Assembly (NCBI GenBank): GCA_902786355.1
Contig: CADABZ010000016.1
Coordinates: forward strand, 1 to 39,322
Source: an uncultured Eubacteriales bacterium
GTDB lineage: Bacteria; Bacillota; Clostridia; Peptostreptococcales; Anaerovoracaceae
Length of the DNA stretch: 39,322 nucleotides
Direction of reading: 5' to 3'
Position 1 is the stretch's first letter; each line of letters begins with the position of its first letter. The notes beneath the pieces were generated by a model, which did not search any database, was not told where the DNA came from, and saw nothing but the letters and a program-made list of their open reading frames with translations. The translations under genes were made by a program, and so were the position numbers. Positions 1-39,322 of the stretch are shown piece by piece.

Positions 1-97
1 TGATAAGTGGAGAGCCGTATACCTCGAGAGGGGTACGTACGGTTCGGGAGGGAGTGGATGCGAGACCTCACTGAGGACTCGCCGAAGCTTACCTCAT
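1..97 (+). mobile_element. 3' end of a group II intron (domains V and VI)
   Basis: Positions 12-45 form a 34-nt domain V hairpin: an outer 9-bp stem starting GAGCC with the AGC triad, a 2-nt bulge (AC at 35-36), an inner 5-bp stem and a GAGA tetraloop (26-29). Positions 46-97 fold as domain VI, with an unpaired A at 91, seven nucleotides from the proposed 3' splice site after position 97, as expected for the branch-point adenosine. The sequence after 97 reads straight into the C-terminal part of a VirD4 coupling protein, which supports the splice position. The intron body and any reverse transcriptase lie upstream of the window. Confidence 0.85.
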
Positions 98-607
98 GAT
101 GAGTTCGTATATCTGGGAGGAAATGAGAAGGAGACACATAAGTATGTATCCGAACTGCTCGGTAAAGAGACTATAGATACGAACACTTATGGTAAGAGTA
201 CAGGCCGAAATGGGAACTACTCGACGAATTATCAGAATACGGGTAGAGAACTGATGACTCCTGATGAGGTGCGTATGCTGGACAACAGGTACGCACTTCT
301 TTTCATTAGGGGAGAAAGACCTGTCATGGACTTTAAGTTCGATATCCTGAAGCATCCGTCAGTCAGGCTGACGACAGATGGACAAGCTGATCCGTATATC
401 CACGGAGAACCATGGGATGCAGGGTCGTCGATAGAACTGGTTTCAGATCCGAAGCTTATTGCGGATGCTGCTGCCAATGCAAAACAGATAGAGCTGACGG
501 ATACAAACTATGTGCTTCTGTCAGAGGAAGATGTTGAGAACGAGATTAATAATGAAAAAGATAAGAAAGAGGTATTGAATGGAAGAAAAGAAAAACAAAC
601 TGATTGA
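98..607 (+). CDS. virD4: VirD4/TraG-type type IV coupling protein, C-terminal exon (partial, intron-interrupted)
   Basis: The frame is open from the intron 3' splice site to a TGA at 605-607, giving 169 residues. It begins DEFVYLGGNEKETHKYVSEL and contains the coupling-protein C-terminal signature (GKETIDTNTYG, then a GRELMTPDEVRML segment and YALLFIRGERP). VirD4 is the membrane ATPase that brings the relaxosome to the type IV secretion channel. The Walker A part must lie upstream of the intron, outside the window. The last 29 bases overlap the next gene. Without intron splicing no intact coupling protein could be made, so transfer may depend on splicing. An internal ATG at 254 is not the natural start, because conserved sequence precedes it. 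Confidence 0.85.
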   Translation, partial: DEFVYLGGNEKETHKYVSELLGKETIDTNTYGKSTGRNGNYSTNYQNTGRELMTPDEVRMLDNRYALLFIRGERPVMDFKFDILKHPSVRLTTDGQADPYIHGEPWDAGSSIELVSDPKLIADAAANAKQIELTDTNYVLLSEEDVENEINNEKDKKEVLNGRKEKQTD

Positions 608-917
608 CCTTAAGGGTGCGAATAGCACTATGAAGCTGGGGCTTGTCCTTTATGCTGTTATAGTCGTTGCTCTGATTGTAGGAGCATGCCATGCATATGC
701 AGCAGGGGATCCAATCTCGACAGTAAACAAACTGTCAGAGTTCATTTTCAGCCTTATACGTGCAATAGGACTCATACTTCTCGGACTTGGTATCATGCAG
801 GTAGGACTTTCGCTGAAGTCGCATGATCCGTCACAACGCGCAAACGGGTTCCTGACCGTAGCGGGCGGTATCATTATTACCTTTACCAAGGAAATCCTGA
901 ATATGATCACTGGCTAA
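579..917 (+). CDS. small two-helix membrane protein, VirB2/Maff2-like conjugation pilin candidate
   Basis: 112 residues. A first hydrophobic segment at about 22-41 ends near AYAAG, compatible with signal cleavage. Two further hydrophobic helices lie at about 55-75 and 88-110, separated by a short basic/polar loop (SLKSHDPSQRANG). This size and layout match the VirB2/TrbC-like and Maff2 family proteins that sit just after virD4 in clostridial conjugative elements. The start overlaps the end of virD4 by 29 bases, and an AGAGG site lies upstream, suggesting translational coupling. Family assignment is by architecture and position, not strong sequence identity. Confidence 0.65.
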   Translation: MEEKKNKLIDLKGANSTMKLGLVLYAVIVVALIVGACHAYAAGDPISTVNKLSEFIFSLIRAIGLILLGLGIMQVGLSLKSHDPSQRANGFLTVAGGIIITFTKEILNMITG

Positions 918-933
918 TAATCAGGAACCCATA

Positions 934-967
934 GGCTGGCCTAAGCAGGTAATGGCTTTGGCCAGCC
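934..967 (+). other. strong stem-loop between the pilin-like gene and the lipoprotein gene
   Basis: A perfect 8-bp stem (GGCTGGCC with GGCCAGCC) encloses an 18-nt loop. No U-run follows, so it is not a classical intrinsic terminator. It may be a processing or stability element separating differently expressed genes. Confidence 0.5.
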
Positions 968-1008
968 AGCTATTGTAAAATCAATATGAACAAGGGAGGA
1001 AACAGCTT

Positions 1009-1563
1009 ATGAAAAAGCTTAGCAAAATAGTTTGCCTGCTTATGGTACTTGTGCTGATGATAGTAATGACAGCGTGCGGTTCTAAGAAAGAATCAACTGA
1101 AGAACCGGTTACAGATGCACAGACAGAAGAACAGGCTTCAACTGATGAAGCATCTGACGACTACGATATTGCTGCGAATCTCAAATTGATGGGCGACCCG
1201 GAAGGTGTGAAGATCGTTGATACAGACCATTTTACACTGACACTTCCGCTCGGAGGCACCTGGGACTATGACTACGACAGCAAGACATCGATCACTTTCT
1301 ACAATATTGCAGGAAGAGAAGCCGATTGCGGTGGAAGGTTGTTCTCACTAGTTGCATACGAACCAGATGATGACTCATATAAAGGACTCCCGCATTATAG
1401 TGTAGTGGGTGAAAGCGGCGGAAAGGTTTATGTAGCTGAGTATCCATCAGATGTTCAGGCAGATGTTGAAGTGGAAGAGCACATGAAACAGTACGAGACT
1501 GTTTACGCGGAAGTTAACAAGATTGAAGCAAAGGCTGCTGACAGTCCACTGGTATTGAAATAA
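1009..1563 (+). CDS. predicted lipoprotein of unknown function in the conjugation module
   Basis: 184 residues with a type II signal peptide: KK at the N-terminus, a hydrophobic core at 5-20 and a lipobox ending TAC-G with the modified cysteine at about residue 23. An acidic, Glu/Thr/Ser-rich linker follows, then a soluble domain with a LTLPLGGTWDYDYDSK segment. Preceded by GGGAGG at good spacing. No recognised family. Its place inside the transfer operon suggests a surface-exposed accessory of the secretion channel or an exclusion factor, but this is inference. Confidence 0.8.
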   Translation: MKKLSKIVCLLMVLVLMIVMTACGSKKESTEEPVTDAQTEEQASTDEASDDYDIAANLKLMGDPEGVKIVDTDHFTLTLPLGGTWDYDYDSKTSITFYNIAGREADCGGRLFSLVAYEPDDDSYKGLPHYSVVGESGGKVYVAEYPSDVQADVEVEEHMKQYETVYAEVNKIEAKAADSPLVLK

Positions 1564-1577
1564 TTTTGCAAAACCTC

Positions 1578-1608
1578 TTGACCTTCCACTTTGTGGAAGG
1601 ACTAATCT
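1578..1608 (+). promoter_or_regulatory. MerR-type promoter/operator with 19-bp spacer
   Basis: A -35 element TTGACC (1578-1583) and a -10 element TAATCT (1603-1608) are separated by 19 bp, longer than the usual 17. The spacer is filled by a perfect dyad (CCTTCCAC-TTT-GTGGAAGG, 1582-1600). This is the hallmark arrangement for MerR-family activation, where the regulator untwists an overlong spacer. It lies directly upstream of a MerR gene, so autoregulation is likely. Confidence 0.85.
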
Positions 1609-1639
1609 CGTGACAGAGAAACAGAAAACGGAGGCATTG

Positions 1640-2377
1640 ATGAAGATCAATCAGGCTGCGGAGCTCGCAGGCATCACAAGCAAGAATATACGATTCTATG
1701 AAGATCAGGGTCTTATTGCTCCTGCGCGTGATTCCAGTAATGGTTACAGAGATTATTCGATGGAAGATGTCGAGCAGCTCTGCAGGATCAAGCTTTTGCG
1801 CATGCTGGGGATATCCTGTGAGAACATCCGCAGGCTTCAATCCGGTGAGCTGGATTTTGACACTTGCATGGATGATCGCATGGCAGAACTTGAGAAGACC
1901 AGCAGCAATATCGAACACATGAAGACCATGTGCAGAATGCTGAGAGACGAGGCTGACAACTTGTCTGAAGTCAAAGCTTCCGTTTACCTCGAGAGAATGA
2001 ATGAACTTGAGAAGGGAGGTGCAAAATTCGTCAATGCACGAATGACAGATATGAGGAAAAGAAAAACAGGCGCGATAATATCAGCTATAGTGATATTCAC
2101 ATTCCTGATACTGGTTATTGGAGCGATGCTTTATTTTAACGCATCGGATCCGGCACCTAAGGGAGTGATAGTGTTCTTTATCATTGTGGGTGCAGTAATA
2201 GCCGTTTCTGTAGGATATGTGCTGAAACAAAGACTCGATGAGGTCAGGAAAGGAGAGATAGATGAAGCTTCTAAACTTCATGGCCGGAATGAAGACTCTG
2301 GTGGGTGGAGAGATCAGGGGCTACACAGAGATGCTGATCGAGGCAAGACAGCTTGCAACCAAGCGCATGGTAGATGA
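1640..2377 (+). CDS. MerR-family transcriptional regulator with C-terminal membrane segments
   Basis: From ATG 1640 (CGGAGG five bases upstream) the protein begins MKINQAAELAGITSKNIRFY, the canonical MerR winged-helix start. The GTG at 1610 would lie at the promoter's own transcription start and is rejected. After the DNA-binding domain (about 1-70) comes a helical dimerisation region, then two hydrophobic segments at about residues 145-167 and 174-193 that may anchor it in the membrane. The last ~40 residues, after DEASK, are read in the frame overlapping the next gene by 116 bases, and they look unlike natural protein. The ancestral stop may have been lost or the tail frameshifted. The ligand is unknown. 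Confidence 0.8.
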   Translation: MKINQAAELAGITSKNIRFYEDQGLIAPARDSSNGYRDYSMEDVEQLCRIKLLRMLGISCENIRRLQSGELDFDTCMDDRMAELEKTSSNIEHMKTMCRMLRDEADNLSEVKASVYLERMNELEKGGAKFVNARMTDMRKRKTGAIISAIVIFTFLILVIGAMLYFNASDPAPKGVIVFFIIVGAVIAVSVGYVLKQRLDEVRKGEIDEASKLHGRNEDSGGWRDQGLHRDADRGKTACNQAHGR

Positions 2378-2498
2378 AGCCGAAGAACTTGGCGCAGATG
2401 CTGTAGTAGGTCTCAGATACGGATCATCTCAGGTCATGGACGGTGCTGCTGAAGTCCTTGCATACGGAACGGCAGTAAAGATTGTCGGAAAGAAATAG
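2262..2498 (+). CDS. YbjQ/UPF0145-like heavy-metal-binding-domain protein (short form)
   Basis: 78 residues with the conserved pattern GGEIRGYTEMLIEARQLATK followed by MVDEAEELGADAVVGLRYGSS and AAEVLAYGTAVK, typical of YbjQ-family proteins. It lacks the first ~25 residues of standard family members. A good ribosome site (AAAGGAGA) sits ahead of ATG 2262 even though this lies inside the MerR frame. It is probably co-transcribed with and coupled to the MerR gene. The biochemical role of the family is not established. Confidence 0.75.
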   Translation: MKLLNFMAGMKTLVGGEIRGYTEMLIEARQLATKRMVDEAEELGADAVVGLRYGSSQVMDGAAEVLAYGTAVKIVGKK

Positions 2499-2580
2499 AC
2501 AACAATTAATTGAATACAGATATGGGCCGATGATTGCAACAGAGCAGTCATTGGCCTTTTCTTGTTGGAACGGAGGACAA

Positions 2581-2742
2581 ATGAATCAGAGCAAAGTAAA
2601 GAATGTAGATGGCAAGGTCGGTGAAGGTGTCAGGTTCGAGCGTATCCGCAGAATTACAGGATACCTTGTAGGAACTATCGACCGCTTCAATGACGCGAAG
2701 GCCTCGGAAGTCAGGGAACGAGTCAAACATGGAATGAAATAA
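2581..2742 (+). CDS. small NrdD-C-terminus-like protein
   Basis: 53 residues from ATG 2581, which has a GGAGG site seven bases upstream. An in-frame start at 2482 lies inside the preceding gene and is rejected. The core RFERIRRITGYLVGTIDRFN resembles the C-terminal segment of anaerobic ribonucleotide reductase NrdD, but there are no catalytic cysteines or glycyl-radical motif. Tiny proteins of this kind are often annotated as anaerobic ribonucleoside-triphosphate reductase in clostridial conjugative elements. The function is unknown and the enzyme name should not be taken literally. Confidence 0.6.
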   Translation: MNQSKVKNVDGKVGEGVRFERIRRITGYLVGTIDRFNDAKASEVRERVKHGMK

Positions 2743-2822
2743 GCAATCTGCCGGTACATATCGATGGAAGGAGGTGGAGTCTTTATGCATAACAAGCGAG
2801 TTCAGAAAGGAGGCGAGGCTTC

Positions 2823-3662
2823 TTGGACAGTGACAACTGGGTAGTGCAGAACCTGCAGAATGCACTGGATACCTGGAACAATAAGATGGCTGAGGTATGG
2901 TCGCTTCTGACCATGTCACCGCAGAGTTTCAAGGGCGGGGGCATATGGCATGTGATACTTCAGATCAACGGAGCAGTTAAGGCTATTGGGCTGGCGCTGC
3001 TCGTTTTGTTTTTTCTGGTCGGAGTGGTCAAGACGAGCGGCAGTCTGACAGACATCAAGAGACCTGAGCATGCATTGAAGCTGTTCATCAGGTTCGCCAT
3101 AGCAAAGGGAGTAGTTACTTATGGCCTGGATCTGATGATGGCTCTGTTTGAGATAGCTCAGGGCGTGATGTCTACGATAATGCGTGCTTCCGGCATAGGG
3201 TCGGTGAGCAAAACAAAGCTGCCTAGTGCGATGGTTACGGCAATAGAGGACTGTGGATTCTTTGAGAGTATCCCTCTATGGGCGGTGACGCTAATAGGCA
3301 GCCTGTTTATCACCGTTCTGTCGTTCATAATCATACTCACGGTGTACGGCAGATTCTTCAAGTTGTATATGTACACGGCGATTGCGCCTATACCGCTGTC
3401 GACCTTTGCCGGTCAGCCTACACAGAACATCGGCATCGGCTTTCTGAAGAACTATGCTGCTGTGTGCTTTGAGGGAGCAATAATCGTCCTCGCATGCATC
3501 ATCTTCAGCAAGTTCGCGGCAAGTCCGCCAGTGGTAGACAAGGATGTAGCAGCAGCAACCATGGTATGGAAGTATGTCGGCGAATTGGCATTCAACATGC
3601 TTGTCTTAGTAGGCGCGGTCAAGATGAGCGACCATATTTCAAAAGAAGTAATGGGCCTGTAG
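2823..3662 (+). CDS. VirB6/TrbL-like polytopic conjugation membrane protein
   Basis: 279 residues starting at TTG 2823 behind an AAAGGAGG site. About six hydrophobic segments are visible (roughly 48-68, 90-118, 150-180, 183-200, 218-240, 255-275), with a conserved-looking block of small residues and Pro (YTAIAPIPLSTFAGQ). This matches the TrbL/VirB6-like inner-membrane channel proteins found between the pilin-like protein and PrgI/VirB4 in Gram-positive systems. Likely part of the translocation channel. Confidence 0.8.
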   Translation: MDSDNWVVQNLQNALDTWNNKMAEVWSLLTMSPQSFKGGGIWHVILQINGAVKAIGLALLVLFFLVGVVKTSGSLTDIKRPEHALKLFIRFAIAKGVVTYGLDLMMALFEIAQGVMSTIMRASGIGSVSKTKLPSAMVTAIEDCGFFESIPLWAVTLIGSLFITVLSFIIILTVYGRFFKLYMYTAIAPIPLSTFAGQPTQNIGIGFLKNYAAVCFEGAIIVLACIIFSKFAASPPVVDKDVAAATMVWKYVGELAFNMLVLVGAVKMSDHISKEVMGL

Positions 3663-3675
3663 AAAGGAGGAATGC

Positions 3676-3813
3676 ATGGAAAAGGAAGTTATTACTCAGG
3701 AAGAGATCCGCAATGCAAGAGAGAGACAGGCGGACAGAATGACAAGTTACCATTTCAAACTGTGGATGATGGAAAGGATGAAGGAAGATTATGGACGTAA
3801 AGAAATTCATTAA
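3676..3813 (+). CDS. 45-residue hypothetical conjugation-module protein
   Basis: ATG 3676 has a perfect AGGAGG site five bases upstream. The frame encodes a charged helical peptide (MEKEVITQEEIRNARERQAD then MTSYHFKLWMMERM) ending at TAA 3811-3813. It overlaps the start of the next gene by 23 bases, a sign of translational coupling. No family recognised. The ribosome site and tight packing support it as a real gene. Confidence 0.6.
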   Translation: MEKEVITQEEIRNARERQADRMTSYHFKLWMMERMKEDYGRKEIH

Positions 3814-4747
3814 TATTATCAAGGAAGAACTCCCGGACTTCCTGCCGGAGGAAGTGTACCAGGACCTCACAATCGATTATGTGGAAGTGTCCAAAATGAA
3901 CGATCAGAAACTGCATGGGCTCACGTTCAGACCGAAGGGCAGCGATGCTGCTCCTACGCTATATGTTGACGATCTGTACGAGCGTCATCAGAACGGAGAA
4001 GACATCGGTTTTCTGCTCGTAGATCTGGCAAACAGGTATGAGGCGGCAAGGCACGCACCGACACCTCCTGATATCGATATCAGCTGGGATAAGGTCAGAG
4101 ACAATCTCAGCTTCAGACTGCTCGAGAAGAGCCGCAATGCGGACTTTCTGTCTAATATGACGTATGCCGATGTCGGCAACGGCCTGGCACTGATCGTGGA
4201 TATCAATATGCCCGGGGACAGGGACGGAGACTGGAGGATTGCAGTGAATCACGGGGTCATGGAGGCACTGGGAGTGGACAAGGAGACACTCTTCTTCACT
4301 GCGATGGACGATGCTCTTGTCAATGATCCACCGGTACTGACTGACATGACTCAGGCTCTCTTCAGCTCGGACAAGGAGAATCTGCTCGACAGATCAGCAC
4401 CGATGGATCCTTCAGAGGTAGGCGGGATGTACGTGCTTACCACAGAGAGTGGCAATCTCGGGGCATGTGCACTGTTTTATCCTGACGTACAGGATAAAGC
4501 AGCGGAGCTTATGGGCTCTGGATATTACGTCCTCCCATCGAGCACGCACGAATGCATTCTGGTTCCTGATACCGCAGGGCATAATGAAAAGGATCTCTGC
4601 GCGATGGTCAAGGAGGCCAACAGGACGGTAGTAGAGCCGAAGGACGTGCTCTCGGATAATGTTTATCACTTTGATAAAGACTCAAGACAGCTCACAAAGG
4701 TGGCTGCAGACAGAGAAAGAGATTCCATGGTAGCCGAAGTGAGGTGA
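3791..4747 (+). CDS. DUF5688-family protein
   Basis: 318 residues, soluble, with no signal peptide or membrane segment. The layout and sequence (N-terminal LYVDDLYERHQNGEDIGFLL, a central ADFLSNMTYADVGNGLALIV, C-terminal SGYYVLPSSTHECILVPD) match DUF5688 proteins, which are common in Lachnospiraceae mobile elements and often occur in several copies. The biochemical function is unknown. Its position between the VirB6-like and PrgI genes suggests a cytoplasmic accessory to conjugation. Confidence 0.7.
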   Translation: MDVKKFINIIKEELPDFLPEEVYQDLTIDYVEVSKMNDQKLHGLTFRPKGSDAAPTLYVDDLYERHQNGEDIGFLLVDLANRYEAARHAPTPPDIDISWDKVRDNLSFRLLEKSRNADFLSNMTYADVGNGLALIVDINMPGDRDGDWRIAVNHGVMEALGVDKETLFFTAMDDALVNDPPVLTDMTQALFSSDKENLLDRSAPMDPSEVGGMYVLTTESGNLGACALFYPDVQDKAAELMGSGYYVLPSSTHECILVPDTAGHNEKDLCAMVKEANRTVVEPKDVLSDNVYHFDKDSRQLTKVAADRERDSMVAEVR

Positions 4748-4752
4748 TATGG

Positions 4753-5208
4753 ATGGAAGTCAAGATCAATAAGGAAATAAGAGACTATTCTGAGTCTATG
4801 TTCTTCGGACTGTCAATGAGACAGTTCTTTTTTTCTGTCCTGGCATGCGGCATCGCAGTCCTGATCTACTTCAGGCTCGAGCCGCTGCTCGGACTTGAGA
4901 CCACCAGCTGGCTTTGCATAGTGGCGGCATTTCCTTTTGCTGCGATCGGCTTTCTCAGATACAACGGCATGACTGCAGAGCAGTTCATATGGGCATGGAT
5001 CAAATCGATGATCCTGACGCCGCGTGTCCTGACTATCGGCAATTGCAACTACTACTATGACATGGCTTCAGATGCCGCCAAAGAGAGGAAGAGCAGGAAA
5101 CGTTTTCACAGAAGGGGAACCAGACAAAAGCGAAAGCCGGTCAAAGGCAGTGAGCCAAAAGCAGCAAGGAAGTCCAGCAAGAGAATAGACACAAAGGAGA
5201 GGAGGTGA
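4753..5208 (+). CDS. prgI: PrgI-family conjugation membrane protein
   Basis: 151 residues starting MEVKINKEIRDYSESMFFGL, the typical PrgI opening, with two hydrophobic hairpin helices at about 27-45 and 53-72. The C-terminal third is highly basic (RKRFHRRGTRQKRKP). ATG 4753 is chosen over GTG 4744 because the GAGGTG ribosome site spans 4741-4746. PrgI proteins lie directly upstream of VirB4 ATPases in Firmicutes type IV systems and are thought to form an inner-membrane part of the channel, analogous to VirB3. The next gene starts seven bases downstream. Confidence 0.85.
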   Translation: MEVKINKEIRDYSESMFFGLSMRQFFFSVLACGIAVLIYFRLEPLLGLETTSWLCIVAAFPFAAIGFLRYNGMTAEQFIWAWIKSMILTPRVLTIGNCNYYYDMASDAAKERKSRKRFHRRGTRQKRKPVKGSEPKAARKSSKRIDTKERR

Positions 5209-5214
5209 TGCTTA

Positions 5215-7689
5215 TTGTCCAGGACACTTAGAAACATAATGAGAAGAGACAGGGACACATTCAAAGTGCCGAAGAAGGTGCAGGACATACTGCCTGTAAA
5301 GATGATATGGACTGACGGAATCTTTCTCTCGGGGCGCAACCGCTACAGCAAGATGTTCCTGTTCACGGATATCAACTTTGCCGTTGCATCCCGCGAAGAC
5401 AAGAAGGGCATGATAGAACAGTATGCCGAAGTCATTAACTCATTCGACTCCGACTGCAGCTACAAGATGACCATCAACAACAGATTGCTGAACAGGATGG
5501 ACTTTGAGGATGATGTCCTGATGACGCTCCTCAGGGACAAGCTCGATATATACAGAAATGAGTATAACGAGCTTATGGTGAACATGGCAACAGGCACTAA
5601 CTCCATAGTGCAGGACAAGTATATCCTCATCGCAGTCCACGCAAAGAATGTCGATGATGCCAGGATACAGCTGACCAGGATCGGAGGAGAACTCAGAGGT
5701 TACTTCTCAAGAATGGGTTCCATCTGCAGAGAACTCGATGCCAATGACAGGCTCAGGATCATACACGACTTCTTCAGACACGGAGAGGAGTCTTACTACC
5801 ATTTCGATATCCGCGAGATGATGAAGAAAGGCTACGACTTCCGTGACTATGTATGCCCTGACAGCTTCGAGCATCATTCCGACTATTTCAAGATCGGGGA
5901 CAGATACGGAAGAGAACTTCTCTTCAGAGACTACGCATCATATATAAGTGATGACCTTGTCGCCAAGATGACGGACACCAGCAGATGCATGATGCTCTCG
6001 ATCGATGTTGAGCCGGTCCCAATGGATGAGGCCATAAGGGAGGCGGAGCAGCGTGTGCTTGGAGTTGAGACGAACATTGCCAACTACCAGCGCAGGCAGA
6101 ACATGAACAACAACTTCTCAGCCATCCTGCCGTACGACATGATGCAGCAGAGAAGGGAGACTCAGGAATTCCTGGATGATCTGGTCGCCAGAGACCAGAG
6201 AATGATGTATGCAGTCATCACCATGGTGATCACAGCAGATACCAAGGAGCAGCTTGATAGTGATACCAATGAGATCCTGAACCTGGTAAGAGGCAAGCTC
6301 AATCAGATGTCGATACTAAGGTATCAGCAGCTTGACGGACTTAAGACCACAGTGCCGTTCGGAACCAGATTCATCAATGCATTCAGGACGCTGACGACTT
6401 CTTCTCTTGCTATCTTCATGCCTTTCAGAGTGCAGGAGATAAGAGACAGAGGCGGAATCTACTATGGCAGGAATGTCATTTCCAGGAATCTGATAATTGC
6501 CGACAGGACAAAGCTCCTGAACGGCAATGCGTTCATCATGGGTGTGTCCGGCGGAGGTAAATCGTTCTTCGCAAAGTTCGAGATCGCGCTTCTCAAGCTC
6601 CTCGGAAAGGTGGATATCATTATCATCGATCCGGAGCGCGAATATGCGCCTCTGGTCAATGCGCTTGGCGGTTCAGTGATTGAGATATCTGCAGCTTCGC
6701 CTAACCATATCAACGCTATGGATCTCTCAAGAGATTACAGTGAGACTGATCCTGTGATAGAGAAGTCGCAGTTCCTGCAGTCGCTGTGTGAGCAGATCAT
6801 TTCAGGGCATAAGTTTTCAAGAGGCCAGCAGTCCATAATAGACCGCTGCACGGAGATAGTGTACCGCTACTACAAGCAGGGCAACTATATGGGAACGCCG
6901 CCGACTCTGCAGGACTTCAGAGATGTACTCCTGCAGCAACCTGAACCTGAGGCACATGAGCTGGCACTTGAACTCGAACTCTTCACAAGAGGATCTCTCA
7001 ATACCTTTGCCAAACAGACCAATGTGGATACAAGCAACAGCCTTATCTGCTATGACATATTTGAACTTGGCGAGCAGCTCAGAGCAATCGGCATGCTGGT
7101 CATACTTGACTCCATAATGAACCGGATCGCGCAGAACAGGGAGAAGGGCAAGAAGACTTTCATCTATATCGATGAGATCTACCTTCTCTTCATGCACGAA
7201 TACTCAGCGCAGTTCCTCTACAAGCTGTGGAAGAGAGTCCGTAAGTACGGAGCATACTGCACCGGCATCACGCAGAACGTAAGTGATCTGCTGCAGTCAT
7301 ACACAGCAAGGACTATGCTCAGCAACTCTGAGTTCATAGTAATGCTGAATCAGGCAGCATCAGACAGGATCGAACTGGCAAAGCTCCTGAATATCTCGGA
7401 GGACCAGCTGAACTATATCACCAACGTAGAGGCCGGGCATGGACTCATGAAGATTGGTTCAAACCTGGTGCCATTCGAGAATGACTTCCCGAAGAACACT
7501 GAACTGTACAAACTCATGACAACAAAAATCGATGAGAGTGCAGCCTTCCGCAGGCAGGAGCAGACATCCGGAAAGAAGAGTGTGACTCCGGAAGAGGAAG
7601 CAGAGTTCAAACGGAGGATCATGGAAGTGGCCAGGAACAACGAGGGGTTCAGTGATCTCGTAGACAGATATCTCCGAAAGGAGGATTGA
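5215..7689 (+). CDS. virB4: VirB4-type conjugation ATPase
   Basis: 824 residues, full length for the family, from TTG 5215 behind GGAGGTGAT. Walker A is GVSGGGKS at 443-450 and Walker B is FIYIDE at 649-654, followed by the conserved GITQNVSDLL region near 685-695. The N-terminal half is the VirB4 assembly domain. VirB4 is the essential energy-supplying ATPase of type IV secretion and works with PrgI and the VirB6-like channel encoded just upstream. No defects seen. Confidence 0.95.
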   Translation: MSRTLRNIMRRDRDTFKVPKKVQDILPVKMIWTDGIFLSGRNRYSKMFLFTDINFAVASREDKKGMIEQYAEVINSFDSDCSYKMTINNRLLNRMDFEDDVLMTLLRDKLDIYRNEYNELMVNMATGTNSIVQDKYILIAVHAKNVDDARIQLTRIGGELRGYFSRMGSICRELDANDRLRIIHDFFRHGEESYYHFDIREMMKKGYDFRDYVCPDSFEHHSDYFKIGDRYGRELLFRDYASYISDDLVAKMTDTSRCMMLSIDVEPVPMDEAIREAEQRVLGVETNIANYQRRQNMNNNFSAILPYDMMQQRRETQEFLDDLVARDQRMMYAVITMVITADTKEQLDSDTNEILNLVRGKLNQMSILRYQQLDGLKTTVPFGTRFINAFRTLTTSSLAIFMPFRVQEIRDRGGIYYGRNVISRNLIIADRTKLLNGNAFIMGVSGGGKSFFAKFEIALLKLLGKVDIIIIDPEREYAPLVNALGGSVIEISAASPNHINAMDLSRDYSETDPVIEKSQFLQSLCEQIISGHKFSRGQQSIIDRCTEIVYRYYKQGNYMGTPPTLQDFRDVLLQQPEPEAHELALELELFTRGSLNTFAKQTNVDTSNSLICYDIFELGEQLRAIGMLVILDSIMNRIAQNREKGKKTFIYIDEIYLLFMHEYSAQFLYKLWKRVRKYGAYCTGITQNVSDLLQSYTARTMLSNSEFIVMLNQAASDRIELAKLLNISEDQLNYITNVEAGHGLMKIGSNLVPFENDFPKNTELYKLMTTKIDESAAFRRQEQTSGKKSVTPEEEAEFKRRIMEVARNNEGFSDLVDRYLRKED

Positions 7690-7695
7690 TCCAAT

Positions 7696-7747
7696 GAAGC
7701 GGCAGCTGCCGCTTCGGTACATCGGACGCACCTAAAAGGGTGCTTTT
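7696..7747 (+). terminator. palindrome plus weak intrinsic terminator between virB4 and the CHAP gene
   Basis: A perfect 20-bp palindrome at 7696-7715 (10 bp per arm) is followed by a second hairpin, GCACC-TAAAAG-GGTGC (7728-7743), with a short T-run (7744-7747). The second has terminator form. Together they may tune expression of the cell-wall hydrolase relative to virB4. Confidence 0.5.
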
Positions 7748-7782
7748 ATAATGTCCGGATTCTGAGGAGAGGAGGGAACTAA

Positions 7783-9090
7783 GTGAAGGTAAATATAAAA
7801 GAGAATTCTGCAGATATAGTCAGGACTGTCGACCGTGCGGGACTCATGGCAGACAGATTCAAGGATATCTCGATGAGGACCAGAGACGACCTTGTGGAGA
7901 TATTCAGTCAGGATGACGGTCAATATGAGTATGCACCTGATGTGATGGAGACGGCAATGACTGATTCCGGCAGTTATGCCATGAGGACAGGCGTTGAAAT
8001 GATTCAACATGTCAGGGGAGCGTATCAGCCGGGACAGGCATCAAGCGATGAATATATTCATCAAAATGTGACTGAAATTGGCAATTTGGCCACAGGAGGC
8101 ACTGAAAGTGATGAATGTTTTCAACACCAGGCAAAAGAATACGTCAGGAACAGAGCAGAGAAATCGATCAATGATCGTAGGCTGGCAGATCGTGAATTGA
8201 TACAGGATGCCGAAGGGCAAAGGAATAATGTACTTGCAGATAATAGACTGCTGATAAGACATAGAGAAAAGAATACTGCAGGGAATACAGATCTGCCTGA
8301 TGGCATTAGCAATAAGGAACGGCTAATACAGCAGCGGCAGAAAGAATATGCAATAAACAAGCTGAAAAAACAGAGTAATAATACTCGCATAAGTGTATTC
8401 AGCAGGCGAGAAAGCAGGACTGGCAACCGTGCGACCGACGGAGCAAAACGCTTATTTAGGAGAATCGCAGAAGATGCAAAGGAAATGCTCACAACATACT
8501 CAGCGGTAGGAGCAATTCTGCTTATGGTTGTCGTGATAACGATTCTGTTCAGTGCGACATTCATGACAGTGGGAGATGAAGAGGGCAACAACTTTGCATA
8601 TGACTTCTATGAGATCGGCCCGGGAGATACGGCAATAGTAAAGGTGGCACAGGCACAGCTTGGAAATGTTGGAGGTAATAAATTCTGGAAGTGGTACGGA
8701 TTCAGCAGTCATGTCCATTGGTGCGCATGCTTCGTCAGTTGGTGCGGAGACCAGTGCGGATATATAAAGGCAGGGATCATTCCGAAATATGCTGTGTGTG
8801 GTACCGGGGCAAACTGGTTCAAAGAAAGACACCGATGGGCAAGCAGGGGTTATTCACCGAAGCCGGGAGATATAATCTTCTTTGACTTTGACCATGACGG
8901 AGTTATGGATCACACCGGAATTGTGGAGTCCTGCGATGGAAAGACAGTTACGACAATCGAAGGCAACAGTGGAAACGCTTGCAGACGGCAGTCGTATGTC
9001 AGAGGCTCATCGCAGATAGCCGGTTATGGTGTCCCTGCCTTTAATACTGCACCTAAAACTAAGAAAGACGATAAGAAGGAGACAGAATAA
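7783..9090 (+). CDS. membrane-anchored CHAP-domain peptidoglycan hydrolase of the conjugation system
   Basis: 435 residues from GTG 7783 (GGAGGG upstream). Residues 1-235 are charged and likely cytoplasmic or coiled. One membrane helix at about 241-262 is followed by an extracellular CHAP domain (about 280-420). The catalytic cysteine is C314 in HWCACFVSW, the histidine H377 in MDHTGIVE, with E393 in the EGNSG motif. It fills the VirB1-like role of opening the cell wall for the transfer channel. Unlike CwlT-type proteins it has no visible lysozyme-like domain. It is the last gene before the restriction cargo. Confidence 0.85.
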   Translation: MKVNIKENSADIVRTVDRAGLMADRFKDISMRTRDDLVEIFSQDDGQYEYAPDVMETAMTDSGSYAMRTGVEMIQHVRGAYQPGQASSDEYIHQNVTEIGNLATGGTESDECFQHQAKEYVRNRAEKSINDRRLADRELIQDAEGQRNNVLADNRLLIRHREKNTAGNTDLPDGISNKERLIQQRQKEYAINKLKKQSNNTRISVFSRRESRTGNRATDGAKRLFRRIAEDAKEMLTTYSAVGAILLMVVVITILFSATFMTVGDEEGNNFAYDFYEIGPGDTAIVKVAQAQLGNVGGNKFWKWYGFSSHVHWCACFVSWCGDQCGYIKAGIIPKYAVCGTGANWFKERHRWASRGYSPKPGDIIFFDFDHDGVMDHTGIVESCDGKTVTTIEGNSGNACRRQSYVRGSSQIAGYGVPAFNTAPKTKKDDKKETE

Positions 9091-9340
9091 AGTAGTTCCA
9101 ACAGGTAGGCAATGGGCAGAACTTTCAGAGTGCAACATCGTTGAGTGCAACGTTGAGGCTTGAGGCTTGAGTGAAGGTTGAGTGAAAATACTGAGGTTAG
9201 TAAACTAGCAAATGACCCGATAATTGGCCATTGAATACTAATATTTCATTTAATTCTTTATGTTGAATAATGGCTCTAGTATAATAATTATGTATAAATA
9301 TACCCTGAAAAGAGAATAATTAATTTGAAGGAGATTTCTC
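9091..9340 (+). promoter_or_regulatory. AT-rich intergenic region upstream of the restriction-modification genes
   Basis: No gene seen. Short TTGAG-rich repeats occupy 9140-9185, an imperfect palindrome with core CCCGATAATTGG lies at 9208-9232, and AT-rich sequence with a TATAAT hexamer (9280-9285) precedes hsdM. No -35 sits at 17 bp, so a promoter here is plausible but not proven. The change to AT-rich sequence may mark the border of the inserted restriction cargo. Confidence 0.4.
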
Positions 9341-10849
9341 ATGGCAGAAAAAACCAATGCAAATATAGGATTTGAGAAGCAACTGTGGGATGCAGCATGT
9401 GTTTTATGGGGACATATACCTGCCGCAGAGTATAGAAAGGTCATTATAGGCCTTATCTTTTTAAGATATATTTCAGCAGCCTTCGATAAACGTTACCAAG
9501 AACTAGTAGAAGAAGGCGATGGATTTGAAGATGATCGTGATGCATACACGATGGAGAATGTGTTCTTTGTACCTGAAGAAGCCAGGTGGAGCACAATTGC
9601 TTCAGCAGCGCATACACCTGAGATTGGAACAGTGTTGGATAATGCGATGAGAGCCATCGAGTCCGAGAACAAGACTCTCAAGAACGTACTTCCGAAGAAT
9701 TATGCAAGCCCTGATCTCGACAAGAGGGTACTTGGCGACGTAGTTGATATCTTCACGAACAACATAGATATGAGCAATACAGAGGAAAGTGAAGATCTTC
9801 TCGGTAGAACTTATGAATACTGTATAGCTCAGTTTGCTGAAAAAGAGGGCGTAGGCGGAGGCGAATTCTACACACCATCAAGCGTGGTCAAAACACTCGT
9901 ATCAATTCTAAGACCTTTCGATAACTGCCGTGTTTATGATTGCTGCTGTGGATCTGGCGGTATGTTTGTACAGAGTGCAAAGTTTATTCAGGCTCACTCT
10001 GGCAAGCGCGGCACGATTTCTGTATATGGTCAGGAGGCAAATGCAGATACCTGGAAGATGGCCAAAATGAATATGGCTATCCGCGGCATTGACGCTGATT
10101 TTGGCCCATACCAGGCAGATACATTTACAAACGATCTTCATCCAACACTTAAGGCTGATTTCATCCTAGCGAATCCTCCATTCAATTATCATCCTTGGAA
10201 TCAGGACAAACTTCTTGATGATGTTAGATGGAAATACGGTATACCTCCGGCAGGAAATGCTAACTACGCATGGATCCAGCATATGATTCATCATCTTGCA
10301 CCTAATGGCAAGATAGGTCTTGTATTGGCTAATGGTGCTCTTTCAACACAGTCGAGTGGTGAGGGTGAAATTCGTAAAAGAATAATTGAGGATGATCTTG
10401 TAGAAGGCATCATAGCAATGCCGACACAGCTCTTCTATAGCGTTACTATACCTGTAACATTGTGGTTCATCACCAAAGGGAAGAAACAAAAAGGAAAGAC
10501 GCTGTTCATAGATGCAAGAAAAATGGGCCACATGGTTGACCGTAAGCACAGAGACTTTGATGATGCTGATATTCAGAAGCTCTCTGATACCTTCAAGGCC
10601 TTCCAGGACGGAACACTTGAGGATGTGAAGGGCTTTTGCGCTGTTGCATCGCTTGCAGACATAGCTAAGCAGGACTATATCCTTACTCCAGGTCGCTATG
10701 TAGGAATTGAAGAGCAGGAGGATGATGGCGAGCCGTTTGAGGAAAAAATGACAAGACTGACATCGGAACTTTCTGATATGTTTGCCAAGTCACATGAGCT
10801 GGAGGACGAGATCAGGAGAAAACTGGGGGCGATAGGATATGAACTTTGA
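9341..10849 (+). CDS. hsdM: type I restriction-modification DNA methyltransferase subunit HsdM
   Basis: 502 residues from ATG 9341, with a GAAGGAGA site. An N-terminal helical HsdM domain (about 10-150) precedes the N6-adenine methyltransferase domain. The SAM-binding motif DCCCGSGGM starts at about residue 200, and the catalytic motif NPPF is at 278-281. It methylates adenine at the site chosen by HsdS, protecting DNA and forming the R2M2S complex with HsdR. The gene overlaps hsdS by 11 bases, so the two are translationally coupled. Confidence 0.95.
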   Translation: MAEKTNANIGFEKQLWDAACVLWGHIPAAEYRKVIIGLIFLRYISAAFDKRYQELVEEGDGFEDDRDAYTMENVFFVPEEARWSTIASAAHTPEIGTVLDNAMRAIESENKTLKNVLPKNYASPDLDKRVLGDVVDIFTNNIDMSNTEESEDLLGRTYEYCIAQFAEKEGVGGGEFYTPSSVVKTLVSILRPFDNCRVYDCCCGSGGMFVQSAKFIQAHSGKRGTISVYGQEANADTWKMAKMNMAIRGIDADFGPYQADTFTNDLHPTLKADFILANPPFNYHPWNQDKLLDDVRWKYGIPPAGNANYAWIQHMIHHLAPNGKIGLVLANGALSTQSSGEGEIRKRIIEDDLVEGIIAMPTQLFYSVTIPVTLWFITKGKKQKGKTLFIDARKMGHMVDRKHRDFDDADIQKLSDTFKAFQDGTLEDVKGFCAVASLADIAKQDYILTPGRYVGIEEQEDDGEPFEEKMTRLTSELSDMFAKSHELEDEIRRKLGAIGYEL

Positions 10850-12017
10850 AACAGTAAAAATAGCTGATCTGATTTCTGAAATTGCAATGGGACCATTCGG
10901 CTCAAATATTAAAGTAGAGTGTTTTGTTGATGAAGGCATTCCTGTGTTGAATGGTAGTAACTTGAATGGTTATGCACTTCATGAGGGCTCTTTTAGATAT
11001 GTGACAGAAGAAAAAGCCGATTCACTCGGCAGGGCGAACGCTCATAGAGGAGATGTTGTAATAACACATCGAGGTACATTGGGCCAGATTGTTTTTATAC
11101 CGGAAGACTCACTTCATGAAAGATATGTCATTTCACAAAGCCAGTTTCGTGTAAAGTGCAATGAAAAAATCCTGCCAGAATATCTTGTTTACTATTTTCA
11201 CACTAGGATTGGGCAACATAAATTGCTTTCAAATGCATCGCAAGTTGGTGTTCCGGCCTTAGCGCGGGCATCTACCACTTTTCAGACAATAGAGATTGAT
11301 ATTCCAGATATGGAAAGCCAGAAAAAAATCGTTGATTTGCTTGAAACAATTAGGGCGAAAGTCGAGATAAATAGTGAAATAAACGAGAATTTATCTGATC
11401 AAATTCAAGCTATTTATAATAGTGAATTTAACCCTACTACACATACGCCTTCAGGTATATTGGCCGATATATGTCACTATTCATCAGATAGAATCGCTGT
11501 ATCTGAGTTATCAGTTTCGACATATTACTCAACGGAGAATATGCAACCTAATAAAATGGGATCAGTTGATGCAACAAGTCTTCCGTCTATAGCACAGACT
11601 ACGGGATGCCATAAAGGAGATGTTCTTATTTCCAATATTCGCCCTTACTTCAAAAAGATTGTCTATGTTACGGATGACGGTTATGGATGCTCTACCGATG
11701 TCCTTTGCTTTGTACCAAAGGACGATCAATACTCGGCCTTCCTTTTTGGAACACTGTATAGGGACCGCTTCTTCGATTACATGGTTGCTGGATCCAAGGG
11801 GACAAAAATGCCTCGTGGAGACAAACAACAGATAATGAACTTTCCCGTTGTTCTTCCTGACAAGGAGTCTCTTAATCGCTTCAATGGGCTTGTTGTTCCA
11901 ATGCTTGATCAGATTGCATTTAATCGAATTGAAAGCAGCAGGCTTACAGCATTGCGAGATGCATTATTGCCAAGGTTGATGTCCGGTGAACTAGATGTCT
12001 CGAATCTGAAACTCTAA
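10839..12017 (+). CDS. hsdS: type I restriction specificity subunit HsdS (expressed copy)
   Basis: 392 residues with two target-recognition domains. TRD1 is about residues 1-165, with its conserved helix ending at the SEINENL segment (about 180-187). TRD2 is about 200-365, with the second conserved helix ending LRDALLPRLMSGELDVSNLK. The centre of the gene (11379-11393) is a 15-bp recombination repeat and the sequence just past the stop is another. TRD2 can therefore be exchanged for the silent half at 13665-14258 by inversion, changing the DNA sequence recognised. Confidence 0.93.
   Translation: MNFETVKIADLISEIAMGPFGSNIKVECFVDEGIPVLNGSNLNGYALHEGSFRYVTEEKADSLGRANAHRGDVVITHRGTLGQIVFIPEDSLHERYVISQSQFRVKCNEKILPEYLVYYFHTRIGQHKLLSNASQVGVPALARASTTFQTIEIDIPDMESQKKIVDLLETIRAKVEINSEINENLSDQIQAIYNSEFNPTTHTPSGILADICHYSSDRIAVSELSVSTYYSTENMQPNKMGSVDATSLPSIAQTTGCHKGDVLISNIRPYFKKIVYVTDDGYGCSTDVLCFVPKDDQYSAFLFGTLYRDRFFDYMVAGSKGTKMPRGDKQQIMNFPVVLPDKESLNRFNGLVVPMLDQIAFNRIESSRLTALRDALLPRLMSGELDVSNLKL
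11379..11393 (+). repeat. hsdS recombination repeat A
   Basis: ATAAACGAGAATTTA in plus orientation inside hsdS, encoding INENL between the two recognition domains. Inverted relative to repeats B and D, direct relative to C. Confidence 0.85.
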
Positions 12018-12022
12018 GCCGC

Positions 12023-12036
12023 TAAATTCTCGTTTA
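12023..12036 (-). repeat. hsdS recombination repeat B
   Basis: Inverted copy of the repeat core (14 of 15 bases of repeat A), just after the hsdS stop. Together with the preceding bases it shares 24 identical bases (12012-12035) with the reverse complement of 13647-13670, i.e. the extended arm of repeat C. Confidence 0.85.
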
Positions 12037-12130
12037 ATTATGATTAACTCTCACCAACGGCGGGAGTGATAACCAACGGAACTGCCGTTGATGTCGTTCT
12101 CTGGAAATACGAAATAAAAGGAGAAACGAC
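12037..12130 (+). promoter_or_regulatory. leader of the recombinase gene with competing hairpins
   Basis: CCAACGG occurs twice (12054-12060 and 12073-12079) and either copy can pair with CCGTTG at 12085-12090 (the first copy extends to CAACGGC/GCCGTTG). Mutually exclusive stems of this type are seen in attenuators. An AAAGGAG site precedes the recombinase ATG. Confidence 0.4.
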
Positions 12131-13117
12131 ATGAAAGAAGAATTAATCATGGAAGTAATGCAACAGATGTTGTCATACCTAGACAATGCCCAACTGAAAC
12201 AACTCAGACAAGCTATGGAGCGGTCACTCTGTTATTACGAAGTGAACAGCTTACAAATAAAGCCACAGGAGGAAGACAACAGCGACCTTGTTGCGATGTT
12301 CATAGCCGCAAAACGAATAGAGGGTTGCTCGGATAAGACACTGAAGTATTACCAGTCCACGATTGATGCGCTGATATCTTCACTTGGTAAAAATGTCCGA
12401 CACATTCTCACGGAGGACTTGAGGACATACCTGACTGATTATCAAAGCCGGAATCAATCAAGTCGTGTTACGATTGATAATATTCGCAGAATACTTTCCA
12501 GTTTTTTTTCTTGGCTTGAAGATGAGGATTATATTATCAAAAGCCCAGTGCGCCGCATTCATAAGGTGAAAACTGCAAGTAGCATCAAGGAAACTTACTC
12601 TGATGAGGAACTAGAGAAGATGCGTGATAGCTGTGAAGAAATCCGGGATCTGGCAATGATTGATATGCTGGCTTCAACTGGAATGCGAGTTGGTGAGATG
12701 GTGTTGCTAAATCGCGACGACATCGATTTCTCGGAGAGAGAATGCGTGGTGTTTGGTAAAGGTGATAAGGAACGGATTGTGTACTTCGATGCTAGAGCAA
12801 AGCTACATTTACAGGTGTACCTTGATAGTCGAACAGATGAAAACCCGGCTCTCTTTGTTACATTAAGGGCTCCGCATGAACGCATACAGATTGGAGGAAT
12901 TGAACACCGACTCCGTGAAATAGGGAAACGTCTTAATATGTCGAGGGTACATCCACATAAGTTCAGACGGACGCTTGCGACAATGGCAATTGATAAGGGA
13001 ATGCCTATTGAACAGCTGCAGCGTCTCCTTGGGCATCAGAGAATAGACACGACCTTGCAGTATGCAATGGTCAAGCAGAGCAATGTGAAAACGGCTCATA
13101 GGAAATATATAGGCTAA
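12131..13117 (+). CDS. tyrosine recombinase (predicted hsdS shuffling invertase)
   Basis: 328 residues. An N-terminal core-binding SAM-like domain (about 50-140) precedes the catalytic domain with R186 (STGMRVGE), K210, H276-x-x-R279 (HKFR), H302 (LLGH) and nucleophile Y311 (TLQYA). All six expected residues are present. It lies inside the invertible segment between repeats B and C, so it would invert together with the DNA it acts on in some events. Recombinases of this kind next to duplicated hsdS genes drive recognition-domain switching in Firmicutes and Bacteroides. The stop overlaps the next ATG by one base. Confidence 0.92.
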   Translation: MKEELIMEVMQQMLSYLDNAQLKQLRQAMERSLCYYEVNSLQIKPQEEDNSDLVAMFIAAKRIEGCSDKTLKYYQSTIDALISSLGKNVRHILTEDLRTYLTDYQSRNQSSRVTIDNIRRILSSFFSWLEDEDYIIKSPVRRIHKVKTASSIKETYSDEELEKMRDSCEEIRDLAMIDMLASTGMRVGEMVLLNRDDIDFSERECVVFGKGDKERIVYFDARAKLHLQVYLDSRTDENPALFVTLRAPHERIQIGGIEHRLREIGKRLNMSRVHPHKFRRTLATMAIDKGMPIEQLQRLLGHQRIDTTLQYAMVKQSNVKTAHRKYIG

Positions 13118-13128
13118 TGGAGGCAATG

Positions 13129-13668
13129 ATGGCTTGGAATAAAGTTAAAGTTGGAGATTTGGGGCGTATTGTTACAGGAAAGACTCCCAAAACAATAGAT
13201 AGGGACAATTACAATGGGCCAATTATGTTTGTAACTCCATCGGATAATATGGAGTCAAAATATATTTACTCTACTGGTAAAACCATTACAGAAAAAGGAA
13301 AGCTTTCTGTGAAAGGAGCTATCGTTCCTGCGGGGGCGGTATGCGTAAGTTGCATTGGGTCTGACTTGGGCAAGGTGGTTATCACTACTGAAGAATGTGT
13401 TACGAATCAGCAAATTAATTCGATTATAGTTGATGTAGACAAATATGATATAGACTTTATTTATTACGCTATGATGATATTGGGAAAAGAATTGAATTTC
13501 CATAGTAAAACATCAACTGCAGTTCCGATAGTGAATAAAAGTAGCTTTTCGTCATATGAAATAAGCTGTCCGACAATAGGAGAGCAGCGAAAAATTGCAT
13601 CAGTATTGTCTGCGCTGGATGACAAGATTGATAATAATGCTCAGATAAACGAGAATTTAGCGGCTTAG
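13129..13668 (+). CDS. silent hsdS N-terminal half (alternative TRD1)
   Basis: About 180 residues (MAWNKVKVGDLGRIVTGKTP onward), a single recognition domain plus conserved helix. It stops at the repeat C junction: NAQINENL, then AA and TAG. The first candidate ATG (13117) overlaps the recombinase stop, but GGAGG at 13119-13123 favours ATG 13129. Inversion between repeats C and D would fuse this half to the TRD2 at 13665-14258 and make a second complete hsdS. As it stands it is a truncated specificity subunit. Confidence 0.85.
   Translation: MAWNKVKVGDLGRIVTGKTPKTIDRDNYNGPIMFVTPSDNMESKYIYSTGKTITEKGKLSVKGAIVPAGAVCVSCIGSDLGKVVITTEECVTNQQINSIIVDVDKYDIDFIYYAMMILGKELNFHSKTSTAVPIVNKSSFSSYEISCPTIGEQRKIASVLSALDDKIDNNAQINENLAA
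13645..13659 (+). repeat. hsdS recombination repeat C
   Basis: ATAAACGAGAATTTA, plus orientation, at the 3' end of the silent N-terminal half. Its extended arm (to 13670) matches repeat B in inverted orientation over 24 bases. Confidence 0.85.
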
Positions 13669-14258
13669 AGGTCTAGGTCAGAGACATCCAATTCGCCAGA
13701 CATTAATCGTGGCAACAAACTATCACGTATATTCTGCAAACGACAGATTTCATCATAGTTATTACGGATTGCAGCGTCCATTGGACCAACGATCTCCTCG
13801 AATTTATCCATGATTTTTCTCGGAGGAATATCAACAGGCATAGAGTTTAGCGCATCGCGGTTTATAGACCCAAAAACAGTTCCTTCTCCGTTAAACACAT
13901 TGAGCTGCTCACGTAGAGCAAACAGTGTATAAAGGATAAAGGACTGGTGTCCGTCGTTTGAACGAATAGCTCCAAGCCCACGGCCGATACAGCAATCCTC
14001 ATAAGCGACATTCAAATCGCCCACAGGGGCCCTGACGCTCATAAGAGCATCTCCTGCTTGAGCCATGCGTTTTGGCTCTGTGGTATAAAGCCTGCGGGTT
14101 GGGAATCTGAAGCCAAATTCAGCCCGCCCTTGGAAGAAGACTGCGCCTACACCATCTTCGTTGTATGTGTCACCTTTGGGGGACTGGCCCATAGTGATAG
14201 TAGCAATATCGGATAATACTACAGGAGTCCATGAATCATCAGCATTATTAATAATCAT
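13665..14258 (-). CDS. silent hsdS C-terminal half (alternative TRD2), inverted
   Basis: Minus-strand frame of 197 residues from the first ATG, ending LRDSLLPRLMSGELDVSDLD L like the active hsdS. The frame stays open upstream through repeat D, encoding INENLQEQAQAIYQHMIINN, so the unit is really a promoterless half-gene awaiting fusion rather than a gene starting at this ATG. It contains one recognition domain (VLSDIATITMGQSPKGDTYN region). Inversion between repeats A and D would place it in frame behind TRD1 of the expressed hsdS. Convergent with and overlapping the preceding half by four bases. Confidence 0.88.
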   Translation of the reverse strand: MIINNADDSWTPVVLSDIATITMGQSPKGDTYNEDGVGAVFFQGRAEFGFRFPTRRLYTTEPKRMAQAGDALMSVRAPVGDLNVAYEDCCIGRGLGAIRSNDGHQSFILYTLFALREQLNVFNGEGTVFGSINRDALNSMPVDIPPRKIMDKFEEIVGPMDAAIRNNYDEICRLQNIRDSLLPRLMSGELDVSDLDL

Positions 14259-14288
14259 GTGCTGATAGATCGCTTGTGCTTGCTCCTG

Positions 14289-14303
14289 TAAATTCTCGTT
14301 TAT
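14289..14303 (-). repeat. hsdS recombination repeat D
   Basis: Inverted full copy of the 15-bp repeat (reads ATAAACGAGAATTTA on the minus strand) at the start of the silent TRD2 half, just ahead of hsdR. Confidence 0.85.
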
Positions 14304-14336
14304 ATCTTAATAAAACACACTAAAGGAGTTAGTACT

Positions 14337-17300
14337 ATGTCAGGATTCTATACTGAAGCTGATTATGAAAACTCAATAATAGAACTTTTTCAGAATATGG
14401 GTTATCGATATGAATATGGCCCGAATATCGAGAGAGATTTCTATGACCCTTTATACGAGACTGAGCTTGTTACGGCACTGCAACGGCTTAATCCTGAGAT
14501 GCCTGACGATGCAATTTCCGATGCCTTATATAAGCTCAAGAACTTCGAGAATGCGGATCTTGTACAGAAGAATGCTGTATTTATGGACTATATACAGCAT
14601 GGTGTTGAGGTCCGTTATTTTGTAAAAGGGGAAGAGCGATCAGGACTGGTATATCTAGTAGATTATAAGAATCCCGACAATAACTCATTCATAGCAGTCA
14701 ATCAGTGGACGTTTGTTGAGAACAGTAACAAGAGACCAGATGTACTTCTTTTTCTTAACGGCCTTCCTGTTGTGCTCATAGAGCTTAAATCTCCTTCAAG
14801 AGAGGAGACTGATGCATCCGAAGCTTATACCCAGATCAGGAACTATATGCATGAGATACCTTCCATGTTTATATATAACTGCATCTGCGTAATGAGTGAT
14901 CATCTTACATCCAAAGCGGGAACTATCACTTCTGGCGAAGACCGCTACATGGAGTGGAAAACCAAAGATGGCAATTACGAGAACACACAGTATGCGCAAT
15001 TTGATACGTTCTTTGAAGGCATATTTGAAAAGAACCGACTGCTGGATATAATCAAGAATTTCATTTGCTTCTCTAACGAGGGCCTGAAGAGATTCAAGAT
15101 CCTTGCAGGTTACCATCAGTACTTTGCGGTAAATAAAGCAATTGAATCCACAAAGCACGCAACGCAGACCGATGGAAAAGGTGGCGTATTTTGGCATACC
15201 CAGGGAAGCGGCAAATCGCTTTCCATGGTTTTCTATGCGCACAGACTACAGGAAGCGCTGGATAGCCCTACGATAGTTGTTCTTACAGACAGAAACGACC
15301 TTGACGATCAGCTTTACGGGCAGTTTGCAAAATGCAAAGATTTCCTAAGACAAGAGCCTATCCATGCTGAAAGTCGAGCTCATTTGAAGTCCCTTCTTGA
15401 TGGCAGGCAGGCGAACGGGATCATCTTTACTACGATGCAGAAATTTGAAGAATCGGAAGAGGCATTATCAGAGCGAAGAAACATCGTAGTGATGGCCGAT
15501 GAGGCTCATCGCGGGCAGTATGGCCTGAAAGAACATATAGATGCAGAGACTGGAAGAATAAAAGTCGGAACTGCAAGAATAATAAGAAACAGTCTCCCTA
15601 ATGCTACATATATAGGATTTACCGGAACGCCTATTTCTATGAAAGATAGGAATACACGCGAGGTCTTCGGAGACTACATCGACGTCTATGATATGACACA
15701 AGCAGTAGAAGATGGAGCTACACGTCCGGTCTACTACGAAAGCCGTGTTATCAATCTAAAACTAGATGAAGCAACACTCAAACTCATTGATGCTGAGTAT
15801 GACCTCATGGCGAACAATGCTGATCCTGATGTCATAGAACGAAGCAAGAAAGAGCTTGGCCAGATGGAGGCGATTCTCGGAAATGAGCAGACAATCGCAT
15901 CTTTGGTAGATGATATCTTGAACCATTACGAGAATTATCGTGAAAATCTCCTGACCGGAAAAGCAATGATTGTCGCATATTCGCGTGCAATCGCACTCAA
16001 GATTTATAACCGCATCCTTGAACTGCGCCCAGGCTGGACAGATAAAGTTGCTGTTGTAATGACAGAAAGCAACAAAGATCCGGAAGAATGGCGCAAGGTC
16101 ATAGGAAACAAACGCCATAGAGATGAGCTGGCTAAGGAATTCAAAGATAATAATAGCCCACTCAAAATTGCTATTGTTGTAGATATGTGGTTGACTGGGT
16201 TCGATGTCCCATCTCTTGCGACTATGTATGTATATAAGCCAATGCAGGGATACAACCTCATGCAGGCAATTGCAAGAGTAAACAGAGTTTTTGAGGATAA
16301 GGAAGGCGGCTTGGTAGTCGATTATGTAGGCATTGCAGCAGCTCTTAAAGAGGCTATGAATGACTACACTTCAAGAGACAAGAAGAACTATGGAGACACC
16401 GATGTTGCAAAAGTGGCATATCCGAAGTTCCTCGAAAAGCTGTCTGTGTGCAGAGATCTATTCCATGGATTTGATTACTCAAAATTCCTTGATGGAACTG
16501 ATCTTGAGAGGTCAAAAGCAATCAGCGGCGCTGTTAACTTCATAGTTGCTGTAGACAAGGAGAGAGAACGCGAGGACTTCCTGAAGGAAGCACTTATGCT
16601 GAAGCAGTCATTGTCACTGTGCTCATCGCTTGTTGAGGAAAGCATGAGAATAGAGGCTGCGTTCTTTGAATCTGTCAGAGTTCTTGTGATGAGACTTGTA
16701 AATCAGGGTGAGGGAAAGAAGATATCTCTCCCGGAAATGAATGAAAGAATAAATGATCTTCTCAAACAGAGTGTTAAGAGCGAAGGTGTTATAAATCTGT
16801 TCTCAGATGTATCGGAAGAATTCTCGCTCTTTGATCCGAAGTTCCTCGAAGAGATATCCAAGATGAAGGAAAAGAACCTGGCGGTTGAACTCCTCAAAAA
16901 ACTCATATCAGAACAGGTACAGATATATAGACGTACAAATGTGGTCAAGTCTGAAAAATTCAGCGAGATCATACAAAGTGCAATGAATAAATATCTCAAT
17001 GGCATGCTGACCAATGAGCAGGTCATACAGGAACTATTGGATCTAGCTAAGCAGATTGCAACAGCGCAGAAAGAGGGAGATAAGCTCGGACTTACAGCAG
17101 ATGAACTTGCTTTCTATGATGCATTGACCAAGCCACAGGCGATTAAGGATTTCTACGAGAACGAGGAGCTGATTGCAATCACTAAAGAACTAGCCGACAC
17201 ACTGCGAAAAAACCGCACAATAGATTGGCAAAAGCGAGACTCTGCCAGAGCTAAGATGCGAATGATGATAAAGAAACTCCTGAAGAAGCATCGCTACCCG

Positions 17301-17504
17301 CCAGAAGGAATGGATTATGCGGTTCAGACAGTCATGACACAGTGTGAGCTCTGGACAGATAACGCTGATTTTACAGAATCAAATAGTAGTTCTGCTGATT
17401 TTACACATGTGAAGCACACAACCTACACATATACTCCTGGTGTAGGGCTGGGAATGGTAGCAGAAAAAGCCACAGAATACCATTCAGGAAAGAGTGAAGA
17501 ATAA
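14337..17504 (+). CDS. hsdR: type I restriction endonuclease subunit HsdR
   Basis: 1055 residues, full length, from ATG 14337 with AAAGGAG. The N-terminal PD-(D/E)xK nuclease has D135, E149 and K151 (VLIELKSPS). The SF2 translocase has Walker A TQGSGKS at 288-294, DEAH at 388-391, and a later helicase motif region near AIARVNRVFED. A helical C-terminal region binds the HsdM/HsdS core. HsdR cleaves unmodified DNA after ATP-driven translocation. It lies outside the invertible segment and so is unaffected by switching. Confidence 0.95.
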   Translation: MSGFYTEADYENSIIELFQNMGYRYEYGPNIERDFYDPLYETELVTALQRLNPEMPDDAISDALYKLKNFENADLVQKNAVFMDYIQHGVEVRYFVKGEERSGLVYLVDYKNPDNNSFIAVNQWTFVENSNKRPDVLLFLNGLPVVLIELKSPSREETDASEAYTQIRNYMHEIPSMFIYNCICVMSDHLTSKAGTITSGEDRYMEWKTKDGNYENTQYAQFDTFFEGIFEKNRLLDIIKNFICFSNEGLKRFKILAGYHQYFAVNKAIESTKHATQTDGKGGVFWHTQGSGKSLSMVFYAHRLQEALDSPTIVVLTDRNDLDDQLYGQFAKCKDFLRQEPIHAESRAHLKSLLDGRQANGIIFTTMQKFEESEEALSERRNIVVMADEAHRGQYGLKEHIDAETGRIKVGTARIIRNSLPNATYIGFTGTPISMKDRNTREVFGDYIDVYDMTQAVEDGATRPVYYESRVINLKLDEATLKLIDAEYDLMANNADPDVIERSKKELGQMEAILGNEQTIASLVDDILNHYENYRENLLTGKAMIVAYSRAIALKIYNRILELRPGWTDKVAVVMTESNKDPEEWRKVIGNKRHRDELAKEFKDNNSPLKIAIVVDMWLTGFDVPSLATMYVYKPMQGYNLMQAIARVNRVFEDKEGGLVVDYVGIAAALKEAMNDYTSRDKKNYGDTDVAKVAYPKFLEKLSVCRDLFHGFDYSKFLDGTDLERSKAISGAVNFIVAVDKEREREDFLKEALMLKQSLSLCSSLVEESMRIEAAFFESVRVLVMRLVNQGEGKKISLPEMNERINDLLKQSVKSEGVINLFSDVSEEFSLFDPKFLEEISKMKEKNLAVELLKKLISEQVQIYRRTNVVKSEKFSEIIQSAMNKYLNGMLTNEQVIQELLDLAKQIATAQKEGDKLGLTADELAFYDALTKPQAIKDFYENEELIAITKELADTLRKNRTIDWQKRDSARAKMRMMIKKLLKKHRYPPEGMDYAVQTVMTQCELWTDNADFTESNSSSADFTHVKHTTYTYTPGVGLGMVAEKATEYHSGKSEE

Positions 17505-17558
17505 CGTACAAGCACGAGCTCAATAGCAAATTCTAACGTAAAGCAAACAAAACGAGAC

Positions 17559-19055
17559 ATGATGCATAAAAAAGGCCCGCAATTAAATGATCACACTCCG
17601 AATACAACAAACAGGGATAACCTTGGAATAACTGGAGCCCAGACCACATTGCAGGCCGAATTATGTCCGGTAGTAAACACGGTTACTTATCGTGCATTCT
17701 ACTGGATTTTTTTAACATGGAATTATTATGATTTTTATCAGTATTCAGGAGAAACTGATTTTAGCAGGAACGCTGGCACTCGTTTTAATGAAGATTATGT
17801 CAAGAAGAATGACTATTACTTTGTATTAGGCAATCTGATTAATAATAATCCGGATACGAAAAACCTGGTAGGGATCGAAAAAACTACTAACGACCTTAGT
17901 ACAAATAATTCAGGACCATTTAAGTATAATCGGGATTATTTTGTTTCATATCTCGGTGGAATGCAGTATTACAATGCCGGCTGCAGGACTCTTGGATTTA
18001 CAACAGATACAGATAGTGAAGGAAATCCTATATCCGGGTTGAACAGACTGACAAAGGGGCTTGGAACTGAAATGGGAAAAGCCTTTGAAAAAGTCATTAA
18101 GAATACTGAATATTATAGGAAATATAGGTTCAAAAATACCAAAGTACCAAGGAATGTTCTTGAAGAATTTGGCTCTGTTGTAAGCCTCGACCTAAATGGC
18201 TTTGATGAATGTAAATCCATACTCAGAAGGGAATTGTTTGAGGAGCGATTTAACGAACTTTTGGATAACAAGCATTTAATAGAATCGAAAGACTATTTGA
18301 TATTCCTGTACCGAGACTATCAGATCAAAAATCCAGGGGCAAAGGAAATCCGCAAAGTGTTATATGACTACTTCTCACCAAGAGGTGAATATAAATACGA
18401 CTTTCCAGAATCTTTGAAATATGTGGTTAAAGCGTGGGAAGTCGTGGTAGGACGTCAATACTTCACTACTGCTATAGAGATGGTATGTAAAGCGATGATC
18501 GACTCTCTTGATGTTCCCAAAACGATGGAACAATGGGTCGGTGACCTCATCGATGACTCAAGTTGGGAAAAGGTGGATGTTGATCAAACAATAGAATCAC
18601 TTCTGCCATCATGCAATTTTAATTTTGATGAAAGAGAAAACCTGATTGAGCAGGGCTATCGAAGCGTAAGGGATACAAGCAGAAACTGCGACACAGGAAT
18701 CAGGATCATTCTCTCAGTATACAATAGATTTAAGGATAGGCCAGATATAGAAAACAAGCATCTAAGTATAGGGGGAGAAGTATCTGTAAGCAATCTGATT
18801 GAATTAGTAGATAACTGGAAGGATCGTCCGGTAATAGATTTGCTACAGTACATTATGAGAGAATGGATCGTGTATCAGAATGAAGTGACTGCTCTCGAAA
18901 AGGTCATGAGATCAAGAAGCCTGGATGGCTATATATTTGAAAGGGTGGATGAGAAATATGCACGAACAGGGAAGTACCCTGCAACAGATTTTCAGGGGAT
19001 AAGGCTGATAAATCTCTTACAAATAATGAAGGATCTAGACGTAATAACAGAGTGA
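17559..19055 (+). CDS. uncharacterised 498-residue protein paired with a PLD-fold protein
   Basis: Not recognised with confidence. The N-terminal region (DNLGITGAQTTLQAEL then TYRAFYWIFLTW) has the look of DUF6361-like defence-associated proteins, where a similar D-x-LG...RYY segment opens the protein, but this is a weak resemblance. The rest is helical and charged, with no visible catalytic motif, signal or membrane helix. The ribosome site is weak. The gene follows hsdR by 54 bases and ends one base before the next ATG, so the two form an operon unit. Probable function: partner of the PLD protein in defence (inference). Confidence 0.65.
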   Translation: MMHKKGPQLNDHTPNTTNRDNLGITGAQTTLQAELCPVVNTVTYRAFYWIFLTWNYYDFYQYSGETDFSRNAGTRFNEDYVKKNDYYFVLGNLINNNPDTKNLVGIEKTTNDLSTNNSGPFKYNRDYFVSYLGGMQYYNAGCRTLGFTTDTDSEGNPISGLNRLTKGLGTEMGKAFEKVIKNTEYYRKYRFKNTKVPRNVLEEFGSVVSLDLNGFDECKSILRRELFEERFNELLDNKHLIESKDYLIFLYRDYQIKNPGAKEIRKVLYDYFSPRGEYKYDFPESLKYVVKAWEVVVGRQYFTTAIEMVCKAMIDSLDVPKTMEQWVGDLIDDSSWEKVDVDQTIESLLPSCNFNFDERENLIEQGYRSVRDTSRNCDTGIRIILSVYNRFKDRPDIENKHLSIGGEVSVSNLIELVDNWKDRPVIDLLQYIMREWIVYQNEVTALEKVMRSRSLDGYIFERVDEKYARTGKYPATDFQGIRLINLLQIMKDLDVITE

Positions 19056-19056
19056 A

Positions 19057-21852
19057 ATGGACAACTTTAAAGCACTTGAAGAAATAGAAAAGAGTACGGG
19101 TTATGAAATAGCTCTTATCACCACGTTTAATATCGACGTGGAGTTCTTCGAGCGTTATATAATCAGCAAACTCTACAGCAATGGAATAAGAAAAATCGCT
19201 CTTATCGTTGATGCCAGGGAGCTGAATAAAGGTATCACAGAAATCAGAAAGCCGTCAGTTTTGCTTGGAAAGAAATATTCAGTTAATCCTGTAAGCATAA
19301 CAGGCGCGTATCATCCTAAAATGATACTCCTTCTGGCACAAGATAAAGCTAAGTTGATTATCGCAAGTGCTAATTGTACATATAGCGGGTATATAACAAA
19401 TAATGAGATTTTTAACGCTTTTGAAGTAAATAGCAATGATCTGCATTTTCTTCCGCTAATTCAGGCTGCGGCAAGATTTCTGCTGAAATCATATGAAATG
19501 TCATATGGCCTTGATGACGAATTAATTAGTGAAGTTCAAAGTATATCATATCTAAATCAAACCAATCAGTCAGGTTCGGGAGAAGCTATTCTTTTACATA
19601 ATATGGATACTGGTATTCTGGAGCAGGCTGCACGGTTGATGAGTGATGTGAAGTCTATCGATATCGCGGTGCCGTTTTATGACAATGATCTCAGTGCTTT
19701 GAGCATCGTTCGTGAACGTTTTCCGGATGCGACATTAAATGTATATCTGCAGAATCATAAGAGCAGGTTCAACACAATAAAATCTGCAGGCATTAAGGGC
19801 CTTGCTTTGAAGGTGTTTGATGGTTTTAAAAGTCCAAAATCCAGGTATTTTTATCATGGTAAAGTAATTAGATTCAAATCACCGAAAGAATCCTGGGTAT
19901 TATATGGCAGTGCAAACTGTACTCAAGCAGCTTTACTGAAAACACCGGATCAAGGCGGGAACGTTGAGTGCAATGTCATTGAGAGAGGCAGGGCAAATGA
20001 ATTCGATTATTATTTCGATAACATAATTTTAGAGAAAGATGCCGATGTTGAATGTAATCTGCTGGATATTACAGGGTTTACAAACGAAGAAAAATATCAT
20101 TATAAGTACGGACAGATAGACGGTGATGGAAGTATACGCCTTGTTATAGGCTGCTTAAGTGATCCTCAGGGTCTTATAGTGAGACATGAAGAGTCGGTAG
20201 TAACGTTTAAGTATCATCCGGGGGAACGACATATTATTTGCACGTTAAAAGCAACAGATTTATCATATGTCAGCGACTTATTGACTCTTACCCTTGAAGA
20301 TGGCGAAAACAAATATGAAATCATATGCTGGATACAAAATAAAGCAGAAATTGAACTGAGCAGAACCGCAGACAGTCCTAACAGAACACTCAAAGTATAT
20401 GAATATCCTCAATATAATGAGTTCTATGAGAACTTAATCTCGCTCAGAAAATATCTTGCTCTATGTGTAAGTGAACACCAAAGAAGAGAGGAACTCTCAG
20501 TCTTATTCGGACAAAACAAAAAAGCAGAAGTAGACAAGGAGGATTCTGAAGAGGCACCTGAGGGAATCATAGAATATGTGATACCGCCAAGAATACCAAC
20601 CTCAGAGGAAAGACAAGAATTTGAGAACTATCAAACCGCCAGATCACTTAGCTTGAGTTTCCTCAAAAGACTTCTATCATCCGAAAGCAGTAACGTCACC
20701 CAAAGAAATAATACGGAAGATAAGACCAAGACAGGAGACAGAAACAGGAAGGATGATAGTCAGGAGAAACCTCTTGATAATGAAGAAGAGCAGAAAATTA
20801 TCAGATTTATAAAATCGACTGTTAATGATGTCCTGAACGAAAGGTATATTGAAATTGCTTCAACTGAAGAATATATAAAGGCCATTGCTTTCGTATGCTA
20901 CGCATTTAGCTATATCCCTGAGGGGAGAACAAGCGGGCTGTTTGACCTCAATTATGCAATTACTGCAAGGAATCTCCTTATGCTTGCAGTAGCTGATAAA
21001 AAAGACGAAATTACGGAGGACCAGGCAAAAATCCTTTTGGAATTCTACGTAGTCAATCACTATCTTGAGCATCGCCTGTGTAAGAATTCTGATGAATTTG
21101 AGCCATACATCGCAGATTCAATTAAAGCCTTGAATAAACGATTCCATATCAGGGAGTCTTTGAATCGCTATATTAGTGATAAAACAGTGGATTCTATAGG
21201 TGAAGCTCTGGAAGTATTCGTAGTAAAGAAAAATCTAAGCGATAGTATTTCGGGAATAAGGCCGACTGTTAAAGAAGTTATAAGATATGTTGAGGACTCC
21301 ATCGGGTATAAGACTAAAGAACAATTAGAAGCGCTCATTTATAAAAACCTAGGAGAGACCGCACTGATAGGGATATCAAAAGGAAAGTATTATGTTATCG
21401 GTCAAAGCGACAGTGCAATACTGTGGTTAGGTGAAAATGACTGGTTGATTCAGGAAATTGAAAAACATTGTGCTTATTATCATGACGCTGTCGATTCAGT
21501 TCTTGTTGATGTCAGCAATAACTGCATGGGAACAAAAGGAGATCCCATTAAATCTATTATAATTGAAAAGGTCATAGGCAATTCATACATACAAAGAACG
21601 ATCACCAGAAAATCCGGAAAAAAAGAACCATATGATATTGGCATTAAATCATTCTACGGAAGCTCGAAAAAGAAAGCTATTACAGAACCGGCGGTGGAAT
21701 TGGTTTTGCGGGCAGGCGATACGATAAAACATGTCAAGTGGGGAACTTGCAGTGTATTATCGGTTGCGGATGATAAAATCGAATTATTGCTACCTGATGG
21801 TACAACTAAAAAAGCTGGAAAAGACATGCTTTGGAAATTCATAAAAAAATAG
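19057..21852 (+). CDS. phospholipase-D-fold nuclease-like protein with C-terminal Tudor-like domain
   Basis: 931 residues. Two PLD half-sites are visible in the first 300 residues: H86-x-K88...N106 (YHPK...SANCT) and H267-x-K269...N287 (YHGK...GSANCT), consistent with an intrachain PLD active site as in DNA/RNA-cleaving PLD nucleases. Residues ~490-590 are a charged linker, followed by a helical region. The last ~50 residues (AGDTIKHVKWGTCSVLSVAD) resemble the Tudor-like tail of PcrA/UvrD helicases, suggesting nucleic-acid or RNA-polymerase contact. It is coupled to the previous gene. A role as effector of an anti-phage or anti-plasmid module is inferred from its position after hsdR. Confidence 0.8.
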   Translation: MDNFKALEEIEKSTGYEIALITTFNIDVEFFERYIISKLYSNGIRKIALIVDARELNKGITEIRKPSVLLGKKYSVNPVSITGAYHPKMILLLAQDKAKLIIASANCTYSGYITNNEIFNAFEVNSNDLHFLPLIQAAARFLLKSYEMSYGLDDELISEVQSISYLNQTNQSGSGEAILLHNMDTGILEQAARLMSDVKSIDIAVPFYDNDLSALSIVRERFPDATLNVYLQNHKSRFNTIKSAGIKGLALKVFDGFKSPKSRYFYHGKVIRFKSPKESWVLYGSANCTQAALLKTPDQGGNVECNVIERGRANEFDYYFDNIILEKDADVECNLLDITGFTNEEKYHYKYGQIDGDGSIRLVIGCLSDPQGLIVRHEESVVTFKYHPGERHIICTLKATDLSYVSDLLTLTLEDGENKYEIICWIQNKAEIELSRTADSPNRTLKVYEYPQYNEFYENLISLRKYLALCVSEHQRREELSVLFGQNKKAEVDKEDSEEAPEGIIEYVIPPRIPTSEERQEFENYQTARSLSLSFLKRLLSSESSNVTQRNNTEDKTKTGDRNRKDDSQEKPLDNEEEQKIIRFIKSTVNDVLNERYIEIASTEEYIKAIAFVCYAFSYIPEGRTSGLFDLNYAITARNLLMLAVADKKDEITEDQAKILLEFYVVNHYLEHRLCKNSDEFEPYIADSIKALNKRFHIRESLNRYISDKTVDSIGEALEVFVVKKNLSDSISGIRPTVKEVIRYVEDSIGYKTKEQLEALIYKNLGETALIGISKGKYYVIGQSDSAILWLGENDWLIQEIEKHCAYYHDAVDSVLVDVSNNCMGTKGDPIKSIIIEKVIGNSYIQRTITRKSGKKEPYDIGIKSFYGSSKKKAITEPAVELVLRAGDTIKHVKWGTCSVLSVADDKIELLLPDGTTKKAGKDMLWKFIKK

Positions 21853-21881
21853 GGAAGGGATACTGATTTATTACGATAACT

Positions 21882-22558
21882 ATGAAGAATCACGAATGGA
21901 TAGACGGTAAGCTTCTGCAGACAAACAAGAAATACTCGCAGCTGAAGTTGAAACAGAAGGAAAAGATATACGAGTGGATGTATGCTGCTTTCAGGGATGT
22001 TTTTTTCAACAGAATGGGAGGTTTCCTGGGCAGAAGCAGGACGAGGTCATCCTAGATAAAGTAATGGATAATATCCGTGCAGCAGAGATATGGATCCCGG
22101 AGTACGAGGTAGAGAAGCATTACATAGGAACCAAGAGCAAGCTGTACAAGAGGTATAAGAGAGAATGTGCAAAAGAACAGTCTATATCAGTGACTCTTGA
22201 GCCGCTCGATGTACTTCTGACAGTATGCAAGGTTGAAGACTATTCGCAGATAGATCTGTCACAACCATTTTGCTTTACAGGTGCTACTGATGAGGAGCTG
22301 TCACTTGTGTGTCCGACGAGCATTGTTCCCGAGAATACTACAGATCGTGACGATGGATGGAGAGCATTTCGCATAGTCGGAACACTGGATTTCAGCCTGA
22401 TAGGCATTTTGGCAAGAATTTCCAAGATCCTGGCATCAAATGAGATCGGAATATTTGCACTCTCAACATATAATACGGACTATATACTGACCAAAGAAGA
22501 AAACTACGAGAAAGCATTAAACGTCCTGAAAAACTCAGGCTATATTGTCAAAGAATAG
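21882..22558 (+). pseudogene. ACT-domain protein gene with a frameshift at a T7 run
   Basis: From ATG 21882 the frame reads MKNHEWIDGKLLQTNKKYSQ and on to RDVFF, then fails at TAG in the 22050s. The continuation RFPGQKQDEVILDKVMDN... lies in the -1 frame and runs to 22558. The joint is seven T's at 22000-22006; one more T, or a -1 slip on the U-UUU-UUC heptamer at 22001-22007, joins the frames exactly. The C-terminal ~125 residues are an ACT domain (WRAFRIVGTLDFSLIGIL, then ISTYNTDYIL-like) of the ACT_7 type, which binds small ligands such as amino acids. The N-terminal ~90 residues are unidentified. Either a decayed gene, a phase-variable run, or recoded. Confidence 0.65.
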
Positions 22559-22571
22559 GTGGGAGGTAGTT

Positions 22572-22901
22572 ATGCCAGCAATAGAAATAAAGAAAAGTGA
22601 CTGGAAACTGTTCCGTGAGCGGCTTCCGGGATGGCAGGAAAAGTATATTGAACGGCTGGTAAAAGAGTACTCTGAATATCTTCAGAGTGATGCACCGGCA
22701 TCTACGAAATTCTGGGAGATGGAGAAGAGACTCAAGGAAGACAAGCGACGGCCGGGTGTGCTGCTTTCGCTCGAAAAGAAAAACGTAGATTTTGACTTGA
22801 TGCGCCTGATGAAGGACGGTGCCATAGAGGCGAAAGATCTTGAAGGTTTCAGTCAGGAACTGATTGACCGTGTCATCGAGCTGTATGAAGTGGACTGGTA
22901 A
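22572..22901 (+). CDS. hypothetical helical protein upstream of the WYL regulator
   Basis: 109 residues from ATG 22572 with GGGAGG upstream. The earlier in-frame start at 22545 overlaps the preceding gene and lacks a site. It is charged and helical (WKLFRERLPGWQEKYIERLV then KFWEMEKRLKEDKRRPGVLL). Similar proteins occur beside WYL regulators and DnaQ-like exonucleases in clostridial genomes, sometimes misnamed multidrug transporter; no membrane helix is present here. The C-terminal GFSQELIDRVIEL recurs as a fragment at 24849-24917. Function unknown. Confidence 0.7.
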   Translation: MPAIEIKKSDWKLFRERLPGWQEKYIERLVKEYSEYLQSDAPASTKFWEMEKRLKEDKRRPGVLLSLEKKNVDFDLMRLMKDGAIEAKDLEGFSQELIDRVIELYEVDW

Positions 22902-22954
22902 TAGGGATACAATTATAACAAAGATCTGTTTGAGCATTAGGGGAGACTCATACC

Positions 22955-23974
22955 ATGAATGAAGATAGTATCAAAACAACTGAAAAAGAACATGTCGAGC
23001 CTAATACCATGAAGCGCCGTATGGTTCTCCTATGGAAGCTTTTGTATGACCAGACTGATGAGAACCATCCTGTTTCTACTTACGACATCGTTGACTACAT
23101 GGCGGAGCACGGGATCAAGGTCAGCCGAAAGACTATTAAGCCAGACATCGATCTCATGTGTGACTGCGGCTTCGATATCGTCAAGGTCTCGAGCAAGCCT
23201 AATAAATACTTCTGGGGCAGCAGGGAGTTCCAAGTGCCTGAACTTAAGCTGCTTCTGGATGCAGTTTCCTCATCAAGATTCATTACCAGGAAGAAAAGTG
23301 CTGATCTCAAGCGCAAGATCACCGGTCTTGCCAGTGTCCATCAGAGAAAGCAGCTCAGCAGACACATATACACGACAAGTATTATCAAGCCACGCAATGA
23401 GAACATTTACTACATTGTCGATGCAATTAATGATGCCGTTGAGAATAAGCAGAAGATCAGCTTTAACATAATAGAATTTGACGGGAACAAGAATAAGATC
23501 CTGCGACATGACGGCGAGATTTACTTGCTGAGTCCATATGCGCTGTACTGGAATGACGATTTCTACTATGCTATCGGCTGGAGTGATAAACATGAAGACA
23601 TCGTGGCTCTCAGAGTAGACCGCATGGAAAACCTGCAGGTTCTTGAAGAGAAGGCAGTAAAGAGACCTAAAGACTTCAAAGTGTCAGATTACTCCCATAA
23701 GGTCTTCGAGATGTTCAATGGTGAAGAGACCAGAGTCAAGCTTCAGTGCAAGAATGAACTGATGAAGTATGTCATAGACAGGTTCGGAGACAAGGTAGAG
23801 ACAGAGCCGACTCATGAGGATAAATTCATCTGCTATGTCAATGTCAGGCTCAGCCCTACATTTTATGGCTGGGTATTTGGATTCGGCGGGGATATACGCA
23901 TTCTGGCGCCATCTGAGGCTGTAGAAGAGATAATCGACATGTCACGGAAGATGATAACAGCAGAATCAATGTGA
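22955..23974 (+). CDS. WYL-domain transcriptional regulator
   Basis: 339 residues. An N-terminal DeoR-like winged helix (about 20-90, RRMVLLWKLLYDQTDENHPV then VSRKTIKPDIDLM) precedes a WYL domain (about 150-240) with the LSPYALYWNDDFYYAIGW core, and then a C-terminal extension (WCX-like) with FYGWVFGFGGDIRILAP. WYL proteins sense nucleic-acid or nucleotide ligands and often regulate defence and DNA-damage genes. GGGGAG precedes ATG 22955. Likely co-transcribed with its neighbours. Confidence 0.9.
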   Translation: MNEDSIKTTEKEHVEPNTMKRRMVLLWKLLYDQTDENHPVSTYDIVDYMAEHGIKVSRKTIKPDIDLMCDCGFDIVKVSSKPNKYFWGSREFQVPELKLLLDAVSSSRFITRKKSADLKRKITGLASVHQRKQLSRHIYTTSIIKPRNENIYYIVDAINDAVENKQKISFNIIEFDGNKNKILRHDGEIYLLSPYALYWNDDFYYAIGWSDKHEDIVALRVDRMENLQVLEEKAVKRPKDFKVSDYSHKVFEMFNGEETRVKLQCKNELMKYVIDRFGDKVETEPTHEDKFICYVNVRLSPTFYGWVFGFGGDIRILAPSEAVEEIIDMSRKMITAESM

Positions 23975-23989
23975 TCAAGTTAGAACATA

Positions 23990-24835
23990 ATGGATAGGAT
24001 AGTTGATACATCAAGCATAAAAGACGCAGAGAATTGCAGGTCGTTCGTTGTCTTCGATACTGAGACTACTGGTCTGTATCCTTGGCGTGACAAGATAATA
24101 GAGATAGGCGCTGTTAGATTCCGTGATGGAGAGCCGGTCGAGACTTTTCATTCGATGATTGATCCGGAGATACATATACCGGAGATGATAACGCAGATCA
24201 ATCACATCACTGACGATATGGTTGCCGGAGCTCCGACCGCAGGCGAGGTCATGGCAGCATTTGACGAATTCGCCGGAACTGATGACATTGTCGGCCACAA
24301 TATCGACTTTGACCTCAGATTCATAAAGAGTGCCGGCAGCGCTTTGCCGGATAATAGCCGCAAGTATTTCGACACCGCGGAGCTGGCACGCCAGATAGTC
24401 AAGGGCCCGGACAAGGTCTATGACAAGGAGACCGGCAAGTGGAAGAACGATTACAACTCGCAATATGAAGTGAAGGGGCATAACCTCGGACTCATGTGCG
24501 AGTTTTACGGAATAGAGCATGGCGAGCTGCACAGAGCAGACGTAGATGCTCTTGCAACCGGCAAGCTTCTGGTTGCGATGATGAATGACACTGAGCGGGT
24601 AAGAAAGGCTAAGAGGAACTCAAGAATGGCTAAGGATTTTGAATTCGATATCGTAGAACATATCGGTGTACTGGCCGAGAAGACCAAGGGCTGGAAGAGA
24701 GAGATCAACCTCATTTCCTGGGGTGGAGCAGAACCTAAGATAGATATCAGGGACTGGTCACCTGACCACAGCAAGATGGGTAAAGGCATCAGCCTGACGG
24801 CGGATGAAATAGAGAAGCTGAAAGAATTGCTTTAA
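23990..24835 (+). CDS. DnaQ/PolC-like 3'-5' exonuclease (DEDDh)
   Basis: 281 residues. Exo I is VFDTETTGL with D23 and E25, Exo II is VGHNIDFDLRF, and Exo III is the HRADVDA motif, giving the DEDDh set that cleaves single-stranded DNA or RNA from the 3' end. The domain covers about residues 18-195, followed by ~85 residues without a known motif (RKAKRNSRMAKDFEF...). It begins 15 bases after the WYL regulator, with a weak ribosome site. Probable role in repair or nucleic-acid turnover. Confidence 0.88.
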   Translation: MDRIVDTSSIKDAENCRSFVVFDTETTGLYPWRDKIIEIGAVRFRDGEPVETFHSMIDPEIHIPEMITQINHITDDMVAGAPTAGEVMAAFDEFAGTDDIVGHNIDFDLRFIKSAGSALPDNSRKYFDTAELARQIVKGPDKVYDKETGKWKNDYNSQYEVKGHNLGLMCEFYGIEHGELHRADVDALATGKLLVAMMNDTERVRKAKRNSRMAKDFEFDIVEHIGVLAEKTKGWKREINLISWGGAEPKIDIRDWSPDHSKMGKGISLTADEIEKLKELL

Positions 24836-24848
24836 ATGAGAAACTTAT

Positions 24849-24917
24849 ATGGATCAGGAAAGGTTCAGCCAAGAGCTGATTGACAGGGTCATCGAACTGT
24901 CAAGGGCATTCATGTAA
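24849..24917 (+). pseudogene. 23-residue remnant duplicating the tail of the 22572-22901 protein
   Basis: ATG to TAA frame encoding RFSQELIDRVIELSRAFM, matching GFSQELIDRVIEL at the C-terminus of the hypothetical protein 2 kb upstream. It probably marks an ancestral second copy removed by recombination around the WYL/exonuclease genes. Confidence 0.5.
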
Positions 24918-24938
24918 AAGAGACGTCAAGGAGGACTT

Positions 24939-26054
24939 ATGCAAGATATTATAAAAGATCCTTTTGAAGAATACATAAGACAATCAGACCCTGATAAAAG
25001 AGCACTTGGGTATGCGTGGTATACAGCTATTGGCCTGCAGGATGTTGATGGGCTCAAAACATCTGACTACCTGAGGAAAACGGCCGAGGACAATATCAAT
25101 GGGCATATCACTTTGGCTGATGCAAGCAGACTGATTGAGAGCTATTATGAAGAAACTTCCAATGATGAGCCTGATGACAATAAGGAAGCAGATATAGTAT
25201 CTACGCGGATAGCAAGAATGCTTGCGGAAGATGCATTCACTTTTTCAGTTCCTCAATATATAAGCATTCACAAAAGATTATTTGAGGGCATTTACTCACA
25301 CGCTGGTAAAATACGTGACTACAACATTTCCAAAAAAGAATGGGTACTAGATGGAGATACTGTGCGTTACGGAAACTATTCTGAATTAGAGCAGTTGCTT
25401 GAATACGATATCCGGACAGAAAAGGAATATACGTACAAGTATGATAATATTTCGAACCTGATCAAACATCTTGCAAGATTCATTTCAAGATTATGGCAAA
25501 TACATGCATTCGGAGAAGGAAATACCAGAACTACAGCTGTTTTCTTCATCAAGTATCTGAGATTTGTTGGCTTCGATGTAACTAATGACATATTTGCGAG
25601 ACATTCATGGTATTTCAGGAATGCTCTTGTGAGAGCAAATTATAACAATTATCCTGCAGGTGTAAGTGAGACTACTGAATATCTGGAATTATTCCTGCGA
25701 AATCTACTTCTTAATGAGGATAACGAACTTAAGAACAGATATCTCCATATTAGATGGAACGATGTAAAACAGGACATTGAGGAGACAAAACAGGACATTG
25801 AACCGCAAAAACAGGACATTGAACCATCGAAACAGGACATCTTTATTCCGGATGAAATAGGAAATAAGACAAAACAGCATATTTTGACTTTATTCTATGA
25901 ATATGGGTATGAGAAGTTCTTTGGACGTTCTGAAGTAATGCATCTATTAGGCATCACAGCATCGCCGGCATCAGCCCTGATCAAAAAGATGGTAAATGCA
26001 GGAATAATTTATCCAATCAAAGGTAAAGGGAAAGGCAAGTATTTGTTCAGATAA
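24939..26054 (+). CDS. Fic-domain protein (AMPylase-type) with C-terminal winged helix
   Basis: 371 residues from ATG 24939 behind AAGGAGG. The Fic core spans about 100-260, with active motif HAFGEGNTRT at 189-198 (catalytic H189; the usual HxFx(D/E)GNxR pattern kept). Residues ~270-305 are four KQDIE repeats, a flexible linker. The C-terminal ~60 residues look like a winged helix (RSEVMHLLGITASPASALIK). Fic enzymes transfer AMP or related groups to protein Ser/Thr/Tyr and may act as toxins or regulators. No clear antitoxin gene is adjacent. Confidence 0.9.
   Translation: MQDIIKDPFEEYIRQSDPDKRALGYAWYTAIGLQDVDGLKTSDYLRKTAEDNINGHITLADASRLIESYYEETSNDEPDDNKEADIVSTRIARMLAEDAFTFSVPQYISIHKRLFEGIYSHAGKIRDYNISKKEWVLDGDTVRYGNYSELEQLLEYDIRTEKEYTYKYDNISNLIKHLARFISRLWQIHAFGEGNTRTTAVFFIKYLRFVGFDVTNDIFARHSWYFRNALVRANYNNYPAGVSETTEYLELFLRNLLLNEDNELKNRYLHIRWNDVKQDIEETKQDIEPQKQDIEPSKQDIFIPDEIGNKTKQHILTLFYEYGYEKFFGRSEVMHLLGITASPASALIKKMVNAGIIYPIKGKGKGKYLFR
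25767..25847 (+). repeat. four tandem 21-bp repeats inside the Fic gene
   Basis: AAACAGGACATT recurs at 21-bp intervals (about 25767, 25788, 25809, 25830), encoding KQDIE-type heptads. Copy number could change by slippage without breaking the frame, altering linker length. Confidence 0.8.
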
Positions 26055-26098
26055 CCTTAGTTTTCTGAAAGACTGGAAGGGTACGAGGTATAAGCCAT

Positions 26099-26542
26099 AT
26101 GAAAACAGCGATAGTATATTACTCTCAGCATCACGGCAATACTAAGAAGCTGCTGGATGCTATAGCAGAAAAGCACGATGTAACACTTATTGATGTAGTC
26201 AGAGACAAGGATGTTGATATATCTGAATATGACAGGATCGGACTTGCATCCGGTATATATTTCAGCGCATTCGCAAAGCAGATCATTGCTTTTGCCGAAG
26301 AGAAGCTGCCGGAAAACAGGGAAGTGTTCTTCATCGCTACATGCGGCGCCGCGCCGACAGACTCGTTCTTCAATGGCATCCGCAAGATCACGGACAGCAA
26401 ACACTGCCGTTTTGCCGGACAGTATATTTGCACCGGTTACGACACCTTCGGACCTTTCAAATTGGTGGGAGGCCTCAAGAAGGGACACCCGGATGCAGAC
26501 GAGATCCGCAAGGCAGTAGAGTTCTATGAGGGAATGAAGTGA
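26099..26542 (+). CDS. flavodoxin-family protein
   Basis: 147 residues. The opening AIVYYSQHHGNTKKLLDAI is the FMN phosphate-binding loop, and ATCGAAPTDSFFN and GYDTFGPFKLVGG supply the later flavin-contact regions. It is a short-chain electron carrier for an unidentified reductase. The TGA stop overlaps the following small frame (GTGA). Confidence 0.85.
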   Translation: MKTAIVYYSQHHGNTKKLLDAIAEKHDVTLIDVVRDKDVDISEYDRIGLASGIYFSAFAKQIIAFAEEKLPENREVFFIATCGAAPTDSFFNGIRKITDSKHCRFAGQYICTGYDTFGPFKLVGGLKKGHPDADEIRKAVEFYEGMK

Positions 26543-26673
26543 TTATCAGAGCATATAAGGACGATGACCTTCCAGAGACATTGGCAGGAAGTTGCTCTGT
26601 AGCTCTCGGATATGCAGACTGTGAACAGCCGGCAGCAAAGCCGCGCAGAGAAGGTTACACAGTAAGAGTTTAA
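26539..26673 (+). pseudogene. short nitroreductase-C-terminus-like fragment
   Basis: 44-residue frame from GTG 26539, overlapping the flavodoxin stop by four bases. The segment SVALGYADCEQPAAKPRR resembles the C-terminal end of nitroreductase-family flavoproteins (xxALGYP...P.P+). No nitroreductase core precedes it, so it is probably a remnant left by a deletion. Confidence 0.4.
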
Positions 26674-26714
26674 TATGAGTCAGTAGCAGGTACTGAAAAT
26701 ATAAGTATTCACGA

Positions 26715-26752
26715 GCGAATTGTCCCGATAATCGGCAATTCGCTTTTATTTT
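26715..26752 (+). terminator. intrinsic terminator after the flavodoxin operon
   Basis: An 8-bp stem GCGAATTG/CAATTCGC (26715-26722 with 26736-26743), with an inner CCGAT/ATCGG extension, is followed by TTTTATTTT. Confidence 0.85.
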
Positions 26753-26774
26753 GCAAAATTATGAACATGCGTTC

Positions 26775-26803
26775 TTGAAATTGACATAGCCATCTCCTAT
26801 AAT
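26775..26803 (+). promoter_or_regulatory. sigma-A type promoter
   Basis: TTGAAA (26775-26780), a 17-bp spacer and a perfect TATAAT (26798-26803). It places transcription start near 26810, which rules out the ATG at 26808 and supports the start at 26871. Confidence 0.8.
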
Positions 26804-26870
26804 ATAGATGCTCGAGCATAAGAATAAAACATATCTGGAACGGATTTTGGTGTACTGGAGGAACCATGAA

Positions 26871-27308
26871 ATGGAAAGTATGATAGAAAAAGCTGAGAAT
26901 GCAGATAAATATGAACTGATGTCAGATGGAATTGTCGCAGAGATCGAAGATAAACTTTTTATGATTTTCACATATGGACCGGAACCAAGGTACTACCTTG
27001 CAGATATACATGCCGGGAAGATAGTTGCAGCGATCAGCATGTTTGAGGGCTGCAGATGTGTGCTTGCAAATTATGAGCAAGAGGGCTGGAGAATAGATGC
27101 CATAGATGAGAATGGAAGCGTTGACGGAAGTATAAAACTCTGCAGAACAGGTATCGATCTTAAGACAATGAGTAAGACGAGCCGTAAACGAGCTTCTATG
27201 AAAGGGGATGTACCAAGAGTTATTGCAAGCGACTTTAAGGAGGCTGGTGATCATGGTACAGTCCATAGATGTCATCGTGATCTTCGACAAAATGATGAAA
27301 GAGCCTAA
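26871..27308 (+). CDS. hypothetical protein
   Basis: 145 residues from ATG 26871, chosen because GGAGGA lies at 26857-26862 and the promoter starts transcription only near 26810. Soluble, mixed alpha/beta composition (AEIEDKLFMIFTYGPEPRYY, then AAISMFEGCRCVLANYEQEG), with a basic C-terminus. No family recognised. The 3' end overlaps the next gene by 56 bases, so the last ~18 residues may be an extension. Probably the first gene of the 26871-28348 operon. Confidence 0.65.
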   Translation: MESMIEKAENADKYELMSDGIVAEIEDKLFMIFTYGPEPRYYLADIHAGKIVAAISMFEGCRCVLANYEQEGWRIDAIDENGSVDGSIKLCRTGIDLKTMSKTSRKRASMKGDVPRVIASDFKEAGDHGTVHRCHRDLRQNDERA

Positions 27309-27543
27309 GCCCGTAAGGTTCAAGATCTATGACAGCGGGCACTGGAAATCCGTTAATGTGGATAGGATATACAATACCGAATGGATGCGGCTGGATGGCA
27401 AAGTGCAGATCGTATATAGCTGCGCGTCCAGAAGCTGCAATGGACAGATGATCAACTATAAGCTCAGGTACATACAGCAGGAGATACGCTGGGAGATGGA
27501 CATGGATGGTTCTGTCAGGGACTCCGGACGGAAGATATCCTGA
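27253..27543 (+). CDS. hypothetical small protein
   Basis: 96 residues from ATG 27253 with AAGGAGG nearby, beginning MVQSIDVIVIFDKMMKEPKP. It is a compact, probably beta-rich protein (RFKIYDSGHWKSVNVDRIYN, KVQIVYSC). Similar-looking small proteins are common in Lachnospiraceae mobile regions, but I know no function. Confidence 0.65.
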   Translation: MVQSIDVIVIFDKMMKEPKPVRFKIYDSGHWKSVNVDRIYNTEWMRLDGKVQIVYSCASRSCNGQMINYKLRYIQQEIRWEMDMDGSVRDSGRKIS

Positions 27544-27706
27544 AAGAATTAATAAAACACACTATTTGATAAAGAAGAATTGTCTGCGGCTTTTGCCACA
27601 GATCATTGGCTGGGATGATACGGGACCTTTTCCCTTGTTCCATACATCCTGGCTCATGAACATAAGGGAATTGCTGCATACGATCATTCAGAAGGGAGTT
27701 CACAGA

Positions 27707-28348
27707 ATGAGAACGGAAGGAAGTTTGGAATCAAGAATCAATAACCTGTGCTCGATTGCGGGATACACGGAAGATGAGATGCAGAAGCTCGGAACGAAGC
27801 TCCTCAGGATCTTCCGGGACGTATGCAGGAACAACAAGCTCGATGCGGACGATATAATCGAGGATCTATGCAGTGATTCATTCGAAAGCGATGAATACAA
27901 GAGAATGAACGAGTCACTTGTCAGACTGGAGTTCTTTGCATCTGAGAGCACTCGCAGCAGATATGAGAGCGAGATCAACAAGACGATGAAGACAGCCTGG
28001 ATGCTCAAAGTGATGGAGACACTCAAGATGAACGTCTACAGCTTTGACGGCTACGGCCCCGAGTTTGTAAGCATCCTGACACTGTGCTATATGACCAGTT
28101 TCAAGTATACAGAGCAGGAGATCCTCACTGAGCTCAATATATCGAGACAGAATTTCTATAAAAAGAAGAAGTACGCTACGATCCTCTTTGCTCTTGAGTT
28201 TGAGGAATTCAAGCAGGATATCTCTGTGCGCTGCAATCCGGTTATGAAGAGCAGCCGGCAGATGACAATAGATGATTTCATGGATCAAAGCAGAGACTTT
28301 TCGGAGACTTTTCAGAGACAAAGCGAAGTACGAAGCGGCATATATTGA
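27707..28348 (+). CDS. helical protein with sigma/ArpU-like C-terminal HTH
   Basis: 213 residues from ATG 27707 (GAAGGGAG upstream). The extra 67 upstream codons lack a ribosome site and overlap the previous gene. All-helical appearance; residues ~140-180 (YTEQEILTELNISRQNFYKKK) form a recognisable helix-turn-helix of the sigma region 4/ArpU type. It may be a transcription factor of the element. It ends with a low-complexity Ser/Gln-rich tail. Confidence 0.65.
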   Translation: MRTEGSLESRINNLCSIAGYTEDEMQKLGTKLLRIFRDVCRNNKLDADDIIEDLCSDSFESDEYKRMNESLVRLEFFASESTRSRYESEINKTMKTAWMLKVMETLKMNVYSFDGYGPEFVSILTLCYMTSFKYTEQEILTELNISRQNFYKKKKYATILFALEFEEFKQDISVRCNPVMKSSRQMTIDDFMDQSRDFSETFQRQSEVRSGIY

Positions 28349-28441
28349 AGCGACGATGCCGGTACTGACTTGATACTTTCCCCGATGTAGACTGTATATG
28401 CTGGCAGACCAGCAGCTTAAAACTTAATACATGAGGGCAAT

Positions 28442-28480
28442 GCCTCGCATTCACGAAAGTGGGTGCGGGGCTATTTTTAT
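28442..28480 (+). terminator. strong intrinsic terminator
   Basis: A 13-bp continuous stem (28442-28454 with 28459-28471) closed by a GAAA tetraloop and followed by TATTTTTAT. It separates the preceding operon from the XRE gene. Confidence 0.9.
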
Positions 28481-28534
28481 ACCCTGATTTTGGCTGCATG
28501 TCTGCCGGACATCATACAGAAAGGAAAGACAGAC

Positions 28535-28963
28535 ATGCAGAATGGCAAGAATTACAGCAGAGGACTGGAAGAAATTATTAAAGATTCGGGGAGATTATCA
28601 AGAAAGCTGGGCGAGCTTCCCGGATCTTTCTCAGAGTCGCTCACGCTCATAATGAAAGAGAAGAAAATGTCCAGAACAAGACTCTCTATTGAAAGCAATG
28701 TATCAGAGACAACACTTACAAGAATGAGATCAAGTGATGATAACAGTTTTTCAAAACAGGCAATCATAGCAGTGTGCATTGGACTGAAACTTACACCTGC
28801 AGAGGCTTTTTCACTTATAGATAAGTCCTGCTGCAAGCTGATGATGACCAATGAACAGGACATTGCTTATTTCCATATCCTTTCAAGCTGCGGCAACTAC
28901 AGGATAGATGAGGTAAATGAGATCCTGAGCTCGAAGGGGTATGAGGAACTGGGCGGAAAATAG
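28535..28963 (+). CDS. XRE-type helix-turn-helix regulator
   Basis: 142 residues from ATG 28535, with AAAGGAAAG upstream. The in-frame GTG at 28463 lies inside the terminator and is rejected. The HTH lies at about residues 35-80 (MKEKKMSRTRLSIESNVSET with TLTRMR as recognition helix), in a SESLTLIMKEKKMS...ISETTLTRM arrangement like Cro/CI-type regulators. A C-terminal helical region follows. It stands alone before the structured non-coding region and may regulate it or the recombinase cluster. Confidence 0.75.
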   Translation: MQNGKNYSRGLEEIIKDSGRLSRKLGELPGSFSESLTLIMKEKKMSRTRLSIESNVSETTLTRMRSSDDNSFSKQAIIAVCIGLKLTPAEAFSLIDKSCCKLMMTNEQDIAYFHILSSCGNYRIDEVNEILSSKGYEELGGK

Positions 28964-29622
28964 TTTTGAGCGGGGGTCGTCAGAAACTGACGAGGTTTTG
29001 AACGAAAAATCAAGGCTTTCAGCATATGACAAATCGAAAAACGTTGAAATATCAACGAAAAAACTAACCAGTTTCTGAACCGACTTTTGAATGTGTTTTA
29101 GCGAAAATAAGGGCGAAAGAAAGGAGTACCGGCTGCAGACAGGACTCAGGAAGGAGCCAACAAACAGCAGCCAAAGGACTCCGTGAAACGGACCTTGAAA
29201 ACTGAATACACATTCATCAGGAACTTTCTCTGAGATATAGGGCTAATCCCTTGAGCATGTGAGGTCGAAGCGCGATGACCCGTAAGGAGAGCGAACAACT
29301 ATCTGGACCCTGAAGGCGGACAGCAACCGCAAGAGTGCGATGACAATCTCAGAGGACAATGATACTTCCGTCCAGTCACAGCCCTGAAGGCATCTTCAGG
29401 ATCACGCAATGAGGGCGGCTCGGGGAGACACCCGGAGGAGGCTAACAGCCTCATGAGGAAGAGTAGCTGCCTTCCGCCTGAATGATTTCCCGAACAGACC
29501 TGGGGGAGCCGAGGACAAATACAGGTGCTGGATATAAACAGAGCAGCAGGAGACCTAACACTTTTCCTGCTGCTCTGTGGCGAAAGATACATAGACAATC
29601 TGCGGTAAAGGAGAAAACATAT
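28964..29622 (+). ncRNA. 659-base gene-free region, candidate large structured RNA
   Basis: No coding frame is convincing. Visible elements: hairpin TCGTCAG-AAA-CTGACGA near 28977; CGTTGA-AATA-TCAACG near 29042; a boxA-like GACCTTGAAAACTGAATA at 29192-29209; a long-range 9-bp stem CTCTGAGAT/ATCTCAGAG (29228-29236 with 29346-29354) closing a ~127-nt domain; CCTGAAG-GCAT-CTTCAGG near 29383; CGGCTC/GAGCCG (near 29415 and 29505) enclosing GAGGCT-AAC-AGCCTC; and a perfect 14-bp hairpin at 29538-29551/29565-29578. The density of helices suggests a structured RNA, possibly of the large ornate class seen in Firmicutes phages and plasmids, but I cannot assign a family. Confidence 0.55.
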
Positions 29623-29934
29623 ATGAATACGGTACCAATGAGAGAACCTGATCCGAATGATGACATGGGAGTGACTATCGACGCGATACTCACAAGACCG
29701 GCACTCAGGATCAGATATATGAAAGGTGACTTCGATGACTGGAAGTCGATCATAGGAGATGAGGATCTTGAATACGGGATCAGGCAGCTCCCGGAGAAGG
29801 AGCAGGCTATCCTGGAGAAATACTATCTGCAGCAGAAGACGCTTCTGGATATCTCGAGAGATCTGGATATACCTGCGAGCGTCATCGGCGGATACCTCAT
29901 AGCGATAGAGACGAGGCTGATAATCTATGCCTAG
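29623..29934 (+). CDS. small sigma-region-4-like protein
   Basis: 103 residues from ATG 29623 (AAAGGAG upstream). The C-terminal half IRQLPEKEQAILEKYYLQQK followed by DISRDLDIPASVIGGYL is a sigma-70 region 4-type helix-turn-helix. The N-terminal part is acidic. First gene of a tight cluster leading to the serine recombinase, overlapping the next gene by eight bases. Likely a regulator of the cluster. Confidence 0.65.
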   Translation: MNTVPMREPDPNDDMGVTIDAILTRPALRIRYMKGDFDDWKSIIGDEDLEYGIRQLPEKEQAILEKYYLQQKTLLDISRDLDIPASVIGGYLIAIETRLIIYA

Positions 29935-30466
29935 AAGGAAGAAAAAGCGGGCCCATGTGCAGTCTCCCTGCTTCAGGATAAGGCGGGGAGACATATACCT
30001 TGCAGACCTTGGGACCAAGGCGGATGTTATCGGGAGCGAACAATTTGGGGTGCGTCCTGTTCTGATCACGCAGTGCAATCGTCAGAATGACAGATCGACG
30101 ACATACATCATCGTCATAATCACAAGCGAGATCAAAAAGACCAGAATGGACACGCACGTGATACTTCCGATGGTGAAGGGTCTGTCCAGGCAGTCAATGG
30201 CGTGCTGTGAGCAAAGGTTCACCATCGGCCGCCTGAGACTTCTGGAGTACAGGGGACACCTGGATAATAAAACAATGAAGAGAATAACGAGGGCCTGCCG
30301 CCTGGCGGAGGCTCAGGACAGAGATAAAATGCCGCGCTTCTATAAAGGAAGGCGGCGTTTTTCATATGGAAAGGCCGGTAATTATAGTGGAAAAATACGA
30401 AAAGTCAATTCTGCAAAGCATGGAACTCGCATGCTTGGCAAGAGCGAGAGCCGAGGGCTTAATTAG
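29927..30466 (+). CDS. PemK/MazF-like protein
   Basis: 179 residues. The MazF/PemK fold covers about 15-125: RRGDIYLADLGTK, the FGVRPVLIT strand, TYIIVIITSEIKK and a C-terminal helix NKTMKRITRA. MazF-type toxins are sequence-specific mRNA endonucleases. No typical MazE antitoxin is visible next to it; similar orphan genes sit upstream of serine recombinases in clostridial elements, possibly as regulators. The last ~45 residues run across an intrinsic terminator and the next gene, so the functional protein may effectively end near residue 130. Confidence 0.8.
   Translation: MPRRKKKRAHVQSPCFRIRRGDIYLADLGTKADVIGSEQFGVRPVLITQCNRQNDRSTTYIIVIITSEIKKTRMDTHVILPMVKGLSRQSMACCEQRFTIGRLRLLEYRGHLDNKTMKRITRACRLAEAQDRDKMPRFYKGRRRFSYGKAGNYSGKIRKVNSAKHGTRMLGKSESRGLN
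30331..30362 (+). terminator. intrinsic terminator inside the MazF-like frame
   Basis: GCCGCgCTTC pairs with GAAGGCGGC (9 bp plus one bulged G; 30331-30340 with 30348-30356), followed by GTTTTT. It lies within the 3' coding part of the MazF-like gene and just ahead of the next start, so it may limit transcription into the recombinase. Confidence 0.7.
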
Positions 30467-30551
30467 TGATATGGAATACATCACACTATCTTGCAAGATA
30501 AACGATATGTTCAGAGAAGAGAAGAAATATGACTGTATAGTAGGAGGCTAG
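30366..30551 (+). CDS. 61-residue protein preceding the recombinase
   Basis: MERPVIIVEKYEKSILQSME then CLARARAEGLISDMEYITLS: a small helical protein, ending two bases before the recombinase ATG. It overlaps the MazF-like frame by 101 bases; of the two, this one looks more protein-like in the overlap. The ribosome site is weak. Resembles the small ORFs that accompany large serine recombinases. Function unknown. Confidence 0.6.
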   Translation: MERPVIIVEKYEKSILQSMELACLARARAEGLISDMEYITLSCKINDMFREEKKYDCIVGG

Positions 30552-30553
30552 CA

Positions 30554-32419
30554 ATGGCTGAAGTAAGAGTAATAAAGGCAAACAGGGACAATATAGTAAG
30601 GCGGGGCATGGATATCAAGCAGCTGAGGGTGGCTGCATACTGCAGAGTAAGTACAGATACTGAAGACCAGATCAACAGTTACAACTCTCAGCTGCAGTAC
30701 TATACCGACCTCATAGCTTCGAAGCCGGAATGGCAGATGGCAGGGATATACTCTGATGCTGCCATTACCGGAACCAAGGTTGATAAAAGAGAGGGCTTCA
30801 GAAACATGATAGCTGACTGCACCTCAGGGAAGATCGACCTCGTTATAACTAAGTCCATATCCAGATTTGCAAGAAACACTTTGGATACGCTTAAGTATGT
30901 GCGTCTTCTTAAGGATAAAGGAGTGTCGGTAATATTCGAGGATGAGAACATAAACACTATGGCTATGGAAGGTGAACTGCTTCTGACAGTCCTCAGTTCG
31001 GTAGCGCAGCAGGAAGTGGAGAATATCTCTGCCAATGTTAAGAAGGGCCTTCAGATGAAAATGGCCAGAGGAGAGATGATCGGATTCAACGGATGCCTTG
31101 GTTATGACTATCACCCTGAAACCAAGACGATCACTGTGAATGAAAGAGAAGCAGCTATAGTAAAGCGCATTTTCGAAAGATATACACAAGGTGCCGGATG
31201 CAAATTCATAGCTGATGAGCTGCGTGAGATGGGCGCACTGAAAAAGGATGGAACCTCAGAATGGACAGAATGTCATATCCGCGGGATTCTTCAGAATGTG
31301 AAATACCAGGGAGATCTCATGATGGGATCTACATATACGACCGACCCGATCTCGAAGCGTCGTGTGATCAACAGGGGCGAGCAGGATATGTACTATATGC
31401 GAGATCACCATCAGCCGATCGTTTCAAGGGAACTGTTTGAGGAAGCTCAGAAAGTGCGCATATCCAGAAGACAGAAACAGAGACGAAAGGATGACAGAGT
31501 CCCTCTTACGTTCAAGCATTATCCATTCAGCGGGATGATCAAATGCGGATACTGCGGAACGACTTTCACCAGAAAGACTGTGCATGGCAATTATGAGCAG
31601 TACAAAAGATACATATGGCAGTGTACGAACTACATCAAGAACGGGAAGAGGAGCTGCCCGAAGTGTAAGGCTATCAGAGAAGAGATACTCGAAGGAGCAT
31701 TTGTAGATGCATACAATCTTCTCTGCCAGGATGAGAAAAAAAGAAAGCTTCTGACAATGGCACTTGATGCGTCTTTTGATCTCATGGAAGGTCTTGCTCC
31801 ATCAGATGAACTGGATAAGCTCAAGGAAAAGCTTGAGAAAGAAAAGGAACGTAAGCAGAAGATAATCGACCTCCTGATTTCCGAAAGGATAGGCGAGGAA
31901 GCCTACGAGAACAGGATGGCGATCACTGAAGGCAAGATCATAAATCTCAAGAACAAGATCGACAGATTCGAGCTCAGACAATCTGAAATAAGCACAAGGA
32001 CCAGGGGCCTGAGAGAATTAAAGAGGAAAATCGATAATAGTGAAATGCTCACCGGATTCGATGTTGCAACCTTCGAGGCTTTGGTCAAGTACATCATCAT
32101 AGGCGGCGAGGATGAGTATGGAGAAGATGACCCGCACAGGATCATATTTGTTATCAGCAACGGAGAGAAACTCGTCGCCACAGGAAAGGATTATAAGCAG
32201 CAGAAAAGCAGAGAAACAGCTGAAATATTTCGGCGTGAACGATCTGATGAGGCATTTGTGGAAGTGCTCAGCTTCAACTACTATGCAGATCATGTGGATT
32301 TCGACAGATTAGAGGATGGCCTGAAAAAGAACCTGCGCAACAGCTCACGGGTGAGCATGGTCATCCCGGTAATTGCAGATGCAGCACATGGCACCTGTGA
32401 GGTGCCTGCTGCTGCATAA
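30554..32419 (+). CDS. large serine recombinase
   Basis: 621 residues from ATG 30554 with GGAGG. A resolvase-type catalytic domain (about 24-170) carries nucleophile S33 in YCRVSTDTEDQ and the SRFARN motif. A recombinase domain (about 185-300) follows, then a zinc ribbon beginning C331-G-Y-C334 with a second CPKC pair, and a long coiled coil (about 420-500). This enzyme class integrates and excises conjugative elements and phages. It could be this element's integrase, though it is flanked by element genes on both sides rather than lying at an obvious end. Confidence 0.93.
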   Translation: MAEVRVIKANRDNIVRRGMDIKQLRVAAYCRVSTDTEDQINSYNSQLQYYTDLIASKPEWQMAGIYSDAAITGTKVDKREGFRNMIADCTSGKIDLVITKSISRFARNTLDTLKYVRLLKDKGVSVIFEDENINTMAMEGELLLTVLSSVAQQEVENISANVKKGLQMKMARGEMIGFNGCLGYDYHPETKTITVNEREAAIVKRIFERYTQGAGCKFIADELREMGALKKDGTSEWTECHIRGILQNVKYQGDLMMGSTYTTDPISKRRVINRGEQDMYYMRDHHQPIVSRELFEEAQKVRISRRQKQRRKDDRVPLTFKHYPFSGMIKCGYCGTTFTRKTVHGNYEQYKRYIWQCTNYIKNGKRSCPKCKAIREEILEGAFVDAYNLLCQDEKKRKLLTMALDASFDLMEGLAPSDELDKLKEKLEKEKERKQKIIDLLISERIGEEAYENRMAITEGKIINLKNKIDRFELRQSEISTRTRGLRELKRKIDNSEMLTGFDVATFEALVKYIIIGGEDEYGEDDPHRIIFVISNGEKLVATGKDYKQQKSRETAEIFRRERSDEAFVEVLSFNYYADHVDFDRLEDGLKKNLRNSSRVSMVIPVIADAAHGTCEVPAAA

Positions 32420-32446
32420 TATGGCTGATATTAATATGAAAGTATT

Positions 32447-32479
32447 GCAGCAGAGGATCGCGCAAGCGGTCCTTGTTGC
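32447..32479 (+). other. long stem-loop downstream of the recombinase
   Basis: A 14-bp stem with one bulged A and a GCAA tetraloop (32447-32461 with 32466-32479). No U-run follows, so it is a stability or recombination-related structure rather than a classical terminator. The rest of 32420-32595 holds nothing else I can support. Confidence 0.6.
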
Positions 32480-32595
32480 TTATAGATACAGATCCCTCCG
32501 TATTTTAAAGGGATGAGGCGGGCAGAGGAGACGATTAAAGTGCGGAGTTACAGATAGCCGGAAGGCAATAATTATTTAAGAAGGAGAATAAGCAA

Positions 32596-33357
32596 ATGAT
32601 ATATGTAACAGGTGACACACATATCCCTGTTGATATCCATAAGCTGAATACTCAGCGTTTTGAAGGCCAGAAGTCTATGACCAAGGATGATTACCTTATC
32701 ATCTGCGGAGACTTCGGTCTTCTTTTCAATTACAGGGAAACAGGACACAGCGTTCCGGCATGTCCGGAGGATACTTGCTGGACCAAAGAGGAACTGTACT
32801 GGTATGAATGGCTCAATGAGAAGCCATTCACTACGTTATGGGTAGACGGGAATCACGAGAACTTTGACAGACTGAAGAAGTATAAGACCTGCAAATGGCA
32901 TGGCGGAAAAGTGCAGATGATATCTGACTCCATAATCCACCTGATGCGCGGACAGATCTACGACATCCAAGGATACAGCATTCTCACGATCGGAGGTGCT
33001 CCAAGTCATGACAGAGGCGCAGCGACCGGGACCGAAAAAAGAGATGCTCACAAATGGTGGTGGAAACAGGAACTGCCGACCAGAAGTGAATACGATCAGG
33101 CACACAGGAATCTGAAACGTCATAATAATACAGTCGACTTCATCATCACACATGAAGCACCAGGAGTAGCCCTTCACAGACTGGGACTGCCGCAGAATGA
33201 AGTCTCCAACAAGCTATGGGAGCTTTACGACCATACAGCTTTTGGAATGTGGTATTGCGGACATCATCACATCGATACGCAGTACGGCAAAGTGAGACTC
33301 CTGTATGATGATATCGAGAGGATAGATAACTTGACGAACTACCAATTGTCCCGATAA
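32596..33357 (+). CDS. metallophosphoesterase
   Basis: 253 residues with the complete motif series of calcineurin-like phosphoesterases: GDTH (6-9), GDFG, GNHE, THEAP and GHHH. It binds two metal ions and hydrolyses phosphoesters; substrate unknown. AGAAGGAG precedes the ATG. Opens a group of accessory genes between the recombinase and the tRNA cassettes. Confidence 0.9.
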   Translation: MIYVTGDTHIPVDIHKLNTQRFEGQKSMTKDDYLIICGDFGLLFNYRETGHSVPACPEDTCWTKEELYWYEWLNEKPFTTLWVDGNHENFDRLKKYKTCKWHGGKVQMISDSIIHLMRGQIYDIQGYSILTIGGAPSHDRGAATGTEKRDAHKWWWKQELPTRSEYDQAHRNLKRHNNTVDFIITHEAPGVALHRLGLPQNEVSNKLWELYDHTAFGMWYCGHHHIDTQYGKVRLLYDDIERIDNLTNYQLSR

Positions 33358-33531
33358 ATGGCCCTTAATGGGCAGACCGCAAATAGTTGATGAAAGCGTC
33401 AGCTAAGGCGGCTAAAATATGATTATAAGCAGTCCCAAATTCGGGACGTAAGCGGGAGTATCATAATCTCAGGTAAGAAGATTGCAAAAGTAAACCCGCA
33501 ACGGTTACATCCACAGAAAGCAGGTGGGACT
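33358..33531 (+). other. intergenic region with short hairpins
   Basis: Contains GCCC-TTAAT-GGGC (33361-33373) and GTCCC-AAATTC-GGGAC (33433-33448). The first follows a CCCGATAA motif shared with 9216 and 26724. No promoter is clear. Confidence 0.4.
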
Positions 33532-34599
33532 ATGGCAAATAAAGACTATCATCAGATTATGACAGAGATAACTTCGCAGCTCACTGGCAATACGGAAGAA
33601 GATATCAGATATCTGACTGCCAAATGCGAAGAGTATAAGACACATGAAATGGCTAAAGAGATCCTCAGGGGTATAGGCCGACTCATGTATGACATTATCC
33701 CGGAGGATAAAAGAGAAGAAATCAACCAGGCGATAAATAATGACAGTTTGGGGTGGAAAGCTGCTTTGGATGAAGCGAATTTCTGCATCTATAAGAAGGA
33801 TTTCTATAAAGCAAGGAAGATACTTGAATCTCTGATATCAAAGCTTGAAGACGCAGATATGTACGCCGATGATGAAATCACGGTATATAAGGATTTCAAT
33901 GAAACCTTTGAGGATGTCCTTTTCCTCCACAGGTGTCGATCAGAGAAAAAAGAAAAGGTTCTTAAAGGAGCAGGATATCCTTATGCGACCATATACACAC
34001 AGTATGGAGGTCTGCTTTTTGAACTGGGTGAGCATACCAAGGCAATTGAGGCACTCCGAAAAGCCAAAAAATGGAACCCAATCAGTGCCGACATTGCATT
34101 TGAACTTGCGGAGAACTATAAGGCTATAGGGGATCTTGAAACGTTCTTAGAGATAACAAAAGAGGCTTATGCAGGATGTTTCAGAGAAAAGACTCTTGCA
34201 AGATATTACAGAAATCTTGCTTTTTACTACTCTGAAAAGAAGAGATTCAGAGAGGCAACGGCGTGCATCATGGTATCCGGTCATTACGACAATACCTCTG
34301 CCAATATCCAGTCTGAGCTGTATTACATACAGGAGATGAATGGTGGAGAGAGAGTAAATCTCACAAGAGATGACATAGATGAAATACTGGAAGCTGAGGG
34401 AATATCACCATTTGCTGACAGAGATGTTCTGGGATTAGCGGGAAGCCTTGCAAATAACTGCGTAGCAAACGAGCAGTGGCAGGCAGCAGAGTACTTCCTG
34501 GAAATATTCTATGATCTCACAGATGATGACGAAGCTGAAAAGGAACTTGCAAAGGTAAGACGGAAGATTGCTGGCGAAGAGGAACCACTTTACAGCTAA
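33532..34599 (+). CDS. tetratricopeptide-repeat protein
   Basis: 355 residues of helical hairpins. TPR-like units are visible at about 85-115 (CIYKKDFYKARKILESLI), 160-230 (LLFELGEHTKAIEALRKAKK, DIAFELAENYKAIGDLETFL) and 300-345. No signal peptide. A protein-interaction scaffold of unknown partner. Start ATG 33532 follows GCAGGTGGG. Confidence 0.75.
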   Translation: MANKDYHQIMTEITSQLTGNTEEDIRYLTAKCEEYKTHEMAKEILRGIGRLMYDIIPEDKREEINQAINNDSLGWKAALDEANFCIYKKDFYKARKILESLISKLEDADMYADDEITVYKDFNETFEDVLFLHRCRSEKKEKVLKGAGYPYATIYTQYGGLLFELGEHTKAIEALRKAKKWNPISADIAFELAENYKAIGDLETFLEITKEAYAGCFREKTLARYYRNLAFYYSEKKRFREATACIMVSGHYDNTSANIQSELYYIQEMNGGERVNLTRDDIDEILEAEGISPFADRDVLGLAGSLANNCVANEQWQAAEYFLEIFYDLTDDDEAEKELAKVRRKIAGEEEPLYS

Positions 34600-34611
34600 T
34601 ATCATAAACAG

Positions 34612-34893
34612 ATGAAGACGATACTGATTATTATTGGAATATTTCTGGCATTAGGATTCTGTGCATTCCTGCTGCCTGCGATCATAGGCATTGCAGCAGG
34701 AATAGCACTGTTCAAGTCCGGTCATTTCATTTGGGCTATAATCTGTATCATTGGTGGTATCGGAATCAATATAGGAATAATAGCAGGAGAGTTCTCCGGT
34801 AGCGGAGAAGGATACCATGATGAAGACTGCCCATACTGCGGCAGCGGAGATACCGATGGTAATCATTGCTATACATGTGATGATGACTTTTGA
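34612..34893 (+). CDS. small membrane protein with zinc ribbon
   Basis: 93 residues: two hydrophobic segments (about 3-35 and 40-60), then a C-terminal zinc ribbon CPYCGSGDTDGNHCYTC with four cysteines. It begins 12 bases after the TPR gene and is likely co-transcribed. Function unknown. Confidence 0.65.
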   Translation: MKTILIIIGIFLALGFCAFLLPAIIGIAAGIALFKSGHFIWAIICIIGGIGINIGIIAGEFSGSGEGYHDEDCPYCGSGDTDGNHCYTCDDDF

Positions 34894-34939
34894 TATCCTA
34901 AATGTAGGCTAGGACTTCGCGCTAAGAGAGGTAATAACT

Positions 34940-35917
34940 ATGGATAACCAGTTTGAAAAGCAGAGTGAGCAGAAAGAAGAGTTCCGCAATTCATTTCTTG
35001 ATGGCAATGAGTTGATTGAAGAGGCGATAGCAAACTTCTATAAGGAAAACAATCAGGAAACCTTTATAAACATACTTGAAACAATACGTCACAGAATGCA
35101 TGCAGACGGCCATTTCATTTTCCCTGTTCTGACGGATGAAAATGATCCTGAAAGATTCGCTTTCTGCACTATCCAGTCGAATGATGGAAAAGTATGGCAG
35201 GCAGCATTTACTTCGCAGGAAGAATTTGAAAAGGGAGAAAAGGCTACTGTGATTTCTTATTTCATAGACAGCGCGTTAAAATCCTGCCTTGATACAGATA
35301 ATGCTGGAATAATCATTAACCCTTGGGGACAGGCATTTTTGCTGGAAAAAGGACTGATTGAAGATATTTTCAGAGCAGATGGAGACACAGAATATTCAGT
35401 CCCGGATGATCAGATAACAGCAGAATTACTTGAGGATGGCTCTTTCCTGAAAAAAGCAACAGAGATATGCAACAGGAACTCCACTCAACTTAATATGATC
35501 AAGCTGCTTAGGATCCTTCGTGACAGTTATGTGTGGGTCCCTTGTAATGCAATATTAAGCGATGCAGATTACGCAATGATTGAAAAAATGGCAAAGGACG
35601 CAGAGTCCGGAGAAGGTCTGGATTCACTTAAGGGGCAGCAATTTACTACAATGGATAATGTTCGTCTGGTACCGGACATCCTGCAGAATGGCGACGCATT
35701 CTTTTTCCCTGTATTTACCAGTGCTGAAGAAATGGGTGAATATGGCGATCATTTTTCAAAAGTTGAGAAGCATTTCCTTGAAACGATAGTTCTAGCAAGG
35801 AACAACGAGAAAGATGTGACCGGAATCGTTATCAACGCATTCTCAGAACCATTTGTTGTTAATAAAGAACTGTTTGAACTGATAGAAGGCATGGAGTCTT
35901 CACTGAATGCAGACTAG
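34940..35917 (+). CDS. SseB-family protein with two tandem domains
   Basis: 325 residues containing two copies of the SseB N-terminal-type fold: about 20-150 (FIFPVLTDENDPERFAF, GIIINPWGQAFLL) and about 185-320 (FFFPVFTSAEEMGEYGDHF, GIVINAFSEPFVV). The paired FPVxT and GIxIN-x-x-x-x-x-F motifs mark the duplication. SseB-like domains are widespread in Lachnospiraceae accessory regions; the molecular role is unclear. It is the last gene before the first tRNA cassette. Confidence 0.8.
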   Translation: MDNQFEKQSEQKEEFRNSFLDGNELIEEAIANFYKENNQETFINILETIRHRMHADGHFIFPVLTDENDPERFAFCTIQSNDGKVWQAAFTSQEEFEKGEKATVISYFIDSALKSCLDTDNAGIIINPWGQAFLLEKGLIEDIFRADGDTEYSVPDDQITAELLEDGSFLKKATEICNRNSTQLNMIKLLRILRDSYVWVPCNAILSDADYAMIEKMAKDAESGEGLDSLKGQQFTTMDNVRLVPDILQNGDAFFFPVFTSAEEMGEYGDHFSKVEKHFLETIVLARNNEKDVTGIVINAFSEPFVVNKELFELIEGMESSLNAD

Positions 35918-35956
35918 AAAAGCAAAATAACGGTATAAATTAAACTACAGGTTGAA

Positions 35957-35985
35957 TTTACAAGCCGTTTTACGTGTGCTATATT
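35957..35985 (+). promoter_or_regulatory. promoter of XRE-tRNA cassette 1
   Basis: TTTACA (35957-35962), a 17-bp spacer and TATATT (35980-35985) with an upstream TGTG-type extended -10. The upstream segment AATTAAACTACAGGT is shared with cassette 2 and may be an operator or UP element. Confidence 0.75.
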
Positions 35986-36029
35986 CTATGTGTAAATAAG
36001 ACCGAAAGGTCAGAAAGGAAATTATATTG

Positions 36030-36155
36030 ATGACTTACAGACTCATTTGCGTACAGAACTTTATATGCGAACAAGATCTCCACATCATAGATAAGGAGAA
36101 TGGTTTTGTGTGCAAATATGAGACAGTAGATAGAGAGGTGCGGCAACCAGATTAA
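36030..36155 (+). CDS. leader ORF 1 (41 residues)
   Basis: ATG 36030, with AGAAAGGAA upstream, encodes MTYRLICVQNFICEQDLHII to a TAA at 36153-36155. The FVCKYET segment (residues 26-32) is shared with leader ORF 2 although the rest has diverged. The matching DNA of ~20 bases is almost identical between copies, and includes the antiterminator arm. It may be a leader peptide whose translation is sensed, and need not be a functional protein. Confidence 0.55.
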   Translation: MTYRLICVQNFICEQDLHIIDKENGFVCKYETVDREVRQPD

Positions 36156-36221
36156 AGCCGGACCAGTTAGATGACGACTTCATATCCGCTTGTCTCATAT
36201 ACGGGATAAGCGGTTTTTTTT
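36116..36221 (+). promoter_or_regulatory. predicted attenuator 1: antiterminator arm and intrinsic terminator
   Basis: The terminator is an 11-bp stem CCGCTTGTCTC (36186-36196) with GGGATAAGCGG (36203-36213), followed by eight T's. ATATGAGACA at 36116-36125 (leader ORF codons 30-32) is the exact reverse complement of TGTCTCATAT at 36191-36200, i.e. the terminator's 5' arm and loop. Pairing these 10 bases would block the terminator and let transcription reach the XRE gene and tRNAs. Confidence 0.7.
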
Positions 36222-36236
36222 ATACGGGAGGAAAAC

Positions 36237-36548
36237 ATGGAAACAACAGGCAACAAAAAGCTGCCGACTATCGATCTTAAGAAAACAGGAAAGAATATCC
36301 TGAAGATGAGAAAAGAAGCAGGAATCTCCGTAAGGGAACTGCAGGTGATGTTCGGGTTCAGAAGCCCGCAGGCCATCTATAACTGGCAGAACGGAACCAG
36401 CCTGCCTACTGTCGATAACCTTATCATCCTTGCTTTGATCCTTAGGACTACCATCGATGAGCTCATCGCAATTGAAGGCGAAGATTCTGATGAGCAGGGC
36501 GATTCAGAATTATATCCACAAATAAAAATATTTCATACGGTCTCTTAG
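36237..36548 (+). CDS. XRE-type regulator 1, fused to the tRNA array
   Basis: 103 residues. The HTH at about 18-75 (NILKMRKEAGISVRELQVMF then SPQAIYNWQNG as recognition helix, LPTVDNLIILA) is a Cro/CI-type fold. It is a close paralogue of the regulator at 38011-38328. GGGAGG lies seven bases before ATG 36237, immediately after the attenuator T-run. The stop codon (36546-36548) is inside the acceptor stem of tRNA-Asn, so RNase P processing at 36538/36539 would remove the stop from the mRNA. Confidence 0.85.
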   Translation: METTGNKKLPTIDLKKTGKNILKMRKEAGISVRELQVMFGFRSPQAIYNWQNGTSLPTVDNLIILALILRTTIDELIAIEGEDSDEQGDSELYPQIKIFHTVS

Positions 36549-36614
36549 CTCAACAGGCAGAGCGGCGCCCTGTTAAGGCGACGGTTGCAGGTTCGATTCC
36601 TGCAGAGACCGCCA
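36539..36614 (+). tRNA. tRNA-Asn(GTT)
   Basis: Complete cloverleaf with encoded CCA. Anticodon loop CTGTTAA, 7-bp acceptor GGTCTCT/AGAGACC. Overlaps the end of XRE gene 1 by ten bases. Confidence 0.95.
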
Positions 36615-36618
36615 ATAT

Positions 36619-36693
36619 GGTCTCTTCGTCTAAAGGTAGGACACAGGGTTTTCATCCCTGTAATGCTGAGTTCAATTCTCGCAGAGATCACCA
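36619..36693 (+). tRNA. tRNA-Glu(TTC)
   Basis: Complete cloverleaf with encoded CCA, anticodon loop TTTTCAT. Confidence 0.95.
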
Positions 36694-36697
36694 TTAA

Positions 36698-36772
36698 AGC
36701 CCTTTCGTCTAACTGGAAGGATGCCGGATCCTGATTCCGGAGGTGTGAGTTCGATTCTTGCAGGGGCTGCCA
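36698..36772 (+). tRNA. tRNA-Gln(CTG), C at position 33
   Basis: Complete cloverleaf with encoded CCA. Anticodon loop TCCTGAT has C instead of the near-universal U33. All stems are intact. Confidence 0.85.
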
Positions 36773-36775
36773 GAT

Positions 36776-36849
36776 AGCCCTTTCGTCTAACGGCAGGACA
36801 TCGGACTTTGACTCCGGCAGTGCAGGTTCGAGTCCTGCAGGGGCTGCCA
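36776..36849 (+). tRNA. tRNA-Gln(TTG)
   Basis: Complete cloverleaf with encoded CCA, anticodon loop CTTTGAC. Acceptor stem identical to the preceding Gln tRNA. Confidence 0.95.
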
Positions 36850-36853
36850 ACAT

Positions 36854-36928
36854 GGTCCGTTAGTATAACGGCTACTATACCCGGTTGTCAGCCGGGAGCA
36901 ACGGGTTCGATTCCCGTACGGACCGCCA
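36854..36928 (+). tRNA. tRNA-Asp(GTC)
   Basis: Complete cloverleaf with encoded CCA, anticodon loop TTGTCAG. Confidence 0.95.
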
Positions 36929-36933
36929 ATATT

Positions 36934-37007
36934 ATCCTGGTAGTTCAATGGCAGAACAACGGTCTCCAAAACCGCAGATGAGAGTTCGAATCTTTCTCAG
37001 GGTGCCA
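36934..37007 (+). tRNA. tRNA-Trp(CCA)
   Basis: Anticodon loop CTCCAAA; acceptor ATCCTGG/TCAGGGT with G-U pairs; encoded CCA. The T-stem contains weak pairs. Confidence 0.9.
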
Positions 37008-37008
37008 T

Positions 37009-37085
37009 ACGCACTTAACTCAGTGGTTCAGAGTACCCGTCTGATACGCGGGCGGTCCGCAGTTCGAATCTGCGAGTGCGTACCA
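37009..37085 (+). tRNA. tRNA-Ile(GAT)
   Basis: Anticodon loop CTGATAC, acceptor ACGCACT/AGTGCGT, encoded CCA; one base after the Trp tRNA. Confidence 0.95.
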
Positions 37086-37089
37086 ATAA

Positions 37090-37165
37090 GGTCTCCTCGT
37101 CTAAAGGGCAGGACGCCAGACTCTCACTCTGGAAATGCAGGGTTCAAGTCCCGCGGAGATCACCA
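37090..37165 (+). tRNA. tRNA-Glu(CTC)
   Basis: Anticodon loop CTCTCAC, acceptor GGTCTCC/GGAGATC, encoded CCA. Second Glu isoacceptor in the array. Confidence 0.95.
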
Positions 37166-37172
37166 ATGTTAT

Positions 37173-37248
37173 GTGGGTCGTAGCTTAATGGTAAAGCACC
37201 GGATTGTGGCTCCGGTCAATGCAGGTTCAAGTCCTGTCGATCCTCCCA
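37173..37248 (+). tRNA. tRNA-His(GTG)
   Basis: Anticodon loop TTGTGGC. The His-specific extra G at -1 faces C73; positions 1 and 72 are a T-T mismatch. Encoded CCA. Confidence 0.9.
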
Positions 37249-37253
37249 GTTAT

Positions 37254-37330
37254 GAGCACGTGTCCCAGTGGTCTAAGGAGGCGGGTTGCAACCCCGTTGT
37301 TCGCCGGTTCGAATCCAGCCGTGCTCTCCA
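37254..37330 (+). tRNA. tRNA-Cys(GCA)
   Basis: Anticodon loop TTGCAAC, acceptor GAGCACG/CGTGCTC, encoded CCA. One C-A mismatch in the T-stem. Confidence 0.92.
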
Positions 37331-37334
37331 ATAT

Positions 37335-37410
37335 GGTAAAGTAGCTCCAATGGTAGAGCGCAGGATTGAAGTTCCTGGCGGTGCTGGTTCGAGCCCAGCC
37401 TTTACCACCA
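37335..37410 (+). tRNA. tRNA-Phe(GAA)
   Basis: Anticodon loop TTGAAGT, acceptor GGTAAAG/CTTTACC, encoded CCA. Confidence 0.95.
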
Positions 37411-37414
37411 ATAT

Positions 37415-37493
37415 AGTGAAGTAGCTCAGCAGGTTAGAGCGGCGGCCTTATAAGCCGTGTCAGTCGCTGGTTCAAGTCCAGCCTTCACTACCA
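37415..37493 (+). tRNA. tRNA-Ile(TAT)
   Basis: Anticodon loop CTTATAA gives TAT, which reads AUA directly; most bacteria use a lysidine-modified CAT tRNA instead. The variable loop is seven bases rather than the usual four or five. Encoded CCA. Last tRNA of array 1. Confidence 0.9.
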
Positions 37494-37518
37494 ATTACTA
37501 ATTAAACTACAGGTATAA

Positions 37519-37548
37519 TTTACAACTGATCAGATGCTGTGCTATATT
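37519..37548 (+). promoter_or_regulatory. promoter of XRE-tRNA cassette 2
   Basis: TTTACA (37519-37524), an 18-bp spacer and TATATT (37543-37548) with TGTG upstream of the -10. The preceding AATTAAACTACAGGT matches cassette 1. A 6-bp hairpin GAAGGG/CCCTTC follows in the leader near 37562-37578. Confidence 0.72.
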
Positions 37549-37640
37549 CACAGAGGATAAGGAAGGGACAGGCCCTTCAGCGTAGCAGTACGTAGTAACA
37601 AACACTGATGATCAGAAACAGAAAGAGGAATTCAAAACAA

Positions 37641-37772
37641 ATGTTATATCTAAGATTTGCATCAAAGAGCATGAATACAGAAAGAAAACCTCAGGGTATT
37701 GACCTGATGGGACGCCTCTTTGTGTGCAAATACGAGACAGGAAAGATCGGAGTACGGCATGAAATAAGTTAG
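37641..37772 (+). CDS. leader ORF 2 (43 residues)
   Basis: ATG 37641 (AGAGGAA upstream) to TAG 37770-37772, encoding MLYLRFASKSMNTERKPQGI then LMGRLFVCKYET and on. Shares FVCKYET and its nucleotide sequence with leader ORF 1, in the same place relative to the terminator. Probably a leader peptide. Confidence 0.55.
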   Translation: MLYLRFASKSMNTERKPQGIDLMGRLFVCKYETGKIGVRHEIS

Positions 37773-37837
37773 CCGTGCAGATTTTACAGGATACAGAATT
37801 CAGGTCCGCTTGTCTCGTAAGGGATGAGCGGTTTTTT
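37731..37837 (+). promoter_or_regulatory. predicted attenuator 2: antiterminator arm and intrinsic terminator
   Basis: The terminator stem CCGCTTGTCTC (37806-37816) pairs with GGGATGAGCGG (37821-37831), followed by six T's. TACGAGACA at 37731-37739 is the exact reverse complement of TGTCTCGTA at 37811-37819. Compared with attenuator 1, a T-A pair has become C-G while pairing is kept, and the codon change (TAT to TAC) is synonymous. Confidence 0.7.
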
Positions 37838-37869
37838 CTTAACGAAAAACGCATCAGAGAGGACAAGAA

Positions 37870-37962
37870 ATGACAGAAATCTTGGGCAAGTTTTATTCAG
37901 ATAAACGATTTGCCGAATCATTAGAAGTATTAGATCAACCAAACGATTATAAGGCCAGCTAG
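37870..37962 (+). CDS. second leader ORF of cassette 2 (30 residues)
   Basis: MTEILGKFYSDKRFAESLEV to TAG 37960-37962, with AGAGAGG upstream. It has no counterpart in cassette 1. Its stop codon abuts the hairpin that covers the regulator's ribosome site, so translation of this ORF could control that structure. Confidence 0.5.
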   Translation: MTEILGKFYSDKRFAESLEVLDQPNDYKAS

Positions 37963-38003
37963 CCGGTTCTCCTTTCCGGCTAAGCATGGCCGGAAAAGGA
38001 GAG
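37961..38003 (+). promoter_or_regulatory. ribosome-site-sequestering hairpin ahead of XRE regulator 2
   Basis: TTCTCCTTTCCGGC (37967-37980) can pair with GCCGG at 37989-37993 and AAAAGGAGAG at 37994-38003, one bulged A, masking the Shine-Dalgarno sequence. A competing smaller hairpin AGCCGG/CCGGCT (37961-37966 with 37976-37981) would leave it free. The mutually exclusive folds resemble a translational attenuator. Confidence 0.65.
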
Positions 38004-38010
38004 AAGTGCA

Positions 38011-38328
38011 ATGAGCATGAGAATGGTCGCAACTTGGGTTGTCCCAGTAATCGACCTTAGGGCAACCGGACAGAACATCAAGACTTTGAGGAAGGCCGCA
38101 GGTCTCTCCGTAAGAGACCTCCAGGAGATCCTCGGATTCACCAACCCACAGGCGATCTACAAGTGGCAGAATGGTGACAGCTTGCCATCAATCGACAACC
38201 TTGTGATCCTCGCAGCTGTTCTCGGAGTCACCATCGACGAGATCCTCGTAACTGATGGTGATGAGACCAGCGATGGTATGAGTGATAAGGATAGTCTTGC
38301 AATAACAGGCATTACTGTTCAATGGTGA
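38011..38328 (+). CDS. XRE-type regulator 2, paralogue of regulator 1
   Basis: 105 residues. The HTH at about 20-75 (NIKTLRKAAGLSVRDLQEIL, NPQAIYKWQNGDSLPSIDNL) aligns without gaps to the regulator at 36237-36548, and both end in an acidic tail. Probably binds DNA at a related operator, for example the shared promoter upstream segment, giving auto- or cross-regulation of both cassettes (inference). AAAGGAGAG precedes ATG 38011. An 8-bp hairpin (38348-38355/38361-38368) separates it from the tRNAs. Confidence 0.85.
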   Translation: MSMRMVATWVVPVIDLRATGQNIKTLRKAAGLSVRDLQEILGFTNPQAIYKWQNGDSLPSIDNLVILAAVLGVTIDEILVTDGDETSDGMSDKDSLAITGITVQW

Positions 38329-38347
38329 CGACCATTGAATGATGCAA

Positions 38348-38368
38348 CCGGCTCCGAACTGGAGCCGG
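38348..38368 (+). other. stem-loop between regulator 2 and tRNA array 2
   Basis: CCGGCTCC-GAACT-GGAGCCGG, 8 bp, no U-run. It may protect the regulator mRNA 3' end after tRNA processing. Confidence 0.55.
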
Positions 38369-38374
38369 ATATAA

Positions 38375-38450
38375 GTGGCATTGGTGTAACGGCCAAGCAT
38401 ATCAGTCTTCCAAACTGAAGGTTCGGGTTCGAATCCCGGATGCCGCTCCA
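38375..38450 (+). tRNA. tRNA-Gly(TCC)
   Basis: Anticodon loop CTTCCAA, acceptor GTGGCAT/ATGCCGC, encoded CCA. First tRNA of array 2; followed by a 50-base spacer with no visible feature. Confidence 0.95.
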
Positions 38451-38500
38451 ATCGTCATAAGGAATCTTATAGTTTACGAGTCCTTCCTTGTGACAAGTAT

Positions 38501-38576
38501 GTGACAGTAGTTCAGCGGGCAGAATATCGGCTTGCCAAGTCGAAGGTCACGGGTTCAAACCCCGTCTGTCACTCCA
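38501..38576 (+). tRNA. tRNA-Gly(GCC)
   Basis: Anticodon loop TTGCCAA, acceptor GTGACAG/CTGTCAC, encoded CCA. Confidence 0.95.
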
Positions 38577-38579
38577 TGT

Positions 38580-38658
38580 GCTCCAGTATCCCAATCCCGG
38601 TAGAGGAAACGGAATGAGAGTCCGTACAGTACAGGTTCGAGTCCTGTCTGGAGCACCA
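38580..38658 (+). tRNA. tRNA with Leu anticodon (GAG) and short variable loop
   Basis: Acceptor GCTCCAG/CTGGAGC, 17-base anticodon arm with loop ATGAGAG, five-base variable loop, encoded CCA. Leu tRNAs normally have a long variable arm, absent here. Same body as the tRNA at 39042-39120. Confidence 0.8.
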
Positions 38659-38664
38659 ATTTAT

Positions 38665-38770
38665 GGGCTTGTAGCTTAGAGGGGAAAGCACCTGCCTTGC
38701 AAGCAGGGGAGCGTGGGTTCCCTAAAGGACTTGGCGCTGCGCGCCGGCGCAAGTCCCACCAGGTCCACCA
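38665..38770 (+). tRNA. tRNA-Ala(TGC) with a 30-nt insertion in the T-loop
   Basis: 106 bases. Acceptor, D-arm and anticodon arm (loop CTTGCAA) are normal. The T-stem GTGGG (38713-38717) and CCCAC (38755-38759) enclose 37 bases instead of seven. The insert carries a GGCGC-TGC-GCGCC hairpin and a GGACTTG that can pair with CAAGTCC. Encoded CCA. Confidence 0.8.
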
Positions 38771-38777
38771 ATAATAT

Positions 38778-38855
38778 CGGGGCGTAGCTCAGTTTGGCTA
38801 GAGCGTCTGATTTGGGATCAGAAGGTCGAGAGTTCAAGTCTCTCCACTCCGACCA
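38778..38855 (+). tRNA. tRNA-Pro(TGG)
   Basis: Anticodon loop TTTGGGA; acceptor CGGGGCG/CACTCCG with one C-A mismatch; encoded CCA. Confidence 0.92.
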
Positions 38856-38860
38856 CATAT

Positions 38861-38944
38861 CGGCAGGTGGCACAGCGGCGACTGCAGGCGGCTGTAACCC
38901 GCTCACACAGAAACACGTAGGTTCGAGTCCTACCCTGCCGACCA
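38861..38944 (+). tRNA. tRNA-Tyr(GTA)
   Basis: Anticodon loop CTGTAAC, acceptor CGGCAGG/CCTGCCG, encoded CCA. Long variable region of about 13 bases but without an obvious internal stem. Confidence 0.9.
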
Positions 38945-38948
38945 ACAT

Positions 38949-39036
38949 GGATGGTTACCGAAATGGTTATACCGGCGCGGTCTTGAAAACCGATGTGGCG
39001 AAAGCCCTGTGGGTTCGAATCCTACACCATCCGCCA
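38949..39036 (+). tRNA. tRNA-Ser(TGA)
   Basis: Anticodon loop CTTGAAA, long variable arm with GGC-GAAA-GCC, acceptor GGATGGT/ACCATCC, encoded CCA. Confidence 0.93.
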
Positions 39037-39041
39037 ATCAT

Positions 39042-39120
39042 GCTCCAGTATCCCAATCCTGGTAGAGGAAATGGCCTCAGACACCATCAAGTACAGGTTC
39101 GAGTCCTGTCTGGAGCACCA
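39042..39120 (+). tRNA. tRNA with Leu anticodon (CAG) and short variable loop
   Basis: Nearly identical body to the tRNA at 38580-38658, but with a different anticodon arm (loop CTCAGAC, one C-A mismatch at its base). Five-base variable loop. Encoded CCA. Confidence 0.8.
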
Positions 39121-39124
39121 ACAT

Positions 39125-39199
39125 ATCTCGTTCGTCTAAAGCAAAGGACGCGGAGCTACGGACTCCGAAATGTGGGTTGGATTCCTACACGGGATACCA
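39125..39199 (+). tRNA. tRNA-Arg(ACG) with swapped 19-56 pair
   Basis: Anticodon loop CTACGGA, acceptor ATCTCGT/ACGGGAT, encoded CCA. The D-loop has G18-C19 and the T-loop is TTGGATT (G56), so the usual G19-C56 tertiary pair appears as C19-G56. Confidence 0.85.
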
Positions 39200-39200
39200 T

Positions 39201-39275
39201 GATCTTCTCGTCTAACGGTAGGATACCGGACTTTTAATCCGGGAGATCTGAGTTCGAATCTCAGGGGGATCACCA
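39201..39275 (+). tRNA. tRNA-Lys(TTT)
   Basis: Anticodon loop CTTTTAA, acceptor GATCTTC/GGGGATC, encoded CCA. Confidence 0.95.
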
Positions 39276-39279
39276 ATAT

Positions 39280-39322
39280 ACTCCATTAGTTCAACGGATA
39301 GAACATCGGTCTTCTAAACCGA
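39280..39322 (+). tRNA. tRNA-Arg(TCT), cut by the window end
   Basis: Acceptor 5' strand, D-arm and complete anticodon arm (loop CTTCTAA) are present; the 3' half is outside the window. The array evidently continues. Confidence 0.85.

Follow-up and report, generated by a model that had tools for sequence, protein, structure and literature searches.

tRNA-array cassettes with an XRE regulator carry leader peptides that favour the amino acids served by their own arrays

Two cassettes with the same order of parts (operator box, promoter, leader ORF, terminator, XRE gene and tRNA array) occupy positions 35940-39322 of the window, that is, the whole stretch of 39,322 nucleotides that was analysed. 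Their features are as follows.

35940..35956, + strand: cassette 1, operator-like palindrome TTAAACTACAGGTTGAA
35957..35985, + strand: cassette 1, promoter TTTACA-17-TATATT with a TG extended -10, from a consensus scan
36030..36155, + strand: cassette 1, leader ORF of 41 codons, peptide MTYRLICVQNFICEQDLHIIDKENGFVCKYETVDREVRQPD
36116..36126, + strand: cassette 1, putative antiterminator 5′ strand ATATGAGACAG, pairing with TTGTCTCATAT at the terminator
36186..36213, + strand: cassette 1, intrinsic terminator, followed by a T run
36237..36548, + strand: cassette 1, XRE regulator
36539..37493, + strand: array 1, tRNAs for Asn, Glu(TTC), Gln(CTG), Gln(TTG), Asp, Trp, Ile(GAT), Glu(CTC), His, Cys, Phe and Ile(TAT)
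37502..37518, + strand: cassette 2, operator-like box TTAAACTACAGGTATAA
37519..37548, + strand: cassette 2, promoter TTTACA-18-TATATT with a TG extended -10, from a consensus scan
37641..37772, + strand: cassette 2, leader ORF of 43 codons, peptide MLYLRFASKSMNTERKPQGIDLMGRLFVCKYETGKIGVRHEIS
37731..37741, + strand: cassette 2, putative antiterminator 5′ strand TACGAGACAGG, pairing with CTTGTCTCGTA
37806..37831, + strand: cassette 2, intrinsic terminator, followed by a T run
37870..37962, + strand: 30-codon ORF between the cassette 2 terminator and XRE gene
38011..38328, + strand: cassette 2, XRE regulator
38375..39322, + strand: array 2, running off the contig, tRNAs for Gly(TCC), Gly(GCC), Leu(GAG), Ala, Pro, Tyr, Ser(TGA), Leu(CAG), Arg(ACG), Lys(TTT) and Arg(TCT, cut)

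The sequence-only reading had described this order of parts, the TTTACA/TATATT promoters, a leader of about 42 codons containing FVCKYET, an identical terminator 5′ arm, paralogous small XRE genes, and 23 tRNAs for 17 amino acids, and it was borne out in each of these respects. FVCKYET is present in both leaders, both terminators start with CCGCTTGTCTC, and the two XRE proteins, each assigned to HTH_3 by Pfam, show 54% identity across those of their first 90 residues that align. The count of 23 tRNA genes and 17 amino acids is composed of 21 genes found by ARAGORN, a tRNA-Ala at 38665-38767 matched by Rfam (54.4 bits), and a tRNA-Arg(TCT) identified by eye, which begins at 39281 and is cut by the contig end. 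As that end falls within array 2, the listing of this array is partial. The stop codon of the cassette 1 XRE gene lies within the tRNA-Asn gene.

A promoter scan of both strands of 35800-39322 returned 5 sigma-70-like sites, against a shuffle mean of 4.1, and for that reason provides no evidence when taken alone. The two cassette promoters are the only sites on the + strand of that region, and the consensus scan predicted no internal + strand promoter within the tRNA arrays. Terminator-like sites, counted on both strands, numbered 8, compared with a shuffle mean of 2.9. The 30-codon ORF at 37870..37962 is, from its sequence, likely to be a remnant of rtcB, the gene for an RNA ligase: its 3′ part resembles the end of rtcB, with 0 of 500 shuffles as good, while the resemblance of its 5′ part fell short of significance, 68 of 500 shuffles doing as well.

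The 2.5 Mb genome contains four cassettes in total, two of them beyond the window, and one of the latter heads an rtcB-XRE-tRNA-like-DUF2828 operon. The pattern CCGCTTRTCTC-N3-10-GRGRYRRGCGG occurs at only four sites in the genome, all of them cassettes, and at none in the reversed-genome control. Arrays and rtcB in one genome have the same box and terminator pattern, by which the tRNA array and rtcB are predicted to be joined in one regulon. Comparison with a chromosomal tRNA of the same anticodon was possible for 15 of 21 array tRNAs and gave identities of 63-79%; the other 6 had no same-anticodon counterpart among the loci examined. It would be most improbable for the arrays to be constitutive cassettes that aid translation of the element's own genes; such codon supply is the traditional view of phage tRNAs, and the most widely accepted hypothesis according to the available text of PMC10264068, but the arrays cover the greater part of the code (17 amino acids are represented here, and 19 at locus L063) and lie behind a terminator that is common to an rtcB operon.

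Relatives of the XRE protein adjoin rtcB and/or at least one tRNA gene at 66 of the 78 named-genome loci, a sample that is biased to close homologues because it was taken from the best 80 of 531 relatives. The 78 include 42 with rtcB and 43 whose unit holds one tRNA or more, 33 of these having at least two; rtcB without tRNA was seen at 23, and neither nearby at 12. In a one-family sample of 60 XRE loci, which shares 5 loci with the first, 42 were beside rtcB and/or tRNA (29 rtcB, 25 tRNA), 17 had rtcB without tRNA and 18 had neither nearby. The situation named in the sequence-only reading as counting against it, XRE homologues generally lying away from tRNA arrays, was not borne out: the subfamily generally has tRNA genes and/or rtcB as neighbours. 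At the loci with rtcB and no tRNA (23/78 and 17/60), matching of a leader to its own array does not apply. The earlier framing of the module as part of a mobile element needs amending: the module is not specific to such elements, since rtcB operons are also headed by this leader and XRE gene. At L010, rtcB (PF01139, E 1.5e-55) lies beside a tRNA-like RNA and a DUF2828/DUF7788 protein. At L045, the XRE gene is kept while rtcB, judged by eye, appears decayed.

A leader ORF with a ribosome binding site is situated between promoter and terminator in both window cassettes and in 145 of 205 XRE units, where it is accompanied by terminator and antiterminator and encodes 128 distinct peptides. Codons close to the end of the ORF pair with the terminator 5′ arm, which antiterminator and terminator share; both structures are conserved. 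In the window, the difference between the two antiterminator pairings is compensatory. The antiterminator score was 21.7 for the leaders themselves and 16.0 for codon-shuffled leaders, and 66 of 119 leaders fell within the top 5% of their own codon shuffles. In the antiterminator alignment, 90.6% of cells were paired, compared with at most 57% when it was slid, and 3 pairs were changed on both sides. Covariation within alignment A2 was modest, with no terminator pair changed on both sides. No Rfam riboregulator, T-box or other, matched at gathering score over the leaders of the window, L063, L090, L080, L146 and L153. Judged from these sequence features, the leader is built like a ribosome-mediated transcription attenuator of the leader-peptide type, and the attenuation proposed in the sequence-only reading is strengthened by the conserved pairing.

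In folding calculations on RNA without the terminator 3′ arm, each of the 25 leaders had at least one stall position at which the antiterminator exceeded P 0.5. This outcome is partly built in, because complementarity was the basis for picking antiterminators and because, at the stop codon, they are taken away by the ribosome mask. As to a protective 1:2 pairing that would cause termination of an untranslated leader, the folds pointed both ways: in the free full-length RNA of cassettes 1 and 2 the antiterminator region paired with early codons, but in free nascent RNA the antiterminator formed in 13 of 25 leaders. In free full-length RNA at equilibrium, the terminator was favoured in 23 of 23 leaders. 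Modelled stalling lowered the terminator below 0.5 in only 6 of 23 leaders, including that of cassette 1 and not that of cassette 2. As equilibrium folding favours the terminator, the switch would need to be kinetic.

The chief new finding concerns leader composition: leader peptides show enrichment for the amino acids served by the array that follows them. Leaving out the initial Met, array 1 serves 23 of the 40 residues of the cassette 1 leader, and the visible part of array 2 serves 23 of the 42 of the cassette 2 leader. Over 18 clusters, the matching fraction, scored at the level of amino acids, was 0.415 for own arrays and 0.306 when permuted (p=5e-6, the lowest value that 200,000 permutations allow), with 18/18 clusters exceeding the mean of other leaders; out-of-frame controls gave 0.27 and 0.26. 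Nine held-out leader clusters gave 0.389 versus 0.283 (p=1.3e-4, 9/9 above). Among 57 leader clusters, the mean percentile of the own-array match was 0.87 (Fisher p=1.4e-9), and when leaders were swapped within a locus, the own array was the better match in 13/13 cases, from pairs of five kinds. The loosest clustering of the first test, which left 3 clusters, was not significant (p=0.17), and large arrays of the cassette 2 type showed a weak match (percentile 0.50). In-set residues were not concentrated in the predicted stall windows (17/46 inside, 397/951 outside). Three examples, obtained or analysed only after the idea had formed, are L214 (leader NKQFNNKQFMQFCKNQKCF, 18/19 residues in the set, array Q,C,F,K,K,Q,N), L281 (leader FRQHEQEKERCWHRQERQF, 19/19, array W,Q,K,E,E,F,C,Q,R,R,H) and L195 on the R. 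albus plasmid pRUMAL01 (leader SYDDYQCFFSFSFDWQD, 17/17, array D,Q,C,F,Q,W,Y,S).

Because leader residues match the tRNAs of the same cassette, these data support a switch that would answer to tRNA supply, as had been suggested from the sequence alone for arrays switched on when that supply is impaired. There is a small chance that the leader is instead a general sensor of translation stress in the manner of ermC or toiL, responsive to ribosome-targeting antibiotics among others, with its amino-acid content incidental. The same architecture of a uORF with alternative RNA structures would serve it, uORFs answering to multiple antibiotics exist (available text of PMC12121999), the trn array of Anabaena, the closest functional relative, responds to translation antibiotics (available text of PMC10272220), and rtcB-headed leaders without any array have the layout of array leaders. 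A general sensor does not, however, predict an own-array match beyond the permutation, held-out and within-locus swap controls.

The operator-like boxes form a family with the consensus TTAWACYACRRGTWTAA. Box scores of at least 10 were found for 83 of 120 leaders and 44 of 600 shuffled sequences, and scores of at least 11 for 34 of 120 and 1 of 600, respectively. In 97 of the 105 leaders with a score of at least 9, the box ends 19-21 nt upstream of the extended -10; the conserved palindrome abuts the -35 element at near-fixed spacing. This arrangement, along with the retention of XRE at L045 beside the seemingly decayed rtcB, would suit an XRE protein that is itself sensor and main switch, for example a stress-released self-repressor like TrcR, the terminator only setting a low basal level. 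That is decidedly unlikely: the proteins (103-105 aa) consist of little beyond a single HTH domain, Pfam recognised no sensor domain in them, and leader ORF, antiterminator and array matching would be left unexplained.

Each cassette is, in our estimation, probably a sensor of tRNA loss coupled to its cure. The promoter would yield a short transcript whose leader ORF is written largely in codons of the downstream tRNAs. With these plentiful, the ribosome would enter and pass the antiterminator strand near the ORF end, the terminator would form, and the array would be off. Were one or more of the tRNAs cleaved or lost, the ribosome would stall upstream of that strand, which, once freed, would pair with the terminator 5′ arm and allow RNA polymerase to read through into the XRE gene and the matching tRNAs and, in many relatives, RtcB. 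It is probable that the XRE protein binds the palindrome next to the -35 element of its own promoter, which would close a feedback loop of either sign. The two cassettes, on a mobile element of a gut bacterium, would split the amino acids between themselves, and the setting, if the function is protective, is likely to be attack on tRNA by toxins or defence nucleases. We also lean, with somewhat less assurance, towards a self-addressed switch. In that case the codons of a test peptide would be precisely the ones read by the tRNAs that it controls, loss of any one of these would release the whole matching set (with RtcB in many genomes), and two switches on one element would share out almost all of the genetic code. 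Clostridia, along with their phages, plasmids and conjugative elements, would then have a modular response, resembling immunity, to weapons that destroy tRNA. If own-codon leaders do attenuate the arrays, the sequence itself would state the purpose of an array, the replacement of lost tRNAs, and the tRNA-depletion hypothesis would become directly testable. Such systems could also be sought by their sequence signature, repair by RtcB would be linked with spare tRNAs in one Clostridia regulon, and a ready-made sensor for loss of individual tRNAs would be at hand.

Inducible tRNA arrays and leader-peptide attenuation are each already known. As described in the available text of PMC10272220, Anabaena PCC 7120 has a silent megaplasmid array of 26 tRNAs and a chromosomal rtcB under TrcR, a small autoregulated DNA-binding protein; trn is induced by translation stress, and the authors give the range of TrcR as cyanobacteria and two cyanophages. 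The likeness lies in a tRNA array on a mobile replicon and rtcB in one regulon, which is here predicted from the shared box and terminator. TrcR, a ribbon-helix-helix protein, exerts its repression at promoters, whereas the window regulators are HTH_3 proteins by Pfam, an assignment that sets them outside the TrcR family. The terms 'leader', 'attenuat' and 'XRE' do not occur in the available main text of that paper. The sequence-only reading had not recognised a dedicated, attenuated regulator for each array as something described. A regulator of a stress-responsive silent array has a precedent in TrcR; a literature search found no description of an inducible tRNA array with leader-peptide attenuation.

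Phage tRNA arrays are likewise clusters on mobile DNA and have been proposed to replace tRNAs destroyed by anticodon nucleases (available text of PMC10264068 and PMC11555353); the available main text of PMC10264068 mentions neither promoter, leader nor RtcB, and contains no array regulator. The RNA repair operon of the RtcR type shares rtcB, its RtcB ligase being made when tRNAs are damaged, and has a tRNA-like RNA and DUF2828/DUF7788 beside rtcB, as seen here in L010. There, tRNA halves bind a sigma-54 activator (RtcR; CARF, AAA+). The window instead has sigma-70-like promoters and combines an XRE gene with a predicted translated attenuator, so that loss of working tRNA, not fragments, would be sensed. 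In toiL, whose proposed targets are the initiation of translation and the Rho-dependent termination of a toxin-antitoxin transcript (available text of PMC12121999), and in erm-type uORFs, uORF translation also controls alternative RNA structures; toiL is without a tRNA array. The attenuators of trp/his type, in which slow leader translation lets transcription continue, likewise have a short leader ORF with codons cognate to what the operon supplies. According to the available text of PMC1183508, those leaders serve the supply of one amino acid with its codons, whereas here the supply would be of tRNAs, and the codons are many.

The cassette order claimed in the sequence-only reading (operator-like box, promoter, leader ORF, terminator, XRE regulator gene and tRNA array) was found twice in the last 3.4 kb of the window. 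The window is a complete contig (C16), and the genome comprises 63 contigs totalling 2.5 Mb. The accompanying count of 23 tRNAs for 17 amino acids was also borne out: ARAGORN identified 21 tRNAs, to which are added a tRNA-Ala found with Rfam and a tRNA-Arg truncated at the contig end. Array 1 serves N, E, Q, D, W, I, H, C and F, and the visible portion of array 2 serves G, L, A, P, Y, S, R and K. A consensus scan of the + strand of the cassette stretch revealed two promoter-like sites, both of them cassette promoters, and no others. Two features of the cassettes were located as follows.

38665-38767: tRNA-Ala whose T arm carries an insert of ~30 nt (Rfam, 54.4 bits; missed by ARAGORN)
37870-37962: probable rtcB remnant between the terminator and XRE gene of cassette 2, with leader and XRE gene retained

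Compared with chromosomal tRNAs of the same anticodon, those of the arrays show 63-79% identity (15 of the 21 were comparable). The array tRNAs would thus be old or foreign, and recent copying from the chromosome is ruled out for the 15 compared. Chance duplication of the cassettes is likewise ruled out, since the identical architecture recurs in several families. At another locus (L045, the same stretch as L128), rtcB has, by eye, apparently decayed to a remnant, with leader and XRE gene retained.

The contig upstream of the cassettes resembles an integrative or conjugative element, with genes for a TraG-like ATPase, a CHAP protein, type I restriction enzymes, an integrase and a large serine recombinase; a TrbL match is weak, falling under its cut-off. 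The type I restriction system includes one longer and two shorter specificity genes around the integrase, one of them inverted, and looks like a phase-variable specificity locus. Features of this part of the window were as follows.

10-97: RF00029 (group II intron) hit, at the start of the contig
9341-17504: type I restriction system
12131-13117: integrase, within the type I restriction locus
24939-26051: Fic/DOC protein; PADLOC match to candidate family PDC-S72 (E 2.6e-173)
29356-29456: Rfam pemK RNA motif, upstream of the toxin gene
29927-30463: PemK/MazF-family toxin gene, ~6 kb before the cassettes

Two further cassettes were found in the same genome. The one on contig C41 is related to cassette 1 and shorter than it (leader, XRE, Asn, Trp, Ile), and contig C12, presumably chromosomal, carries a leader, rtcB, XRE, a tRNA-like RNA and a DUF2828/DUF7788 protein. 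Genome-wide, the terminator pattern occurs in exactly four places, which are the four cassettes, and the operator-promoter pattern in three of the four (C41 being without it); the reversed controls gave 0 for both. The confinement of these patterns to the cassettes suggests that one regulatory module appears to control both the mobile-element tRNA arrays and the RNA ligase operon. The tRNA-like RNA lies just before the DUF2828/DUF7788 gene in the rtcB operon of this genome (L010, 9558-9659) and of a second locus (L043, about 5390-5560). Its outer stem is AGATGCC/GGCATCT; a T run comes after this stem in L043 and is absent in L010. By eye, we infer a resemblance of this RNA and gene to a Y RNA (tRNA-like module) beside a Ro60-like gene.

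To what extent the XRE regulator is accompanied by rtcB or tRNAs elsewhere was determined in several sets, counting the best-scoring XRE per locus in the two largest. A search of named genomes gave 531 relatives, the best 80 of which represent 78 loci. In a sample of 397 genomes from one family (presumed Lachnospiraceae), reached from genome G416, an XRE at E<=1e-25 was found in 60 genomes, at 65 places; 60 loci were taken, covering 61 places, that of G416 was already included as L213, and three low-scoring places (G618, G911 and G619) were left out. Among the 78 best named loci (of 531 relatives), 19 have rtcB and tRNA, 23 rtcB only, 24 tRNA only and 12 neither, with a leader in 66 and at least two tRNAs in 33. 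The corresponding numbers for the 60 sampled-family loci are 12, 17, 13 and 18, with a leader in 43 and at least two tRNAs in 19. Five loci are common to the two sets; rtcB and/or tRNA was present in 37 of the 55 sampled-family loci outside the named set, and both were absent beside all eight of the lowest-scoring XREs in that family (<95 bits).

Among the carriers in the named search are Mogibacterium MAGs, Parablautia intestinalis, Fusicatenibacter, Blautia glucerasea and Eubacterium ruminantium; the E. ruminantium locus has XRE and leader and lacks rtcB and tRNA. Leader and array occur together in P. intestinalis, B. glucerasea and Ruminococcus albus 7. The XRE was also found on plasmid pRUMAL01 of R. 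albus 7 and on viral contigs, one of 253 kb; rtcB or tRNA was present at 9 of the 18 viral-set loci with a scored XRE, and viral scans with single proteins (0, 1, 3 and 2 loci) yielded no additional contig. A class-wide sample gave an XRE at E<=1e-18 in 7 of 391 genomes, the present one counted, and the module is thus patchy outside the sampled family. A more distant XRE occurs on L. salivarius megaplasmids (33 of 35 plasmid records); in the one examined (L196), no tRNA was found in 16 kb and no leader was detected.

The full layout is seen at L063, where rtcB and XRE are followed by 15 tRNAs, a second XRE and 13 tRNAs, for 19 amino acids in total. At L107, cassette 1 recurs at 97.7% identity over 1465 bases, a stretch that begins at the operator and reaches the contig end, whereas the neighbouring recombinase is only 70% identical; the cassette therefore seems, from this comparison, to move as a unit. 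At L082 (about 6230-6860), leader and XRE precede an ORF in which a phosphoesterase-like DVH motif is visible by eye, in place of rtcB or tRNA; this ORF is possibly other cargo of the same switch. Within the tRNA array of a viral contig with this XRE family (L153), a GOLLD RNA (RF02032) lies at 3571-4006, overlapping a predicted tRNA-Arg.

The composition of each leader peptide was compared with the array that follows it. The match was defined as the share of post-Met leader residues that are among the amino acids of the leader's own array, and was determined for 75 of 205 XRE units (62 distinct peptides) that had both a leader and two or more tRNA species, in 18 clusters of leaders <50% identical to one another. 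The 205 units include loci counted twice, 190 being distinct by sequence at the XRE start. The own match averaged 0.415, against 0.306 with the arrays permuted (p=5e-6, the smallest value obtainable in this test), and exceeded the mean of other leaders in 18 of 18 clusters. The other two reading frames of the same leader DNA gave 0.27 and 0.26, and codons upstream of the antiterminator strand only gave 0.470 versus 0.310.

The idea of a match arose on inspection of the leaders in the window, in L080 and L081 and of the L090 type. Clusters were held out that were <50% identical to every leader in the set preceding the formal test; these nine gave 0.389 versus 0.283 (p=1.3e-4, 9 of 9). Two of these leaders (L195 and that at 8823 in L143) had been inspected before the formal test, after the idea was recorded, and for the latter an internal ATG was chosen manually as the start, which is also where its homologue L290 starts. 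Clustering at 40% identity gave p=5e-6 for 11 clusters and p=0.008 for five held-out ones. An earlier, smaller test with 11, 8 and 3 clusters gave p=5e-6, 8e-5 and 0.17; it took tRNAs after the XRE only, and the main test adds those between terminator and XRE. Among 57 leader clusters, the own leader stood on average at the 0.87 percentile (18 clusters, Fisher p=1.4e-9), the cassette-2 type at 0.50.

When leaders were swapped within one locus, the two own matches jointly exceeded the two swapped ones in 13 of 13 cassette pairs (0.57/0.55 versus 0.28/0.31 in the window), although these represent five kinds, with seven pairs of the kind seen in the window, and in some pairs a single leader fits its own array no better. 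The leader of cassette 1 lacks Ser and Ala codons, and that of cassette 2 contains both. The match is plainest where leaders contain stretches of array residues: all 19 residues of an L143 leader, CKQHRHEEKRFWFCQERQF, are in the set of its array (W, Q, K, E, E, F, C, Q, R, K, R, H), as are 12 of 17 in L300, CYSYQYEQQLVQEYEQS (Y, C, Q, Q, S). On this sequence evidence, each leader consists largely of codons read by the tRNAs of its own array, and would serve as a test ORF on which loss of those tRNAs stalls the ribosome and releases the tRNAs downstream. Loss of specific tRNAs is accordingly held to be the probable signal. The main rival, a response to general translation stress, is considered rather unlikely given the match of each leader to its own array. 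At the level of isoacceptors, AGY accounts for 42 of 67 Ser codons before arrays with AGY tRNA only and 23 of 38 before those with UCN only, which is no difference; Leu (CUN/UUR), Arg (CGN/AGR) and Ile (AUY/AUA) tend in the expected direction, on small numbers of codons. In rtcB-only operons, the leaders (21 clusters, 939 residues) are high in C, R, S, H and Y and low in V, D and A, relative to an assumed background composition.

Leaders were detected as the best combination of terminator, ORF and antiterminator (a strand near the ORF end, complementary to the terminator 5' arm), so that some are perhaps wrong or missed; those of units L045 and L046 are visible by eye and were rejected by the automated detection. 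A T-box is rejected, as the leaders of the window and of L063, L090, L080, L146 and L153 gave no Rfam match. In cassette 1, late leader codons ATATGAGACAG pair with TTGTCTCATAT of the terminator 5' arm, and in cassette 2 TACGAGACAGG pairs with CTTGTCTCGTA, a compensatory difference. Other clades have different sequences with the same logic, as in L301 (CATATAAGATAAG with CTTATCTTATGTG) and the phage-like contig L153 (GTGTGCAGAT with ATCTGTACAC). When 29 leaders were aligned, 90.6% of antiterminator cells were paired, versus 24.5-57% when slid, and three pairs have both sides changed, a number reached by 10 of 500 shuffles; terminator cells are 100% paired, versus <=48.5%, with 0 such pairs. 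Against its own codon shuffles, the antiterminator score was in the top 5% in 66 of 119 leaders and in the top 1% in 40.

The terminator was preferred in 23 of 23 leaders when the full-length RNA was folded, and ribosome stalling overturned it at equilibrium in only six; the modelled switch would thus have to be kinetic, as attenuators in general are held to be. With the terminator 3' arm removed, the antiterminator exceeded 0.5 at some stall position in 25 of 25 leaders, in a test that is partly circular. In ribosome-masked equilibrium folding, in-set residues were not concentrated in predicted stall windows (17 of 46 inside versus 397 of 951 outside), and this folding failed as a map of stall-sensitive codons, the terminator being dominant. 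Single-base codon changes among equal-length leaders numbered 114 synonymous and 187 non-synonymous in the cassette-1 type (n=8), 22 and 29 in the cassette-2 type (n=4), and 12 and 15 in the MATVNFA type (n=4); the pairs being non-independent, these counts are weak evidence that the leaders may be translated.

The predicted operator is a 17-base palindrome, consensus TTAWACYACRRGTWTAA, ending at about -35. It scored at least 9 in 105 of 120 leaders versus 234 of 600 shuffled sequences, at least 10 in 83 versus 44, and at least 11 in 34 versus 1. In the 105, it lies 19, 20 or 21 bases upstream of an extended -10 in 63, 25 and 9 cases, respectively. Lambda CI occupies about the same position relative to the promoter when activating PRM. 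The position would fit a putative activator, and also a repressor.

RtcB ligates RNA, and the Salmonella operon holding rtcBA responds to tRNA fragments (PMC7790460); the combination of RtcB with replacement tRNAs would fit a role in having damaged tRNAs repaired or replaced. Phage tRNA arrays have been proposed as an answer to tRNases (PMC10264068), and a survey of jumbo phages describes tRNAs supplemented by RNA ligases, including RtcB (PMC7824862). Regular leader peptides are reported in Firmicutes for hisS genes (PMC2965389), in a paper whose text gave 0 matches for rtcB and for 'tRNA gene'. In open-licence PubMed Central, no title or abstract was found that dealt with attenuation of a tRNA array, a leader peptide of rtcB or the XRE described here. 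Leader-peptide attenuation itself is classical (PMC1183508); the attenuator proposed here would differ in having as its product the very tRNAs sensed by its leader, a combination that the search did not bring up. The closest system in purpose is the trn array of Anabaena, whose repressor TrcR keeps rtcB down as well.
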